Assembly: GCF_900187405.1 (NCBI RefSeq)
Contig: NZ_LT896716.1
Location: 2,422,001-2,486,000, forward strand
DNA: 64,000 bases
Source of the DNA: Geobacter sp. DSM 9736
GTDB lineage: Bacteria; Desulfobacterota; Desulfuromonadia; Geobacterales; Geobacteraceae
Direction of reading: 5' to 3'
Below the pieces are notes generated by a model that searched no databases, had not been told where the DNA came from, and was given only the letters and a program-made list of their open reading frames with translations. The position numbers and the translations under genes are program-made. Positions within the stretch are counted from its first letter, which is position 1. Every line of letters starts with the position of its first letter. Shown here one piece after another: positions 1-64,000 of the stretch.

Positions 1-1
1 G

Positions 2-1522
2 TTCGGCTACTACAAGGGAAAGGCGAAAGCAATCGTGGAGGAACCGGATTCGGGAGAATTCGTTCTGCACGTTTCGGTTGAGCCGGGGCCTCCGGTGCGG
101 CTGTCGAGGGTTCACATGGCGGTGCAAGGCGCCGGAGCCGGGGAGGAAACTCTGAAAGACCTGGTGGAGGAGTTCCCGCTCAGACAGGGGGATGTCCTGC
201 TTCAGCAGGAGTACGAGCGGACGAAAGCCGCCCTCCAGGCACGGGCTCAGGAACTCGGCTATCTGGATGCCGACTTCGTTCAGCATCGGATAGGAATCAA
301 CCGTGCGGAAGAGAAAGCCGAGATCGATCTGGTCATGGAAACCGGTCCACGCTACTACTTCGGTTCCGCCGCGATCCAGGGGGCGGAGCAATACCCTGGA
401 GATTTCCTTCGGCGGTACCTGGCATTCCGGGAAGGAGAGGTATTCTCGTATGGCAAGCTCGGAGAGACGCAGGTCAACTACACCAACGCCGACCGCTTCC
501 GGCAGGTGGTCGTAACGCCGGAACGGGAAAAGGCATCGCCCGACCACCGGATACCGGTGCTGGTCCAGCTGGAAGCCGCCCCCCGCCATACCCTCCATCC
601 CGGGATCGGCTACGGTACCGACACCGGGGCCAGGTTCTCGATCCGCTACCGCGACCGCAATCTCTGGAACATGGCACATGAGTTCAACTCGAACCTTTTC
701 ATATCCGAACGCCTCCAGGGTCTGCATTCCGAATATGTAGTACCGAGCCCCCGTGACATCAACACTTCCACCTCACTTCAGCTGACGCTCCAGCAGGAGG
801 ATGTGGCGGCCTACATCAGCCGGTTTGTGGCGGTGGAGCTCGGGCGAAACCACAGTTTCGGCTCGGGCCGCCGGGGCACCGCCTACGTCCGGGTACAGCA
901 GGAAAGCTTCATCATAGGAAGCGAGCGCTCCGATTCGCGGCTGGTCCTGCCCGGATACCGCTTCACGGAGGACAGGTACGACAGCCTCCTGCGCCCTCGC
1001 AAGGGGTACCGGTACGGATTCGATCTGAGGGGAACACATCAGTACCTTGGTTCCGATACGGGCCTCCTGCAGCTTGTTACCGACGCAAGCACCTTCCTCC
1101 CCCTCCCCTGGCGCTTCTCTCTCTTCCTGAGAGGCAGGGGGGCATTTACCGCACAGAACGACCCGCTGGCGGAGCTGCCGGCATCCCTGCGCTTCTTCGC
1201 CGGCGGCGACACCAGTGTCCGGGGCTACTCCTACCGCGCCCTTGGACCAAGGAACGCAGCGGGCGAAGTGACCGGCGGACGGCACCTGCTTACCGGGACG
1301 GCAGAGCTCTTCCGGGACCTGTTCGACAACTGGGCCGTTTCCGCTTTCTACGATGCCGGAAATGCCTTCAACGCCTTCGCAAACGTCGCCGTCGCCCAGG
1401 GTGCCGGGATCGGTATCCATTATTACAGTCCGATAGGCGCGCTGAACCTCTCCCTGGCTCGCCAGCTCGCGGAACCTGAGCCGGCGCTCCGCATTCATTT
1501 TACCCTTGGATTCGAGCTTTGA
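2..1522 (+). CDS. tamA: TamA-like Omp85-family outer membrane assembly protein (5' truncated)
   Basis: The frame is open from the first bases of the window, so the N-terminus (signal peptide and first POTRA domain) lies outside it. What is visible is POTRA-like sequence followed by a 16-strand-type beta-barrel. The barrel contains the conserved Omp85 lid-lock region (FFAGGDTSVRGYSYRALGP), the GAGIGIHYYSPIGALNLSLA strand and a C-terminal strand ending GFEL. TamA sits in the outer membrane and works with TamB in assembling or transporting envelope components. The next gene, tamB, overlaps its stop codon, which supports TamA over a second BamA. An internal GTG at 35 is not a credible start because the frame continues upstream. 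Confidence 0.88.
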   Translation, partial: FGYYKGKAKAIVEEPDSGEFVLHVSVEPGPPVRLSRVHMAVQGAGAGEETLKDLVEEFPLRQGDVLLQQEYERTKAALQARAQELGYLDADFVQHRIGINRAEEKAEIDLVMETGPRYYFGSAAIQGAEQYPGDFLRRYLAFREGEVFSYGKLGETQVNYTNADRFRQVVVTPEREKASPDHRIPVLVQLEAAPRHTLHPGIGYGTDTGARFSIRYRDRNLWNMAHEFNSNLFISERLQGLHSEYVVPSPRDINTSTSLQLTLQQEDVAAYISRFVAVELGRNHSFGSGRRGTAYVRVQQESFIIGSERSDSRLVLPGYRFTEDRYDSLLRPRKGYRYGFDLRGTHQYLGSDTGLLQLVTDASTFLPLPWRFSLFLRGRGAFTAQNDPLAELPASLRFFAGGDTSVRGYSYRALGPRNAAGEVTGGRHLLTGTAELFRDLFDNWAVSAFYDAGNAFNAFANVAVAQGAGIGIHYYSPIGALNLSLARQLAEPEPALRIHFTLGFEL

Positions 1523-4500
1523 GAAAGATCGCCATCGCCATAGCTGCCGGGCTCCTGCTGACGATGATCCTTCTGGCAGGAATCGTTGTATGGCTCGGAG
1601 GAAGCAGCAGCGGCACGCAAACGATATTCCGGATTATCTCGCGCTATTCGCCGGTGAAGGTAAGCACGAAGGAGGTCGAGGGAAAGCTGCTCGGGCCGCT
1701 CCATCTGGCCGGTCTTCGTATCGAGCTACCACACACAAGGCTGGAGGCGGCCCGACTGCATCTCGACTGGTACCCTCACGCCCTGCTTAACGGTCGGGTG
1801 CTCGTGAAGGAGCTGGTCCTGGAGGGAGTCCACGTTCACGACCTGTCCCCCCCTTCCGGAAAACCTCCGGCTATCGGATGGCCGCGAGTCTCCGGCATTC
1901 TACTTCGAACAGAGGTTCGGGTTGAGCAACTGCGGGTCACGGACCTTATCTACCGTAGCCGTGACGCGAAGCCCATTCGCCTGACCTCGCTCACAGGTTC
2001 CGCCGCGTGGAACGACGGTACGCTCAGCCTCTACGGCCTCCAGGCATCGGCTCCTGAGGGGAGTGTTTCGGGAAATGTCGCGGCGGGTTTCCGTTTCCCC
2101 TCTCTCCGCGCCGATCTCGCCATACTTCCCGCCGTTAAGACAGCGATTGAGACCATTTCCGTAAGACTGCGACTGATACCCGGAAAGTCCCCCGAGTTCA
2201 TTGGCGGCCGGATCTCCATCAACGGCAAAGGAGCGAAAACCGGGCCGTTTGCAGTAAAAGGAGAACTGGCACTGACCAGGACGGAAATACGCCTGCGCCG
2301 GATCATCGCCCAACGCACCGGCAAGTCGGGAAAGGTCACCGGCACAGCTACCGTAACCCTCCGCAAGGAAGGCCCGCATTACACCGCCCACCTGCAGACG
2401 GAGAAACTGGATCTGTTCTCCGAAACCGGCCGGCACACCGACCTTTCCGGAAGGCTCACATTCAGCGGCACCCCCTCGGCATACGTGGGAAGCGTCGCCC
2501 TTCAGAACCGTGGAGAGGCCTGGCGCCTCGCTGCTCTATCCTCACCCTTCAGGGGGAATGACCGCGGAATCACTCTCGCTCCGCTATCGGGAACGTTCCT
2601 CAGCGGCACTATAAGTGGCAGCCTCAGCATCGGATGGCATGAAGAGATAAGACTTCGAAGCTCGGTTAAAGCGATGAATTTAAATCCTTCCATTGTGGAC
2701 CGGCGCTGGCAGGGAGAGGTCAGCTTCGAGGCGGATGCTGCAATATCAAGCGTCTCGGGAAAAGAAATGAGCGGCGAAGTGACAGGAACATTCCTTCCTA
2801 GCACCCTCCATGGCCGCCCCCTGACCGGGAAACTCGATGCCCGATTCTCAGGGAAAAGGGTCACCATAAGAGAACTTTTCGTCAAAGGAGAAGGTTTCTC
2901 CGCCACTGCTTCAGGTGATCTCACGAAGCGTCTTTCCTTCATCGCTGATGCGGACGACCTGAGGCTGGTCGCACCGGGAGTGGCAGGTCAGGCGTCGGCG
3001 CAGGGCTGGGTCCGGTGGAGCGGCACGCTGCCGGCAGGGGAGATAGTGGTCCAAGGGGAAAACCTCTCCGCCGGCGGAGCCGGCATTGCCCAGGCACGCT
3101 TGGTAGCCAGGGCAGGCACTGACCGATCCGATTCCGCAACCGGCCGCCTTTGGCTCCAGGGGGTCGACTGGCAGCACATTTCTGCAGACGCGGCGACGCT
3201 TGACTTTGACGGATCGATTGCCGCACACACCGTCTCGATCGAAATGACGGCACCGCAAGCGTCTCTTTGGATGAGTGTCCGGGGGGGATACCACAATGAA
3301 GCCTGGCAAGGTGAGATAACCGCCTTATCCGGCAAGGACCCGCTGGGAGCGTGGAAGATGCTGGGGCCGGCTCCTCTCGATATCTCCAGGGAGCGGCTAG
3401 CACTTTCCTCGCTGAATGTTGTCAGTGCCGGCGGCGAAAGAGTTACGGCTTCGGCAGGGTTCAGCCGTAAGCCCCTTGGCGGCAGCCTCCGGGCGGAGTG
3501 GAACTCGATTCTTCTTGACCGCGCCAACCCATGGTTGGAGGGAGTGCAACTCCATGGCGATTCTTCGGGAGAGGTGGACCTGCGTCTAACCTCCCGCCGG
3601 CTTGTTACCGGAACGGGGCAGGCGCTCCTTGCCGGAACGGTAGCCGCCGACGGGAAAGCGGTCCAGGTAAGGAACGCTTTTGTTCGCCTCGACCTGGAGG
3701 AAGAGGGGATGAGCGGCCTCGCCGAACTCGATCTGGGGACCAACGGACACGGTTCGGCCCGCTTCGCCTCGCACCTCCCACCCCGTCTCGGCATCCCGCA
3801 GGAGGGGAAGGGAGACGTCCAGTGGGACATAGACATGGCACTGCTTCAACCATGGCTGCCGGAAAACTTCGACATGACCGGCCGCCTGGCCGGGCGGGTC
3901 ACTACTACCCTTCATCCCGGCAGCCGGTTCGAGATGATAGGCAAAACCACGCTTTCTTCCGGCTCGGTTCAGGTGGCCGCCTCCGGCGGCAGGCTCGCCA
4001 CGAGGATACGTACGCTAGACGCCGCCTGGGGATGGAAAGGCAGCGAGCTCGAAGGGGGCTTCACGGCGAGCCTTTCGCAATGGGGGGAAACCAGGGGGCA
4101 GGTGCGCCTTCCCATCCCTGCCCGGTTCCCACTGGAAATCGACCGCACTCGTTCCCTGCTGGGGTATATCACGGGCGAGGTCCGGGAGCTCGGAGTCATC
4201 ACCGCCCTCTTTCCTGGTATAGTTCAGGAAGGCCACGGCACACTTGGTTACGATCTGAGGGCGGAAGGATCGTGGAACGCTCCGAAGCTTCTGGGGACCG
4301 CACAGCTAAAGGGGGGAAGCGCCTACATACCCTCGGCGGGAATCCGGGTTTCCGGTACCGAGGTTTATGCACGATTCGATCGCGAGCGGGTGGTGGTCGA
4401 GAAATTCAGGGCCGCGTCGGGCCCGGGCTTTCTCGAAGGGGCCGGAGAGATCAGGCTCGGAAAGGGTCAGGTCGCGGATTACCGCTTCACGTTGAGCGGC

Positions 4501-5496
4501 GAGCGTTTTCAGGCGGTGAACCTGCCCGGAATGAGCGGCACCGTCACCCCTCGCCTCGAAATATCGGGAACCCCGGCCCGGGCTGCCGTAACGGGAAACG
4601 TGCTGATCCCGGACCTGCGGATCACCGGTGAAACCACCGGATCACCGGTGGAACCGAGCAGCGACGTGGTGATACTGGATGCACCCCCGAATGAGCAGTC
4701 GGGCCGCACTTCCGTCGCCCTGCGTGTGGGGATCCGGCTTGGCGATCGCGTCATCGTGAAGGCCAAGGGGATCGACGCCCGGCTGGAAGGGGGGCTAGAC
4801 CTGACGGGAGAGGACCTTGAGCGTATTTCAAGTCGAGGAGAGATAAAGGTCGTAGAGGGCCGCTACAAAGCGTACGGGCTTGATCTGGAAATAGTCCGCG
4901 GAAGGATCTTCTATGCCGGAGGTCCCCTTGCCCAGCCGACCCTTGACATACTCGCGCTCCGCACGCTCGAAGATGTGAAAGCCGGCGTTACAGTAGCAGG
5001 ATCCGTTGCGGCCCCCGTGGTCAAGCTGTATTCGGAACCCGCCATGCCCGATGTGGATATCCTCGCCTACATGGTACTCGGACATCCTCTCGGCCAGAGC
5101 AGCGGCGAACAAGCAGGCCTCGTCTCCCGTGCAGCCGCCGCCCTCCTGTCCGCCGGGCAATCGGTGGCCCTGCAGGACCAGGTGAAAAGCCGCCTCGGAT
5201 TGAGCACGATCGAGATTCAGACCGGGGAACAGCAGAAGGGATACATGGGGGGGTACCGGCGCGTTGCCGTGGCTCCTCCCGGTAGCGCGCCGGCAGAGGC
5301 CGGCGCAATCTCAGACACCACCGTCCTCCTGGGGAAATACCTTACGCCGCGGCTTTACGTCAGCTATGGCCGCTCGCTATTCACCGGCACCAACATTTTC
5401 AGGCTGCGGTACGACATCAGCCGCAAGTGGCAGATCGAGACGCAGGCTGGTGCGGAAAGTGGCGCCGACCTGTTTTACAAGATCGATTTCGATTGA
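1519..5496 (+). CDS. tamB: TamB-like translocation/assembly module protein (DUF490)
   Basis: A 1325-residue protein starting at a TTG that overlaps the tamA stop (TTGA), a sign of translational coupling. Residues about 4-27 form an uncleaved N-terminal membrane anchor. The long middle is repetitive beta-rich sequence typical of AsmA/TamB bridge proteins. The last 300 or so residues match the TamB/DUF490 C-terminal domain (for example VVEGRYKAYGLDLEIVRG and DILAYMVLGHPLGQ). TamB is anchored in the inner membrane, spans the periplasm and contacts TamA; the family is implicated in barrel-protein assembly and in phospholipid movement to the outer membrane. Adjacency to tamA makes the call secure. 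Confidence 0.9.
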   Translation: MRKIAIAIAAGLLLTMILLAGIVVWLGGSSSGTQTIFRIISRYSPVKVSTKEVEGKLLGPLHLAGLRIELPHTRLEAARLHLDWYPHALLNGRVLVKELVLEGVHVHDLSPPSGKPPAIGWPRVSGILLRTEVRVEQLRVTDLIYRSRDAKPIRLTSLTGSAAWNDGTLSLYGLQASAPEGSVSGNVAAGFRFPSLRADLAILPAVKTAIETISVRLRLIPGKSPEFIGGRISINGKGAKTGPFAVKGELALTRTEIRLRRIIAQRTGKSGKVTGTATVTLRKEGPHYTAHLQTEKLDLFSETGRHTDLSGRLTFSGTPSAYVGSVALQNRGEAWRLAALSSPFRGNDRGITLAPLSGTFLSGTISGSLSIGWHEEIRLRSSVKAMNLNPSIVDRRWQGEVSFEADAAISSVSGKEMSGEVTGTFLPSTLHGRPLTGKLDARFSGKRVTIRELFVKGEGFSATASGDLTKRLSFIADADDLRLVAPGVAGQASAQGWVRWSGTLPAGEIVVQGENLSAGGAGIAQARLVARAGTDRSDSATGRLWLQGVDWQHISADAATLDFDGSIAAHTVSIEMTAPQASLWMSVRGGYHNEAWQGEITALSGKDPLGAWKMLGPAPLDISRERLALSSLNVVSAGGERVTASAGFSRKPLGGSLRAEWNSILLDRANPWLEGVQLHGDSSGEVDLRLTSRRLVTGTGQALLAGTVAADGKAVQVRNAFVRLDLEEEGMSGLAELDLGTNGHGSARFASHLPPRLGIPQEGKGDVQWDIDMALLQPWLPENFDMTGRLAGRVTTTLHPGSRFEMIGKTTLSSGSVQVAASGGRLATRIRTLDAAWGWKGSELEGGFTASLSQWGETRGQVRLPIPARFPLEIDRTRSLLGYITGEVRELGVITALFPGIVQEGHGTLGYDLRAEGSWNAPKLLGTAQLKGGSAYIPSAGIRVSGTEVYARFDRERVVVEKFRAASGPGFLEGAGEIRLGKGQVADYRFTLSGERFQAVNLPGMSGTVTPRLEISGTPARAAVTGNVLIPDLRITGETTGSPVEPSSDVVILDAPPNEQSGRTSVALRVGIRLGDRVIVKAKGIDARLEGGLDLTGEDLERISSRGEIKVVEGRYKAYGLDLEIVRGRIFYAGGPLAQPTLDILALRTLEDVKAGVTVAGSVAAPVVKLYSEPAMPDVDILAYMVLGHPLGQSSGEQAGLVSRAAAALLSAGQSVALQDQVKSRLGLSTIEIQTGEQQKGYMGGYRRVAVAPPGSAPAEAGAISDTTVLLGKYLTPRLYVSYGRSLFTGTNIFRLRYDISRKWQIETQAGAESGADLFYKIDFD

Positions 5497-5527
5497 TCCC
5501 CTTCATCCCGCGCAGATGCGCCTCCTG

Positions 5528-5555
5528 TTGACAATCTGGCATAAATACCTACACT
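5528..5555 (+). promoter_or_regulatory. predicted sigma-70 promoter of the DUF748 gene
   Basis: TTGACA (5528-5533), a 16-base spacer and TACACT (5550-5555) lie in the short gap after tamB, 33 bases before the next start codon. By-eye prediction. Confidence 0.45.
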
Positions 5556-5587
5556 AATTACAATTACTTAATTCGGAGAGGGGCCCG

Positions 5588-7210
5588 ATGACTGACAACA
5601 AGGCTCTACCTGGGTTGCAGCGGTTCGTGTCGAAACTTCCGAAGGCACTTCTGGTCGTACTCGGCATCCTCCTCCTGCTCATCGTGCTCCTCATCATCGC
5701 CTCTTTTTTCATAGACGAGCCACTCCGCCGGTATACGGAGCGGGAAGCAAACAGGCAGCTTAAAGGCTACACAGTGCGAATCCCGCACCTCTCGCTCCAC
5801 CCCCTCAGCCTCTCCGTGACCCTCAAGAACCTGTCGATCACGCAGGAAAAGCACCCCGACCCGCCGGTCGCCCGGTTCGACCGCATTCATTCCGGCATCT
5901 ACTGGCGCGGACTTCTCTCGGGGCGGCTTGTAGCGGAAATGAAGGTGGCGCATCCGGTCATAAACGTGAACCTGGCGCAGTTGAAGGAAGAAGCGAAACA
6001 CCCGGAGCCGGTGCGGAAAAAGCGATGGCAGCAGGCGGTGCAGGCGCTGTATCCGTTAAAAGTCAACGTCTTCTCTATTTCAGATGGGGATATTACCTAT
6101 GTCGACGAGAAAGCGATCAAGAAACCGCTCCACTTCACCAAGCTGAACCTACGTGTCAGGAACATCCGGAACCGCGCCTCCGCCAAAAATGTTTTCCCTT
6201 CACCATTCCACATGGACATGGTGATTTTCGGTACCGGCAAGGTCGCTGTGGACGGAGCTGCCAACTTCCTGGCGGAGCCGAATCCTACCGGGCAGGCGAC
6301 ATTCGAGGTGACAAACGTACCGCTCGACTACCTGAAGCCGATCCTCGCCCGCTCCAAAGTGGACATAGAAGGGGGAATCCTCTCAACCAGCGGGAGAGTG
6401 GTGTACGCCCCCAAAGAGAAGATAGCCGAGGTAAAGTATCTGACTGTCGAGAAGCTGAAGGCTGATTACATTCAGGAAGGCGTAACGGCCGTCACGAAAA
6501 AGAAGGGAAAAGCCGAGGCGGTGCAGGAAGCAAAAAAAATACAGGAGAAGCCCGGGCTGCTTCTCCGGCTCGATCGCCTGCAGATCAAGGACTGTGAATT
6601 CGGCTTCATCAACAGGCAAGCATCTCCGACGTACCGGGCCTTTATGTCCAATACCGATTTGCTGCTGACGAACCTCTCGAACAAATTCAGCCAGGGTCCG
6701 GCGAAGTTGAACCTCAGCGGCAAATTCATGGGGAGCGGTGCAACGAAGGTAACGGCAACCTTCCGACCCGAAGAAAAGGGACCTGACTTCGACCTGAACC
6801 TCTCGATCTACGGCACGGACATGAAGACCATGAACAACCTGCTAAGGGCCTACGGCAATTTCGATGTGGTGGCTGGGAAATTCTCCTTCTACTCCGAAAT
6901 CACAGTCAACGGCACCAGAGTGAAGGGGTATGTGAAACCGTTATTCCGGGACATGAATGTCTATGACCGCCGCCAGGACAAGGAAAAGGGGCTGTTCCGC
7001 AAACTCTACGAGGGACTGGTAGGAGGGGTAGCCGGACTGCTTGAGAACCGTCCGCGAGAATCGGTAGCCACCAAAACGGACATATCGGGGACACTGGACC
7101 AACCACGGGTCGGAACGTGGCAGACGATCGTGAACCTGCTCAGGAATGCATTTTTACGAGCCATTTTACCTGGTTTCGAGGAAGAGGTCAGGCGGGGGGG
7201 CGGCAAGTAA
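5588..7210 (+). CDS. DUF748 / AsmA-like inner-membrane-anchored protein
   Basis: A 540-residue protein with one N-terminal membrane helix (about residues 17-42, very rich in Leu, Ile and Val) and a large beta-rich periplasmic part characteristic of DUF748, a branch of the AsmA/TamB superfamily. A lysine-rich linker containing KKKGKAEAVQEAKK lies near residue 305. Start ATG follows the ribosome binding site GGAGAGGGGCCCG. It sits 91 bases behind tamB with its own predicted promoter, so it may respond separately from tamAB while serving related envelope-lipid or assembly functions. The exact role of DUF748 proteins is not established. Confidence 0.75.
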   Translation: MTDNKALPGLQRFVSKLPKALLVVLGILLLLIVLLIIASFFIDEPLRRYTEREANRQLKGYTVRIPHLSLHPLSLSVTLKNLSITQEKHPDPPVARFDRIHSGIYWRGLLSGRLVAEMKVAHPVINVNLAQLKEEAKHPEPVRKKRWQQAVQALYPLKVNVFSISDGDITYVDEKAIKKPLHFTKLNLRVRNIRNRASAKNVFPSPFHMDMVIFGTGKVAVDGAANFLAEPNPTGQATFEVTNVPLDYLKPILARSKVDIEGGILSTSGRVVYAPKEKIAEVKYLTVEKLKADYIQEGVTAVTKKKGKAEAVQEAKKIQEKPGLLLRLDRLQIKDCEFGFINRQASPTYRAFMSNTDLLLTNLSNKFSQGPAKLNLSGKFMGSGATKVTATFRPEEKGPDFDLNLSIYGTDMKTMNNLLRAYGNFDVVAGKFSFYSEITVNGTRVKGYVKPLFRDMNVYDRRQDKEKGLFRKLYEGLVGGVAGLLENRPRESVATKTDISGTLDQPRVGTWQTIVNLLRNAFLRAILPGFEEEVRRGGGK

Positions 7211-7251
7211 AAAAAATCGGTTTAATGATTAATAATCGCCAACTTGAGCTG

Positions 7252-7280
7252 TTGACACCCCCCCAAGCCAGAGCTACAAT
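7252..7280 (+). promoter_or_regulatory. near-consensus sigma-70 promoter of the 6S RNA
   Basis: TTGACA (7252-7257), a 17-base spacer and TACAAT (7275-7280). It is the best promoter match seen in the window and lies just upstream of the structured RNA described next, not of a credible open reading frame. Predicted transcription start about 7287. Confidence 0.7.
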
Positions 7281-7286
7281 AAACTC

Positions 7287-7460
7287 AAACGCCGCTCTTT
7301 CACAAATTGCTTCTGGGGTATGCGTAGTATCAGTTGAAGAACCTGTCGACTATGCATCCTGAAAAGTTCCCATGGGTAAATAACGTGGTGCGCAGTCTCG
7401 TATGGGAGAAGGCCTGAAACGTTTTCCCGGGGGCATGCTTCACAAAAAGGGCAGTAGCTC
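7287..7460 (+). ncRNA. ssrS: probable 6S RNA
   Basis: The stretch at 7386-7420 (GGTGCGCAGTCTCG, then GGGAGAAGGCCTGAAAC) closely resembles the conserved segment of E. coli 6S RNA (GGUGAGCAUGCUCGG, then CCGAGAAGCCUUAAAAC). The ends can form the long closing helix expected of 6S: 7294-7300 pairs with 7446-7452, and 7314-7323 pairs with 7433-7442 (10 continuous pairs including G-U), with a large internal bubble between. 6S RNA mimics an open promoter and sequesters housekeeping RNA polymerase holoenzyme. The 5' end is taken from the promoter at 7252-7280; the 3' end is approximate. An Rfam covariance search would settle it. Confidence 0.68.
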
Positions 7461-7675
7461 TCACGAGAATACGATATCCCGGAGCAAATTGGCGCTTCTA
7501 GAGGCAAAGCTTGATCGCTTACTGTCTCATTCGTCAGGCGCGTGATCACCGCTTGAAAAAGGGATGTCCTACCGGCCTCCAGCGCATGCATTTCACATCG
7601 ATGCATGTTCCGCGTCGGACAGGCATAAACCGACGAATCAGATTAAAGAGCCTCTGTGTAGCGCCAACCTTCCTC
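7461..7675 (+). other. gene-free stretch between 6S RNA and terminator
   Basis: No credible coding sequence on either strand. It contains one clear hairpin, a seven-base inverted repeat CATGCAT/ATGCATG around 7585-7608. It may be the 3' trailer of the 6S precursor or hold a second small RNA; nothing was recognised. Confidence 0.4.
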
Positions 7676-7703
7676 GAAGCCCCGAAGACTACTTCGGGGC
7701 TTC
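7676..7703 (+). terminator. strong intrinsic terminator
   Basis: A perfect 12-base stem (GAAGCCCCGAAG at 7676-7687 and CTTCGGGGCTTC at 7692-7703) with a four-base loop, followed by a short T-rich stretch (CGTATTTTC). It closes the transcription unit that begins at 7252. Confidence 0.75.
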
Positions 7704-7857
7704 CGTATTTTCTGCGGAACACACCCCGCTGCAGTTGAAAAATGTCTCAATTTTTCACCCCAGATGTCGAAAAGCTACTATGAAGTAGCGGTCATGGTAC
7801 ACTGTCTTCCGGACCGAAGGACCGAGCGCCGTATGGTAGCGGCACAAGGCGGGCCCC

Positions 7858-8481
7858 ATGAAAAGCATCTACACTAAGAACGACTACCAGATTCTCGTCG
7901 ACGTGGAAAAACGTCGCGCCTGCATCGTCAAGGGGAGCAACCACGTGCACGTTTCCCTTGAAGAGCTGACTCCCCTCTCCTCCCTTGCCGCAAAGCATCT
8001 CCGCATGATGGGGTGCGACCCCAAGAAATACCTGAATATCGGCCATACCAACCAGGTAATCCTACGTGACGCAGCCCCTGCATGGGAAGAGGCTGTAGCC
8101 GCATCGTTGCAGGTCGATAAAAAAAACAATACATGCATGATCCCGATGTTCCTGCAGAATCTGACAGGTCTGCTGGAACTCAGGGAAGCTGAAGATACAT
8201 ACGCCGCGTGTCAGAAATCGGCCAGCCTCATGCTCGAATACCAGCAGCGCGGCCTTCCGCCGGCCCAGCTCATGGATCTCAGGCGCAAGTATCCCCGAGC
8301 TGCCGCATATGTCCTCGCCGAAGCCTACGCGTTTTCGCCCGACGACCGTGTGGCCCAGAAAGCCCGGCGTGCGATGCATATCCTGCTGACCAACGGCGAC
8401 ATACGGGAAGCGCTCGACATGCTTCCACAAACCCCCCCCGATGCTTTCGGCTCCGACCAGCTCAGGAGCACCGCCGTCTGA
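7858..8481 (+). CDS. hypothetical protein, 207 residues
   Basis: Not recognised. The protein is soluble, without signal peptide or membrane segment. The N-terminal half (to about residue 75) looks alpha/beta, starting MKSIYTKNDYQILVDVEKRR. The C-terminal half is strongly helical, with patterns such as RKYPRAAAYVLAEAYAFSP and QKARRAMHILLTNGDIREAL that resemble helical-repeat packing. Codon use matches the neighbours and the frame is uninterrupted over 624 bases, so it is probably a real gene. It lies 134 bases before a diguanylate cyclase in the same direction; any functional link is speculative. Confidence 0.6.
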   Translation: MKSIYTKNDYQILVDVEKRRACIVKGSNHVHVSLEELTPLSSLAAKHLRMMGCDPKKYLNIGHTNQVILRDAAPAWEEAVAASLQVDKKNNTCMIPMFLQNLTGLLELREAEDTYAACQKSASLMLEYQQRGLPPAQLMDLRRKYPRAAAYVLAEAYAFSPDDRVAQKARRAMHILLTNGDIREALDMLPQTPPDAFGSDQLRSTAV

Positions 8482-8614
8482 TGCGAATCTTCCGGCCATT
8501 CCTGCCTCAGGCCGGCGCCACAAAGCACTTGACGAAGCAGCCTTTTCCCTATAAATTCCCACCAGCTTCTCCCATACCCCCTGCCCCCTCCATTCAACCA
8601 GACAGAGCCTAGAT

Positions 8615-9661
8615 ATGGCCCAAGCTCAGCGAAATCTCGAAGCCCACATCCAGGAACTGAACGACATCATCGGGGTAGCCCGCACCGTCGTTTCCACGCT
8701 CGATCTCGACAAGGTTCTCGATGCCGTTCTGCACAACGCGATGCAGTTCATGAACATGCCTGCAGGCATGCTGGAGGTCTACAACGAGACTACGGGTGAG
8801 ATGATTCCCCATGTTCACTCCGGCCTCTCCCCCGAATTCGTTGCCAACGACAGGTGGCGCATCTCCGCCCGCACCGATCTTGTTACGAAGCGTGCGATGC
8901 ACGACGGGCGCATTCATCATATCGCCGCTATCGCACCGGGAACCGACGGAGCCGACGCCCTTCTGAAGGAAAACATACGTTCACTGGTGTGCGTCCCGCT
9001 TCTGCTTCAGGGAAGGCCCCTCGGTGTCCTTTACCTTTATGACTTCCAGCCGCGCGAGCTCGAACAGCGGCAACTGGATCTTCTCGGAATTTTCGCTTCT
9101 TTCGCAGTCATGTCCATCGACAACGCGAGCCTCCACACCCGGACCAAGCGCATGGCAATCACCGACGCGCTCACCGGGATCTACAACAATCGCTACTTCA
9201 AGCAGGTCTTCCCTTATGAGCTCTCCCGTGCACGCCGCTACGGGAAGCCCCTATCACTGATCATGATGGACATCGACCATTTCAAACAACTCAACGACAC
9301 CTATGGGCATCCAAAAGGGGATCAGGTGCTGGCGACCCTAGGAAAGGTGCTTTCGGGTTCGCTGAGAGCCGCCGACTTCTCTTTCCGTTACGGCGGCGAG
9401 GAATTCGCCGTGCTCCTCCCTGAGACCCGCATTGAGGGTGCATTTCTCGTGGCCGAAAGCCTGCGGGAAAAAATCCGGAAATCAGTCTCTCCCGTACTGG
9501 GAGAGGCGGTAGACCAACAGGTCACCGTCAGCCTGGGTGTCGCCTGCTACCCCAACGATGCCAACACGCCGGAGCTTCTCCTCAAACATGCGGACAGCTG
9601 CCTCTATAAGGCGAAGAAGCAGGGGCGCAATCGCGTGTACTGGGAAAGTTGCCTCACATGA
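8615..9661 (+). CDS. GAF domain diguanylate cyclase (GGDEF)
   Basis: A 348-residue cytoplasmic protein with a GAF-type sensory domain at about 20-165 and a GGDEF domain at about 178-345. The catalytic loop is intact as GGEEF (residues 260-264). The RxxD product-inhibition site (RAAD, residues 251-254) is placed exactly five residues upstream. Other GGDEF hallmarks are present: DALTGIYNNRYF and MMDIDHFKQLNDTYGH. It should make cyclic di-GMP from two GTP, with feedback inhibition and modulation by an unknown GAF ligand. The start is ATG 8615 with only a weak ribosome binding site. Confidence 0.92.
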   Translation: MAQAQRNLEAHIQELNDIIGVARTVVSTLDLDKVLDAVLHNAMQFMNMPAGMLEVYNETTGEMIPHVHSGLSPEFVANDRWRISARTDLVTKRAMHDGRIHHIAAIAPGTDGADALLKENIRSLVCVPLLLQGRPLGVLYLYDFQPRELEQRQLDLLGIFASFAVMSIDNASLHTRTKRMAITDALTGIYNNRYFKQVFPYELSRARRYGKPLSLIMMDIDHFKQLNDTYGHPKGDQVLATLGKVLSGSLRAADFSFRYGGEEFAVLLPETRIEGAFLVAESLREKIRKSVSPVLGEAVDQQVTVSLGVACYPNDANTPELLLKHADSCLYKAKKQGRNRVYWESCLT

Positions 9662-9710
9662 TATCCCACCTCGAAGCACACCTCGTGCTCCCCGCGCGCA
9701 ACCTCTTTTC

Positions 9711-9739
9711 TTGCGTTTTTCCGCATTTTCAGGTAAATA
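9711..9739 (+). promoter_or_regulatory. possible promoter of the pfa operon
   Basis: TTGCGT (9711-9716), a 17-base spacer and TAAATA (9734-9739), about 210 bases before pfaD. This is a moderate match and the only one noticed in the 290-base gap between the cyclase and pfaD; nothing else was recognised there. Confidence 0.35.
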
Positions 9740-9950
9740 CATGAGGGTTTTTTCAGGGCATGCCCTGCCCGAGTGACACATCCCACCGTTACGTCAGACA
9801 GCCCTCCATAGATCGCATCGTTCCGCCGTCACGTTCCGTACAGGGAAACGAGGTAAGGAATACGCTGAGCGCCCCTTAGCAGGTGGATGCAAAAAGGGCA
9901 TGTCCGGCACGCGGAGTGGTGCCGTCTGACGATTTACAGAGGTGACATTG

Positions 9951-11492
9951 TTGCATGAAGTCCTTCGCCACATCCTGCGCCCCGTAACGGTTCCGGTCCG
10001 GGAGGGGGTAAGCCTCTCCGAGCAGCGTTTCGGCGGGAACGAACCGACACCTGGCGGCGCCATTGCGCCCCGCTGCCGGCTGGAGGATCTGGGTAACCCC
10101 GAATTCCGCGCCGACCATGGCATCCGCTACCCATACCTGGGCGGATCGATGGCAAAAGGGATCAGCTCTGTCGCAATGGTTGAAGAACTTGGCCGTGCGG
10201 GAATGCTGGGCTTCTTCGGTGCCGCCGGACTCCCCCTCGAAGAAGTCGAAGCCGCAGTGGCACATCTCGGGGAACTGGGGATACCCCACGGGTTCAACCT
10301 GATCCATTCCCCGCATGAGCCTGACCTTGAGGCGGCCCTTGCAGACCTCTATCTGCGGCGCGGCGTCACCCTTATCGAGGCTTCCGCATTCCTCAACCTC
10401 ACGCTTCCGCTGGTACGCTATCGGGTGCACGGGATACGCCGTGAAGCAGACGGAAGGATCATAACCCCGCACCGCATAATAGCCAAAGTCTCGCGGGAGG
10501 AACTGGCGGCGAAATTTTTCGCGCCTCCCCCCGAAAACTTCCTCCGTGAGCTCGTGGCAGCAGGGGACATCACCTCCGAACAGGCCGAATTGGCTGCCCG
10601 CATTCCCATGGCGCAGGATATAACGGCCGAGGCGGATTCCGGAGGCCACACCGACAACAGGCCGGCCATTGCCCTCTTCCCCACTATCTGCGGCGTAAGG
10701 GATCGGCAGCAGGAAGTCCACGGCTTTACTCAGCGCCTGCGGGTAGGTCTTGCTGGAGGAATCGCAACACCCCTGTCGGCGGCTGCGGCCTTCTCCATGG
10801 GCGCAGACTGGATCATGACCGGCTCGATCAACCAGGCATGTGTGGAGTCGGGGACTTCCGGCGAAGTCCGGGCCATGCTCGCCGAGACGCGGCAGGCGGA
10901 TATCGCCATGGCCCCGGCTGCCGACATGTTCGAGATGGGAGTGAACGTGCAGGTGCTCAAACGCGGGACCATGTTCTCCATGCGTGCCGCCCGGCTTTAT
11001 GAGCTCTACCGGCTTCACCCGGACATGGAGTCAATTCCTGCAGCCGAGCGGGAGAAGCTGGAAAAGACCATGTTTCGTGGTACGCTGGATGAAATATGGC
11101 GGGAGACGAGGAGCTATTTTCTACGGCGTGATCCCCGGCAGGTGGAACGGGCGGACCGGGACCCGAAACACCGGATGGCGCTCGTCTTCAGGTGGTATCT
11201 CGGGCAGGCGACCCACTGGGCCAACAGAGGGGAAAGTTCCCGGAAAATCGATTATCAGGTATGGTGCGGACCCGCCATGGGCGCTTTCAACGAGTGGGCC
11301 ACCGGATCGTTCCTGGAACAGGTTGAAAACCGTCGGGTCGTGACGGTCGCCCTGAATATCCTCTTCGGGGCAGCCGTACAGATGCGGATCGCCGCCCTCC
11401 GCTGTCAGGGTACCCCCCTGCCGCCTGAGGCGACGCGGATCGTGCCGCTCCCCCTGGATAAGATAAAGGAGTATCTCAGTGAAAAAGGATGA
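9951..11492 (+). CDS. pfaD: PfaD-type enoyl reductase of PUFA synthase
   Basis: An FMN-dependent TIM-barrel reductase of the nitronate-monooxygenase-like PfaD family, about 513 residues, the usual size. Signature stretches include YLGGSMAKGISSVAMVEELG, MLGFFGAAGL, HGFNLIHSPHEPDLE and VGLAGGIATPLSAAAAFSMG. In PUFA synthases it supplies the trans-acting enoyl reduction for the PfaA/PfaC complex. Start choice: AGAGGTGA at 9938-9945 is a good ribosome binding site for TTG 9951. An in-frame GTG at 9942 lies inside that site and is less likely. Its 3' end overlaps the pfaA start by 14 bases, so the two are translationally coupled. Placement ahead of pfaA differs from the Shewanella pfaABCD order. 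Confidence 0.92.
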   Translation: MHEVLRHILRPVTVPVREGVSLSEQRFGGNEPTPGGAIAPRCRLEDLGNPEFRADHGIRYPYLGGSMAKGISSVAMVEELGRAGMLGFFGAAGLPLEEVEAAVAHLGELGIPHGFNLIHSPHEPDLEAALADLYLRRGVTLIEASAFLNLTLPLVRYRVHGIRREADGRIITPHRIIAKVSREELAAKFFAPPPENFLRELVAAGDITSEQAELAARIPMAQDITAEADSGGHTDNRPAIALFPTICGVRDRQQEVHGFTQRLRVGLAGGIATPLSAAAAFSMGADWIMTGSINQACVESGTSGEVRAMLAETRQADIAMAPAADMFEMGVNVQVLKRGTMFSMRAARLYELYRLHPDMESIPAAEREKLEKTMFRGTLDEIWRETRSYFLRRDPRQVERADRDPKHRMALVFRWYLGQATHWANRGESSRKIDYQVWCGPAMGAFNEWATGSFLEQVENRRVVTVALNILFGAAVQMRIAALRCQGTPLPPEATRIVPLPLDKIKEYLSEKG

Positions 11493-14400
11493 TGCAGTGA
11501 ACCAGCCTCTCGCCATCATCGGTATCGGCTGCATGTTCCCCGGCGGGGAGAACGGTGACGGTTACTGGTCTGCCATAAAAAACGGTATCGATGCCATTAC
11601 CGACATTCCCCCGACCCATTGGAGGACTGCAGACTATCATTCCAACGATCCGAAATCCCCAGACCGTACCTACGGCACCCGCGGTGGCTTCATCACGCCG
11701 GTCGACTTCAATCCCCTGGAGTACGGGCTTCCCCCAAATGTACTGGAGGCTACCGACAGCTCGCAGATACTCGGTATGGTGGCCGCGGGCGAAGCACTCA
11801 GGGATGCGGGATACGGACCGGAGCGGGAGTGGAACCGGGAGCGGGTGAGCGTCATCCTCGGCGTCACCGGCACTCTCGAACTCGTCATACCTCTCGGCGC
11901 CCGCCTTGGGCATCCCATATGGCGTAAGGCTCTTGCTGAAGCGGGAGTCGATCACACCACCGCTGAAGACGTGATCGAGCGTATCGGCGAATCGTACGTC
12001 GGGTGGCAGGAGAACTCCTTCCCGGGGCTCCTCGGGAACGTGGTTGCAGGAAGGATCAGCAAGCAGTTCGACCTTGGAGGTACAAACTGCGTTGTCGACG
12101 CAGCCTGCGCCAGCTCCCTGAGCGCCCTTCACCTGGCGGGACTGGAACTTGCCGCCGGGCGCGCAGACATGGTCGTCACCGGGGGGGTGGACACCTTCAA
12201 CGACATTTTCATGTACATGTGCTTCAGCAAAACGCCCGCCCTCTCCCCCACCGGAAATGCACGCCCCTTCGATGCAGCAGGGGACGGTACGATTCTCGGC
12301 GAAGGCCTTGGCATGGTCGTCCTCAAGCGGCTTTCCGACGCTGAAAGGGACGGCGACCGGATTTACGCTGTAATCCGCGGCATCGGCTCATCCAGCGACG
12401 GCAAGGGGGAAGCGATCTATGCCCCCAGCGCTGCAGGACAGCAGAAGGCACTCAGGGCCGCATACGAGCAGGCTGGGATAGCCCCCGACACCATCGGGCT
12501 CGTCGAAGCCCACGGCACTGGAACCAAGGTAGGGGATGCCGTCGAGGTGAAGGCGCTACGCGAAGTTTACGGTGAAGCGGAGAAGCCATGGTGCGCCCTC
12601 GGGTCGGTCAAGTCGCAGATCGGGCATACAAAGGCCGCCGCCGGCGCAGCAGGCCTGATCAAGGCGGCAATGGCGCTGCACCACAAGGTGCTTCCCCCTA
12701 CCATAAAGGTTTCCGAGCCCCTGGTGGAGGTAACATCGGGGGCGACTCCGTTCTACCTCAATACGGAAAAGAGGCCGTGGGCCGGAAACAGGACCCATCC
12801 ACGCCGTGCCGCGGTCAGTGCCTTCGGCTTCGGCGGCAGCAACTTCCACTGCGTCCTCGAAGAATATCTGCCGGAAAAGCAGGCACCGGACTGGGAAGGA
12901 AATGTCCAGCTATTGGCCTTTTCCGCCTCAGACAAGAAGGGGATTGTTGACCGCCTGGCCGCAATTCCGGAAAACTCGTCATGGGCTGAGATCCGCACAC
13001 TGGCCGCAGCCTCGCGCAGTTCCTTCAACGCTGGGGATTGCTGCCGCCTGCTGCTGGTTGCGGAAAAGGATCGAAACAATGTCCAGACCCTCATCCGGTC
13101 TGCGCTTACACTGCTCCAGACCGACCCTCGTCCGTCATGGAACACCCCTGACGGGACATGCTTCCAGAGCGGTTCGGCACCGGCAGGGAACCTCGCCCTG
13201 CTCTTCCCGGGGCAGGGTTCCCAGTACACCGGGATGCTCCGCGACCTAGCCTGCAGCTTCCCCGAGATGATCGAATCGCTTACTGCAGCAGACGAGGCGT
13301 TCCTGACCGGACGTCGTGAACGACTGACCGATCTGATCTATCCCCCCGCGGCCTACTCCTCCGAGGCAAAAGCCGCCGCCGAAGAGGCGCTGCGGGACAC
13401 CGGAGCAGCTCAGCCGGGAATAGGTGCCGTCAGTATGGGAGCATACCGGGTTCTGACGGATTTCGGTGTAAAAGCCGAAGCCGTTGCGGGCCACAGCTAT
13501 GGCGAACTCACGGCTCTCTGTGCGGCCGGTCGCCTGAACCAACGGGAGTTCCATCTCCTTTCCGGCCTCCGGGGCCGCCTCATGGGGGAAGGAACAGGGG
13601 AGAGGGGAGCAATGCTTGCCGTTGCCGCACCTCTTGCGGTTATCGAAGAAGTTATCGCGGCGGAAGGGCTTGATCTAGTTCTGGCGAACCGTAACGCCCC
13701 GGACCAGGGAGTACTCTCCGGCACGAGCAGTGAGATCGACAGAGCTTCCTCGGCGCTGGCGTCACGAGGTATTCCCTGCAAAGCCCTCCCCGTCTCCGCC
13801 GCGTTTCACAGCCGGCTCGTGGCCGCGGCACGGGAACCGTTCTTCGCCGCAATGGAAGAGGTACAGTTTCCTGAAGGCACCGTCCCTGTCTATGCCAACA
13901 GCACCGGCACCCCCTATCCCGCGGAGCCTGCCGCCGCACGGGAGCTCCTGGCAGGACAGCTTGCAAAGCCGGTGGAGTTCGTGGCGCAGATAGAAGCAAT
14001 GTACGCCGCCGGCATTCGCACCTTTCTGGAGGTCGGTCCCGGAGCACGGCTGTCGGGGCTCGTGAAAAAAATCCTCGGCGAGCGTGAACACCTGGCTCTG
14101 TCACTGGACTCGTCCGGCGGAAAGCGCTCCGGCGTTGCCGATCTCGCCCGGGTTCTCGCCCAGCTGGCAGCCGGCGGCCATGAGCTTCGACTTGCCGCAT
14201 GGGACGGCGACTTCGCCTCCAGGCCTGCCCCGACGGCAATAAAACCGGCCATGACGGTGCCCATCTGCGGGGCCAACTATCGCAAGCCACGGCAGCCGAA
14301 GCCTGCAGTCCGGGCAGCCACGGTGCCGCTACCCCCGAGGAGGGAAAAGCAGTCGGCTCCCCAGGCTCCAGCAATCATGCCCCCCTCCGCGCCATCCCCT

Positions 14401-17400
14401 TCTCCTGCTGCAGGAGAAGGATCAGCCGCGCTTCGTGCGAGTAACGAGGCGCTGGCAGCGCTGCAGAGGCTCCACGAGCAGACGGCACAGCTGCACCGCC
14501 AGTTCCTGGAAGGACAGGAGGCAGCCGGACGTACGATCCAGGCACTTCTCCAGCAGCAGCATCTGCCTGCGGGAGGCACCCCCCCTGCAGCCGTTTCAGC
14601 GGCACCCCCTCAGGTTACGGCTGCTCCGGCACCCACGCCGGCTCCATCCGTTTCCGCGCCAACTGTCACTGCACCGAAAGAAACAGGGGATTCAACGAGA
14701 ACCGAGCAGGTGCTTCTCGCAGTGATCAGCGAACGGACCGGCTACCCGGTGGAAATGCTCGAACTGGACATGACCCTCGATGCCGATCTGGGGATCGATT
14801 CGATCAAGCGCGTGGAGATCCTTTCCGCCCTCCAGGAACGCCTCCCCGATGCTCCTGCAGTAAAACCGGAACATTTGGGAACCCTCCACACCCTGCGGGA
14901 AATCGTGGCGCACCTGGGGAGTTCGGGGGCCGCTTCAGCGGCTACCCCCGCCCCTTCTGCCTCCTCGAAACGGGAAACCAATACGGAACGGGTCCTCCTC
15001 GCCGTAATCAGCGAGCGTACAGGCTATCCGGAGGAGATGCTCGAACTGGACATGACCCTGGATGCCGACCTGGGCATCGACTCGATCAAGCGGGTGGAAA
15101 TCCTCTCCGCCCTCCAGGAGCGCCTCCCGGATGCTCCGGCGGTGAAGCCGGAACACCTGGGGACCCTTCATACCCTGCGGGAGATCGTGGCGCACCTTGA
15201 GAGCGGCATGCCAGCCACACCGGCATCGACCCCTTCGCATAGGCCGGCCGTCTCCGCCCCCGTGCCAGCGTCAGCCGTGAAAAAGGCCGAAGAGGTCCTT
15301 CTTCAGGTGATCAGCGAACGGACCGGGTACCCGGTGGAGATGCTCGAACCGGACATGACCCTCGACGCCGATCTGGGAATCGATTCGATCAAACGTGTGG
15401 AGATCCTTTCGGCCCTCCAGGAGCGGCTCCCTGAAGCCCCGGCGGTCAAGCCGGAACACCTCGGGACGCTCCACACTCTGCGGGAAATCGTTGCATACCT
15501 GGAAAGCGGGACCAGCTCCTCAACTGATAAAACCGTCCATGCACCGCGTCCTGCCGTTGCGCCCAGACCTGCGGCAGAAGGAAATATCGAAGAGGCTCTC
15601 CTCCAGGTGATCAGCGACCGGACCGGCTACCCTGTGGAGATGCTCGAACTGGACATGGCCCTCGACGCGGATCTGGGCATCGACTCCATCAAAAGGGTGG
15701 AGATCCTCTCGGCTCTCCAGGAAAGACTTCCGGAAGCACCGGCAGTGAAGCCGGAACATCTCGGCACGCTTCATACCCTTCGTGAAATAGTCGCCCACCT
15801 GAAAGGAGTGCCCGCAGCCCCGGCGAATCCTGCAGCGGCACCCTCTCAAGCCACAGCGGAGCCGGACCCCGCTGCAGCCCTTGAGAGAAGCGTACTCTCC
15901 ATCGTCCCTCTCGACCTCTCCGTCAGCCGGACTAAAATTTCCGTGGTCGAGGGAGCGGAGGTCTGGCTGACAGATGATGGATCGATCCTCGGGTCGAGGA
16001 TTGCAACGCGGCTGGAAGCCCTGGGATACCGACCGAGGCTCGTAAGCCCGTCGTCACTCCCGGTAAGGGACGTGACGGCTCCCATCGGCGCTCTCCTAGT
16101 CCTCGCACCGGAGGCCGAAACCTCCGCCGACCGCTTCATCAGACAGGCTTTCGCCCTGCTGCAGGCCGCGGGGCCTGGGCTTAAGCATTCGGGAAGGGCA
16201 GGCGGCGCAAGCTTTGTAACCGTATCCCGTCTCGATGGCCGTTTCGGACTGGGGGCTGAAAGCGCACTGGGCGATCCCGCATCCGGCGGTCTGGCGGGTC
16301 TGGCAAAGACCGCTCACCGGGAGTGGCCCGAAGTTCACTGCAAAGCCCTCGACCTCGATCCCGGCTTTACCGACGCCGACCTTGCCGCCTCAGCGATAGT
16401 GGAGGAAATGTTCCTTTCCGGCCCCCGGGAGGTCGGGATTACCGCCGCCGGCAGGTTCGTTCCCGAACTGGTTGCAGCGCCCCTTCCTGAATCATCGTCC
16501 CTCTCCTTCAGCGGCACCGTCGTGATAAGCGGCGGCGGACGGGGAGTGACAGCCGAAATCGCCGTTGCCCTCGCCGCCAAAGGCTCGCCGGGACTGCTAC
16601 TGCTCGGACGCTCTCCCGAGCCAGCACCGGAGCCCGATTGGCTTGCGCCCCTCCATGACGAAGCATCTATAAAACAGGGGATTTTACAACATGCCGGAAT
16701 GCTCCCTCCTAAACAGCTGGAGGAGCGGTACCGCAATCTCATGGCGAACCGTGAACTCACCCGGACGCTGCAACTCATAGCCGATGCGGGTTCCCCCGTG
16801 CTCTACCGTTCCGTAGATATCCGTGACAAGGCAGCGGTTAGGGAGGCCGTCGCAGAAGCACGCCTGAAACTGGGGCCGATAACCGGGGTCATCCATGGCG
16901 CGGGAGTCCTCGCCGACCGCCGCATCGAGGATAAGACCGACGAGCAGTTCGCTCTCGTCTACGGGACGAAGGTGGATGGGGTACAGGCGCTTCTTTCGGC
17001 AGTCGCGGAGGATGACCTGAAGTTCATCGCCCTCTTCTCCTCCTCCACCGGAAGGTTCGGCAGGACGGGTCAATGCGACTACGCCGTCGCAAACGAAGTC
17101 CTCAACAAAGTTGCCCAGCAGCAGGCACGCCTTCGTCCCGGCTGCCGCGTCGTCTCCGTCAACTGGGGACCGTGGGACGGCGGGATGGTCACCCCTTCCC
17201 TCAAGAAAATGTTCGCCGCGGAAGGGGTCGGAGTCATAGGCCTTGCCTCCGGCGCCGAGCATCTTCTGGCGGAAATCTCCGAGCCGCCGGGAGCACCCGT
17301 GGAATCGGTAGTTATCGGCGCTGCCGAAGCGGCAGCCTCCGGGCCGCTCGATGCCGCTCCGACTCCCCTGACCCCTGCGGTGGAGTTGGAACTCTCCATA

Positions 17401-18243
17401 GAGCGCTACCCTTTCCTCACGTCCCACGTGATGAACGGAAAAGCGGTACTCCCCATGGCGATGATCGCCGAATGGCTTGCCCACGGCGCGCTCCACAACA
17501 ATCCGGGCTTCCGCATGCACGGGTTCAACGACCTGCGCATACTGAAAGGGGTCGTCTTCGAACGGGACAAGCCGGCCACCGTCCGTATTCTGACCGGAAA
17601 GGCCCGCAAACGGGATGCCTTTCATACCGTGCCCGTCGAGCTCGTCAGTGGCCTCACGGGTTCGGAGACGCTCCATGCACGGGGGGAGATACTGCTTGCC
17701 ACGAAGCTGCCCGAAGGAATACGAGCCATAACGGAGCTGCCGACCCGTCCCTACCCGCACCAGGACGGTGAGTACTACCGGGAGGGCATCCTCTTCCACG
17801 GCCCGGAACTGCAGGGAATTTCGCAGGTGGATGCCTGCTCCCCGGAAGGAATCGTGGCTACTGTAAAAGCGGCCCCGGCTCCCTCGACATGGATCCGCGA
17901 GCCGCTGCGCAACAGCTGGCTCACCGACCCGCTTGTCCTCGACTGCGCGTTCCAGCTGATGATCCTCTGGAGCTTCGAGCGCTCCGGCAAGGGGTCGCTT
18001 CCCTGCTTCGCCGGGCGTTATCGCCAATACCAGGAAGTCTTCCCCCGCGACGGTGTGCAGATCGTCGTACACGTTACGCGGGAGAACGAGCAGAGCGCCA
18101 CTGCGGATATGGAATTCTTCGACCGGCACAGCGGAAAGCTCGTGGCACGCCTCGAAGGCTATGAATGCGTCATCGACGCCTCCCTCAACAACGCTTTCCG
18201 CCGAAACCAGCTGCAGCAAAGCATGGAATTGGGGGCTGCCTGA
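11479..18243 (+). CDS. pfaA: PfaA-type PUFA synthase subunit: KS-AT-4xACP-KR-DH
   Basis: A 2254-residue megasynthase. Domain order: ketosynthase (about 10-460, nucleophile C210 in DAACASS, plus EAHGTGTKVGD and GHTKAAAG); acyltransferase (about 570-880, S673 in GHSYGE); an Ala/Pro/Gln-rich linker; four tandem acyl carrier domains each with LGIDSIKR (phosphopantetheine serines at 1108, 1202, 1303 and 1403); ketoreductase (about 1680-1960, SGGGRG nucleotide loop, YAVAN active site); and a C-terminal polyketide-type dehydratase hot-dog (about 1975-2240, SHVMNGKAVLP). It carries the growing chain in iterative PUFA synthesis. Start is GTG 11479, seven bases after AAGGAG. The ACPs need 4'-phosphopantetheine, presumably from the transferase at 38269. 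Confidence 0.95.
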   Translation: MKKDDAVNQPLAIIGIGCMFPGGENGDGYWSAIKNGIDAITDIPPTHWRTADYHSNDPKSPDRTYGTRGGFITPVDFNPLEYGLPPNVLEATDSSQILGMVAAGEALRDAGYGPEREWNRERVSVILGVTGTLELVIPLGARLGHPIWRKALAEAGVDHTTAEDVIERIGESYVGWQENSFPGLLGNVVAGRISKQFDLGGTNCVVDAACASSLSALHLAGLELAAGRADMVVTGGVDTFNDIFMYMCFSKTPALSPTGNARPFDAAGDGTILGEGLGMVVLKRLSDAERDGDRIYAVIRGIGSSSDGKGEAIYAPSAAGQQKALRAAYEQAGIAPDTIGLVEAHGTGTKVGDAVEVKALREVYGEAEKPWCALGSVKSQIGHTKAAAGAAGLIKAAMALHHKVLPPTIKVSEPLVEVTSGATPFYLNTEKRPWAGNRTHPRRAAVSAFGFGGSNFHCVLEEYLPEKQAPDWEGNVQLLAFSASDKKGIVDRLAAIPENSSWAEIRTLAAASRSSFNAGDCCRLLLVAEKDRNNVQTLIRSALTLLQTDPRPSWNTPDGTCFQSGSAPAGNLALLFPGQGSQYTGMLRDLACSFPEMIESLTAADEAFLTGRRERLTDLIYPPAAYSSEAKAAAEEALRDTGAAQPGIGAVSMGAYRVLTDFGVKAEAVAGHSYGELTALCAAGRLNQREFHLLSGLRGRLMGEGTGERGAMLAVAAPLAVIEEVIAAEGLDLVLANRNAPDQGVLSGTSSEIDRASSALASRGIPCKALPVSAAFHSRLVAAAREPFFAAMEEVQFPEGTVPVYANSTGTPYPAEPAAARELLAGQLAKPVEFVAQIEAMYAAGIRTFLEVGPGARLSGLVKKILGEREHLALSLDSSGGKRSGVADLARVLAQLAAGGHELRLAAWDGDFASRPAPTAIKPAMTVPICGANYRKPRQPKPAVRAATVPLPPRREKQSAPQAPAIMPPSAPSPSPAAGEGSAALRASNEALAALQRLHEQTAQLHRQFLEGQEAAGRTIQALLQQQHLPAGGTPPAAVSAAPPQVTAAPAPTPAPSVSAPTVTAPKETGDSTRTEQVLLAVISERTGYPVEMLELDMTLDADLGIDSIKRVEILSALQERLPDAPAVKPEHLGTLHTLREIVAHLGSSGAASAATPAPSASSKRETNTERVLLAVISERTGYPEEMLELDMTLDADLGIDSIKRVEILSALQERLPDAPAVKPEHLGTLHTLREIVAHLESGMPATPASTPSHRPAVSAPVPASAVKKAEEVLLQVISERTGYPVEMLEPDMTLDADLGIDSIKRVEILSALQERLPEAPAVKPEHLGTLHTLREIVAYLESGTSSSTDKTVHAPRPAVAPRPAAEGNIEEALLQVISDRTGYPVEMLELDMALDADLGIDSIKRVEILSALQERLPEAPAVKPEHLGTLHTLREIVAHLKGVPAAPANPAAAPSQATAEPDPAAALERSVLSIVPLDLSVSRTKISVVEGAEVWLTDDGSILGSRIATRLEALGYRPRLVSPSSLPVRDVTAPIGALLVLAPEAETSADRFIRQAFALLQAAGPGLKHSGRAGGASFVTVSRLDGRFGLGAESALGDPASGGLAGLAKTAHREWPEVHCKALDLDPGFTDADLAASAIVEEMFLSGPREVGITAAGRFVPELVAAPLPESSSLSFSGTVVISGGGRGVTAEIAVALAAKGSPGLLLLGRSPEPAPEPDWLAPLHDEASIKQGILQHAGMLPPKQLEERYRNLMANRELTRTLQLIADAGSPVLYRSVDIRDKAAVREAVAEARLKLGPITGVIHGAGVLADRRIEDKTDEQFALVYGTKVDGVQALLSAVAEDDLKFIALFSSSTGRFGRTGQCDYAVANEVLNKVAQQQARLRPGCRVVSVNWGPWDGGMVTPSLKKMFAAEGVGVIGLASGAEHLLAEISEPPGAPVESVVIGAAEAAASGPLDAAPTPLTPAVELELSIERYPFLTSHVMNGKAVLPMAMIAEWLAHGALHNNPGFRMHGFNDLRILKGVVFERDKPATVRILTGKARKRDAFHTVPVELVSGLTGSETLHARGEILLATKLPEGIRAITELPTRPYPHQDGEYYREGILFHGPELQGISQVDACSPEGIVATVKAAPAPSTWIREPLRNSWLTDPLVLDCAFQLMILWSFERSGKGSLPCFAGRYRQYQEVFPRDGVQIVVHVTRENEQSATADMEFFDRHSGKLVARLEGYECVIDASLNNAFRRNQLQQSMELGAA
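14700..15810 (+). repeat. four tandem ACP-coding repeats inside pfaA
   Basis: Four near-identical coding units with a period of roughly 280-303 bases, each ending in EHLGTLHTLREIVA-type sequence and separated by Ala/Pro/Ser-rich linkers. The serines are 94, 101 and 100 residues apart. DNA similarity between units is high enough that recombination could change the copy number and that short-read assembly could collapse it. Confidence 0.9.
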
Positions 18244-18245
18244 GC

Positions 18246-21200
18246 ATGATGCCTGCCGGTTCCACCGCAGGGAACGCAGGGGGAGAGGTGCGCGAAGCCA
18301 TAGCCGTCGTCGGCATCGGCGCCGTCTTCCCGGGGTCCCCCGATCTCGACCGTTTCTGGAATATCATCGCCCGCGCCACCAGCACCGCGCGCATCGTTCC
18401 CCAGGGACGCTGGGCAGTGCCTCCCGGCGAAGTATTCGATCCTTCCGTAGGCAGGCTCGACCGGGTCTACTCCCGCACCGGCTGCTTCATAGAAGGGCTT
18501 CCTCCCTTCGACGGGTCTGATCTTGGCCTGGAAGCCGGGCTGCTGGGTCGCCTCGACCCCCTCTTCCATCTCCTGCTCCACGCAGGCCACCGGGCCTGGG
18601 GCGATGCCGTCACAGCCCCTCTCGACCGTAGCAGGGTCGGCATCATCATCGGCAATCTCGCGCTGCCCAGCGAATACGCCTCCGCTCTCTCCAGGGAAAT
18701 TCTTGGGGGAGCCCTTGCGGAGAAGGTGATCGGGACCGCCTCTGCTGCCGGCTCAGTTCACCTCCTGAACAGGCATGTAACCGGATTTCCCGCCGCGCTG
18801 CTCGCTACCTCCCTCGGGCTCGGCGGGGGCAGCTACACTCTCGATGCCGCATGCGCATCCTCCCTCTATGCCATCAAACTCGCCATGGACGAGCTTCTGA
18901 GCGGCCGCGCAGACGCCATGCTCACCGGCGGGCTCTCGCGCCCCGACCCCCTTTACACCCAGATGGGTTTCTCGCAACTGCGGGCACTCTCCCCCACTGG
19001 AACCTGCTCACCCTTCGATGCTCGCGGCGACGGGCTCGTAGTGGGAGAAGGAGCGGGGATTTTTGTCCTAAAGCGTCTTTCCGACGCGCTGTCCGCAGGC
19101 GACCGCATATATGGAGTGATCCGCGGCATCGGGCTCTCCAACGACGTGGGGGGGAGCCTCCTTGCCCCTAATTCGGAAGGACAGCTCCGCGCCATGGAAG
19201 CCGCCTACCAGCAGGCAGGATGGAATCCCAACGACGTGGACCATGTTGAATGCCATGCCACCGGCACTCCGGTCGGAGACGCAGTGGAGTTCGCCAGCCT
19301 CCGTGCTCTCTGGGGGAAGGACGGTTGGAGAGGGAACGAGTGCGTTATAGGATCGGTGAAATCGAATATCGGTCATCTCCTCACCGCCGCCGGCGCAGCG
19401 GCTCTGATCAAGACCCTGCTGGCCATGCACCACGAAATCCTCCCCCCTACTGCCAACTTCACGACCCCAGCTCCGGGAATAGATCTCGACGATGGGCCGT
19501 TTCGTATCCTGACAGCCGCCGAGCGGTGGGAGCGTCGCCATCCGGACACCTCCAGGCGTGCGGCCGTAAGCGCCTTCGGATTCGGCGGCATCAACGCGCA
19601 CCTGCTTATCGAGGAGTGGCGTGATCCGTCGCATTTCGTCCCCGCTCCCGCCTCACTCAGGCCAGGCACACAGGGGGCAGCCGCTCTCCCCGTTGCAGTG
19701 GTCGGCATCGATGCACGTTTCGGTCCCTGGCAGTCGCTTCAAAAGTTCCAGCACCGCGTCCTCGGCGGCGGAGACGATTCTCCTGCCCCTCCACGTCGCT
19801 GGTGGGGTGTGGATGAGAGCGGGTGGTACCGCGCCCTGAATACCGGCCGGCGGATCACAGGTTACTGGGTGGACGAAGTCGCCATCCCTGCCGGGAAATT
19901 CCGCATCCCCCCAAAAGAGATGGAGGAGATGCTCCCGCAGCAGGCGCTCATGCTCCTGTCGGCCGAAGCGGCTCTTGCCGACGCAGGTTCCGCCGGAGAC
20001 AATGAGCGAACCGGCGCATTCATCGGGCTAAGCCTCGACCCGAATACCACCAACTTCACCCTGCGGTGGACCATGTCCGACAAGGCGCGGGAGTGGGCAC
20101 AGCACCTGGGACTCGATCTTTCAGAAGACGAATTGGCCGACTGGACGGAGAAGCTGCGCAACGCGGCAGGGCCGCCTCTCACCGCCAACCGGACAATGGG
20201 AGCGCTCGCAAGCATAGCTGCAAGCAGGATCGCCCGCGAATTCCGCCTCGGCGGTCCGGCATTCACCATCTCCGCAGGTGAGCATTCCGGCATACGTGCC
20301 CTCGAAGCCGCCGTACATGCGTTGCAGCAGGGTGAAGTGGACCGGGCGCTGGCCGGTGCCGTCGATTTCACCGGGGATGTCCGGGCGGCCCTGGCTGGTC
20401 AGGCTTCCATCACGGGACGCGAGACGGATGAAAGTATCGCAGGCGAAGGAGCAGTATCGCTTGTTCTCAAACGGCTGGAGGACGCGGAACGGGATGGCGA
20501 TCGCATCTATGCGGTCATAAAAGGTTTGGGGTCGGCCACTGCCTGCGATTCCGCTTTTGACCGCGCCTGCCACGATGCGGACATCACTCCCGGTTCGGTC
20601 GGGTATGTGGAAGTTGGGGGAACACTCCCCGATACCGTGGCAGCGTCTCTCTCGGCAGGCTCCGTCTGCACGTTCGGCGACCTGAAGGAACGTATCGGCG
20701 ACAGCGGTGCGGCTGCCGGCTTGGCATCGGTAGCACGTGCGTTGCTCTGCCTCTACCGGAAGATGCTTCCCGCTGCCGCATCTGCCGGACCGAAAGCCCC
20801 CCAGGCACCCGCACGCCTCTCCACTACGCCCAGCTACTGGCTGCATAACCGTGCCTGCGGCCCACGCCGCGCCGCAGTATGCTCTCCCGGAACGGAAGGG
20901 AGCTGGCGGCACATCATATTAGAAGAGCTGGAGTCCTCGTCCGAGAGCCTCCACGAGCGCACGCTTCCTTGGGGCTTCCCAGCGGAAGCGATTTTTGCCG
21001 TCACCGCAAATTCGCCGGGGGAACTGGCCGCAACGGCGAAGCGGCTGAGGAGCATGGCTGCCGTCGGCGAAGATCTAACGGGGCTTGGCCGGCAGTGGTT
21101 AAAAACACATCCGAATGAGGCTTCCCACCCGCTTGCCCTTGCGCTGGTGGCCCGAAGCCGCGGGGAGCTGATCGAACAGCTGGATTATGCACTGCATTCC

Positions 21201-24200
21201 CTGGAACATGAGCCGCAACGGCGCCTGGGGGATAACGGACGTTCACCAGCCGTCCGTGACCGGGTCTTTTATTCCCCTCTTCCCCTCGGACCTCGGGGAA
21301 CCGTCGCGTTCGTCTTCCCCGGTTCGGGAAACCACTATCCCGGCATGGGTAAGGAGTTATTCTGCCGGTGGCCCTCCGTCCTTCGAGCTCAGGAGGAGAG
21401 CAACCTGTTCCTCCGCGACCAGTTCCAGCCCGACCTCTTCTGGAATGGGCGGGATCCTGACGAGATACACCGGGACCATAATGCCTTGATTTTCGGCCAG
21501 GTCGCCCTCGGCACCGCCGTAAGCGACATCGTGAGGCAGTTCGGCGTGAACCCCGGAGCCGTCGTCAGCTACAGCCTCGGCGAATCGGCCGGGCTCTTTT
21601 CCCTCGGAGCCTGGAAGGACAGAGACCTGATGCTGCAGCGGATGCTCGATTCGACCCTCTTCACCCATGACCTGGCGGGTGAGTGCCGCGCGGCGCGCGA
21701 GGTATGGGGGCTTTCTCCGGATGCTCCCCTCGAATGGGTGGTGGGGGTGGTTGACCGCCCGGCGGTAGAGGTGCGGCAGGCGCTGGCTTCCATCGGACAA
21801 GCCTACCTGCTCATCGTCAACACCCCCTCGGAGTGTGTGGTGGGAGGAAACCGGCCCGCGGTGGAAACGCTCGTCCAGCGTCTCGAATGCCGCTTCTATC
21901 CCATCTCCGGAGTTACTACAGTCCATTGCGAGGTGGCCCGGCCGGTGGCACAGGCTTACCATGACCTGCACCTGTTTGAGACATCTCCACCCCAGGGCGT
22001 TACCTTCTACAGTGGTGCATGGGGACGCGCCTACGACGTTACCCGCGAGAGCGCTGCCGAATCGATTCTTGCGCAGGCGCTACACGGGATAGATTTTCCC
22101 AAGACAGTGGAAGCGGCATACGGCGACGGCGCTCGTGTCTTCCTGGAAATGGGCCCCGGAGCGTCGTGCAGCCGGATGATCAGCGCCATCCTCGCGGACC
22201 GTCCCCACGTTGCCCGATCCGCCTGTTTTGCAGGCCAGGACCCGGTTTCCACCGTGCTGCGCATGCTTGCCCAGCTTGTGGCGGAGCGTGTCCCGGTGAA
22301 CCTGGAAAAGTTGTACGGTGCTGGGGATACAGCCGAAACAGCCCCGGAACAGCCGCAGATAACGCTGCGGCCCGGTGGAGAGCCTTTCCGCGCGGCGGTC
22401 CCCTCCCCGCAACGGATAACCTTACCCGCTCCGGCCGAGCAGGTACCTGCCGCTTCCCCTTGTCCCGCCCCGGCTGCAGAGAGGGCGTCGCTTGCCGTAC
22501 GTATCGTCGAACTGCAGGACGCTACAAGGCAGGCTCATGAGGCATACCTCCGTTTTTCCGCCCGGATCACCGAAGCCATCGCCCAGGCCCTCAGCCACCA
22601 GATGGGGATGGTGGAGACTCTTCCTGCAGAGTACGTGGCGGACATTCCGGCAGCTCCCGATTACCACGCGCCGCCCCCCTCTTCCGCACCGCCCCCGGTA
22701 GCCTTCGACCGGAACATGTGCATGGAGTTTGCGGTGGGATCGGTTGCGGCCATGCTGGGCCCCGAGTTCGCCGAGGCGGATACGTTCCCCACCCGCGTGC
22801 GCCTCCCTGATGAACCGCTTATGCTCGTGGACCGCATCATGCTGATCGATGCCGTGCCCCGATCCATGGGGAGCGGAAGGGTCGTTACCGAGCACGATAT
22901 CCTTCCCGGCGCATGGTATCTCGACGGCGGCCGCATACCCACCTGCATTGCAGTGGAAGCTGGGCAGGCGGACCTTTTCCTCTCCGGATACCTCGGAATC
23001 GACTTCATCACACGTGGAAAGGCGGTGTACCGGCTCCTGGACGCCGTCGTCACCTTCCACCGCGAGCTTCCCCGCCCCGGCGAGACAATCAGCTACGACA
23101 TCCGCATCGAGAGTTTCTTCCGCCAGGACAGCACGTACCTCTTCCGCTTCAACTTCGAGGGAACCGTGAACGGGGAACCGCTTCTCACCATGCGGGACGG
23201 CTGCGCCGGCTTCTTCACAGAAGCGGAACTGGCCGCCGGCAAGGGTATCGTCCACACCAAGCTCGACCTGCTCCCCCGCCCCGGGATACGGCCTGATGAC
23301 TGGCGGCAGCCCGTGCCGATGGGAGTGGAATCGTACGACGCATCGCAGCTGGAAGCCCTCCGGCGGGGAGACCTTGCTGGGTGCTTCGGAGCTCTCTTCG
23401 CCGGTCTCCCGCTGCACGCGCCACTGACCATCCCCGGTGGACGCATGAAGCTCGTCGACCGGGTAGTGCACCTGGATCCGACCGGGGGCAGGTTCGGCCT
23501 CGGTCTTGTCCGCGCTGAAGCAGACATCGACCCGGCAGCATGGTTCCTGACCTGCCATTTCGTGGACGACCAGGTAATGCCGGGTACGCTCATGTACGAG
23601 TGCTGCCTCCACACGCTGCGGATTTACCTGCTGCGGATGGGGTGGATCGGCGAGGCCGCCGAAACGGCATGCGAACCGGTCCCGGGAGTGGCAAGTCAGC
23701 TGAAGTGCCGGGGGCAGGTGACCGCCGCGACACGCACCGTCACCTATGAAATTTCGCTCCGGGAGATCGGGTACCGCCCGGAACCCTACGTGATCGTGGA
23801 CGCACTCATGTACGCCGACGGAAAAGCGATCGTAGAAATCACGAACATGTCCGCCAGGCTTTCGGGCCTTTCGAGGGAGAAGGTTGAAGCTCTGTGGCAG
23901 CGCAATCCGCAGACGGCTATCCCCTCCAGACCCCTTTTCGATTACGACCGCATTCTCGCCTTTGCCACGGGAAATCCCTCGGAAGCCTTCGGGGAACCGT
24001 ACCGGGTTTTCGACGAGAAACGGGTGATTGCGCGCCTTCCCGGCCCCCCCTTCCAGTTCCTCGACCGTATTGTCGAGCTTGACGCGGAGCCGTGGGTCAT
24101 GAAAGCAGGGGGCGTGGCGGTGGCGGAGTACGACGTGCCGGCGGACGCCTGGTACTTCCGGGAGAACCGCCAGCCGCTAATGCCGTTCAGCGTGCTCCTG

Positions 24201-25034
24201 GAGATCGCCCTTCAGCCGTGCGGCTGGCTCGCAGCCTATATCGGCTCGGCACTGACGAGCGACACCGACCTCCACTTCCGCAACCTCGGTGGAACCGCCG
24301 TTCAGCTCCTGCCGGTGACCGCAGAGACAGGCACGCTCAGGACGACTGCGAAGATAACCAAAGTTGCCGCAAGCGGCGGAATGATCATCCAGAACTATGA
24401 ATTCAGCGTCGAATCCTCCATCGGCACCGTCTATCGGGGGGATACGGTTTTCGGCTTCTTTTCCGCCGATGCTCTGGCCCGGCAGGTGGGGATCACCAAT
24501 GCGAACCCCTGGCGCCCCTCCGCCGAAGAAGAGGCCGGATGGAGAACTTTGCACTTCCCGACGGCGGCACCCTATCCGGACACTATGCTCCGCATGATCG
24601 GAAAGATCGACTGCCTCCTCCCCCAGGGGGGGCCCCACCGCCTCGGTTACGTCCGCGGCAGCAAGCATGTGGACCCGGAAGAGTGGTTCTTCAAGGCCCA
24701 CTTCTACCAGGACCCGGTCTGCCCGGGCTCCCTCGGGCTCGAATCATTCCTGCAGCTACTCAAGCTCCTCGCCCTTGAGAAGTGGAACGGAGGTCCTGCG
24801 AGCGTCCTGCAAACGGTGGAGCTCGGCAGGAAGCATGCCTGGACCTACAGGGGGCAGATCATTCCGGCCAACAGGGAAGTTGTCGTTGAAGCCGTGGTAA
24901 CGTCGGTTGACGACGAAACCCGTACATTGACCGCGGACGGCTTCCTTTCGGTGGACGGAAAGGTCATTTACGAGATGAAGGACTTCACTCTCAAACTGGA
25001 AAATGCTTTAAAAGGTGACATAACTCCGCAATAG
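18246..25034 (+). CDS. pfaC: PfaC-type PUFA synthase subunit with built-in PfaB-like AT: KS-CLF-AT-DH-DH
   Basis: About 2262 residues. Order: ketosynthase (nucleophile C203 in DAACASS, HATGTPVGD, GSVKSNIGH); chain-length-factor KS-like domain (about 505-900) in which the cysteine position is E679 (ISAGEHSG); acyltransferase (about 1018-1330, S1110 in SYSLGES), the part normally supplied by separate PfaB; then four FabA-like hot-dogs forming two double hot-dog dehydratases. Only the second hot-dog of each pair keeps the active histidine (H1771 in CHFVDDQVMPG; H2152 in AHFYQDPVCPG). These perform the dehydration/isomerisation that leaves cis double bonds. Start ATG 18246 is two bases after the pfaA stop; upstream in-frame codons lie inside pfaA. 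No acyltransferase of the AGPAT type is seen at the C-terminus. Confidence 0.93.
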   Translation: MMPAGSTAGNAGGEVREAIAVVGIGAVFPGSPDLDRFWNIIARATSTARIVPQGRWAVPPGEVFDPSVGRLDRVYSRTGCFIEGLPPFDGSDLGLEAGLLGRLDPLFHLLLHAGHRAWGDAVTAPLDRSRVGIIIGNLALPSEYASALSREILGGALAEKVIGTASAAGSVHLLNRHVTGFPAALLATSLGLGGGSYTLDAACASSLYAIKLAMDELLSGRADAMLTGGLSRPDPLYTQMGFSQLRALSPTGTCSPFDARGDGLVVGEGAGIFVLKRLSDALSAGDRIYGVIRGIGLSNDVGGSLLAPNSEGQLRAMEAAYQQAGWNPNDVDHVECHATGTPVGDAVEFASLRALWGKDGWRGNECVIGSVKSNIGHLLTAAGAAALIKTLLAMHHEILPPTANFTTPAPGIDLDDGPFRILTAAERWERRHPDTSRRAAVSAFGFGGINAHLLIEEWRDPSHFVPAPASLRPGTQGAAALPVAVVGIDARFGPWQSLQKFQHRVLGGGDDSPAPPRRWWGVDESGWYRALNTGRRITGYWVDEVAIPAGKFRIPPKEMEEMLPQQALMLLSAEAALADAGSAGDNERTGAFIGLSLDPNTTNFTLRWTMSDKAREWAQHLGLDLSEDELADWTEKLRNAAGPPLTANRTMGALASIAASRIAREFRLGGPAFTISAGEHSGIRALEAAVHALQQGEVDRALAGAVDFTGDVRAALAGQASITGRETDESIAGEGAVSLVLKRLEDAERDGDRIYAVIKGLGSATACDSAFDRACHDADITPGSVGYVEVGGTLPDTVAASLSAGSVCTFGDLKERIGDSGAAAGLASVARALLCLYRKMLPAAASAGPKAPQAPARLSTTPSYWLHNRACGPRRAAVCSPGTEGSWRHIILEELESSSESLHERTLPWGFPAEAIFAVTANSPGELAATAKRLRSMAAVGEDLTGLGRQWLKTHPNEASHPLALALVARSRGELIEQLDYALHSLEHEPQRRLGDNGRSPAVRDRVFYSPLPLGPRGTVAFVFPGSGNHYPGMGKELFCRWPSVLRAQEESNLFLRDQFQPDLFWNGRDPDEIHRDHNALIFGQVALGTAVSDIVRQFGVNPGAVVSYSLGESAGLFSLGAWKDRDLMLQRMLDSTLFTHDLAGECRAAREVWGLSPDAPLEWVVGVVDRPAVEVRQALASIGQAYLLIVNTPSECVVGGNRPAVETLVQRLECRFYPISGVTTVHCEVARPVAQAYHDLHLFETSPPQGVTFYSGAWGRAYDVTRESAAESILAQALHGIDFPKTVEAAYGDGARVFLEMGPGASCSRMISAILADRPHVARSACFAGQDPVSTVLRMLAQLVAERVPVNLEKLYGAGDTAETAPEQPQITLRPGGEPFRAAVPSPQRITLPAPAEQVPAASPCPAPAAERASLAVRIVELQDATRQAHEAYLRFSARITEAIAQALSHQMGMVETLPAEYVADIPAAPDYHAPPPSSAPPPVAFDRNMCMEFAVGSVAAMLGPEFAEADTFPTRVRLPDEPLMLVDRIMLIDAVPRSMGSGRVVTEHDILPGAWYLDGGRIPTCIAVEAGQADLFLSGYLGIDFITRGKAVYRLLDAVVTFHRELPRPGETISYDIRIESFFRQDSTYLFRFNFEGTVNGEPLLTMRDGCAGFFTEAELAAGKGIVHTKLDLLPRPGIRPDDWRQPVPMGVESYDASQLEALRRGDLAGCFGALFAGLPLHAPLTIPGGRMKLVDRVVHLDPTGGRFGLGLVRAEADIDPAAWFLTCHFVDDQVMPGTLMYECCLHTLRIYLLRMGWIGEAAETACEPVPGVASQLKCRGQVTAATRTVTYEISLREIGYRPEPYVIVDALMYADGKAIVEITNMSARLSGLSREKVEALWQRNPQTAIPSRPLFDYDRILAFATGNPSEAFGEPYRVFDEKRVIARLPGPPFQFLDRIVELDAEPWVMKAGGVAVAEYDVPADAWYFRENRQPLMPFSVLLEIALQPCGWLAAYIGSALTSDTDLHFRNLGGTAVQLLPVTAETGTLRTTAKITKVAASGGMIIQNYEFSVESSIGTVYRGDTVFGFFSADALARQVGITNANPWRPSAEEEAGWRTLHFPTAAPYPDTMLRMIGKIDCLLPQGGPHRLGYVRGSKHVDPEEWFFKAHFYQDPVCPGSLGLESFLQLLKLLALEKWNGGPASVLQTVELGRKHAWTYRGQIIPANREVVVEAVVTSVDDETRTLTADGFLSVDGKVIYEMKDFTLKLENALKGDITPQ

Positions 25035-25036
25035 TA

Positions 25037-25159
25037 CAGGTTGCTCAAAAACGGCCAGATCGTCGCACCCGCAGCAAGCCATGAGGAGGCGTAGTAGCGC
25101 TACGCCGCACGAGGCGGCTTGCGAGGAGGGAGGCGAGATGGCTGTTTTTCAGCAATCTG
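25037..25159. repeat. REP/MITE-like palindromic element between pfaC and oleA
   Basis: A 123-base imperfect palindrome beginning three bases after the pfaC stop. The left end CAGGTTGCTCAAAAACGG mirrors the right end CTGTTTTTCAGCAATCTG, read in reverse complement as CAGATTGCTGAAAAACAG. The centre is GC-rich (GCAAGCC...GGCGGCTTGC with AGCGCTACGCC). The layout resembles dispersed intergenic palindromes I recall from Geobacter genomes. It carries no gene. No second copy was noticed in this window. Confidence 0.65.
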
Positions 25160-25175
25160 CTGAAGGTTGACAGGC

Positions 25176-26216
25176 ATGAAATACTCTAAGGTTCACATCG
25201 ACAGCATCGGCTACCAGCTCGCCCCCGTGGTGATAACCTCCACGGATCTGGAAAACCGCCTTGATCCGCTCTACCGGACACTACGTTTCGTCCCGGGCCA
25301 GCTTGAAGCGCTTACCGGCATCCGGGAACGGCGCTGGTGGGAACCTAATTTCCCCCTCTCGGAAGGGGCCGTAATGGCAGGACGCAGCGCCCTCGCCGAA
25401 AGCGGCGTGCCGGTCGGGGAGATCGGAGCCCTGGTGTACGCCGGAGTCTGCCGCGAGCAGTTCGAGCCGGCAACAGCCTGCCGTGTCGCCGCCGGCCTAG
25501 GTATCTCCGGGGCCTGCGCCATCTATGACCTGAGCAACGCCTGCCTCGGTGTCCTGAACGGGATGCTGGAGATCGCCAACAGGATCGAACTGGGGCAGAT
25601 CCGTGCGGGGCTCGTCGTCTCCTGCGAGAGCGCCCGCGAGATCAATGACATCATCATCGCCCGTCTTCTGGCCGAGCCCGACATGCAACTCTTTGCCACA
25701 TCACTCGCCACCCTGACCGGCGGCTCCGGCGCGGTGGCCGTGCTGCTGACGGACGGCTCCTTCGGGAATCGCGGACGCAGGCTCGCAGGAGGCGTAACGA
25801 TAGCGGCCCCGGAACACCATGCGCTCTGTCGGTGGGGGGTCGAATCCGAAGGAGGATTCTCGTTCCGCCAGTACATGAGTACCGATGCCGTGGAGGTCAT
25901 GAAACATGGGGTCGCCCTGGGGGCACGGACCTGGCGGGCCTTTCTGCAAGAACTGGGATGGCGCACCGAGGAAGTTGCCCGCACGGTCTGCCATCAGGTC
26001 GGCTCCGCGCACCAGGCCGAGATCCTGAAGACGGTAGGCCTTTCTGCCGAGAACGATTTCGTCACCTATCCCTTCCTCGGCAACATGGGAACTGTGTCGT
26101 TGCCGCTGAGCGCGGCGTTGGCCGCCGAACGGGAATTCATCGAGCCGGGTCACCGGGTGGCCCTTCTCGGCATCGGCAGCGGACTCAACTGCCTCATGCT
26201 CGGAGTCGAATGGTGA
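25176..26216 (+). CDS. oleA: OleA, head-to-head acyl-CoA condensing enzyme
   Basis: A thiolase-fold, KAS III-like protein of 346 residues, the usual OleA length. The nucleophile cysteine is C123 in SNACLGVLNGM; the histidine is in VCHQVGSAHQ and the asparagine in FLGNMGTVSLPL. OleA condenses two long-chain acyl thioesters without decarboxylation, giving a 2-alkyl-3-ketoacyl product. The NACLG context with the downstream oleB, oleC and oleD separates it from ordinary FabH. Start ATG 25176 has AAGG nine bases upstream; a TTG at 25167 is possible. It is the first gene after the palindromic element, with no obvious own promoter, so read-through from pfaC is likely. Confidence 0.92.
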   Translation: MKYSKVHIDSIGYQLAPVVITSTDLENRLDPLYRTLRFVPGQLEALTGIRERRWWEPNFPLSEGAVMAGRSALAESGVPVGEIGALVYAGVCREQFEPATACRVAAGLGISGACAIYDLSNACLGVLNGMLEIANRIELGQIRAGLVVSCESAREINDIIIARLLAEPDMQLFATSLATLTGGSGAVAVLLTDGSFGNRGRRLAGGVTIAAPEHHALCRWGVESEGGFSFRQYMSTDAVEVMKHGVALGARTWRAFLQELGWRTEEVARTVCHQVGSAHQAEILKTVGLSAENDFVTYPFLGNMGTVSLPLSAALAAEREFIEPGHRVALLGIGSGLNCLMLGVEW

Positions 26217-27091
26217 CGGATCTCTACCCCTTTTCAGGAAACTATCTCGACCTCGACGGGATTCGCTACCACTATCTGGACGAGGGGAGCGGGGAGCCTG
26301 TGGTGATGCTCCACGGCAATCCCACCTGGTCCTTCTATTACCGCAACCTCGTCCTCGCCCTCCGTGGCGGTTACCGCACCATCGTCCCCGACCACATAGG
26401 TTGCGGGCTTTCGGACAAGCCGGGAGACGATCTTTACGATTACACGCTCGAACGGCGGGTGGACGACCTGGAACGACTTCTTGACCGGCTCGGCATCACG
26501 AGCGGCATAACCCTCGTCCTCCACGACTGGGGAGGAATGATCGGGATGACGTACGCCACCCGTCATCCGGAACGGATCAAGCGGCTCGTAATACTGAACA
26601 CGGCGGCATTCCACCTCCCCGCAGAGAAGCCGTTCCCATTGGCACTCCGGATCTGCAGGGACACGAGGCTCGGCACCTTTCTGGTCCGCGGCTTTAACGC
26701 CTTCAGCCTCGCAGCCTCCTTCGTCGGGTGCAAGAAGAATCCGATGCCCCGGGAGTTGAGAAGAGAGTACCGGCGCCCTTACGACTCCTGGAAGAACCGG
26801 ATCGCCACGCTGCGTTTCGTGCAGGACATACCCCTCACCCCGAAGGACCGGGGTCACAGCCTTATCACCGAAGTCGCCGAAGGACTGGAGCAGTTCACCC
26901 GGCTTCCCATGATCATCTGCTGGGGGGAGCTGGACTTCGTCTTCGACCGTCATTTCCTCGCCGAGTGGGTGCGCCGTTTCCCGAAAGCGGAGTTGCACCG
27001 CTTCCCCGAGCATGGGCACTACATCCTGGAAGATGCCGGTGATGAGGTGATCCCGCTGATTTCCGCCTTTCTTAGAAGTACATCCGGATAA
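26210..27091 (+). CDS. oleB: OleB, alpha/beta-hydrolase (beta-lactone decarboxylase)
   Basis: A 293-residue alpha/beta-hydrolase of haloalkane-dehalogenase type: HGNPTWS oxyanion region, nucleophile D106 in LHDWGG and histidine H270 in EHGHYILED. OleB proteins decarboxylate the cis-beta-lactone made by OleC to give the cis-olefin. Without the oleA neighbour it could be read as a haloalkane dehalogenase, but the locus settles the role. The ATG at 26210 overlaps the end of oleA by seven bases, showing coupling; GTG 26213 is the next option. Confidence 0.9.
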   Translation: MVTDLYPFSGNYLDLDGIRYHYLDEGSGEPVVMLHGNPTWSFYYRNLVLALRGGYRTIVPDHIGCGLSDKPGDDLYDYTLERRVDDLERLLDRLGITSGITLVLHDWGGMIGMTYATRHPERIKRLVILNTAAFHLPAEKPFPLALRICRDTRLGTFLVRGFNAFSLAASFVGCKKNPMPRELRREYRRPYDSWKNRIATLRFVQDIPLTPKDRGHSLITEVAEGLEQFTRLPMIICWGELDFVFDRHFLAEWVRRFPKAELHRFPEHGHYILEDAGDEVIPLISAFLRSTSG

Positions 27092-27260
27092 CCGAGATTG
27101 CCCCCGACACACCCCGCCTTGCCCGGACATGGTTAATAATATTCCCCTAAAAAAGTCAAAGTCGCTCGTTTTTTTGAATGCAGCTGATATACTTTTTTAA
27201 AATCTGTTAATTATGATGCTTCCTTGCATACATTTATGATGTTTGGGATGGGGGGCTGCG

Positions 27261-29744
27261 ATGAAGGTATTTGGCTGGAGGCTTTTATTCCTGACAGTCT
27301 TTCTTCTTTCAACGTACAATCTGCATGCAGTCGCAGCCGATTACTCCATAAAGATCGACAGTGGTGCTCACAACAGGTATGGTCTCCACTACCCCGCAAC
27401 CTACAAATTTAAGATACCCAGCGCGGTCCGTGGGCTGATAGCGGAATACAGGTATTCCCTCGATGACCAATGGAACAGGCTGCCTCAAAGAAGTAAAGGC
27501 GACATGTTCAACGGCATCGACGCCGTTCGTTTCGATTACGAGAACGGCTTTGCATACGCAAGTGTAAGGTTCAGCAGTAGGTCCGACGTAATCTACCTGC
27601 GCATCCTCGATGGAAACGGCCTTCCCGTAAATTACACCTTCGACTCGATCCCTCTTTTCTATGACGACCGGAGAGCAGCCGTAACCATTACGCTCGACGA
27701 TTACGCAGACTGGACTCACGGGGACTTCGCGACAGCTCTCCAGTACCTCGAAGGTTACGGATTGCATTTCACTCTAGGGGTGATGTCGGGGCAGGTTTAC
27801 TCATGGAGGCAGTTGCAAGATCTTGTAGACAGGCACGGGGCGTACCTCGAAGTAGCTTCCCACAGCAGCCACCATCCCCGGAATGCAGGAGGGTACGCCG
27901 CCAACGGGTATGAAGCGGAAGTAATCGGAAGCAGAGATGAAATCCGAAACGGATTATCATTTAACGGACACCCATACATTCCGCTGTACATCGAACCATA
28001 CGGCTATTCCGATTCAACTCTCGAATCGTACGTCTCCTCGGGGGGTTATCTCGTTTCAAGGGGGGTCTTCAGCGGAACGGCTTTTTCTGCTTGGAATCCC
28101 GAGGAAGGACGCTACGACAGAGCTCCCCTTACCTATCATGATTATGGCAGGGCTAACGACGCACAGTTCGTGCTGGAAGCCAACGCTCATTTTGATCAAG
28201 CCGTGTCCCAAGGGGGCATTTACCACCTGATGGACCACCCCTGGCAGGGGATGTGGCAGGCAGGAACGCCGTTTCTGCAGCATCTCGACTACATCCACGG
28301 CAGAAGTGACATCTGGTACGTTCCTTTCGGTCGCCTGTATCAGTACCACTTTCTTCAGGAGAGGCGCGGGGGTCTCACCATATCACCTGCCGACACGAAT
28401 GAAGACCCCTCCGGGCACAGCCATTTCACAATAAATACCGACAGTATCGGTAACGGAAGCATCACCTGCACACCAGGTACAACGGTCGATCCCGGTACGG
28501 CAGCGTCATGTTGGGTAGCGGCGGATTATGGGCACCACATCACCGACGTTACCGTCGACGGCACTTCCCAGCCTGTCGCCAGCCGGAGCACCTTCAGCTA
28601 CTCCTTCGACCCCGTCATGCGCAATCATGGCATTTCCGCCAGCTTCTCCCCCAACAGCTACAGCATAACCTTCGTCTCTGGAGGCAACGGATCGGTTACC
28701 GGAGCCGCATCACAGCTGATCGGGCACGGCGCTTCAACTACAGCCGTCACGGCCGTGCCTGCAGAAGGATTCCGGTTCGTCAACTGGACTGCTCCCGATG
28801 GCTTCATAAGCACGGACAATCCGCTCGTCCTTACCAATGTCGCCGCTCGGCGGACCGTTACAGCCAATTTCGATGCGAGCTCTTATTTCGTGGAATTCTT
28901 GAGCAGCGGTAACGGTACTGTTTCGGGCAACACCGGACAGACAGTGACCCGTGGGGGAGCGACGACGGCAGTTACCGCCATTCCCGCACAGGGATATCAC
29001 TTCGAGGCCTGGACCTCGGCAGACGGGTTGGTGGAGAAGTCGAATCCACTGGTACTCTCCTTCGTCACAGGTAATCGGACCCTGACAGCCCTCTTCGCTC
29101 CCGACACCCATACCGTAACGACTGAAAGCCGGGGCGGCGGCAGAATAGAGCCGACCGGACCCGTGACGATTCGACATGATTCCTCGACCAGCTTTACCGT
29201 AACCCCAGCCGACAGTTTCCGGATCGCCTCCGTAACAGGCTGCGGCGGTTCCTTGTCGGGCAACACCTATACAACCGGGCCCATAACATCCGACTGCTCG
29301 GTCTCAGCCACGTTCGCTGAAATTACCCACACGCTCACAGGAACGGTCGAAGCGGGAAAAGGCACCATCGCTTGCGCCACTCCGGTAACCTCCGGCCAAA
29401 GCTCATCGTGCACCGTCACACCTGCACCCGGATTCATGCTGGTGCGACTCACCGACAACGGTATGGACAGAACGAGCGAGGTTCAGGACAACATCTATCT
29501 GCTCCCGTCCGTTACCTCCGCTCATGCCATAGCAGCAGAATTCGCAGGAGACGCTTACACCTTGGCGGACGCGGTAACGGCACAGCAGCAGATTCTTGGA
29601 AGGCGCAAGGTTGCCGAAAAGGAGCTGTTGCGGCTCGATGTCGCGCCACTCGGCCCGGACGGGGCACCACGGCCTGACGGCACAGTCGATGTGGCTGACG
29701 TCGTGATCATGTTGAGGAGGCTGGTGGGAATCATTACCTGGTAG
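27261..29744 (+). CDS. secreted polysaccharide-deacetylase-like protein with InlB-type repeats and dockerin-like C-terminus
   Basis: About 827 residues. A signal peptide (MKVFGWRLLFLTVFLLS, then HAVAA) precedes a NodB-like deacetylase region (about 130-380) with TLDDYADW and VASHSSHHPRN, which supply the expected Asp-Asp and His-xxx-His metal motifs. From about residue 385 there are several beta-repeats of the divergent InlB/bacterial-repeat type (FVNWTAPDGFISTDNPLVL, AWTSADGLVEKSNPLVLSF). The last 60 residues (LADAVTAQQQILG, then DGTVDVADVVIMLRRLVG) look like a dockerin-type calcium-binding domain. Start ATG 27261 follows a GGGGGG ribosome binding site. It probably acts on an extracellular or envelope glycan. 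It interrupts the ole genes and its codon pattern seems less GC-biased than theirs, hinting at separate ancestry. Confidence 0.8.
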   Translation: MKVFGWRLLFLTVFLLSTYNLHAVAADYSIKIDSGAHNRYGLHYPATYKFKIPSAVRGLIAEYRYSLDDQWNRLPQRSKGDMFNGIDAVRFDYENGFAYASVRFSSRSDVIYLRILDGNGLPVNYTFDSIPLFYDDRRAAVTITLDDYADWTHGDFATALQYLEGYGLHFTLGVMSGQVYSWRQLQDLVDRHGAYLEVASHSSHHPRNAGGYAANGYEAEVIGSRDEIRNGLSFNGHPYIPLYIEPYGYSDSTLESYVSSGGYLVSRGVFSGTAFSAWNPEEGRYDRAPLTYHDYGRANDAQFVLEANAHFDQAVSQGGIYHLMDHPWQGMWQAGTPFLQHLDYIHGRSDIWYVPFGRLYQYHFLQERRGGLTISPADTNEDPSGHSHFTINTDSIGNGSITCTPGTTVDPGTAASCWVAADYGHHITDVTVDGTSQPVASRSTFSYSFDPVMRNHGISASFSPNSYSITFVSGGNGSVTGAASQLIGHGASTTAVTAVPAEGFRFVNWTAPDGFISTDNPLVLTNVAARRTVTANFDASSYFVEFLSSGNGTVSGNTGQTVTRGGATTAVTAIPAQGYHFEAWTSADGLVEKSNPLVLSFVTGNRTLTALFAPDTHTVTTESRGGGRIEPTGPVTIRHDSSTSFTVTPADSFRIASVTGCGGSLSGNTYTTGPITSDCSVSATFAEITHTLTGTVEAGKGTIACATPVTSGQSSSCTVTPAPGFMLVRLTDNGMDRTSEVQDNIYLLPSVTSAHAIAAEFAGDAYTLADAVTAQQQILGRRKVAEKELLRLDVAPLGPDGAPRPDGTVDVADVVIMLRRLVGIITW

Positions 29745-29895
29745 CACGTGTCACTCATGCCGGCGGAGTTACTCTGACACTTGAGCATTCCGTCACGCCC
29801 CGATGCGGCTGTGCGGGGAACGGGCGAACAGGCGTGCCACCCCGACAATGTTTCTGTAGCGGCGGGAACGGATTCCGTGGTATGAAGAAGCTCCC

Positions 29896-31560
29896 ATGTC
29901 CGAACCAGCCTTCGTCAACATAGCCTCCCATCTCCCCGACATGGCCCGCCGCCATCCCCATAACCTTGCCGTGATCTTCCCCCACGGGAGGGACGACCAC
30001 GGGCGGGTGAGCTATACCCACTTCACCTTCAGCCAGCTCCATCGGGAAAGCGACCGGATCGCCCGGGGGCTCGAAACCATCGGTATCGGGCGAGGCATCC
30101 GCACCGCCCTCATGGTTACCCCCAGCCTGGAATTCTTCGCTCTCACCTTCGCACTCTTCAAGACAGGAGCCGTTCCGGTGCTTATCGATCCGGGAATAGG
30201 CGTCGGGAATGTCAAAAGCTGCCTCGCCGAGGCATCCCCTGAAGCCTTCATCGGCATTCCCAAGGCGCACGCGGCCAGAATCCTGTTCGGATGGGGGAAG
30301 CACTCGATCCGCATCAGACTGACCGTGGGGAAGAAATACTGCTGGGGAGGAACCACCCTCGACAGTATCCGCGAGGATGCCGGAGAGGAAGGCTATGAGA
30401 TGGCCCCCACGGGCAGTGGCGAGACTGCGGCCATTCTTTTCACCAGCGGCAGCACCGGCACCCCAAAGGGGGCGGTTTACAGCCACGGCAACTTCGCAGC
30501 ACAGGTCGAGATGCTCCGCACCCTCTACCGGATCCAGCCGGGAGAGATCGACCTCCCCACCTTCCCCCTCTTTGCCCTCTTCGCCCCGGCGCTCGGCATG
30601 ACATCAGTGATTCCGGACATGGATTTCACAAAGCCTGCCGATGTGGACCCGCGCAAGATCATCGAAGCCATCGGGAATTTCGGCGTCACCTCCATGTTCG
30701 GTTCTCCCGCGCTGATAAACAGGGTCGGGCGGTACGGGGAAGAGCACCGGATAAAGCTGCCATCACTGAAGAGGGTAATTTCCGCGGGGGCGCCGGTTCC
30801 CGCCAGGGTGCTGGAGCGCTTCTCGGCCATGCTCTCCGCGGAGGCCGAGATCTTCACCCCTTACGGCGCCACTGAAGCCTTGCCGGTCTGCTCCATAGGC
30901 AGCCATGAAATCATCGGAGAGACCCGGCGCATAACCGACTCGGGAGGGGGGATCTGCGTCGGCCTTCCCGTCCCGGGGATCAGGCTGGAAGTGATCCGTA
31001 TTTCGGACGAACCCATTCCGGTATGGGACGACTCCCTGCGGGTGCCGAGAGGAACCGTCGGCGAACTTGCAGTACAGGGACCCCAGGTAACCGCCTCCTA
31101 CCTCAACCGCCCCGACGCCACGGCGATGGCTAAAATCGCCGACCCGGATACCGGAGGTTTCTTCCACCGGATGGGAGATGTGGGGGGGATCGACGAAAAC
31201 GGCCGTGTCTGGTTTTGCGGAAGAAAGTCGCACCGGGTCGTGACTCCTGCCGAAACCATGTTCACCATTTCGTGCGAAGGTGTGTTCAATGCCCATCCCC
31301 GGGTATTCCGCACGGCGCTTGTGGGGGTGGGTGAACCAAAAATGCAGCAGCCCGTGCTCTGCGTTGAACTGGAAAAGGAGGTGCGCGAGGCGGATCATGA
31401 ACTCATCAGAGAAGAATTGCTGAACATCGCCCGCTCCCACCTCCATACCGCCACTATCGAAACGATACTCTTCCATCCGGCATTCCCGGTGGACATACGC
31501 CATAACGCCAAGATCTTCAGGGAGCGCCTTTCTCTGTGGGCTGCGGAGCAATTGAGATGA
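29896..31560 (+). CDS. oleC: OleC, AMP-forming beta-lactone synthetase
   Basis: A 554-residue ANL-superfamily adenylating enzyme with the phosphate loop TSGSTGTPKG (residues 183-192) and further core motifs TPYGATEALP and MGDVGGIDENGRVWFCGRKSH. OleC converts the 2-alkyl-3-hydroxy acid produced by OleD into a beta-lactone using ATP. Acyl-CoA ligase is the alternative generic reading; the ATGA overlap with oleD and the locus support OleC. A 150-base gap without recognisable features separates it from the deacetylase gene. Confidence 0.9.
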   Translation: MSEPAFVNIASHLPDMARRHPHNLAVIFPHGRDDHGRVSYTHFTFSQLHRESDRIARGLETIGIGRGIRTALMVTPSLEFFALTFALFKTGAVPVLIDPGIGVGNVKSCLAEASPEAFIGIPKAHAARILFGWGKHSIRIRLTVGKKYCWGGTTLDSIREDAGEEGYEMAPTGSGETAAILFTSGSTGTPKGAVYSHGNFAAQVEMLRTLYRIQPGEIDLPTFPLFALFAPALGMTSVIPDMDFTKPADVDPRKIIEAIGNFGVTSMFGSPALINRVGRYGEEHRIKLPSLKRVISAGAPVPARVLERFSAMLSAEAEIFTPYGATEALPVCSIGSHEIIGETRRITDSGGGICVGLPVPGIRLEVIRISDEPIPVWDDSLRVPRGTVGELAVQGPQVTASYLNRPDATAMAKIADPDTGGFFHRMGDVGGIDENGRVWFCGRKSHRVVTPAETMFTISCEGVFNAHPRVFRTALVGVGEPKMQQPVLCVELEKEVREADHELIREELLNIARSHLHTATIETILFHPAFPVDIRHNAKIFRERLSLWAAEQLR

Positions 31561-32555
31561 GGGCTCTCGTTACAGGGGGGGGCGGGTTCCTCGGAAAATC
31601 GTTGGTTTGCCTTCTCCTGGAGCGGGGGTGGCAGGTCAGGAGTTTTTCCCGTAATGCGTACGAATCGCTCCGGGCGCTCGGCGTGGAGCAGGCGACGGGA
31701 GATCTTGCAGACGCCTCTGCGGTGGAGCGTGCCGCCGAAGGGTGCGATCTCGTATTTCATGTCGCGGCGAAGGCGGGAGTCTGGGGAGCCTATGAGGAAT
31801 ATTACGCCGCAAACGTGACCGGCACCGAGAATGTCCTTGCCGCCTGCCGTCGCCACGGCATCCGGCGTCTTGTCCATACCAGTTCGCCCAGCATAGTTTT
31901 CGACGGGACCGACATGGAAGGGGTTGACGAGCGGGTCCCCTACCCTCGGCATTACGAAGCGGCATATCCGGAAACGAAAGCGATGGCCGAGCGGCTGGTG
32001 CTGGGCGCCAACTCGGCGGAGCTGGCAACGGTAGCCCTGCGCCCGCACCTGATATGGGGACCCGAGGACAACCATATCGTCCCACGGATACTGGCTCGCG
32101 GCCGAGCCGGAAAACTCCGCCGGATCGGCACACGTCCGTGCCTCGTGGACTCGGTCTACATCGACAATGCAGCTGCTGCGCACGTGCAGGCCGCAGAACG
32201 CCTGGCGCCAGGTTCCGCAGTTGCAGGAAAAGCCTACTTCATCACCAATGGCGAACCCATCCCGCTCTGGGATCTGGTAAACAAGATCCTGGCGGCCGAC
32301 AACCTTCCCCCCGTAACCCGTACCATTCCTCCCGCAGCGGCCTACGCTGCAGGCTTCCTGATCGAAAACGTTTTCCGTCTGCTGCGACTGCCGGGTGAGC
32401 CCCCAATGACGCGTTTTGTAGCGCGTGAACTCTCCACCGCCCACTGGTTCGACATCTCGGCAGCCCGCCACGACTTCGGATATCATCCCGCCGTCACCAT
32501 AGAAGAAGGTATCCGCCGTCTCGCTGCCTGGCTCGCCGGGACCGGAGCCCGTTGA
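31557..32555 (+). CDS. oleD: OleD, NAD(P)H-dependent 2-alkyl-3-ketoacid reductase
   Basis: A 332-residue extended short-chain dehydrogenase of 3-beta-hydroxysteroid dehydrogenase type: glycine-rich nucleotide loop TGGGGFLG at residues 6-13 and catalytic Y137-xxx-K141 (YPETK). OleD reduces the OleA product to the 2-alkyl-3-hydroxy acid. The start ATG overlaps the oleC stop (ATGA). Functional order of the pathway is A, D, C, B; gene order here is A, B, (deacetylase), C, D. Confidence 0.92.
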   Translation: MRALVTGGGGFLGKSLVCLLLERGWQVRSFSRNAYESLRALGVEQATGDLADASAVERAAEGCDLVFHVAAKAGVWGAYEEYYAANVTGTENVLAACRRHGIRRLVHTSSPSIVFDGTDMEGVDERVPYPRHYEAAYPETKAMAERLVLGANSAELATVALRPHLIWGPEDNHIVPRILARGRAGKLRRIGTRPCLVDSVYIDNAAAAHVQAAERLAPGSAVAGKAYFITNGEPIPLWDLVNKILAADNLPPVTRTIPPAAAYAAGFLIENVFRLLRLPGEPPMTRFVARELSTAHWFDISAARHDFGYHPAVTIEEGIRRLAAWLAGTGAR

Positions 32556-32603
32556 ACAGCAACCCGCCCCTTTTCAGGTATACTAATGATAAAGGGGGTT
32601 GTC

Positions 32604-32957
32604 ATGAAAGCGAAACGCCCTTTCGTTCCTCCCGAGCGCCGGGAAACCGTGCGGCACAGGCTTGTCGACCTGCTCTCGGATGGGAGTGCCGACGCGCGGG
32701 AGCTCTCCGCAGCCGCTGGAATTCCGGAACGGGAAGTTTACGATCACCTGGAGCAGATACGCCATAATCGCCATGAATACACGCTTGTGGTCACCCCGGC
32801 GGCCTGCCGGGGTTGCGGCTTCGTTTTCGGGAAGAGGGAGCGGGTCACGAAGCCGGGGAAGTGTCCTGTCTGTCGGGGCGAACATATCATCCCCCCGAAA
32901 TTCGCAATCGAGCCGACACCTCACCATCGACCGAGGAAGGATCATCATGAAGGCTGA
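32604..32957 (+). CDS. small HTH protein with C-terminal zinc ribbon (predicted regulator)
   Basis: A 117-residue protein. Residues about 15-60 form a winged-helix-like region (RHRLVDLLSDGSADARELSAAAGIPEREVYDHLEQI). Residues about 70-95 carry CRGCGF and CPVCRG, a four-cysteine zinc ribbon. This matches predicted regulators of the COG3357 type. Start ATG 32604 has AAGGGGG upstream; ATG 32586 is in frame but lacks such a site. It lies 48 bases after oleD in the same direction, so it could be the tail of the ole operon and a regulator of it, though this is only inferred from position. Confidence 0.7.
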   Translation: MKAKRPFVPPERRETVRHRLVDLLSDGSADARELSAAAGIPEREVYDHLEQIRHNRHEYTLVVTPAACRGCGFVFGKRERVTKPGKCPVCRGEHIIPPKFAIEPTPHHRPRKDHHEG

Positions 32958-33708
32958 GCACAAGAACCGGTCCCGAATAATCGCCCTCGCCTGGGCTGCT
33001 CTCTGCTACATCACATGTTTCCCTCTAACCGCAGAGAGCCAGACGGTCCCGGAAAAACTGGTGTACAAACTATCGTGGTCCGGCGTGAACGTCGGCACCG
33101 CGACCCAGGAGATAACCGAAAGCAGTGATGTCCGTCGCATCGTCTCGACCGCCCGCTCCAACGACTGGCTCTCCTCCTTTTTCCCGGTGGAGGACCTGAT
33201 CGAAAGCGTCCTGATGAAAAATGGAGCGCCCTTTCCGGGGTTAACGAAGCAGTACAGGATGAAGATGCGGGAAGGCAAGCGCACCCGAGACCGGGAGATA
33301 ATCTTCGACCAGGAAAAGAACATCGCACACTTCATCGATCATGTTTCGGGCGAGAAGGCACAGGTGCCAATCACCTCCAACACGTTCGACACCTATGCCA
33401 GCTTCTATTACATACGCCACCTCCCATTAGAGGTGGGCAAATCCGTGAATGTCACCGTTCTTTACGGGAAGGAGACGGGCAATGTCGAAGTAAAGGTGGT
33501 CAAGAAGGAAAAGCTGAAAACCATCTTCGGGAAGATAGACACCATCGTCATCAGGCCCCTCGTGAAGCCCAAAGGCGTCTTCGAGGGGAAAGGGTCGGTT
33601 CAGATCTGGCTGACCGACGACGCGCGGCGGATACCGGTCAAGGCGCAGACAAAAGTGACGGTCGGAAGCGTGACCGCCACGCTCACCGATGTCAAGCTCG
33701 CTCCGTGA
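32947..33708 (+). CDS. DUF3108 domain protein, exported
   Basis: A 253-residue protein with an N-terminal export signal (RIIALAWAALCYITCFPL, ending near AES). The mature part matches DUF3108: KLVYKLSWSGVNVGTATQEI near the start, FDTYASFYYIRHLPLE in the middle and GSVQIWLTDDARRIPVKAQ near the end. These are probably periplasmic beta-rich proteins of unknown function, some of them linked to envelope lipids. The ATG overlaps the end of the preceding regulator gene by 11 bases, so the two are co-translated. Confidence 0.78.
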   Translation: MKAEHKNRSRIIALAWAALCYITCFPLTAESQTVPEKLVYKLSWSGVNVGTATQEITESSDVRRIVSTARSNDWLSSFFPVEDLIESVLMKNGAPFPGLTKQYRMKMREGKRTRDREIIFDQEKNIAHFIDHVSGEKAQVPITSNTFDTYASFYYIRHLPLEVGKSVNVTVLYGKETGNVEVKVVKKEKLKTIFGKIDTIVIRPLVKPKGVFEGKGSVQIWLTDDARRIPVKAQTKVTVGSVTATLTDVKLAP

Positions 33709-33781
33709 CCCCCTGTTTGCAGTGCTGCAGGTGTGCGGTAAACTGAAATGCATGAGCAAGCTTCCACAACGGGAGGAACCC

Positions 33782-34174
33782 ATGCCTGAACTCGATGCAG
33801 ACCGCCAAGCCCGCCTGAAGGAAATGCTGATGGAGCAGAAGCGCCGCATGTGGAACGAACTGAGGGAGGACATCTTCAGGAATACCGCCGAGCCGCTCAA
33901 TGCCCAGTTCGAGATTCCCCAGGACCCGGGGGAGCAGAGCATGCTCGACTTTCTGGAAGACCTGCAGCTTTCGGTAGTGGACATCCGCAGACAGCAGCTC
34001 ACGCAGCTTGACGAGGCGGTATCGAAACTCGAAAGGGGCACCTACGGCATCTGCGAAGAGTGCGGCGAGGAAATCAACGAAGAGCGTCTGAAGATCATGC
34101 CCTTCGCCAACAGATGCAGGGAATGCCAGGAAGAAAAGGAAGGCGTGGCATACCCCCCCGAATCCAGGATCTGA
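33782..34174 (+). CDS. DksA/TraR-family zinc finger protein
   Basis: A 130-residue protein: helical coiled-coil region (about 5-85) followed by a C4 zinc finger CEECGEEI ... CRECQEE near residues 94-120. DksA-type proteins bind the secondary channel of RNA polymerase and modulate initiation, often with ppGpp. The acidic tip residues of classical DksA are not evident, so it may be a DksA-like paralogue. Start ATG 33782 is preceded by GGGAGGA at good spacing; an ATG at 33752 is in frame but less well placed. A GC-rich hairpin (34184-34218) follows without a T-tract. Confidence 0.85.
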   Translation: MPELDADRQARLKEMLMEQKRRMWNELREDIFRNTAEPLNAQFEIPQDPGEQSMLDFLEDLQLSVVDIRRQQLTQLDEAVSKLERGTYGICEECGEEINEERLKIMPFANRCRECQEEKEGVAYPPESRI

Positions 34175-34295
34175 CAATACTCCGGGCGGAGGCGTGGGCT
34201 TTGGCCCCTCAGCCGCCCGTTGCTCCCGCAAAACCAACCACCCTGTTTTGCCATCATATCTGTTCTATTATCCAACCTGAAAAATCGATGATTCT

Positions 34296-34337
34296 TTGAC
34301 CCAGGTCATCCCCGCCCCTTATGTTCCGGAGTATGCT
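34296..34337 (+). promoter_or_regulatory. Crp/Fnr/HcpR-like operator and promoter of the redox-stress operon
   Basis: An inverted repeat TTGACC-CA-GGTCAT at 34296-34309 resembles the site described for HcpR, a Crp/Fnr-family regulator of nitrosative-stress genes. A TATGCT hexamer at 34332-34337 would put the transcription start near 34344. The palindrome centre would then be at -41.5, the typical position for activation by this family. The site also contains TTGACC, which could serve as a -35 with TTATGT 17 bases on. By-eye prediction. Confidence 0.5.
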
Positions 34338-34370
34338 CCTCATAACGAACAGGAACGAGGAGCGACAGCC

Positions 34371-34595
34371 ATGAAATTCGAAAACAATATCGGAGAAGAA
34401 GCCATTCAGGACGTTCTGGCACGCTACCCCGCAATCGGGGAAATCCTGGCCCGCTACGGCATAGGCTGTGTCACCTGCAAGGTGGGGATATGCCTGCTGA
34501 AGGATGTAGTTTCGATCCACGGGCTGTCACAGGAAGATGAAGAACAGGTTGAAGCGGAGATAAGCGCGGCGCTGCAGGCGACGGCACACCGATAA
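34371..34595 (+). CDS. DUF1858-type small cysteine protein
   Basis: A 74-residue protein with the DUF1858 pattern: a helical start with VLARYPAIGEILARYGIGC, the cysteine segment GCVTCKVGICLLKDVV and a C-terminal acidic helix. DUF1858 domains are often near or fused to hybrid-cluster and other redox proteins. GAGGAG lies upstream. First gene of a three-gene set with a cysteine-rich protein and a hemerythrin-like protein, under an HcpR-like site; a role in nitrosative or oxidative stress is inferred. Confidence 0.7.
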   Translation: MKFENNIGEEAIQDVLARYPAIGEILARYGIGCVTCKVGICLLKDVVSIHGLSQEDEEQVEAEISAALQATAHR

Positions 34596-34613
34596 GAAAG
34601 AGAGGAGATAACC

Positions 34614-35069
34614 ATGAGTAATCTAGGATGCGGCTGCCCCGGCAGCATGGCGAGAGTCATCGAAAGGGAAGAAAAAGAGACGGGAACCCCGGCGAATGCG
34701 CCTTCGCAGCTCAGGCAGTGGCCGGTTCAGCTTCACCTCGTGCCGCCGTCGGCACCATATTTCCAGAACGCGGAGATACTGATCTCGGCCGACTGTGTGG
34801 CATTCGCGCTGGGGAGCTTCCACCAGGATCTGCTCCGGGGCAAGGCCCTTGCAATTGCCTGCCCCAAGCTGGACGAAACTGATGCGTATGTAGAAAAAAT
34901 GGCTCTTATCTTCCGGACGAACGAGGTGAAGAGCATCACCGTCGCGATCATGGAGGTACCGTGCTGCCGCGGTCTAGACATCATGGTACGCAAGGCGCTG
35001 GATCTTTCAGGAAAAGAAATTCCACTTGAAACTGTGATCGTGGGGGTAAACGGGGAAAGGAGGAACTGA
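34614..35069 (+). CDS. cysteine-rich conserved protein, possible Fe-S protein
   Basis: A 151-residue soluble protein. The N-terminus has GCGCPGS. The middle contains LRQWPVQLHLVPPSAPYFQ and ISADCVAFALGSFHQD, and later come ACPKLD and EVPCCRG. Its central part resembles proteins in Geobacter-type anaerobes annotated as ferredoxin-like. It lacks the CxxCxxC ferredoxin motif, so cluster binding through the scattered cysteines is only possible, not shown. The gene has a strong GAGAGGAGA ribosome binding site and lies 18 bases after the DUF1858 gene and one base before the hemerythrin gene. Confidence 0.65.
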   Translation: MSNLGCGCPGSMARVIEREEKETGTPANAPSQLRQWPVQLHLVPPSAPYFQNAEILISADCVAFALGSFHQDLLRGKALAIACPKLDETDAYVEKMALIFRTNEVKSITVAIMEVPCCRGLDIMVRKALDLSGKEIPLETVIVGVNGERRN

Positions 35070-35070
35070 C

Positions 35071-35640
35071 ATGCAGAACATTACGGAAGCTCTGGTAGCC
35101 GAACACCGGCTGATCCTGAGGATGCTCGATCTGATTGCGCGCAACGCTCCTCTGACATCGGAAGGAAGATACCGGAATTATCGGTTCTACCTGGATGCGG
35201 TTGACTTCATCAGGAACTACGCCGACCGCTATCACCATGCCAAGGAAGAGGACGTACTCTTCGAAGCGCTTGTTGAAAACGGCATGCCCCGACACAACAG
35301 CCCCGTAGCCGCGATGCTACTGGAGCACGATCATGGCCGGGCGCTTGTACGGGAACTGGAAACCGCAGCCGCCGATGCTCTCGCAGGAAGAAACGACAGG
35401 GATGCCGAGATCGCCCGTCTCGCCCTTGAGTACCGGGAATTGCTCCTGGAGCATATCGCAAAGGAAGATGATATTCTGTATCCTCTTGCTGAACGTCTGA
35501 TCTCCGGACATCTAAGGGAGAAGGTGACTTCCGGCTACGCCCGTGCGGAAGCCGGAATGCCCGACGACCTTACCGAACGCTATACAGGAATCGTCACCGG
35601 ATACGAACGGGAAGCAGCGACACCGGCAGCAGCAGCCTGA
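35071..35640 (+). CDS. hemerythrin-like (HHE) domain protein
   Basis: A 189-residue four-helix HHE cation-binding protein. Metal-ligand candidates are the histidines and acids in EHRLILRMLDL, YHHAKEEDVLFE, LEHDHGRALV and EHIAKEDDILYP. Such di-iron proteins bind or reduce oxygen or nitric oxide, or repair iron-sulfur centres (the RIC/YtfE branch). Last gene of the operon that starts at 34371; GGAGG precedes the ATG. The hairpin at 35654-35688 follows its stop codon. Confidence 0.85.
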   Translation: MQNITEALVAEHRLILRMLDLIARNAPLTSEGRYRNYRFYLDAVDFIRNYADRYHHAKEEDVLFEALVENGMPRHNSPVAAMLLEHDHGRALVRELETAAADALAGRNDRDAEIARLALEYRELLLEHIAKEDDILYPLAERLISGHLREKVTSGYARAEAGMPDDLTERYTGIVTGYEREAATPAAAA

Positions 35641-35653
35641 CCATCGCCCCATC

Positions 35654-35688
35654 GGGCCGGCAGCAGTCATTTTTAATGCTGCCGGCCC
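35654..35688 (+). terminator. hairpin after the hemerythrin operon
   Basis: A perfect 12-base stem (GGGCCGGCAGCA, 35654-35665; TGCTGCCGGCCC, 35677-35688) with an 11-base T-rich loop. There is no clear T-tract after it, so termination may be weak or Rho-assisted. Confidence 0.5.
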
Positions 35689-35733
35689 TGCTCCGATGTT
35701 CCCACCGTCTTGAAAAATCAGCTAAAAAATTTA

Positions 35734-35762
35734 TTGCGCTCGACATCGAATTAGGCTAGCTT
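35734..35762 (+). promoter_or_regulatory. predicted promoter of the structured leader
   Basis: TTGCGC (35734-35739), a 17-base spacer and TAGCTT (35757-35762), embedded in an AT-rich upstream stretch. It would start transcription near 35769, giving a leader of about 205 bases before the small gene at 35975. Confidence 0.4.
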
Positions 35763-35768
35763 AATCGC

Positions 35769-35974
35769 CCGCCCCTCTCTGAAAGGGGTGAGGCAAACAT
35801 CGCCACGACTACCGAGAACCATCTTAAGACTGGTGCGGAATAACATGGCCCTCCCTTGCCGGTAAACAGCGCAGGAAAGGGACTCCGCAACCCCGCACTT
35901 TTCATTCAGTATCCGGTGGATCAACAACCACGGTAGGCCCGCCGACAGCAGCGGGAATCGGGAGGGGAATGGTC
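35769..35974 (+). promoter_or_regulatory. candidate structured 5' leader RNA (riboswitch-like), class unknown
   Basis: Several hairpins can form in succession. They are CCCCT/AGGGG (about 35771-35788), GGTGA/TCGCC just after it, and CCA/TGG around the AGAACCATCTTAAGACTGG segment. The largest is a multi-part element closed by TGCGGA/TCCGCA (about 35834-35897) with an inner CCCT/AGGG pairing. The order and conserved-looking single-stranded bases suggest a folded leader. It did not match the cyclic-di-GMP/cyclic-AMP-GMP (GEMM), cobalamin, TPP, glycine, SAM or FMN consensus as I remember them. Confidence 0.4.
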
Positions 35975-36181
35975 ATGGTTATTCTGGTGCGGTGTCAAGA
36001 CGATTCAATTGCTCCGGCCCTGCAATCACATCTCGATGAATTGGCGTGTAGCGGCCTCATTACTGCCTATCTCACGGGAGGCAGGTGGGTAGCCGTGGAG
36101 CAGAGGGGGGCAGAACCGGAGTCATCTCCCCTGCCCAAGCGGCTCTCCACACGTCCTCCGGCGATCGCCGCCGGGTTCTGA
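35975..36181 (+). CDS. GSU3473-like small protein
   Basis: A 68-residue protein beginning MVILVRCQDDS with DELACSGLITAYLTGGRWVAVE in the middle. This resembles a family of small Geobacter proteins (GSU3473 family) that share a VLIRCQN-type start and an I-xAFLRSEGWV-like core. Function unknown. Start ATG 35975 fits GGGAGGGG at 35960-35967; the ATG at 35969 is too close to that site. It is the only gene after the long leader described above. Confidence 0.6.
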   Translation: MVILVRCQDDSIAPALQSHLDELACSGLITAYLTGGRWVAVEQRGAEPESSPLPKRLSTRPPAIAAGF

Positions 36182-36207
36182 CGACAAACCGGGGGCGAGC
36201 GCTCCCG

Positions 36208-36540
36208 CTACGCCCTGATCATCACAAGCAACATCTTGAAACGCTTCCTGGCGCGCACGGCGTGAGGCTGGTTGGCCGGCATGATTACCATCTGCCCAGC
36301 CTTCAGGACGTGCTCGTCCCCCGAGATCACCACCTCCGCCTCTCCGTCGACTATCTGAACGAATGCGTCGAAAGGTGCGGTATGCTCGCTCAGCCCCTGC
36401 CCCTCATCGAACGCGAAAACGGTGATGGTGCCGATTTTCTTGTCGATCAGCGTACGGCTTACGACCGATCCCTCCTGATATGCGATCATTTCGGACGTGG
36501 TAAACACCTGACCCGTTGCAGCACCCTTGCTGTCTCCCAT
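36208..36540 (-). CDS. cupin domain protein
   Basis: A 110-residue single-domain cupin. Motif 1 is degenerate (GQGLSEHTAPFDAFVQIVDGEAEV) and motif 2 is GQMVIMPANQPHAV; with few histidines, metal binding is uncertain. The fold is small and cytoplasmic, of the type often used for small-molecule binding or detoxification. The start ATG at 36540 has GGAAGGAGA upstream. It converges with the small gene ending at 36181 and may be co-transcribed with the zinc-ribbon gene upstream of it (gap 131 bases). Confidence 0.85.
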   Translation of the reverse strand: MGDSKGAATGQVFTTSEMIAYQEGSVVSRTLIDKKIGTITVFAFDEGQGLSEHTAPFDAFVQIVDGEAEVVISGDEHVLKAGQMVIMPANQPHAVRARKRFKMLLVMIRA

Positions 36541-36671
36541 AACTTTTCTCCTTCCTTTCTCATTACGGCGAAGCCGTTGTCAAAACTCTAATAGATCGGG
36601 AGCGAAAATCAATTGACGGACATCAAGGAAAAGCTGCTTCAATGAAAATTTTGCGAAGGGGTCGAGAGGAA

Positions 36672-36926
36672 TCAGGCAGGGATGTCCCGGCGGGAAGCAC
36701 GGGCTCTCAGACCTGCCCGCATGAGGAGCTGCGCGGCAAATCTGTCGGTTATAAGCGTGTACTCGCGGTAGCTCAGATACCGGATGTGGCTGCACTGGCC
36801 GCACTCCACCGGTTTAGTGGTCTTCATGTCCCGTTCCGGCACTGAGATCTCCTCTCCGCAGCCGAGGCAGTCGAGGAGGAAGAACGGTTCTTCCCTATCG
36901 GCGATGTTTTTAAATTCGAGCTTCAT
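36672..36926 (-). CDS. small zinc-ribbon-like hypothetical protein
   Basis: An 84-residue protein with two cysteine pairs, CLGCGEE (about residues 20-26) and CGQCSHI (about 43-49), spaced as in a zinc ribbon. The C-terminal part is helical and basic (RFAAQLLMRAGLRARASRR). No membrane segment or signal peptide. Function unknown; possibly nucleic-acid or protein binding. Transcribed divergently from the aminotransferase gene. Confidence 0.6.
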   Translation of the reverse strand: MKLEFKNIADREEPFFLLDCLGCGEEISVPERDMKTTKPVECGQCSHIRYLSYREYTLITDRFAAQLLMRAGLRARASRRDIPA

Positions 36927-37031
36927 AAAGCTTTACCCGCACTAAATATTTTTAGCCACAATAACACAGCTTTCGTAATTTTCAACCGTTTTTTCAGCAC
37001 TTCCGCCGAAACTTCGTACGACAATTTCTCC

Positions 37032-37060
37032 TTGCGCGGGAGCGCAAAGAGTTGTATCTA
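37032..37060 (+). promoter_or_regulatory. predicted promoter of the aminotransferase-PPTase pair
   Basis: TTGCGC (37032-37037), a 17-base spacer and TATCTA (37055-37060), 35 bases before the aminotransferase start. By-eye prediction. Confidence 0.4.
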
Positions 37061-37094
37061 CGTGCGGTGCAGCTAATGCATTTGGAGCTCCACC

Positions 37095-38261
37095 ATGAGG
37101 TATACCGTTTCCGAAACCATCCGATCCGTTCACCCTCCTCCTATTTCCGAGGTAAAACGGTGGATTGCGGGAACCAGGCATACAGATCTCATCGATCTCT
37201 GCCAGGCCGTCCCCGACTACCCTCCCGCCCCTGCGCTGACCGACCATCTCGGCTCGATCCTCAACGATCCGCAAACCTCCCGCTACTCGCCCGACGAGGG
37301 GCTTCCGGAGGTGCGGGAAGCCGTCTGCGCACGTTATGAACGGAGATACGGCGCCAGGATATCTCCCGATCAGATCTGCCTCACCATCGGTGCCAGCCAG
37401 GCCTTCTGGCTCGCCGTGGTCACGCTCTGCCGCGCTGGAGACCGGATCATAGTCCAGTCACCCTGCTACTTCGATCACCCCATGGCTCTCGACATGCTCG
37501 GCATCGGCAGCACGTTCGCCCCTTTTTCGGAGGATCGTGGCGGCATACCTTCACCCGAAACCATAGAACGCCTGATTTCCCCCCGCACCAGGGCAATCCT
37601 CATCGTCACTCCAAGCAACCCCACCGGAGTCGTAATACCTCCGACGGTCATCCATGACCTGCTGGAAGTAGCGAAGCGGCACCGGATAGCGCTGATCCTT
37701 GATGAAACATACAGCGACTTCATCCCCGGAGGCGCGCGGCCGCATGATATCTTCACGGATGAAGCGTGGAGCGACAACTTCATCCACATAATGTCTTTCG
37801 GAAAAACCTACGCTCTAACCGGTTACCGCGCCGGCATGCTTGCCGCCTCCGCCGAATTCGTGCAGCACGCCCTCAAGGCCCAGGACTCGATGGCTGTATG
37901 CCAGCCGCGGGTTACCCAGCATGCGGTGCAATTCGGGGTAAACCACCTGGAAGAGTGGGTTGGGGAAAAGCGCCTGATGATGGAGCGCCGCCACGACCGG
38001 TTCCGGTCCGAATTCAGCACTCCCGGCAACCCTTTCAGCCTCGTCGCCAGCGGAACATTTTTCGCCTGGGTAAGACACCCGTATGCCGGAAAAACCGGTC
38101 GGGAGGTGGCAAAACGCCTCGTGGAAGAAAGTGGAGTGCTGACGCTTCCGGGGGAAGTGTTCGGGCCGGGGCTCGAACCGTACCTGCGACTTGCATTCGG
38201 CAATATCGGCGAAGAAGCCATCCCCGAAGCCGTTGCGCGCTTCCGCTCATTCCCCGCCTGA
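37095..38261 (+). CDS. PLP-dependent aminotransferase, class I/II
   Basis: A 388-residue fold-type I enzyme. The pyridoxal-phosphate lysine is K237 in SFGKTYALTGYRAG; other core motifs are TIGASQAFWLAV, VTPSNPTG (substrate carboxylate and cofactor contacts) and LDETYSDF. Length and motifs fit the aspartate/aromatic/alanine-type aminotransferases; the substrate cannot be told. GGAG lies upstream of ATG 37095. The PPTase gene begins seven bases after its stop, so the two form an operon; no reason for this pairing is known to me. Confidence 0.85.
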   Translation: MRYTVSETIRSVHPPPISEVKRWIAGTRHTDLIDLCQAVPDYPPAPALTDHLGSILNDPQTSRYSPDEGLPEVREAVCARYERRYGARISPDQICLTIGASQAFWLAVVTLCRAGDRIIVQSPCYFDHPMALDMLGIGSTFAPFSEDRGGIPSPETIERLISPRTRAILIVTPSNPTGVVIPPTVIHDLLEVAKRHRIALILDETYSDFIPGGARPHDIFTDEAWSDNFIHIMSFGKTYALTGYRAGMLAASAEFVQHALKAQDSMAVCQPRVTQHAVQFGVNHLEEWVGEKRLMMERRHDRFRSEFSTPGNPFSLVASGTFFAWVRHPYAGKTGREVAKRLVEESGVLTLPGEVFGPGLEPYLRLAFGNIGEEAIPEAVARFRSFPA

Positions 38262-38268
38262 GCGTCCG

Positions 38269-39009
38269 ATGTACGTGCCGGCAACCAATCTCTCCCCCTC
38301 GGAAGTGCATATCTGGCAATTCATGCTCGACCTTCCCGCAGATTTGCGCAGCAATCTGCGCCTCCTGCTGGACGACGAGGAACTGAAACGGGCGGACAGG
38401 CTGCTGGATCGTGAAGCAGCCGGGAGGTTCATCAACTGTCGAGGACTGCTCCGCCAAGTCCTGTCGGCATATTGCGGCACCCCCCCCGGAGACATCCGCC
38501 TCTCCTATGGCCCTTTCGGCAAACCCTGTCTCGAAGCTGATTCCCCGCTTCGATTCAACCTCAGCCACTCACGAAACCTGGCGGTACTTGCGGTAGCCAT
38601 GGGTACCGAGGTAGGAATCGACATCGAAGCAGTCGATCCCGCCCTCCCCTACGGAAACATCTCAAGAACCTTCTTCTCTCGGGACGAATGTGCATATATA
38701 GAGGGGCTGCCCGACGCGCATCGCCTTGCCGCGTTCTACGAATGCTGGACATGCAAGGAGGCTTACCAGAAAGGATGCGGTGCCGGCTTTTCTCTCCCCT
38801 CAGACTGCTTCACGATAGTATTTCCTCCGGGCCGGGACCCTGAAATGGCGAGCCACCGAATTCAGCCTGACGAAACCCGCCGCTGGACTTTTCACAAATT
38901 ACCCCTGCGGCACGGCTTTTCGGGCGCACTGGCCATTGAAGGAAAAGCTCAGCAAATACGCATGCTTACATCAGAGGGAAAGTATTTCACGGAAGTGGAA
39001 TGGCCATAA
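38269..39009 (+). CDS. Sfp-type 4'-phosphopantetheinyl transferase
   Basis: A 246-residue Sfp/Gsp-family protein. It shows FNLSHSRNLAVLAV, GIDIEAVDP (about residue 114, magnesium ligands) and FYECWTCKEAYQKG (about residue 159), the three standard family motifs. It transfers phosphopantetheine from CoA to carrier-protein serines. The four ACP domains of PfaA, 20 kb upstream, are the obvious local substrates, which would make it the PfaE equivalent. A role with another synthase cannot be excluded. Start ATG 38269. Confidence 0.88.
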   Translation: MYVPATNLSPSEVHIWQFMLDLPADLRSNLRLLLDDEELKRADRLLDREAAGRFINCRGLLRQVLSAYCGTPPGDIRLSYGPFGKPCLEADSPLRFNLSHSRNLAVLAVAMGTEVGIDIEAVDPALPYGNISRTFFSRDECAYIEGLPDAHRLAAFYECWTCKEAYQKGCGAGFSLPSDCFTIVFPPGRDPEMASHRIQPDETRRWTFHKLPLRHGFSGALAIEGKAQQIRMLTSEGKYFTEVEWP

Positions 39010-39039
39010 TGACAAAAAATTAATTTTTTGCTTTTTAGC

Positions 39040-39107
39040 TTGACTAGACCCTGGCCGTACAGTAGAATCCGGTTCTACTTTGGTGTCAACAGTTTCAAAT
39101 GTATACT
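39040..39107 (+). promoter_or_regulatory. promoter region of CoA-transferase gene with operator-like palindrome
   Basis: A promoter TTGACT (39040-39045), 17-base spacer, TAGAAT (39063-39068) is overlapped at its -10 by a perfect inverted repeat AGTAGAA-TCCGG-TTCTACT (39061-39079). A second possible promoter follows: TTGGTG (39080-39085), 16 bases, TATACT (39102-39107). The palindrome position suggests repression of the first promoter. HgtR-type control of acetate metabolism in Geobacter is one hypothesis; I cannot confirm its site. Confidence 0.5.
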
Positions 39108-39167
39108 GTGTACTGAATCAAGATCGGCAGATCTTGTCGTTAACATCAACACCAACAGGAGGAAACA

Positions 39168-40763
39168 ATGTCTGAGTACGGCACACTGCAAGATCGCGTC
39201 CGCTGTAAGTCGCTGATGAACAAGGTCATGAAGCCCGAGGACACCGTCCAGTTCTTCAAACCGGGTATGAACCTCGGCTGGTCGGGCTTTACCCCCGCCG
39301 GTTACCCCAAAGTGGTACCCATCGCGCTTGCAGACCACGTGGAGAAGAACGGCCTGCAGGGCAAGATGAAGTTCAACCTCTTCATCGGCGCCTCGGTTGG
39401 TGCGGAAACCGAAGACCGCTGGGCCACCCTCGACATGATCGACCGCCGCTGGCCGTACCAGACCGGCAAGAATATCGCCGCCGGCATCAACGAGGGGCGC
39501 ATCCGGATGGGTGACAAACACCTCTCCCTCTTCGCCCAGGACCTCGGCTACGGCTTCTACACCAAGGATTCCCCCACAGGCAAGCTCGACCTCGCAATCA
39601 TTGAAGTCTCCGCAATCACCGAAGACGGCGGCCTTGTTCCGACCTCCTCCTGCGGCGTCATACCTGAAATCCTCATGATCTGCGACAAGATCATCGTTGA
39701 GGTCAACACCGGACAGCCTTCGTTTGAAGGCATCCACGACCTGATCACCCCGCAAACCCCGCCGAACCGGCAAGTTTTTAACATCACCAAGGCCGATTCC
39801 AGGATAGGCCAGACCTTTATTCCATGCGATCCAAACAAGATCATCGCTGTGGTCGAGTCCAAGCTGCGCGACCAGGGCCGCGCGTTCGCCGAGCAGGACG
39901 ACACGTCTGAAGCTATTGCCAATCATGTCATCGACTTCTTCACTGCTGAAGTGAAAGCCGGGCGTCTGCCGAAGAACCTGCTGCCGATCCAGTCGGGCGT
40001 CGGCTCCATCGCAAATGCCGTCATCGGCGGCCTTGCCAAGGGTCCTTTTAAAAACCTGACTGTTTTCACCGAGGTGCTCCAGGATACCATGCTCGATCTG
40101 TTCGATTCGGGCAAGCTTGACGCGGCCTCCTCCTGTTCCTTGTCCCTCTCCGCAAATCCCGGGTTCCCGCGTTTCTTCGAGAACATGGACAAGTACTTCG
40201 ACAAGATCGTATTGCGCCCACTCTCCATCTCCAACGCACCTGAACCGATCCGTCGCCTCGGGTGCATTGCCATGAACACCCCGGTCGAGATCGATATCTA
40301 TGCACATGCCAACTCGACTCTTGTTGGCGGTACCCGGATGATCAACGGCCTTGGCGGTTCCGGTGACTTCCTCCGCAACGGCTATCTCAAGATGATGCAC
40401 ACCCCGTCGTCACGTCCTTCCAAGACCGACCCGACCGGCATCTCCTGCGTCGTGCCGCACTGCTCGCACATCGACCACACCGAGCACGATCTTGACTGCG
40501 TAATCACCGAGCAGGGACTCGCCGACCTCCGCGGCCTGGCGCCGAAGGACCGCGCTCGCCGCATCATCGAGAAGTGTGCACATCCCGACTACAAGGCGCA
40601 GTTGACCGAGTACCTCGATATCGCCGAGAAAGACTGCCTCAAGCGCAAGGTTGGGCACGAGCCGCAACTGTGGGACCGCGCGTTCAAAATGCATCTCAAC
40701 CTGGAGCGTAACGGCACGATGAAGCTCAAGAACTGGGATGTCAAGATCGACCTCTGCGAGTAG
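39168..40763 (+). CDS. succinyl-CoA:acetate CoA-transferase (acetyl-CoA hydrolase/transferase family)
   Basis: A 531-residue class I CoA-transferase. The likely catalytic glutamate is E302 in FTEVLQD, the motif that holds the active Glu in AarC-type enzymes. Other motifs are GVGSIANAVIGGL, MINGLGGSGDFLRNG and ITEQGLADLRGL. In acetate-oxidising Geobacter such enzymes activate acetate with succinyl-CoA and so complete the TCA cycle. Acetyl-CoA hydrolase is a common but probably wrong generic annotation. It has a strong AGGAGG ribosome binding site, its own regulated-looking promoter and its own terminator, so it is monocistronic; codon use looks optimised for high expression. Confidence 0.9.
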   Translation: MSEYGTLQDRVRCKSLMNKVMKPEDTVQFFKPGMNLGWSGFTPAGYPKVVPIALADHVEKNGLQGKMKFNLFIGASVGAETEDRWATLDMIDRRWPYQTGKNIAAGINEGRIRMGDKHLSLFAQDLGYGFYTKDSPTGKLDLAIIEVSAITEDGGLVPTSSCGVIPEILMICDKIIVEVNTGQPSFEGIHDLITPQTPPNRQVFNITKADSRIGQTFIPCDPNKIIAVVESKLRDQGRAFAEQDDTSEAIANHVIDFFTAEVKAGRLPKNLLPIQSGVGSIANAVIGGLAKGPFKNLTVFTEVLQDTMLDLFDSGKLDAASSCSLSLSANPGFPRFFENMDKYFDKIVLRPLSISNAPEPIRRLGCIAMNTPVEIDIYAHANSTLVGGTRMINGLGGSGDFLRNGYLKMMHTPSSRPSKTDPTGISCVVPHCSHIDHTEHDLDCVITEQGLADLRGLAPKDRARRIIEKCAHPDYKAQLTEYLDIAEKDCLKRKVGHEPQLWDRAFKMHLNLERNGTMKLKNWDVKIDLCE

Positions 40764-40784
40764 TCTTCGACGAAAGCCGAAATC

Positions 40785-40817
40785 AAAAAAGCCGCCGGGA
40801 ATTCCGGCGGCTTTTTT
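40785..40817 (+). terminator. bidirectional intrinsic terminator
   Basis: AAAAAAGCCGCCGG (40785-40798), five-base loop, CCGGCGGCTTTTTT (40804-40817). With A-tract on one side and T-tract on the other it can end both the CoA-transferase gene and the convergent methyltransferase gene. Confidence 0.9.
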
Positions 40818-40838
40818 CATGCCTCGAATCGGTACGTC

Positions 40839-41585
40839 TCAGAAGTCGGTCTCTCCGCCAGGCTTTGAACAGATAATAGTAACCATTCCGCCATTGCTTC
40901 CGCACTCCTCGATATCAAAACCGACCTCCGTAAACAGCCCCAGCAGCGGATCGAGCGGCAGGCGCAACTTGGGGTAGCAGCTCTTGAGAAGATCCCAGCC
41001 GCCTCCCCTCCGCTGGTAGACCAGATCATGGACCATGACATGCTGCTCCCCGTATTCGAGAAAGCAGGTGAAAATCGTATCCGGGTCGCTTTTCACCGGA
41101 ATGAACCTGTCGACTCCGTCCAGCTCGAATGAAAGATCGCGATACGTAATCACGAAGAGACCCCGGGGAGCCAGGATGCGAAAAACTTCCTCGACAAGGT
41201 TCACCACCTGCCCTGCCGATGTCAGATGCGGCAGGGTGTCACCCATGCATACACAAAGCTCCACCGGCTCATTCAGATTACTTACGGTCTCTAACATGTC
41301 ACCCAGGATCGTCGTAACCGGCAAATCCCCCCGCCGGCATTCAAGCTCCCGGAGCAGGGTCGAAGATGTATCCACCGACAACACGCTGAACCCGAGGCGC
41401 CCCAAAGCCAGCGACTGGAACCCTGAGCCTGCTCCCAGATCGATGGCCTTACCCGATCTGCGCGCCACGATACCGCGCCCGGCAAAAAAGGCCTCGTTTC
41501 CCGCAACCTTTTCTTCATAGTCTCCGAAAAGCCAGGAATAGTAATCGGCAAGCAGGTTGTCGTAGTGCTCCTGCACCGTCGCCAT
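40839..41585 (-). CDS. class I SAM-dependent methyltransferase
   Basis: A 248-residue Rossmann-type methyltransferase. Motif I is AIDLGAGSGFQSLALGRLG, followed by VLSVDTSSTLL, the acidic ILGDMLETV segment and LCVCMGDTLPHL. The substrate is not evident. Start ATG 41585 follows GGGGG in GACAAGGGGGCATT; longer in-frame versions up to 41672 lack a site. It stands alone on the minus strand, with its 3' end against the bidirectional terminator. Confidence 0.85.
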   Translation of the reverse strand: MATVQEHYDNLLADYYSWLFGDYEEKVAGNEAFFAGRGIVARRSGKAIDLGAGSGFQSLALGRLGFSVLSVDTSSTLLRELECRRGDLPVTTILGDMLETVSNLNEPVELCVCMGDTLPHLTSAGQVVNLVEEVFRILAPRGLFVITYRDLSFELDGVDRFIPVKSDPDTIFTCFLEYGEQHVMVHDLVYQRRGGGWDLLKSCYPKLRLPLDPLLGLFTEVGFDIEECGSNGGMVTIICSKPGGETDF

Positions 41586-41740
41586 AATGCCCCCTTGTCC
41601 CCAATGATGGTTTCCCTCTCGATCCGGCACGATACACGCCGGACAAATGCTAGTCAAGGCTACGGCCATCATTGTCTCAGGTAAATCGAAGACGCAGCCG
41701 AAGAGGTTATCCAGGGTAATTATCGTAAAAGGAGATGGAA

Positions 41741-42175
41741 ATGCTTGTCGAATGGCGGGAAGAGCTCGCGACGGGGAATCCGACCATAGATTCCCAGCAC
41801 AAGGAACTGTTCAGAAGACTGGAAGGGCTGTCCAAGGCATGTCAGGAGGGGAAGGGGCGGCAGGAGCTGCATGGCCTCCTTCAGTTCCTGCGAGAGTATG
41901 TTGTACGGCATTTTGCAGACGAGGAACGGCTGCAGCTTGAGTACGGATACCCCGACTACCGCCACCACAAGGCGCAGCACGACGGTTTTGTGGCCGAGAT
42001 AGCCGCACTCGACTCTCAGCTGGCCTCGGAGGGTACTACTCTCCCGCTCATGGTGCTCACAAACAGCGTCGTCTTCAACTGGCTCGGCAACCACATCATC
42101 AGAATGGACTCCAAACTAGCGGATTTCGTTCGCAAGTCAGAGACCGCGGATGAGGTCACTCCTTCACGAAACTGA
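41741..42175 (+). CDS. bacteriohemerythrin
   Basis: A 144-residue single-domain hemerythrin. The classic di-iron ligands are visible: IDSQHKELF, VRHFADEERLQ, YRHHKAQHDGFV and WLGNHIIRMD. It reversibly binds oxygen and may protect anaerobic enzymes or deliver oxygen. Start ATG 41741 is correctly spaced from AAAGGAG; ATG 41735 is too close. Its last 20 bases overlap the 3' end of the convergent msrB gene. Confidence 0.93.
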   Translation: MLVEWREELATGNPTIDSQHKELFRRLEGLSKACQEGKGRQELHGLLQFLREYVVRHFADEERLQLEYGYPDYRHHKAQHDGFVAEIAALDSQLASEGTTLPLMVLTNSVVFNWLGNHIIRMDSKLADFVRKSETADEVTPSRN

Positions 42176-42665
42176 GGGCGGCTGAATTCATGCAGTAGCG
42201 CAGGCCTCCAGGGGGCGGACCGTCTTCGAAGACATGCCCGAGATGGGAGTCACAGCGAGCGCAGAGGACTTCCGTTCGTCGAGTGAACCATGAGCGGTCC
42301 TCGGCGGTCCGTATGTTCTCGGGAGCAACGGGAGCAGTGAAACTGGGCCACCCTGTCCCCGATTCGTACTTCGTTTCGGAGCGGAAAAGATCCAGGCCGC
42401 AACAGACACAGCGGTAGATCCCCCTGTCATGCTTATCCCAGTAGGCGTTCGCGAAGGGCCTTTCCGTTCCCTTGCGCCGCGTCACCTCGAACTGCTCAGG
42501 CGACAGTGCGCTTCGCCACTCCTCGTCGCTTTTCCGTACCTTCTCCATAGATACATATCCTTTCCGGGCAACCGAATAGAACTGGAGGATCGCGGCCGCC
42601 CCGGCGCACTCGCAGAATAAAGTCATGACCAGAGCCGCCACGGCTCCGCGCATTGCGCGCCTCAT
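42156..42665 (-). CDS. msrB: exported peptide-methionine (R)-S-oxide reductase
   Basis: A 169-residue MsrB with an N-terminal signal sequence (MRRAMRGAVAALVMTLFCECAG). The catalytic cysteine is C158 in RYCMNSAAL; the zinc site is formed by CVCCGL and CARCDSHLGH; the substrate region is GTGWPSF. It repairs oxidised methionine, here probably in the periplasm because of the signal. GGAGGGAG lies just upstream of ATG 42665. The metallo-hydrolase gene starts upstream and ends 20 bases before it, so they probably form one operon. Confidence 0.9.
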   Translation of the reverse strand: MRRAMRGAVAALVMTLFCECAGAAAILQFYSVARKGYVSMEKVRKSDEEWRSALSPEQFEVTRRKGTERPFANAYWDKHDRGIYRCVCCGLDLFRSETKYESGTGWPSFTAPVAPENIRTAEDRSWFTRRTEVLCARCDSHLGHVFEDGPPPGGLRYCMNSAALSFVKE

Positions 42666-42685
42666 ACATCTCCCTCCTTCAGTCA

Positions 42686-43543
42686 TCAGGTCTCTCTACT
42701 CCCCGGCATCGTGAAAATATAGGTATCCCCATGGTTCAGGTAATGAACCCTGTCCTCCAGCCCAGCCTCCCGCACCGCTTTCTGGAAATCCTCCAGCGAT
42801 GACTTGAACACCGTGTAGTCGTTGTAGTGGATCGGAATGGCGGTACGGGGGCGGATTAACCGGATTGCCTCAATTCCCTGCCGGGCATCCATCGTCACCA
42901 GGACCCCCAGGACCTTCGTCCCTCCAAGGTGCAGGAGGGCCAGGTTGATGTTGGGGTAACGCTTCGGCACCTGGGAGAGTTCGTCATGCATGAGAGTATC
43001 GCCCGAAATGTAAAGCCTGAAGATGTCATCCCCCTTCCCCCATTCGAGCAGGCTCCCCATCACCGAAGGCAGCAGGGCGTTGACGACACCCGGGCCGTGC
43101 CTTCCGGGCATGGCGGTGATTCGGAGATGGGCCTCCCCCTTCACCACCGTGACCGATTCCCATGTATCCAGTCCCTCGACGGCATCAAACCCCTTCCGTC
43201 CGAGAGCTTTCGCGGCATGGACAGTGGTTACGATAGGGAGAGCCTTGCTGAGCTTTGCTTCAGCAACACGGTCCCAATGATCTCCGTGCAGATGGGAGAG
43301 AAGGCAGAGATCGAGATGCGGCAGGTCCTCGATTTCCAGCGCGGGATTAGTGCGCCTCCTGGAGGTGAGGCCGTATCCGAGATGCGCATGGTCCCCGGAG
43401 TGAAGAAAGTTCGGGTCGGTCAGGATGGTGAACCCGCCGCAGGTGATGACTGTAGTCGCCGTGCCGACGAAAAGAATGGAGCCGCTGTATTTCGATGAAA
43501 TTTGGCCGTCTCCGGGTAGGGTGATGGTGCGCGCTACTGCCAT
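42686..43543 (-). CDS. metallo-beta-lactamase-fold hydrolase (UlaG/YfhI-like)
   Basis: A 285-residue MBL-fold protein with the metal motif SHLHGDHWD. Later elements of the fold follow: AMPGRHGPG, LYISGDTLMHDEL, LALLHLGGTKVLG and the C-terminal IPIHYNDYTVFKS. The arrangement fits the UlaG/RomA-like cytoplasmic hydrolases, including NAPE-PLD-like proteins; the substrate is unknown. AAGGAGGAAG is a strong ribosome binding site. It leads the msrB operon. Confidence 0.85.
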   Translation of the reverse strand: MAVARTITLPGDGQISSKYSGSILFVGTATTVITCGGFTILTDPNFLHSGDHAHLGYGLTSRRRTNPALEIEDLPHLDLCLLSHLHGDHWDRVAEAKLSKALPIVTTVHAAKALGRKGFDAVEGLDTWESVTVVKGEAHLRITAMPGRHGPGVVNALLPSVMGSLLEWGKGDDIFRLYISGDTLMHDELSQVPKRYPNINLALLHLGGTKVLGVLVTMDARQGIEAIRLIRPRTAIPIHYNDYTVFKSSLEDFQKAVREAGLEDRVHYLNHGDTYIFTMPGSRET

Positions 43544-43665
43544 AAGCTTCCTCCTTCTCCCGCCGGACGGGCAAAGGCTGGATTCATTTCAGTAACTGTA
43601 ACAAAGCCGGGGAAAGCGTCAATGTCGAGAGGAAAGTGATGAGAACAAAAATTTCTTAAAGCGGC

Positions 43666-43693
43666 TTAACATATCGGACTGCGCTGCTATACT
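43666..43693 (+). promoter_or_regulatory. predicted promoter of the small zinc-ribbon gene
   Basis: TTAACA (43666-43671), 16-base spacer, TATACT (43688-43693), 31 bases before the start of the gene at 43724. Confidence 0.5.
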
Positions 43694-43723
43694 TGTAGGA
43701 CATTAGTCCCAAGGAGACAGAAG

Positions 43724-43966
43724 ATGAAGATACCGGCGTTTGCGTTTACCTGCACCAACTGCCACGGAGAAACCGTGATCGACTTCCATCATATCAATTT
43801 CACCCGCACCTACACATGCGGCGAGTGCAACAGGCAGTTCAAGATCTCCAAGAAGCAGGGGCTGAGCATCAGCGCCCAGCTGGAAAACTACCTTGGTTCT
43901 CTCCCGCACGAGGAACTGGTATTCGTGAAGAAACAGACTGGAGGGAGCAGGGTGACTAGACACTGA
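43724..43966 (+). CDS. small zinc-ribbon protein
   Basis: An 80-residue protein with CTNCHGE (about residues 10-16) and CGECNRQ (about 32-38), a four-cysteine zinc ribbon. A basic and helical tail follows. AAGGAGACAG lies upstream of ATG 43724. Function unknown; single gene with its own promoter and a following hairpin. Confidence 0.65.
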   Translation: MKIPAFAFTCTNCHGETVIDFHHINFTRTYTCGECNRQFKISKKQGLSISAQLENYLGSLPHEELVFVKKQTGGSRVTRH

Positions 43967-43986
43967 GGCCCTCCAGGGAGGGCCTC
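43965..43986 (+). terminator. hairpin at the end of the zinc-ribbon gene
   Basis: Perfect nine-base stem GAGGCCCTC (43965-43973) and GAGGGCCTC (43978-43986) overlapping the stop codon. No T-tract, so only a possible terminator; it could also serve the convergent chemoreceptor gene. Confidence 0.45.
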
Positions 43987-44019
43987 GGACATGGGTAGTG
44001 GTGCAGTGGGCAGCAGGCT

Positions 44020-45651
44020 TCAGGCGAGCTTGAAACGTCTCACCATTGTCTGCAGCTCACCGGCACATCGGGCAAGTTCGCCTGCCGCGCCCGATGACTG
44101 CTGCGCGCCCGTAGCGGACTGCTGAACGACCTCGTTGATCTGGTGGATATTGCTGGTTATCTCGTGAGTAGTGGCGGTCTGCTGCTCTGCCGCCGTGGCG
44201 ATCTGGCTCACCTGCGTGCTGACCTCCTCGATCTTCTGGAGGATTTCCCGCAGCGCCTGCCCCGACTTTGCCGCGTCCTCGCTCCCTCGGGCAACTTCCC
44301 TTACCCCCTCGTCAATAGCGGTTACCGCCAGCTTCGTCTCCTGCTGAATCGACTTGATCATTTCCCCGATTTCCCGGGTCGCCTTGGTCGTCCGCTCGGC
44401 AAGAGCCCGCACCTCGTCTGCAACAACGGCGAAGCCGCGTCCCTGCTCGCCTGCACGTGCAGCCTCTATGGCGGCATTGAGAGCCAGCAGGTTCGTCTGG
44501 TCGGCAATATCCTCGATAGTCCCGATGATCGCTCCTATCTGCTCGGAGCGCGCCCCCAGGCTCTCCACCGTTCCGGCTGCGCCCTTTACCTGTCCGGCTA
44601 TACGCTCCATACCGTCGATAGCGGCACGAATGACCGTGGAACCGGTGTTTGCCGATTCTTCGGCCTGACGCGAACTTGCCGCCGCCCGGGTACAGTTCTC
44701 CGCGATCTCTCCGGCAGTGGCTGCCATCTCTTCACTTGCCGTAGCGACCGTCCCCGCCTGCGCAACGACCTCTTCGGCACCCACCGCCAGCTGCGTAGAA
44801 GTCCCCTGCAACTGGTTTGCAGAAGAAGCGACCTGCTGCGATGTCTCGATCACATTGCTTATGAGGGACCGGAGGCTCTGCACCATCGATGCGAAGGCGC
44901 CGGTCAGCTCCCCCACCTCGTCACGGCTTCGCTGCTCCACAACGATGCTGAGATCCCCCCCCGCAATCGCAGAAGCTTTTTGGGACAGATCACGGATCGG
45001 AGCGCTGATCAGGCGGGCAATCACGAAAGCCAGCACCAGTCCTGCTGCAACGACCCCGCAGAGGACGCCAAGAATCCAGAGGCGCGATGAGGTGCTGAGC
45101 TGGAGGGCGGAATCCGCTTGTTCCTGGGTGTGCCTGAACTGAAGCTCTTCATTCTTCTCGATAGCCTTGATGGCGGCGTTGAACTGCTTGCTGGACTCGC
45201 CGCGTATCAGTGCCGCCGCCTCCTCGGTCTCATTCTTCAACGCAAGTTCGGCTATTTTGGGAGCTTCGGCAAGGTACTTTGCCCAAGCCGACTTGAATTC
45301 TTCATGGACCCGCTTTTCCTCACCATCGACCAGCGATTTATCGAGAGCCGCCAGCTCCTTTTTCATCGACTCTGCCGCTTCGGCGTTACGCTTTATGTAT
45401 TTCTGCTTCCCTTCTTCGTCCTGTGACAGGGTCAGCAGAAGTTCACCACGCCGGTAGCTGCCGACCAGGGAGTTCACCTTGGAGAGCCCCTGCACCACCG
45501 GCAGTTTCTCCTTGTCAATGTCCTTGGTTATGGCGCTGATGGCGCCAATCCGGCTGATGGCGAACATGCCCAGGAAGATCGTGAGGCAGAGGACGGCAAG
45601 AAACGATAGAACCAGCTTGGCGTTGATACTGAGATTTCTGAAAAATTGCAT
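44020..45651 (-). CDS. methyl-accepting chemotaxis protein
   Basis: A 543-residue transmembrane chemoreceptor. First membrane helix at about residues 11-33; a periplasmic four-helix-bundle domain to about 190; second helix ([22 protein letters not shown]); HAMP; then a long coiled coil. The conserved hairpin tip [20 protein letters not shown] follows, then [19 protein letters not shown]. The C-terminus has no CheR-docking pentapeptide. The ligand is unknown. GGGGGG precedes the ATG. Confidence 0.93.
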
Positions 45652-45708
45652 ATGCCCCCCGATTGCGTAAACTTTTTTTACAGCATGTGGAAAAAATGTT
45701 TACGCTCT

Positions 45709-45736
45709 TTATCGGAGTGCCGGATGGTGAAGTTGA
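45709..45736 (-). promoter_or_regulatory. possible FliA (sigma-28) promoter of the chemoreceptor
   Basis: Read on the minus strand: TCAA, 16 bases, TCCGATAA, against the consensus TAAA-N15-GCCGATAA. It lies 58 bases upstream of the chemoreceptor start. Near match with one extra spacer base. Confidence 0.35.
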
Positions 45737-45827
45737 GAAGAGAGATTAAAAAGGAGATGGAACCGCCACTGTCGCAGGAAAAAAAATTGTTACCTTCATA
45801 ATGCCCTGCCTATACTGGCAGTAGGGG

Positions 45828-47381
45828 CTAGCTGTACGGATCGGCCACATCCTTAGGGGCTTCGGCGGGATGCTCCTCGATGGGCGTTCTGTCCTTGACA
45901 GAGAAAACTTCGATGGCGGACTTCCCCTCAAGAGGGCAGACGTTCTCGCAAATGCCGCAGCCGTTGCAGATCTCCTCCACTACGTAAGGCATCTTCACCG
46001 TTACCGTTTTGCCGCTGAAGTCGGTCAGCGTAACCACCTCGGAGCGGATCGCCTTCTGCGGAATCGGGCAGTGCTCTTCGCATACGATGCAGTCGATGCG
46101 GTGGGCAAAGGGGATGCAGTGGTTCTTGTCGAGAACAGCCTTGCCGATGACTTCCCGCCGCTTCTGGCCGGGGGGGAGATCCGGGATGGCACCGGTGGGA
46201 CATACCTGTCCGCAAAGGGTGCAATTGTACTCGCAGTAGCCGAGCCTGGGGATCAGTACCGGCGTGTACAGACCCTCTATGCCCGCCTGGAACATGCCGG
46301 GGTAGAGGGCGCTCCGCAGACAGACCTTCATGCACTCGCCGCAGCGGACGCACTTCTTGAGAAACTCCTCCTCGTCGCGCACCCCCGGAGGGCGAAGCAT
46401 GCGGGCCTGGGCGGTGGGCTCCCGGAAACGGAAGAGCCGCGCCAGGAAAAACCCGGAAAGGAGCCCGCCGATGAGGACGCGGCGCTCCATGAGAGGGCCC
46501 TGGTCCGGAGCTCCCCAGCGGAACCGGAACCTGGCCCGGGAGGAGGGGCACTTCGCCTCGCACTCCATGCATAGGATGCACTCCTCCTTCTGTAGCAGCT
46601 CGCGGTCGAAGGAGGTGGGGCAAAGCGTGGCGCACTCCCGGCAGTCGGAACAGAGCTTTGGCGGAGTCCGCAGAAGGGGGGAGAACCTGGCCGGGATGCC
46701 GAGGAGCGTGCCGAGAGGACAGAGGCGGCGGCACCAGGCCCGCGTCTCGTAGCGCTCCAGGAACAGCACGAACCCGAAGAGGAGAGCCGAGGCGAAGGAA
46801 AGCGGGTAGAGGGTTTCCCTGAAGGGAAGAACGTAGCTCTTTATGATGTTATAACCGGGCGCGACCAGATCCCGGTGCTCCCCAACGACTCCGTAAATCC
46901 CACGCCACCCTTCCCGTACCGACTCCCCCAGGATTGGATGGAAAAAGAAGGTGAGCGCGCGCAGCAGGATCGCAATGGGGTCGAGAAGTCCGGCAAGATT
47001 CAGGTTGAAGAGGGAAGCCGCCAGGAGCGGCAGGAGCAGCCAGTACTTCGTCTGCCCCTGAAGGAACCTGAGAGCCCCCCGCTTCCGGATCTTCTTGGTA
47101 ATCAGGTCGAGAATGGTGCCGAGTGGGCAGATCCACCCGCAGAAGAACCGTCCCAGCAGAAACGCCGCGAAAAAGACCAGGAGCCCCGGCAGAAGGAGCT
47201 CCAGGTAGCTTTTCGTTGCGAGCATGGTGGTGACGGCGGTAAGGGGGTTCGCCCGGAAAAAGCTGTTCGCCGCCGCCGAGATCCTGTCGCTCCCCCGATA
47301 CTCGGTCATCAGGAAGAGCACGATAAACAGCACGAGGAACAGCAGCTGGCTGACGCGGGCCGGGGTAAATCTTCGCTTCAT
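45828..47381 (-). CDS. membrane polyferredoxin (NapH/MauN-like 4Fe-4S protein)
   Basis: A 517-residue integral membrane iron-sulfur protein. The N-terminal half has several hydrophobic helices with the NapH-type signatures FCGWICPLGTILD and CRRLCPLGTLLG. Multiple ferredoxin-like cysteine clusters follow: CSDCRECATLCP, CILCMECEAKCP, CVRCGECMKVC, CTLCGQVCP, CIVCEEHCP and CNGCGICENVCP. It should pass electrons between quinone or membrane partners and soluble or periplasmic acceptors. The start codon directly follows the stop codon of the DUF362 gene, so the two are one unit. Confidence 0.9.
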   Translation of the reverse strand: MKRRFTPARVSQLLFLVLFIVLFLMTEYRGSDRISAAANSFFRANPLTAVTTMLATKSYLELLLPGLLVFFAAFLLGRFFCGWICPLGTILDLITKKIRKRGALRFLQGQTKYWLLLPLLAASLFNLNLAGLLDPIAILLRALTFFFHPILGESVREGWRGIYGVVGEHRDLVAPGYNIIKSYVLPFRETLYPLSFASALLFGFVLFLERYETRAWCRRLCPLGTLLGIPARFSPLLRTPPKLCSDCRECATLCPTSFDRELLQKEECILCMECEAKCPSSRARFRFRWGAPDQGPLMERRVLIGGLLSGFFLARLFRFREPTAQARMLRPPGVRDEEEFLKKCVRCGECMKVCLRSALYPGMFQAGIEGLYTPVLIPRLGYCEYNCTLCGQVCPTGAIPDLPPGQKRREVIGKAVLDKNHCIPFAHRIDCIVCEEHCPIPQKAIRSEVVTLTDFSGKTVTVKMPYVVEEICNGCGICENVCPLEGKSAIEVFSVKDRTPIEEHPAEAPKDVADPYS

Positions 47382-48263
47382 CTAGACCTTCACGATCTTC
47401 ATCCGCTGGATGTTCATCTCCCCGAGGCCACGCTTGTAAGCGGCAACGGTCACCGGAATATCCGCGGGCTTCATTCCGAAGAGGGTGGTGGCATAGGCAT
47501 CCGCCGCCACGATATCGGTGGAGGCGATGATCTTGTTGAGCACCTTTACGTCAGCGAGATCGCCCCCCTGGGGACCGTGCGCGGTGAGGATGCGGGTCGC
47601 ATCGACGATCACCAGATGGCTCTTCACAGCGGCGTTGACGTCGGCAAGGGCGCCCTCCAGCTTTTTGTGGATGCTCCCCCGGTTACCCCCCATGATCCCC
47701 ATGATGTTCTTGAGGCCGATGGTGAGCTTGCTGAGACCATGATGCTTCGCCACCGGGACGTTGATGAATACGTCAGCCGAAAGGGCTTCGTCGTAAAGCT
47801 CCCACTTCTTGAGGGTGTTTCCGTTCAGAAAGACCTTCCGGAACCGCTCGTCTTCGATATGCTTCACCTCGACGTTCTTCATCCCCTTCAGGGCCGGCTC
47901 AATGCCGCTGTTCACGTAACAGCGCCGCTCGTCGTTACAGGTCCGGTCGAATACCTTCACCTTCTTGGCGCCTGCCTTCAGGCACTCCTCCACCACCGCC
48001 CGGACGACTACCGGGTTAGTATTGGCTCCGTACTCGGATGCCCGGTCCCATCCCATGTTCGGCTTCACGACCACCGTCATGCCCGGCTTCACGAATCTCG
48101 CCATGCCTCCAAGCGCATCGATGGCCTTTCGGGTGATCGCAGCATGGTCCCTCCCCTCGGCCACCGCAACCACAGGCCCCTGGGCGGCGAACAGATCCCT
48201 CAGCATCCCTTCCAGGATGAGCGACGACAGCCCCATTACCTTGATGAAGCTTCTCCGGTCCAT
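47382..48263 (-). CDS. DUF362 protein with twin-arginine signal
   Basis: A 293-residue DUF362 protein. The N-terminus MDRRSFIKVMGLSSLILEG is a twin-arginine export signal (RRSFIK). The body has DUF362 motifs VVVKPNMGWD, INVPVAKHHGLSKLTIGLKN and GDLADVKVLNKIIAS. DUF362 domains often occur with ferredoxin domains; the activity is unknown. Tat export suggests folding with a cofactor in the cytoplasm. Start ATG 48263 has GGGAGGA upstream; longer frames to 48302 lack the signal logic. It is immediately followed by the polyferredoxin gene. Confidence 0.85.
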   Translation of the reverse strand: MDRRSFIKVMGLSSLILEGMLRDLFAAQGPVVAVAEGRDHAAITRKAIDALGGMARFVKPGMTVVVKPNMGWDRASEYGANTNPVVVRAVVEECLKAGAKKVKVFDRTCNDERRCYVNSGIEPALKGMKNVEVKHIEDERFRKVFLNGNTLKKWELYDEALSADVFINVPVAKHHGLSKLTIGLKNIMGIMGGNRGSIHKKLEGALADVNAAVKSHLVIVDATRILTAHGPQGGDLADVKVLNKIIASTDIVAADAYATTLFGMKPADIPVTVAAYKRGLGEMNIQRMKIVKV

Positions 48264-48448
48264 ACAAAATCCTCCCTGCATCAGGCGTGAGTTCGGCCCC
48301 ACTGCCTCATTATCGACAGCATTAACAGGGGATAATCATAATATCGATTCGAGGAATGTCAATATCCTTGCAGGGTGGGTCGGCATAAGGAGGAGCTGCA
48401 GCTGAAGGGGGTACTGTGGAAAATGTCGTTAACGGAGCCGGTCCATCT

Positions 48449-49153
48449 CTATCCGCCCAGATAGGCCTTCACGACCCTCTCATCTGACCGAAGGGCCGCC
48501 GACTCCCCTTGCAGAATCACCCTCCCCGTCTCCAGCACATATCCCCTGTCGGAAATTTCCAGGGCGGCGCAGGCGTTCTGCTCCACGAGGAGGATGGTGA
48601 GCGAGGCGCTCTTCTTCAGGTCGAGCACCGTCTCGAATATCTTCTCCACCATGAGGGGCGCAAGCCCAAGGGAAGGCTCGTCGAGCATGAGTAGGCGCGG
48701 CTTGCACATGAGCGCCCGGGCGATCGCCAGCATCTGCTGCTCCCCCCCCGAAAGGGTCCCCCCCGCCTGACCTATCCGCTCCCTCATCCGGGGGAAGAGG
48801 TCGAGGACATACTCCAGGCGCTCCGCCATCTCGTGCTTCGAGAGAAGGTATCCCCCCATCATCAGGTTCTCCCGCACCGAAAGGTCGTAGAAAATCCGCC
48901 GCCCCTCCGGGCAGTGGGAAATGCCGCGCCCGACGATCTCGTGAGGCGGCACGCCGTCAATCCGCGCCTGCTCCAGCTCGATGTTTCCGGATGAAACGGC
49001 GTGCATTCCGGATATGGCCTTGAGGGTCGAGCTCTTCCCCGCGCCGTTGGCGCCGATGAGGGTGACGATCTCCCCGGCGGCCACCTCCATGCTGACCCCC
49101 CTGAGGGCCTGCACGTGGCCGTATGATAGGTGCACGTCAGTGAGTCGGAGCAT
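48449..49153 (-). CDS. livF: branched-chain amino acid ABC transporter ATPase LivF
   Basis: A 234-residue ABC ATPase with Walker A GANGAGKSS, signature LSGGEQQ and Walker B LLMLDEPSLGLAP, followed by LVEQNA, the LivF-type H-loop variant. Start ATG 49153 follows GGAGGG; it overlaps livG by 17 bases. It powers import together with LivG and the LivHM permeases. Last gene of the livHMGF operon. Confidence 0.92.
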   Translation of the reverse strand: MLRLTDVHLSYGHVQALRGVSMEVAAGEIVTLIGANGAGKSSTLKAISGMHAVSSGNIELEQARIDGVPPHEIVGRGISHCPEGRRIFYDLSVRENLMMGGYLLSKHEMAERLEYVLDLFPRMRERIGQAGGTLSGGEQQMLAIARALMCKPRLLMLDEPSLGLAPLMVEKIFETVLDLKKSASLTILLVEQNACAALEISDRGYVLETGRVILQGESAALRSDERVVKAYLGG

Positions 49154-49922
49154 GTTTCCCTCCGCCGAGGTACGCCCTGATAACCTCCGGGTTGCTCCTG
49201 ATCTCCTGGGGCTTCCCTTCGGCAATCAGCTCCCCGTGGTCGATAACACAGATCCGGTCCGAGATTCCCATAACCATCCGCATGTCGTGCTCGATCATGA
49301 CGACGGTGATACCCCTGTGGCCGATCTTGCGGACCAGCTCCATGACGAAACCGGTCTCAGTCGGGTTCATCCCCGCCACCGGCTCGTCCAGGAGCAGCAC
49401 CCGCGGCTCGACGGCCAGAGCCCTGGCGATCTCCAGCATTTTACGTTCGCCGTAGGTGAGGTTGCGGGCAAGGTGATCGCGGCGGCGCTCCAGGCCGACG
49501 AATTCCAGAAGCTCCCGGGCCTTCCGCGCCTGGTGCTTCTCGTCGTTGCGGAACGCGGCAGTGCGGGCGATGGCCGCCAGCATCCCGCTCTTCATGTGGA
49601 TCTCGCGTCCGATGAGCACATTTTCGAGAAGGGTCATTTCGGCAAAGGGCTTCAGGTTCTGGAAGGAGCGGGCAAGCCCCATCCGCGCCACCTCGAAGGG
49701 CTTGCGGCCGGTGATCTCCCGCCCCTCGTAGAAGACTTTCCCGCCGGTCGGCGTAAAGGTGCCTGTGACGGCATTGAAAAAAGTCGTCTTCCCCGCGCCG
49801 TTGGGCCCGATGATGGAGAGGATCTCCCCCTCCACGACCTTCACCGAGACGCCGCCCAGGGCGCGCACGCCGCCGAACTGCACGGAGAGGCCTTCGGTAA
49901 CGAGTATCTCAGGCGATGCCAT
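49137..49922 (-). CDS. livG: branched-chain amino acid ABC transporter ATPase LivG
   Basis: A 261-residue ABC ATPase: Walker A GPNGAGKTT, signature LTYGERKMLEIARAL (the LivG variant of the ABC signature), Walker B LLLDEPVAGMNPTE and H-loop IEHDMRMV. Its length and the C-terminal IRAYLGGG are typical of LivG. It overlaps the end of livM by 14 bases and livF by 17. Confidence 0.92.
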   Translation of the reverse strand: MASPEILVTEGLSVQFGGVRALGGVSVKVVEGEILSIIGPNGAGKTTFFNAVTGTFTPTGGKVFYEGREITGRKPFEVARMGLARSFQNLKPFAEMTLLENVLIGREIHMKSGMLAAIARTAAFRNDEKHQARKARELLEFVGLERRRDHLARNLTYGERKMLEIARALAVEPRVLLLDEPVAGMNPTETGFVMELVRKIGHRGITVVMIEHDMRMVMGISDRICVIDHGELIAEGKPQEIRSNPEVIRAYLGGGKHAPTH

Positions 49923-51048
49923 CTTCGCGATCCTCGATTTCTTCGGTGATGAGCCTGCTGCCGAGAAGCCCGTGGGGGCGGAACACCATGAACGCGATCA
50001 TCACGGCGCCGAATATGAGCATGCGGTAGAGAGCGAACTCCCGCAAAAACTCCGGCAGGACGATGAGGAGAAACGCCCCCGTGATGGAGCCCACCACGTT
50101 TCCGATACCTCCGAGCACCACCATGCAGAGCACCATCACCGATTCGTAGAAGGTAAAGGAATCGGGGGAGATGAACCCCTGCTTCACCGCGAAGAGCGAC
50201 CCGGCGATGCCGCCGAAGAAAGCGGAAAGGGAGAAGGAGAGGAGGTGCTTCTGGAAGACGTTGATCCCCAGCGCCGCCGCCGCCATCTCGTTTTCCCGTA
50301 TCGCCACCCAGGTCCGGCCGTAGCGCGAGTCGGCCAGCCGCGAGACCATCAGGGCTATGATGACCAGGAAGACGAGGGCGAAATAGTAGAAATCGAGAGG
50401 GTCGTCCATCTGCCACAAGAAGAGAGACGGCCGCTTGATGCCGAGGACGCCGTTGGGCCCCCCGGTGAACTCGGTCATGTTGGTGAGGAAGATGCGGACT
50501 ATCTCTCCGAAGCCCAGTGTCACCACCGCCAGATAATCCCCTTTGAGGCGAAGCGCCGGAATGCCGAGGAGGACCCCGCAGAGCATGGCGATCAGGCCGG
50601 ACAGGGGAAGCGCCAGCCAGAAGCTCGTCACCGCGAATTTCGCTGTGAGAAGCGCCGTCGTATAGGCCCCTACGGCATAGAAGCCGATGAAGCCGAGGAC
50701 GAGGATACCGGTAAGGCCGACGGTGATGTTGAGGGCCGTGGCAAGGATCGCGTAAAGGAGAGCGCTCGTCAGCACGTCGAGCATGTAGGTCGAGGAACCG
50801 AGCGGCACGATGATGGCTGCCGCCAGCACGAGCCCCACCGCAAGCCGCTGCCGGCGCACGACGCTGCGCACCGCCTTCTCCCTGAACCGGATGATCTTCG
50901 TGTTTCTCTCGGCGAAGCCGGCGAACCACCGCAAGCCCCACACCGCCAGCAGAACGACCGGCAGGAGCACGATCCGCTTTTGCAGGAAGGGAAGGAAGAT
51001 GAGAAGCATCCCCAGGTAGAAGAAGAGGTCGTTGCGCAGGTTACGCAC
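49909..51048 (-). CDS. livM: branched-chain amino acid ABC transporter permease LivM
   Basis: A 379-residue polytopic membrane protein of the LivM family. It has about ten hydrophobic segments and characteristic stretches NITVGLTGILVLGFIGFYAV, LRLKGDYLAVVTLGFGEI and TWVAIRENEMAAAALGI. An extra N-terminal segment of about 70 residues with basic stretches precedes the conserved core. Overlaps livH by eight bases. Confidence 0.92.
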   Translation of the reverse strand: MRNLRNDLFFYLGMLLIFLPFLQKRIVLLPVVLLAVWGLRWFAGFAERNTKIIRFREKAVRSVVRRQRLAVGLVLAAAIIVPLGSSTYMLDVLTSALLYAILATALNITVGLTGILVLGFIGFYAVGAYTTALLTAKFAVTSFWLALPLSGLIAMLCGVLLGIPALRLKGDYLAVVTLGFGEIVRIFLTNMTEFTGGPNGVLGIKRPSLFLWQMDDPLDFYYFALVFLVIIALMVSRLADSRYGRTWVAIRENEMAAAALGINVFQKHLLSFSLSAFFGGIAGSLFAVKQGFISPDSFTFYESVMVLCMVVLGGIGNVVGSITGAFLLIVLPEFLREFALYRMLIFGAVMIAFMVFRPHGLLGSRLITEEIEDREDGIA

Positions 51049-51946
51049 GCTCGCTGGCCCCCTTCCCCAACAGCCCCGACGGGCGGAACACGAGGACCGC
51101 GATCAGGATGAAGAACGCATAGACATCCTTGTACTCCACGGAGAAGTACCCTGCCCCGAGCGCTTCGATGATGCCGAGGAGAAAGCCCCCCACCATGGCG
51201 CCGGGGACGCTGCCGATCCCGCCGAGGACCGCGGCGGTGAACGCCTTGATCCCGCCGAGGTACCCGATGGAGAAATTGATGGTCCCGTAGTAGAGGCCTA
51301 TCATAACCCCCGCGCAGGCGGCCAGGAACGACCCTGCCATGAAGGTGACCGAGATGACCGTATCCACGTTTATCCCCAGTAGCGACGCCATATAGGGATC
51401 TGTGGAGGTGGCCTTTATGGCGATGCCGAGGCGGGTGCGATTGATGAACCAGTAGAGGAGGAGCATGAGGAGGACCGACGACAGGATGATGGCTACCTGA
51501 AGCCCGGTAAAGGATACGCCGCCTGCGGTGATTGTCTTCATCCCCATGGTCTGGGGGAATATCTTGTCCTTGGCCCCCATGGTGATCATCACGAAGTTCT
51601 GGAGGAAGATCGAGGCACCCAGCGCGCTGATGAGGGGCGCAAGCTTAGGTGCATTCCTGAGGGGGCGGTAGCAGATCCGCTCAAGGTAGTAGCCGTAAAG
51701 TGCGCAGAGAACCGCCGCGGATACAAGGACCGAAACGAGGACGATCAGCATGTTCCCCTGCACGGCAGGGGGCATTGCGGGAAGAAGCGATATGAGGATG
51801 AAGCCGAGGTACGCCCCCACCATGTAGATCTCGCCGTGGGCGAAGTTGATGAGCTTGAGGACCCCGTAGACGAGGGTATAGCCGAGAGCGATGAGGGCGT
51901 AGCTTCCGCCTATGGTGACGCCGTTCAGGAGATGCTGAAGGAACAT
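51041..51946 (-). CDS. livH: branched-chain amino acid ABC transporter permease LivH
   Basis: A 301-residue permease with LivH hallmarks: NGVTIGGSYALIALGYTLVYG, LINFAHGEIYMVGAY and YGTINFSIGYLGGIKAFTAAVLGGIGSVPGA. About eight membrane helices. First gene of the livHMGF unit on the minus strand. No binding-protein gene lies next to it; the livK-type gene is 11 kb away at the window end. Confidence 0.92.
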   Translation of the reverse strand: MFLQHLLNGVTIGGSYALIALGYTLVYGVLKLINFAHGEIYMVGAYLGFILISLLPAMPPAVQGNMLIVLVSVLVSAAVLCALYGYYLERICYRPLRNAPKLAPLISALGASIFLQNFVMITMGAKDKIFPQTMGMKTITAGGVSFTGLQVAIILSSVLLMLLLYWFINRTRLGIAIKATSTDPYMASLLGINVDTVISVTFMAGSFLAACAGVMIGLYYGTINFSIGYLGGIKAFTAAVLGGIGSVPGAMVGGFLLGIIEALGAGYFSVEYKDVYAFFILIAVLVFRPSGLLGKGASERA

Positions 51947-52318
51947 GAAAAGCCTTATGTTGAGCTAGCGCGAGGCGGTCGATCGTTATAGGGAAGAACA
52001 GCCTGCGAGAGGGATAAGGTAGCAAAAAGAGGAGGGGATGGGAAGGTGTAAAAACCGTGTTTGGCTTCGTGCGGAATGATGCCGGATCAGCTCGTGAATC
52101 GACCTCTCCTTATTATTAAAAATCATATTTATACTCGTTAAGTGAACGGGTATATTCATGCCGCGGGACCGTATTAAGAGGAGCAATGGCAATGGGTCCA
52201 GAACCATTGTAAACGGTGAATTGAACCAGCTCGGGTATGAGGCGTACGATATGCGTTTCAGCACGCCAGGATGGAATGATACGACGGTACCGCCATTCAG
52301 TTATATTTATAATTAAAT
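51947..52318. other. gene-poor divergent intergenic region
   Basis: Between livH (minus) and the PstS-like gene (plus). It is AT-richer than its surroundings, with stretches such as TTATTATTAAAAATCATATTTATACTC. A small hairpin CAATGG/CCATTG lies near 52190-52210. TATAAT at 52307-52312 may be the -10 of the rightward promoter. No convincing gene; a 52-codon open frame at 52158-52316 was considered and rejected. Confidence 0.4.
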
Positions 52319-52452
52319 TAAAGCTAGAAACTACCGGACCCGATACCTCTCCAGAAAGCGGGAGCCGTACCGGAAAAAAAGGACGGCTTTGCCTGCAGGT
52401 AGCCGACCAGCCCACCGCGCGTGAAACCCATCCCAACAGGAGGTAGTACATA
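52319..52452 (+). promoter_or_regulatory. 5' leader with mutually exclusive hairpins before the PstS-like gene
   Basis: GCCGT (52364-52368) can pair with ACGGC (52383-52387), or CGGCT (52384-52388) can pair with AGCCG (52401-52405). The two stems share bases, so only one can form, the layout of an attenuator or riboswitch platform. It ends 48 bases before the start codon. No known class recognised. Confidence 0.3.
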
Positions 52453-53217
52453 ATGCTGATCCGTATTGCAACAACCGCCGCAACAATCATTGCCCTTACC
52501 GTGTCTCTGGCCGCTGCCGAGTCAATCAACCTCGTGGGGGGCTCCACCTCCGTGATCACAGTAATCAACCCGGTCAAAGCGGCTTTCGAAAAATCGACGG
52601 GCATAGAGCTCAAGGCGACGGCAGTCGGATCGAAGGTAGCGCTGCAGAAGCTGGATGCGGGTGAAGCCGATGCCGCTACCGCCGCTCACTCATTCGATGA
52701 ACTGATGGAGGTCGTCAAGAAGGACAAGGTTGAACTGAAAAATCCTGTGGACAAGCTGAAAGTCTCTCATCTCGCTCCCGCGACATCATACAGCATCATC
52801 GTCAATCGGTCGAATCCGGTGAACGCCCTAACCAAGGAACAGCTGGCCGGAATCTTCTCCGGCACAATCACCAACTGGAAAGAGGTTGGCGGCAACGACG
52901 CGCCGATAATCTGCGTCCTCGGCAACATGAATCCCGGCAGCAACGACCTTTTCAGCAAGACCTACCTGGACGGGAAGAAGATCACCGTCGAGACCCTCGA
53001 CGTCTCGACCGTCAACGATCTGCGGCAGAATGTGTCCAGCAATCCGGAAGCTATCGCATTCATCGTGGCATCCATGGTAGATGGCACCGTCAAAGCCGTT
53101 GAGGCCCCTGTAATGAAGTCCAAGCCGATAATTCTGCTCACTGTCGGCAGCCCTGCTCCGAAGGTGCAGAAGCTGATCGACTTCATCAAGACGGATGGCT
53201 CGAAGTACATCAAATAG
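52453..53217 (+). CDS. PstS-like periplasmic phosphate/oxyanion-binding protein
   Basis: A 254-residue exported binding protein: signal peptide to about residue 22 (ending SLAAA), then the PstS-type fold with GGSTSVITVINPVKAAFE, YSIIVNRSNPVNALTKEQLAGIFSG, TITNWKEVGG and a late TVGSPAPKVQKLIDFIK. It is shorter than classical PstS and resembles the small stand-alone members of the family. The ligand may be phosphate or another oxyanion. Strong AGGAGG site; single gene with its own leader and terminator. No pstCAB genes follow, so it may act as a scavenging or sensing protein. Confidence 0.82.
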   Translation: MLIRIATTAATIIALTVSLAAAESINLVGGSTSVITVINPVKAAFEKSTGIELKATAVGSKVALQKLDAGEADAATAAHSFDELMEVVKKDKVELKNPVDKLKVSHLAPATSYSIIVNRSNPVNALTKEQLAGIFSGTITNWKEVGGNDAPIICVLGNMNPGSNDLFSKTYLDGKKITVETLDVSTVNDLRQNVSSNPEAIAFIVASMVDGTVKAVEAPVMKSKPIILLTVGSPAPKVQKLIDFIKTDGSKYIK

Positions 53218-53242
53218 TGACGGCTTTCATACTGATTGGACG

Positions 53243-53275
53243 AGGCCGGCACCCCCGGCCTTTTCCTTTTTCTCT
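53243..53275 (+). terminator. intrinsic terminator
   Basis: AGGCCGG (53243-53249), five-base loop, CCGGCCT (53255-53261), then TTTCCTTTTTC. Ends the PstS-like transcript. Confidence 0.75.
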
Positions 53276-53449
53276 GCCCTACAGGTCGGCCGCCCTACCC
53301 GCCGTTGCCTGGCCATTCTTCCACCATAGGAAAAAAGATGGCGAATCAGATAGGGACGTGCGACAGTTGCGAGCATCCACGGTGATGTGCGGCAGGAACC
53401 TGTTATAATGAGGTCAGGATGAATAGGATTTAGATCTCAGGAGGAAACC

Positions 53450-53980
53450 ATGAAAAGATTTTTCGCTCTTTCACTCTGCCTCGCAGCCGCTTGCTCTACG
53501 CTTCCCGGATGCTACGGAAAAATGGCCCTGACGCGGAAGGTTTACCAATTGAACGGCGAAGTCAAGGACAGGTACCTCAGGAGCGCCGTGACCTGGGCTT
53601 TCATCATCGTGCCGGTCTATGGGGTGTCGGCTCTGGTGGACTTCGTCCTGTTCAACACCATCGAATTCTGGAGCGGTGACAATCCCGTAGCCGCGGGCGA
53701 GAAGAACATCCACTACAGCAAGGATGGGGAAAACTTCGACATCCTCGTCACGAGAAGAGGAAATGATGTACGGTACACCATTGACAGGAACAGGGACGGA
53801 CTGCATCTGGATACACTCGTTATCGACTGGAATACCGTGACACAGACCTCGCATGCTGCTCTGAACGGATTCGGCAAGACGGTGGAACTCACCGCACAAC
53901 CGGATGCAGGGGGCGTGAAAGTCTCGCAACGTCAGGAACCGGGAATGGAGACACTGCTGTACGCTGCGCTGGGGAAATAG
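53450..53980 (+). CDS. DUF3332 lipoprotein
   Basis: A 176-residue lipoprotein: the N-terminal signal ends in the lipobox LPGC (cysteine about residue 21). The DUF3332 body follows: MALTRKVYQLNGEVKDR, a hydrophobic stretch FIIVPVYGVSALVDFVLFNTIEFW and a beta-rich C-terminal half. Function unknown. AGGAGG precedes the ATG. The EVE gene starts five bases after its stop. Confidence 0.8.
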   Translation: MKRFFALSLCLAAACSTLPGCYGKMALTRKVYQLNGEVKDRYLRSAVTWAFIIVPVYGVSALVDFVLFNTIEFWSGDNPVAAGEKNIHYSKDGENFDILVTRRGNDVRYTIDRNRDGLHLDTLVIDWNTVTQTSHAALNGFGKTVELTAQPDAGGVKVSQRQEPGMETLLYAALGK

Positions 53981-53984
53981 AGAC

Positions 53985-54446
53985 ATGGCCTACTGGCTCT
54001 TCAAAACCGAACCTTCCACCTTCTCGCTTGAAGACCTGAAGAATCGACCCGGCATGACGGAACACTGGGACGGAGTCCGCAACTACCAGGCCCGCAACTT
54101 CCTGCGGGACCGGATAAAGGCAGGCGACGGCGTGCTCATCTACCACAGCAGCATTCCCGAGCCAGCGGTGGCGGGTATCGCGGAGGTCGTCCGTGAGGGA
54201 TACCCAGACTTCACCGCCCTCGATCCGGAGAGCAAATACTTCGACCCGAAATCCTCGCCCGAGAAGCCGATCTGGTACATGGTCGATGTTCGCTATGTGG
54301 AAACATTGCAGCGTGCCGTCACGCTGGAGAGAATCAAAGGGAACCCGCTCCTGGCAGAGATGCCGCTCGTGAAACGCAGCCGGCTGTCGATCCAGCCGGT
54401 GACGCCGGAAGAATGGCAGATAATCCTTTCGATGGGGAGAGCATGA
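53985..54446 (+). CDS. EVE domain protein
   Basis: A 153-residue EVE-domain protein (PUA-like superfamily, thymocyte nuclear protein 1 type). Motifs: YWLFKTEPSTFSLEDL at the start, WDGVRNYQARNFLRD, and GDGVLIYHSSIPEPAVAGIAEV. EVE domains are thought to bind modified bases in DNA or RNA. The tag gene overlaps its stop codon (ATGA), a suggestive link to base repair. Confidence 0.9.
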   Translation: MAYWLFKTEPSTFSLEDLKNRPGMTEHWDGVRNYQARNFLRDRIKAGDGVLIYHSSIPEPAVAGIAEVVREGYPDFTALDPESKYFDPKSSPEKPIWYMVDVRYVETLQRAVTLERIKGNPLLAEMPLVKRSRLSIQPVTPEEWQIILSMGRA

Positions 54447-55054
54447 AGATGGACACCACGGCACTTACCCGCTGCGCCTGGGCCGGCAGCGACCCCCTCT
54501 ACCTGGCCTACCACGACACCGAGTGGGGAGTGCCGGTGCACGACGACCGGCTCCTGTTCGAATTCCTCATACTGGAGGGTGCCCAGGCAGGGCTGTCATG
54601 GATCACCATCCTCCGCAAGAGAGCGGCCTACCGCAGTGCCTTCGCCGGGTTCGATCCGGAGGCTGTGGCACGGTTCGACACGGACAGGGTAGCGGCTCTG
54701 CTGACAGATCCCGGCATTGTCCGCAACCGCCTGAAGATCGAATCCGCAATCACCAACGCCCGTGCATTCCTGAAAGTCAGGGAGGAGTTCGGCACCTTCG
54801 ACGCCTACCTGTGGCGCTTCGTGGAGGGGCGACCGATACGCAACGCATGGAAGAGCACCTCGGAAATCCCCGCCACCACCCCCGTCTCCGACGCTCTGAG
54901 CCGCGACCTGAAGCAGCGCGGATTCCGCTTTGTGGGCAGCACCATCTGCTACGCCCACATGCAGGCTGTGGGGATGGTCAACGACCATACCGTGGACTGC
55001 TTCCGCTGGCGCGAGTTGGGAGAGAATGAGCCATTGGGAGGGGAAACGAAATGA
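54443..55054 (+). CDS. tag: DNA-3-methyladenine glycosylase I
   Basis: A 203-residue Tag-family glycosylase. Hallmarks: RCAWAGSDPLYLAYHDTEWG near the N-terminus, FEFLILEGAQAGLSWITILRKR, FRFVGSTICYAHMQAVGMVNDH and a C-terminal CFRW. Zinc ligands are expected among the N-terminal cysteine and the late histidines and cysteine. It removes 3-methyladenine from alkylated DNA. Start ATG 54443 overlaps the EVE stop; ATG 54449 is an alternative. Confidence 0.93.
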   Translation: MKMDTTALTRCAWAGSDPLYLAYHDTEWGVPVHDDRLLFEFLILEGAQAGLSWITILRKRAAYRSAFAGFDPEAVARFDTDRVAALLTDPGIVRNRLKIESAITNARAFLKVREEFGTFDAYLWRFVEGRPIRNAWKSTSEIPATTPVSDALSRDLKQRGFRFVGSTICYAHMQAVGMVNDHTVDCFRWRELGENEPLGGETK

Positions 55055-55245
55055 ATGGGAAGAACCTGCGCCTGCTTGGCCGGGAGGAGCTGCCCAGCCG
55101 TCAAGCGAGCATCCAGGAGATGGTCGCCGAGCTGCAGGAAGAGCTTCGACGGGGGTCGGCGGTATATACCGCTGACGAGCTCCGGCTGCTGGAGAGAAAG
55201 CTGGCTGAGTACGAAGAGCTGTTGCGGAGCCTGCTGGCGCCGTAA
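55051..55245 (+). CDS. small helical protein of unknown function
   Basis: A 64-residue protein, ATGA-overlapping the tag stop, so it is co-translated. After a short start it is one long charged helical region (SIQEMVAELQEELRRGSAV and LRLLERKLAEYEELLRSLL), possibly a coiled coil. No known family recognised. Confidence 0.55.
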   Translation: MNGKNLRLLGREELPSRQASIQEMVAELQEELRRGSAVYTADELRLLERKLAEYEELLRSLLAP

Positions 55246-55377
55246 CCTGCTCCCGCCGGGCTGTTCGTCGGAATGAACCCTGCTCATCCGCCATGAAGTT
55301 CCCCCCCCCTCCATGAGGGACCTGCCGATCGGCGACATTCTTCGTGACACGCCGTGGGCACTCGCACTCGAAACAGC

Positions 55378-55406
55378 TTGACTTAAATATTGCTATACAT
55401 TAATTT
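55378..55406 (+). promoter_or_regulatory. predicted promoter of the binding protein-kinase operon
   Basis: TTGACT (55378-55383), 17-base spacer, TAATTT (55401-55406), in an AT-rich patch about 125 bases before the next start codon. Confidence 0.45.
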
Positions 55407-55529
55407 TCCGCACATGCTGGAAACAACTCCAGCCGGCTACGGAAAATAAGCGACAACAGTGCAGCGGCAAGGCTTACCATTATTGAAGAGAGCATGGATT
55501 CACCTGATGTCGGAACCATTGGGGGAGTG

Positions 55530-56255
55530 ATGCAAAGCGACAACCGGCACGGATTCATAACCTTTTGCATTCTCGCCCTCCTGCTGTTTTCCTCCCGAAG
55601 CGCCCTGCCTGACACTTATGTTCTCAACACCGACAATACCTATCCCCGATCCACCCCCGACGGAAAAGGTTTTCAGGATCTCATCATCAAGGAGATGTTC
55701 AGGCGCATCGGACACAAAGCGAAAATCGTGCATGTACCGTCCGAGCGCGCTCTGGCAAATGCAAACGAAGGAATAGATGACGGCGATTTCGTCAGGATCG
55801 CGGGCCTGGACAAGAAGTACCCCAACCTCGTAATGGTCCCGGAAAAGGTGTCGGAATTCGAATTTGCCGCCTTCTCCAGAAATCCCTCCATAAGAATATC
55901 AGGCTGGGAGAGCCTCAAACCGTACAATGTCGGCATCATCACCGGGTGGAAGATCCTGGAGACAAATGTAAGCGGCACCCGATCCCTGACAAAGGTGAAG
56001 GACGACAAGGCGCTGTTCGACCTGCTGGTGAACGACAGGGCAGACATAGTTGTATTCGACAGGCTGCAGGGTGCAGCCTTCATCAAAAGGGAGCGCCTGG
56101 CAGGCATCAAGCCGCTGGAGCCGCTGCTGGCCAGACGGGACATGTATCTGTATCTGAACAGGCGGCACGCCGACCTCGTGCCGCGACTGGCGGCAGCATT
56201 GAGAGAAATGAAGCAGGACGGCACATGGCAGCGGATCATGAGCGCTGCGTTCTAA
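55530..56255 (+). CDS. periplasmic solute-binding protein (SBP family 3 type)
   Basis: A 241-residue exported protein: signal peptide (FITFCILALLLFSSRSALP), then a family-3-like fold with TPDGKGFQDLIIKEMFRRIG, VGIITGWKILETNV and a C-terminal LREMKQDGTWQRIM. There is no transporter gene beside it. The hybrid kinase gene begins 14 bases after its stop, so it may present a ligand to that sensor instead of an importer. Start ATG 55530 has GGGGGAG upstream; an in-frame ATG at 55494 lacks a site and would place the signal internally. Confidence 0.8.
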   Translation: MQSDNRHGFITFCILALLLFSSRSALPDTYVLNTDNTYPRSTPDGKGFQDLIIKEMFRRIGHKAKIVHVPSERALANANEGIDDGDFVRIAGLDKKYPNLVMVPEKVSEFEFAAFSRNPSIRISGWESLKPYNVGIITGWKILETNVSGTRSLTKVKDDKALFDLLVNDRADIVVFDRLQGAAFIKRERLAGIKPLEPLLARRDMYLYLNRRHADLVPRLAAALREMKQDGTWQRIMSAAF

Positions 56256-56268
56256 ATCGTGGAGCACC

Positions 56269-58506
56269 ATGAATGATGTGACGGTAAGACCGGCGGCAAG
56301 CATCGCCCGACAGCTCTTCAAAGCCGTGCTCGGCGTCAGCACCGTTCTGACGCTTCTCTTCACAGGCGTTCAGGCCACCTACGACTATCGCGCAAGCCTC
56401 AGGTCGATCAATGATCGTTTCGAGCAGATAAAAAGAACGAATTCTCCAGGCATATCGACCGCGCTGTGGGGATTCGACCGGCAAACGCTGGTCTCGCAAG
56501 CCGAAGGCATACTCCACTTCCCGCATATAAAATACGTCGAGATCCGTGGCAACGGTGCCGTTATCGCAGCGGCCGGCCAAAGGGTCAGCGGAGAATCCCT
56601 GACGAAGGAATTCGCGTTGTCCTACGAGTACAACGGGCGCCCCCTCTCAGTGGGAGTCCTGCACCTTGAAGCGGACACCTCGGAAATAATCCGGGATATC
56701 GTCAGGAACATTGCCGGGAAATTTCCCTTTCAGTTCCTCTCCATCGCGCTTACCTCGATTTTCCTCCTACTGATGTTCAACCGTCTGGTGACAAGGCATA
56801 TAGTCACAGCCGCCACCCACTTTCGCACTTTCGATGTAGATGGCGGAGCCTCCTCCCTGGTCCTCCAGAAAAAGGATCGGGGCGATGAGCTCGACGTCCT
56901 GGCTGAGGCCTTCAACACGCTGCAGGAACGGCTCGCCACCTCCTATCTCCACCTCCGAGAGAGCGAGCAGAGGTTCAAGCTCGCCACTGCTTCCGGAAAG
57001 CTGGGCGTATGGGACTGGGATGTCAGGAACGATGCGATGGTATGGGATGAGCGGATGCTGGAGCTGTACGATATCTCACCCGGCCGATTCTCCGGTGTAG
57101 TCGGCGACTGGGTGAACAGCCTGCACCCCGACGACAAGGAGCGGATGCTCGCGGAGTGCCGGGCGGCATTGAACGGAGAAGGTGAATTCGACACCGCTTT
57201 CCGGGTCTGCCGCCCCGACGGAACGGTGCGCCACATTAAGGCGAACGGTGTGGTGATAAGGGAATCAGATGGCCAGGCCAAGCGAATGATCGGCATAAAC
57301 GCCGATATTACTGACCAGGTACGTGCCCAGGAAGAAAGACAAACCTTCGAGACACAACTTCAGCAGGCGCAAAAGATGGAATCCGTCGGAAGGCTTGCGG
57401 GCGGGGTCGCCCACGACTTCAACAACATGCTCAGCGTTATCCTCGGACGGGCCGAACTGGGGCTCCGGCACCTCCCCGAGGATCATCCCGCACATGCGCA
57501 ACTTGCAGAAATTTGCAAAACGGCACAGCGTTCGGCCGAACTCACGCGGCAGTTGCTGGCCTTTGCACGAAAGCAGGCCGTATCGCCGAAAGTGCTGGAC
57601 CTGAACGAGACCATTTCGATAATGCTCAAGATGCTGCAACGCCTCATAGGAGAAGACATCCATCTCTCATGGAACCCGGCGCCCCAGCTCTGGCAGGTGA
57701 GGATCGACCCGTCCCAGATCGACCAGATCCTCGCCAACCTCTGCGTCAACGCCAGGGACGCCATAGAAAACTCAGGCCGGATCACCATCGAAACCGAAAA
57801 CTGCCGCATAGACTCCGACTGCTGCGTGACTAACGCGGAAGCCACTCCCGGCGACTATGTCCGGCTGACCGTCAGCGACAACGGAATCGGCATGGACCCG
57901 GAGACCCGGGCCCATGCCTTTGAACCTTTTTTCACGACAAAGGCTCTCGGAAAAGGTACCGGCCTTGGGCTTGCCACCGTCTACGGTGCCGTGAGGCAGA
58001 ACAACGGCTTCATAACCGTTGTCAGCGAACCGGGAAGAGGCACCACCTTTTCCGTTTACCTCCCGCGCCATGAAGGATCCATGAAGCAGCCGGCGGAAAG
58101 GAGTCCTGCCCCGGTGCCGTGCGGACGGGAGACCATACTGCTGGTGGAAGACGAGCCCGCTATCCTTGAAGTGTCCGCTAAACTCCTCCAGGAGCAGGGA
58201 TATGCCGTCATTCAGGCCGGCACCCCGGAGGAGGCCATACAACTCGCCACCGATCAGATGGATAAAATCGACCTGCTCATGACGGACGTGATAATGCCGG
58301 AGATGAACGGCCGTGATCTTGCCAACCGCCTGCTGACGACCCATCCCGGAATGAAGCGGTTGTTCATGTCCGGATACACCGCAGATGTCATTGCCCACCA
58401 CGGAGTACTGGATGAAGGCGTGCACTTCATAGAGAAACCATTCACCTTGAGCGCTCTGGCTGCAAAAGTGCGTGAAGTGCTTGACGCCGAAACGGAACCG
58501 GGTTAA
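56269..58506 (+). CDS. hybrid sensor histidine kinase with PAS and receiver domains
   Basis: A 745-residue membrane kinase. Helices at about residues 20-40 and 145-170 flank a periplasmic sensor; a HAMP-like linker follows, then a PAS domain (about 240-360, [20 protein letters not shown]). The kinase core has the phospho-accepting H382 in [11 protein letters not shown] and an ATP-binding domain with [19 protein letters not shown] and [13 protein letters not shown]. The C-terminal receiver has phospho-acceptor D673 in [13 protein letters not shown]. The ending resembles kinases without a dedicated DNA-binding regulator nearby, so the output is unknown. Confidence 0.92.
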
Positions 58507-58521
58507 ATCGGCTCTGCCCGC

Positions 58522-58722
58522 TCATCCCTCCGTACGGCTCGTTGCCCGTGCGGCAACCACCTCCCGCCCCCCCACCTCAAAACGATCGCCTACCACGCGA
58601 ACGATTCGGCAGCCCAAGACAATCCCCTTTCCCCACAGGCCGGGATGAAGGGGCTTTTCCAGAAGCAGGCGAAGGGGGGACTCTTCGGGGAACCGTATGA
58701 GGAAAATACAATTTACACCCAA
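58522..58722 (-). CDS. possible small protein, 66 codons
   Basis: An uninterrupted minus-strand frame that would start at TTG 58722 and encodes a compact, beta-rich-looking sequence (GIVLGCRIVRVVGDRFEV, GGREVVAARA). It lies in the 332-base gap between two plus-strand genes and overlaps the predicted metY promoter. No homologue is recognised and no good ribosome binding site is seen, so it may be chance. Confidence 0.25.
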   Translation of the reverse strand: MGVNCIFLIRFPEESPLRLLLEKPLHPGLWGKGIVLGCRIVRVVGDRFEVGGREVVAARATSRTEG

Positions 58723-58740
58723 TGAAAGAATGCGTATATT
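58712..58740 (+). promoter_or_regulatory. predicted promoter of metY
   Basis: TTTACA (58712-58717), 17-base spacer, TATATT (58735-58740). The roughly 90-base leader after it can form short stems (CCCT/AGGG, CTGC/GCAG). It does not match a SAM or SAH riboswitch that I know. Apart from this and the dubious small minus-strand frame, the 58507-58838 gap holds nothing recognisable. Confidence 0.5.
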
Positions 58741-58838
58741 TCCCCGACTATCCCTGTTGCCAAGGGAAGTCTGCGCCCGGTGCAGGGCTGACCGGTTCGC
58801 ACTGCCGCTGAAAAAATAAAAAGGATAAAGGAGAAGAT

Positions 58839-60119
58839 ATGAATCCGAACTGGAAAATAGACACAGTCGCCGTGCAGGGTGGTTACGAGCCGCAGTCGGG
58901 GGAACCGCGGATCCTCCCCATCATTCAGAGCACCACCTTCAAGTACGACAGCGCCGAACATGTCACCAGGCTGTTCGATCTGGAAGAAGCGGGGTTCTTC
59001 TATACACGGCTGGCGAACCCTACAACTGACGGGTTCGAGAAAAAAATCGCCCAGATGGAAGGCGGGGTGGGCGCCATGGCGACGTCGTCGGGCCAGGCCG
59101 CTACGACCCTCGCCATCATGAACATCTGCCAGGCCGGGCAGCACATCGTCACCGCCAGCACACTCTACGGCGGCACCTACAACCTCTTCGCAGTCACCCT
59201 GCCGAAAATGGGGATCGAAGTGACCTTCGTCGATCCCGAGCTCCCGGCGGAAGAGATCAAGAAGGCATTCCGCCCCAACACCCGCTGCCTCTTCGCCGAG
59301 ACCATCGGCAACCCCGGCCTCAATGTTCTCGACTTCGAGAAGTTCGCCAGGATCGCCAACGAGATGCAGGCCCCGCTCATCATAGACAACACCTTCGGCA
59401 CCCCGTATCTCTGCCGCCCCTTCGAGCACGGCGCCCATATCGTCATCCACTCCGCCACAAAATATATCGACGGCCACGCCACCAGCGTCGGCGGCGTCAT
59501 CGTTGACGGCGGCACCTTCGACTGGAGCTGCGGCCGGTTTCCGGAGCTCACCGAGCCAGACGTCAGTTATCACGGGCTTGAGTACGTGAAGGCTTTCGGA
59601 CCGCTGGCCTACATCGTAAAAGCCCGGGTCCAGCTCATGCGGGATCTTGGAACCCCTCCGGGACCCTTCAACTCCTTCCTCTTCAACCTGGGGCTGGAAA
59701 CCCTGCACCTGCGCATGCAGCGCCACAGTGACAACGCACTGGCGGTAGCGAAATTCCTGGAGACCCACCCGCTGGTAAGCTGGGTCTGCTATCCGGGCCT
59801 CAAGAGCCACCCCACCCATGACCGGGCGCTGAAATACCTCCCCAAGGGGTGCAGCGGCGTGCTCACCTTCGGCATCAAAGGGGGGGCTGAGGCGGGGCGA
59901 AAATTCATGGAAGCGACCAAGCTGATCGCTCTGGTGGTGCATGTGGGGGACGCTCGAAGCTGCGTCCTGCACCCTGCCAGCACCACGCACCGTCAGCTTT
60001 CCGAGGAGCAGCAGACATCCAGCGGCGTGAAACCCGACCTGATCCGCCTGTCCATCGGCATCGAAGATGCCGGCGATATCGTCGCGGACATAGACCAGGC
60101 GCTGCGCGCAAGCCAGTAG
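58839..60119 (+). CDS. metY: O-acetylhomoserine (thiol)-lyase / aminocarboxypropyltransferase
   Basis: A 426-residue Cys/Met-metabolism PLP enzyme. The cofactor lysine is K208 in HSATKYIDGH; other motifs are YTRLANPTTDGFEKK, ATSSGQAATTLAI, LIIDNTFGTPYLCRP and HPASTTHRQLSEEQ. It makes homocysteine from O-acetylhomoserine and sulfide. Length and motifs favour the sulfhydrylase branch over cystathionine gamma-synthase. AAAGGAGAAG precedes ATG 58839; own promoter. Confidence 0.9.
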   Translation: MNPNWKIDTVAVQGGYEPQSGEPRILPIIQSTTFKYDSAEHVTRLFDLEEAGFFYTRLANPTTDGFEKKIAQMEGGVGAMATSSGQAATTLAIMNICQAGQHIVTASTLYGGTYNLFAVTLPKMGIEVTFVDPELPAEEIKKAFRPNTRCLFAETIGNPGLNVLDFEKFARIANEMQAPLIIDNTFGTPYLCRPFEHGAHIVIHSATKYIDGHATSVGGVIVDGGTFDWSCGRFPELTEPDVSYHGLEYVKAFGPLAYIVKARVQLMRDLGTPPGPFNSFLFNLGLETLHLRMQRHSDNALAVAKFLETHPLVSWVCYPGLKSHPTHDRALKYLPKGCSGVLTFGIKGGAEAGRKFMEATKLIALVVHVGDARSCVLHPASTTHRQLSEEQQTSSGVKPDLIRLSIGIEDAGDIVADIDQALRASQ

Positions 60120-60138
60120 CTTGCATGAGGTTGAAGCC

Positions 60139-61698
60139 ATGAAACCAGGCTGGTTCGTTCGGGGAGACATCGACGGCTTCTTCGGGCTGTTCGTCGACAA
60201 CCTGCTGCAGCTGATGCTCATCGCCGTCCTCTGCACCAACGTCTGCGGAATGCCCCCCGACCTCGTATACGGGAAGATCATGCCGGGGGCGGCGCTCTCC
60301 ATACTCGTCGGCAACCTCTTCTACGCCTGGCAGGCGCGCAGGCTCGCCATAGCGACGGGGCGGATGGATGTCACCGCACTACCCTACGGCATCAACACCG
60401 TCAGCCTCATAGCCTTCGTTTTCCTCATCATCGCCCCCATCTACTTCGAGACCAGGAATCCGAACCTTGCCTGGCAGGCGGGGCTCTTTGCCTGCCTCGC
60501 CGGGGCGGTTCTCGAATTGATCGGCGCCTTCGTCGGGGACTGGCTCCGCAAACATACCCCCCGGGCGGCGCTCCTATCGTGCCTGGCGGGAATCGCCATC
60601 ACCTTCATCTCGATGGGGTTCGTCTTCCAGATCTTCGCCATGCCGGCAATCGCCCTCGTCCCCGCCCTCTTCGTCATATTCATCTACGGAGGGCAGGTCA
60701 AGCTCCCCCTCGGTGTACCGGGAGGATTCGTCGCGGTGGCCCTGGGGGTGGCGATGGGGTGGATCCTCCGGTGGGCCGGATACCCCTTCTTCAACCCTTC
60801 GCCGGAACCGTACCAGTTCGCCCTTCATCTCCCGCAGACCTCCTTCGCCGAGATGCTCGCCTTTCTCACCAACGGCCAGGGATGGAAGTACTTCTCCGTC
60901 ATATTCCCTATGGCACTCTTCAATGTGATAGGGTCGCTCCAGAACCTGGAGAGCGCCGAGGCTGCCGGCGACCGATTCGACACGAGGTCATCGCTTCTAG
61001 TCAATGGCTTCGGCTCCATCGTCGCCGCTTGCCTGGGAAACCCCTTCCCCACCACTATCTACATCGGGCACCCAGGGTGGAAAGCGATGGGGGCCAGGTG
61101 GGGATACTCGATCCTGAATGGCGCCGTTATCACGATCCTCTGCCTCATCGGCGGGGTGACCCTAGTCCTCAAGGTGGTGCCGCTGGAGGCGATGATCGGC
61201 ATCCTCCTCTGGATCGGGATGATCATCACCGCCCAGGCGTTCCAGGAAGTGCCCAAGAGGCACAGCGCCGCGGTGGCGCTGGGGCTCATGCCGGCGCTAG
61301 CTGCATGGGCGCTTCTCCTGGTCGAGACGGCGCTGCGCAAGGCCGGCGCGAGCCTCTACGATATTGCGCCCAAGTTCGGCGGCGACCTCTACATCTACGG
61401 CATCATTTCGATCAGTCAGGGGTTCATGCTCACCTGCATGATTCTTTCGGCTATAATGGTACACGTGGTGGAACGGGAGTTTCTGAGGGGGGCGCTCTGG
61501 ACGACTGCCGCCGCCATCCTCTCCTTCTTCGGCATCATCCACGCCTACGTCCTCACCCCCGCCGGGGTGCAGAACAGCTTCGGCATCGGGAAGGCGAACG
61601 GATTTGCGGCTGCCTACCTCATCGCAGCCCTAATCCTTGTCCTCCTCCACTACTACAACCGGGGGAGGGAATCGGAGCGGACCGGAATCGTCGCCTGA
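60139..61698 (+). CDS. NCS2-type (xanthine/uracil-like) permease
   Basis: A 519-residue membrane protein with 12 or so helices. Motifs: DIDGFFGLFVDNLLQLMLIA at the start, MDVTALPYGINTVSLIAFVF, and GNPFPTTIYIGHPGWKAMGAR, typical of the xanthine/uracil/vitamin C permease superfamily, in a subgroup found in anaerobic proteobacteria. The substrate is not evident; purine or a sulfate-like anion are both possible. Start ATG 60139. It follows metY by 19 bases, so it may be part of the same transcript. Confidence 0.78.
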   Translation: MKPGWFVRGDIDGFFGLFVDNLLQLMLIAVLCTNVCGMPPDLVYGKIMPGAALSILVGNLFYAWQARRLAIATGRMDVTALPYGINTVSLIAFVFLIIAPIYFETRNPNLAWQAGLFACLAGAVLELIGAFVGDWLRKHTPRAALLSCLAGIAITFISMGFVFQIFAMPAIALVPALFVIFIYGGQVKLPLGVPGGFVAVALGVAMGWILRWAGYPFFNPSPEPYQFALHLPQTSFAEMLAFLTNGQGWKYFSVIFPMALFNVIGSLQNLESAEAAGDRFDTRSSLLVNGFGSIVAACLGNPFPTTIYIGHPGWKAMGARWGYSILNGAVITILCLIGGVTLVLKVVPLEAMIGILLWIGMIITAQAFQEVPKRHSAAVALGLMPALAAWALLLVETALRKAGASLYDIAPKFGGDLYIYGIISISQGFMLTCMILSAIMVHVVEREFLRGALWTTAAAILSFFGIIHAYVLTPAGVQNSFGIGKANGFAAAYLIAALILVLLHYYNRGRESERTGIVA

Positions 61699-61718
61699 TG
61701 GGCGGAAGGGGTAACGAT

Positions 61719-62804
61719 ATGACCGAAACAGGAACGGCCGACGAGAGAGAGGCAGTGGTAAGAAGCCGGTCCGCCAAATCCGGTCTCCCTCCCGGGACGC
61801 TCGTCCACATCGGGGAAAAGAGCGACAGGGAGATCAGGATCAGCGTCCTGGATTACGGGGAAGGAAGGCTCGAGGAGAGGGAGATCACCTCCCTCAAGGA
61901 TAGCTTCTACTACATGGACACCGACACGGTGACATGGATCGACGTCGAGGGGCTCCACGAAATCGAGATCATCCAGAAGCTCGGCGAACAGGGGGTCCAT
62001 CCGCTCGTTCTCGAGGATATAGTCAACACGGCTCAGCGGCCGAAGATCGAGGATTACGGGGAGTATCTCTACATAGTCCTCAGGATGCTCCATCCCACCG
62101 ACAGCGGCTTCAGAAGCGAGCAGGTGAGCCTCGTCACGGGTCGGAACTTCGTCATCTCCTTCCAGGAAGGAATAACGGGCGATGCCTTCCGCAAGGTAAA
62201 GGAGCGGATCAGGGGGAACAAAGGGCGGATCAGGAGCATGGGTGCCGACTACCTGGCCTATTCCCTCATCGACCTCGTCGTAGACGACTACTTTACGGTG
62301 CTCGAAGGGATGGGAGAACGGATCGAGGATCTCGAAGAGCGGGTACTGACGGAAGCAACAACTGCAACGACGCGGGTCCTTCAGCAGCTGAAGCGCGAGC
62401 TGATTGCGGTGCGAAGGAGCGTGTGGCCCCTTCGCGAGCTGCTGGCGGCATTGGGGAGGCGGGAATCTTCTCTGATTTCCGACCAGGTTGCTGTCTACCT
62501 GCGTGACGTCTACGACCATGTGGTCGAGCTCATCGATACGGTGGAAGCCGACAGGGAGATGCTGGCCGGAATCCACGACATCTACCTCTCGACCCTCTCC
62601 AACCGGATGAACGAGATCATCAAGTTCCTCACCATCATCGGGACCATCTTCATCCCCCTCACCTTCATCGCAGGCGTATATGGAATGAACTTCGAACACA
62701 TGCCGGAGCTGCACTGGCGGTACGGATACTTCGGCGTCCTCATCCTGATGCTCCTCGTGGCCCTCTCCCTCCTCGGGTTCTTCAAGCACAAGAAGTGGCT
62801 CTGA
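61719..62804 (+). CDS. corA: magnesium/cobalt transporter CorA
   Basis: A 361-residue CorA: large N-terminal cytoplasmic domain with WIDVEGLHE, HPLVLEDIVNTAQRPKIEDY; long helix; two C-terminal membrane helices with the signature GMN (residues 322-324) in the YGMNFEHMPEL loop. It forms a pentameric magnesium channel. The start ATG 61719 fits GGAAGGGG; an ATG at 61698 overlapping the permease stop is in frame but has no site. Confidence 0.93.
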   Translation: MTETGTADEREAVVRSRSAKSGLPPGTLVHIGEKSDREIRISVLDYGEGRLEEREITSLKDSFYYMDTDTVTWIDVEGLHEIEIIQKLGEQGVHPLVLEDIVNTAQRPKIEDYGEYLYIVLRMLHPTDSGFRSEQVSLVTGRNFVISFQEGITGDAFRKVKERIRGNKGRIRSMGADYLAYSLIDLVVDDYFTVLEGMGERIEDLEERVLTEATTATTRVLQQLKRELIAVRRSVWPLRELLAALGRRESSLISDQVAVYLRDVYDHVVELIDTVEADREMLAGIHDIYLSTLSNRMNEIIKFLTIIGTIFIPLTFIAGVYGMNFEHMPELHWRYGYFGVLILMLLVALSLLGFFKHKKWL

Positions 62805-62861
62805 ACGCAACTGTCCCGACTCCTGCCCTCCCATAAGACTCTGGAAGTATGCGGAAAAAGA

Positions 62862-62890
62862 AAAGGGATCGGCCCAAAGCCGATCCCTTT
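62862..62890. terminator. bidirectional terminator between corA and livK-type gene
   Basis: AAAGGGATCGGC (62862-62873), five-base loop, GCCGATCCCTTT (62879-62890). On the minus strand it is followed by TTCTTTTTCC, so it best serves the binding-protein gene; it can also stop corA transcripts. Confidence 0.85.
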
Positions 62891-62914
62891 CAGTGTCACA
62901 AGCAGCAAGAAGAG

Positions 62915-64000
62915 TTACTTAACCTGCTGCCACTTCCCCTCTTCCACCTTCCACACAACATACGGCGACTCCTTAACGTCACCCTTGGCGTCGAACTGGA
63001 TGTGGCCGAGAGCACCGTTGTAGTCGATCCCTCTGATGGCATCGGCAAGCTTCTTCCCATCCACCGCGCCAACCTTCTGGAGCGCCTGCAGGATGATGTT
63101 AGTGGCATCATAGGCGTAGACGGAGTAGACGCCCGGCTCGCCGAAGCGGTTCCGGTAGTTCTCGTTGAACCCTTTCGCCGAGGGGACTTCTTTCGTATCC
63201 GGGCCGAAGGTCGCATATGTACCTTCGGTGGCGGGTCCACCGATTTTCACGAGTTCCCCGCTCATGATGCCGTCGCCGCCGATGAACGGTGCGGTGCCGC
63301 CTACCGCCTTGAATTGCTTGATGAGCAACCCGCCTTCCACATAGATGCCGCCGAAGAAGACGAGATCCGGGTTGGCCGCCTTGATCCTGGTCACGACGGG
63401 GGAGTAATCCTTCTCTCCGACGCCGATTCCATCATAGGCAACCACCTGCGCCTTGTCGCCCAGACCTTTCCTGAACTCGTCGGCAAGTCCCTGTCCGTAT
63501 GTCGTCTTATCGTGGAGGATCGCCACCTTTTTCGCCTTGAGCACGTCCGTCGCATAGACAGCCGAGACCTTCCCCTGCTGGTCATCGCGCCCGCAGATCC
63601 GGAACAAGCTGGCGAATCCCTGCTCGGTCAGCTGCGGGTTGGTGGAGCCGTGGGATATCTGGGGGACGCCTGCCTTGTGATACACGGCCGACGCGGGGAT
63701 GGAGCAGTTGCTGTTGAAATGGCCGACCACAGCGGCGACCCCTTCGTTCACGAGTTTGTTGGCTGCCGAGACCGCCTGCTTCGGGTCGCGCTGATCGTCT
63801 CCCTCCACCATCACGATCTTCTTGCCGAGGACGCCCCCTTTCGCATTCCACTCGTCGATGGCGAGCTTCATGCCGTTCACCTGGTCCTGGCCGAACACCG
63901 CCATATCTCCCGTCAGCGGACCTGCCGCGCCGATCCTGATGACATCCGCTTCCTTCTCCTTCTTCGTGCAGGCAACCGTCGCCAGACACAGGCACATCAG
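62915..64000 (-). CDS. livK: branched-chain amino acid ABC transporter substrate-binding lipoprotein (5' end cut)
   Basis: A LivK/LivJ-type periplasmic binding protein, about 360 visible residues. The N-terminus shows a lipobox (TVAC, then TKKEKEADVIRIG); because only nine residues precede it, the true start is probably beyond the window. Family motifs: GAAGPLTGDMAVFGQDQVNGMKLA, GVAAVVGHFNSNCSIPASAVY, ILHDKTTYGQGLADEF and YSVYAYDATNIILQAL. It captures a branched-chain or related amino acid for a LivHMGF importer, possibly the one at 48.4-51.9 kb. Confidence 0.9.
   Translation of the reverse strand: MMCLCLATVACTKKEKEADVIRIGAAGPLTGDMAVFGQDQVNGMKLAIDEWNAKGGVLGKKIVMVEGDDQRDPKQAVSAANKLVNEGVAAVVGHFNSNCSIPASAVYHKAGVPQISHGSTNPQLTEQGFASLFRICGRDDQQGKVSAVYATDVLKAKKVAILHDKTTYGQGLADEFRKGLGDKAQVVAYDGIGVGEKDYSPVVTRIKAANPDLVFFGGIYVEGGLLIKQFKAVGGTAPFIGGDGIMSGELVKIGGPATEGTYATFGPDTKEVPSAKGFNENYRNRFGEPGVYSVYAYDATNIILQALQKVGAVDGKKLADAIRGIDYNGALGHIQFDAKGDVKESPYVVWKVEEGKWQQVK

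Follow-up and report, generated by a model that had tools for sequence, protein, structure and literature searches.

Pfa synthases carrying a pfaBC fusion were described as Type I from Geobacter, Pelobacter, Desulfuromonas and Gemmata and, in the sections of that study dealing with them, were suggested to supply olefin synthesis (Shulse and Allen, 2011; PMC3098273); the same study notes hentriacontanonaene as a product of G. bemidjiensis. According to the relevant part of a later survey, pfaD, A, B, C, oleA, B, C, D and pfaE stand in tandem in G. bemidjiensis (Yoshida and others, 2016; PMC4882568), and the same part states that the AGPAT domain is confined to the Type L of myxobacteria. The pertinent passages of a paper on Minicystis (PMC8436480) and of one on Yarrowia (PMC6731297) describe AGPAT-bearing Pfa3 proteins. 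In the sections concerned of a 2019 paper, the authors conclude that OleA connects Pfa and hydrocarbon biosynthesis through direct action on the Pfa synthase, its ACP domains being the most likely site and 16:4n-3 the predicted chain (PMC6463001).

The locus analysed herein lies in a 64,000-nucleotide stretch of the Geobacter sp. DSM 9736 chromosome (contig NZ_LT896716.1, positions 2,422,001 to 2,486,000), hereafter referred to as the window. The pfaBC fusion, the KS grouping and a PPTase with P0 and P1b motifs, by which Type I is recognized, were all found there. In light of the prior descriptions, as far as the relevant excerpts of PMC3098273, PMC4882568 and PMC6463001 go, the synthase is thus a further example of the described Type I, and a layout known since 2011 and 2016 is confirmed in a further genome. 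The supply of OleA by Type I synthases has likewise already been proposed in print (in the portions concerned of PMC3098273 and PMC4882568).

Compared with Type I as characterized in the pertinent sections of PMC3098273, the window agrees in the pfaBC fusion, the ole genes as proposed consumer, the PUFA-type PPTase motifs and the organism group, whereas it has an unrelated gene between oleB and oleC, and its PPTase lies 5.6 kb from oleD (ca. 13 kb from pfaC). It also shares with the G. bemidjiensis tandem (PMC4882568, part on this species) the D, A and B/C functions, followed by oleA, B, C, D and then the PPTase; in the window, however, the oleB-oleC and oleD-PPTase junctions are interrupted. 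The Type L synthases of the myxobacteria Aetherobacter and Minicystis, in the passages of PMC4882568 and PMC8436480 describing them, similarly place pfaD first, have the AT within PfaC and lack pfaB, but they carry a C-terminal AGPAT that has no counterpart in the window, whose KS did not group with an AGPAT-bearing relative (Azospirillum). Type C of Desulfatibacillum alkenivorans has a PfaBC of the same KS-CLF-AT-DH2 organization, with pfaD on the 3' side instead of 5', upstream of pfaA, as in the window (PMC3098273, section on Type C). In contrast to the marine Types A and B, neither a separate pfaB nor the order A-B-C-D was found in the window.

Table 1. Features of the pfa-ole locus, with positions counted from the first letter of the window
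Feature	Position	Strand	Length and basis
pfaD, enoyl reductase, first gene of cluster	9942..11492	+	TIGR02814 pfaD_fam 624 bits (cut-off 449)
pfaA, KS-MAT-ACP(4)-KR-PS-DH	11479..18243	+	2254 aa; TIGR02813 1771 bits (cut-off 1010)
pfaC with fused pfaB-type AT (pfaBC fusion)	18246..25034	+	2262 aa; domain models
pfaC KS domain	18294..19631	+	Cys203/His337/His377 kept in 66/66 rows; edges approximate
pfaC CLF (KS-like)	19689..21035	+	active position without Cys in 66/66 rows; edges approximate
pfaC AT domain, PfaB-like	21294..22310	+	TIGR02816, residues 1017-1355; Ser1110, His1227
pfaC DH1, double hotdog	22773..23885	+	PF07977; acid 1571, His1771; edges approximate
pfaC DH2, double hotdog	23958..24995	+	PF07977; acid 1986, His2152; edges approximate
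Intercistronic long-hairpin repeat	25036..25160	+	ca. 120 bp; between pfaC and oleA
oleA	25176..26216	+	NF006720 485 bits (cut-off 285); ORF from TTG 25167, ATG 25176 likely start
oleB, alpha/beta hydrolase	26210..27091	+	PF00561; NF002938 haloalkane dehalogenase 159 bits, under cut-off 241; start assigned from the ORF
Extra gene between oleB and oleC	27243..29744	+	833 aa; InlB-type repeats, weak polysaccharide deacetylase match
oleC, beta-lactone synthetase type	29896..31560	+	NF006754 779 bits, over cut-off
oleD, 2-alkyl-3-oxoalkanoate reductase type	31536..32555	+	NF042422 458 bits, under cut-off 580
PPTase, pfaE-like	38191..39009	+	PF01648; motifs LRQVLS, FGKP, FNLSH

Domains and gene order of the Pfa synthase

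As listed in Table 1, pfaD, pfaA and pfaC are all encoded on the plus strand, with neighbours overlapping or sitting 2 bp apart, and their coordinates confirm the order pfaD-pfaA-pfaC read in the initial annotation. The pfaC gene opens with ATG at 18246, the reading frame in the program-made ORF list opening earlier, at 18165. Searches with Pfam and NCBIfam models revealed the domain order KS-CLF-AT-DH-DH in this single ORF, in which four FabA-type hotdog stretches make up the two DH units; the models and the active-site residues together bear out the earlier assignment of all five domains to one 2262-residue protein. In PfaA, Pfam detected four PP-binding stretches, with the motif LGIDSIKR at residues 1104, 1198, 1299 and 1399.

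The AT of PfaC scored 89 bits against TIGR02816 (pfaB_fam), below its 144-bit cut-off, and 28 bits against PF00698 when the whole protein was scanned (cut-off 32.7), rising to 33.4 bits for the region scanned alone. Residue conservation was assessed in an alignment of 71 rows, comprising the window and 65 genome loci (66 rows) along with five plasmid references. The AT dyad Ser1110/His1227 was intact, the Ser being kept in 65 of the 66 rows and the His in all of them, and the histidines and acids of the DH domains were kept in 63 to 66 of 66. The nucleophile elbow of the AT (window 21567-21575, residues 1108-1110) reads SYS, within S-Y-S-L-G, the first place being G in 63 of the 66 rows.

The marine arrangement with a separate pfaB, which the initial annotation had set against this locus, shifted in emphasis, since the layout of Types A and B is one among several. 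A plasmid search returned 38 records, nine of them spanning 80% or more of the query; five of the nine were taken, and PfaC was scanned in three (Azospirillum, Persicobacter and one Streptomyces). Weak AT matches below cut-off were found inside PfaC of these three, with the AT Ser kept in each.

The genome, of 3.96 Mb and 99.99% complete, yielded no stand-alone pfaB, in agreement with the earlier reading of the window: genome-wide, TIGR02816 matched only this pfaC and pfaA, both under cut-off. The other Acyl_transf_1 matches in the genome were a 337-aa ORF, at a guess FabD, and a 282-aa stand-alone MdcH/FabD-like AT (G000:C1:3399180) that gave no pfaB_fam match at E 0.01. Genes for a thioesterase of YbgC-like type and for a B12 radical SAM protein accompany this latter AT outside the window, perhaps forming another lipid cluster with it.

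C-terminal end of PfaC and phylogenetic position of its KS

In a profile scan of the last 300 residues of PfaC, the check that the initial annotation had called for, FabA and two weak hits under cut-off in unrelated families were obtained and neither an AGPAT nor a thioesterase match, so that its reading of a synthase without AGPAT held; the tail beyond the last hotdog comprises only 18-20 residues. As a positive control, the plasmid-borne PfaC of Azospirillum lipoferum, with a tail 673 residues longer, gave a PF01553 match at 2651-2793. This AGPAT-type domain occurs in Azospirillum although the section concerned of PMC4882568 limits AGPAT to myxobacteria. Elsewhere in the genome of the window three PF01553 (PlsC-type) acyltransferases were found, all outside the window and the nearest about 0.5 Mb off, and none of the five genome matches to 4HBT thioesterase fell inside the window.

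A scan of genome contigs yielded 126 relatives, the best 80 of which were used, and a scan of viral contigs for relatives found none. At 72 loci with a closed pfaC 3' end, the last 260 residues were scanned with Pfam (E 0.01), resulting in FabA in 72/72 and PF01553 in 0/72. PfaC ended at most two residues past the end of the window's protein, or earlier, in 71 of the 72; the remaining one (L064) is 42 residues longer and was the lowest-identity row (35%). The missing AGPAT is therefore the usual state among the relatives examined, and a loss of AGPAT inside this lineage need not be assumed.

These observations bear on the proposal that the synthase belongs to a Type L (myxobacterial) lineage that lost its C-terminal AGPAT. 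Such an origin would accord with the order pfaD-pfaA-pfaC and the AT inside PfaC, as in Aetherobacter and Minicystis (PMC4882568 and PMC8436480, descriptive passages), and the AGPAT-bearing Azospirillum locus is also pfaD-first; the absence of AGPAT from all 72 closed relatives nevertheless speaks against it. A KS tree was built from 34 hand-chosen rows (28 of 73 PfaC rows and all 6 PfaA) and rooted on the PfaA KS domains. The window KS fell within a 23-row clade (100/98) together with Geotalea, Pelotalea, Trichlorobacter, Desulfuromusa and Planctomycetota, and the window synthase is thus of the Geobacter type. Moritella (6riw), Persicobacter and Streptomyces were grouped at 100/100, apart from this clade. 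In a 79-row tree the clade was recovered at 99, with Gemmataceae included, and the window was sister to 12 rows, mostly of Geobacteraceae (87).

The KS of the AGPAT-bearing Azospirillum, which stood in for the myxobacteria, took an unsure position alongside the marine sequences and Streptomyces (93/75), apart from the Geobacter-type clade; a tree uniting it with Type I was not rejected (p-AU 0.187), a point in favour of the Type L origin. Five of the 80 loci are classed as Myxococcota, under records entitled only Deltaproteobacteria bacterium, and were not counted as myxobacteria; two of them (L071 and L073) fell among Geobacteraceae in the 79-row tree. The 2011 definition of Type I rests on the KS of PfaA, of which the tree had three such representatives (the window, L003 and L020; 99/99), and the Type I strains named in 2011 were not picked by name. 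Furthermore, in the passages considered, the Minicystis paper names Sorangium, Streptomyces, Azospirillum and Tahibacter as neighbours of the myxobacterial Pfa proteins, and Geobacter goes unmentioned throughout its main text (PMC8436480). On the basis of the 34-row and 79-row trees, with Azospirillum as proxy, the myxobacterial-like lineage put forward in the initial annotation is not supported, and we regard a Type L synthase stripped of its AGPAT as highly improbable.

Linkage of pfaC to oleA and the fate of the acyl chain

Homologues of oleA, B, C and D were all present together downstream of pfaC (Table 1), with OleB, OleC and OleD scoring below the strict cut-offs set for the olefin pathway or for the nearest equivalog; OleC reached 704 bits (cut-off 900) and 676 bits (cut-off 850) against the olefin beta-lactone synthetase models. 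The protein interrupting oleB and oleC had no tblastn match at 1e-5 among 88 loci, and its end, read by eye, may be dockerin-like. A motif scan assigned LRQVLS and FNLSH of the PPTase to the PUFA-type P0 and P1b motifs as defined in the relevant section of PMC3098273. In 15 loci matches were obtained to both oleD and the PPTase, and there the two lie 0-105 bp apart; in the window, the interval 32662-38261 holds genes for DUF3108, DksA-like, hemerythrin and aminotransferase proteins together with two unassigned ORFs.

Among the relatives, 62 closed loci had at least 3.5 kb of downstream sequence, and an oleA of the same orientation followed pfaC by no more than 600 bp in 49 and by 1.5-3.5 kb in five; in the remaining eight it was absent from the available flank. 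Whole-genome searches for four of these eight (L056, L057, L061 and L062) located OleA elsewhere in all four, and three further genomes searched (L071, L080 and L033) had OleA as well. The genome of L004, where pfaC nearly fills a 6.8-kb contig, gave no OleA better than E 2e-6. Where 9.5 kb or more of upstream sequence was available (43 loci), pfaD preceded pfaA in 29 and pfaA without pfaD was found upstream in three; neither was found in the other 11, and the full cassette is thus not universal. Individual loci departed from these patterns: in L043, one of these three, pfaD lies downstream of oleD and not before pfaA; oleB, C and D follow pfaC in L075 with no oleA matched in the locus; and four Desulfuromusa loci (L007, L011, L047 and L067) have between pfaC and oleA an ORF of 461-467 residues that, named by eye, reads like dihydrolipoamide dehydrogenase.

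In 48 genomes of the family, the PfaC DH region was detected in 32 and OleA (E <=1e-60) in the identical 32, and in all 32 the two genes were adjacent on the same strand and no more than 404 bp apart. The chance value of 4e-13 for this shared presence ignores kinship and is not to be taken literally, some of the 16 genomes lacking both being incomplete; the genomes are related, and the 32 are therefore not 32 independent events. That pfaC and oleA occur in exactly the same genomes strengthens the 2011 idea that this type of synthase feeds hydrocarbon synthesis in anaerobes.

From this adjacency and shared presence, the acyl chain is likely to be handed over to OleA. The hand-over was already contained in the initial annotation, where it was argued from the missing AGPAT; the linkage in 32/32 genomes supports the proposal itself and not that argument. 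The missing AGPAT was rejected as a sign of hand-over, since the eight relatives without oleA in their flank match no AGPAT either, and its absence throughout the 72 closed relatives, these eight included, accordingly says nothing special about OleA. The use of this trait in the earlier reading is corrected thereby.

Taken together, the locus very probably encodes a fused PfaBC of the Type I (Geobacter-type) secondary lipid synthases, whose chain would be taken by OleA toward a long polyene. By analogy with the published systems, PfaD, PfaA and PfaC would assemble a polyunsaturated acyl chain on the ACPs of PfaA, with the internal AT of PfaC performing the role of PfaB and its two FabA-type DHs presumably forming the cis double bonds; the chain would probably be 16:4, in line with proposals made for Shewanella and Photobacterium. 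The synthase itself would not pass this chain to a glycerolipid. Instead, OleA, encoded next door, may accept it from the ACP and condense it head to head with another such chain, after which OleB, C and D could convert the condensate to a long polyene such as hentriacontanonaene (31:9). Counted against this reading were the weak scores of OleB, C, D and the AT relative to their cut-offs, the interruption between oleB and oleC, the distant PPTase, the L004 genome with no OleA better than E 2e-6, the 11 of 43 loci with neither pfaA nor pfaD matched upstream, and the three PlsC-type acyltransferases encoded elsewhere, through which acyl transfer to phospholipid could conceivably proceed. More tentatively, and with rather less confidence than doubt, we consider that the Type I Pfa might constitute one half of a dedicated hydrocarbon machine, in which pfaC and oleA are gained or lost as a unit and OleA is the obligatory remover of the chain from a synthase having no off-loading domain of its own.

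Alternatively, a distinct acyltransferase of PlsC type could transfer the PUFA to the phospholipids of the membrane, the ole genes being mere neighbours or using other chains. The three PF01553 proteins encoded elsewhere in the genome speak for this destination, as does Shewanella livingstonensis, in which EPA reaches normal levels only with a separate PlsC1 (PMC4882568, passage on this enzyme). Against such a destination stand the presence of pfaC and oleA in the same 32 of 48 family genomes, always side by side, and the polyene hydrocarbon made by G. bemidjiensis (PMC3098273), and we judge it unlikely, preferring delivery of the chain to OleA.

A hairpin repeat between pfaC and oleA

The gap between pfaC and oleA contains a conserved sequence that folds as a single long hairpin (-68.8 kcal/mol, z -6.06). 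At least 42 matches to it, itself included, were found in the genome (with 40 of 116 candidates scored), and matches, some of them short, occurred in 16 of the 48 family genomes, the window's own included. The Rfam search of 24900-25300 listed one match, which lay outside the hairpin and under the gathering score. In 20 of the 42 copies, mostly the best-matching ones, two-sided changes were observed in 6 of 45 pairs, one of which was U-A in 11 copies and C-G in nine. The element looks like a REP or MITE-like repeat, and short copies of its core (positions 50-79) were seen in several genera, in the manner of a REP element.
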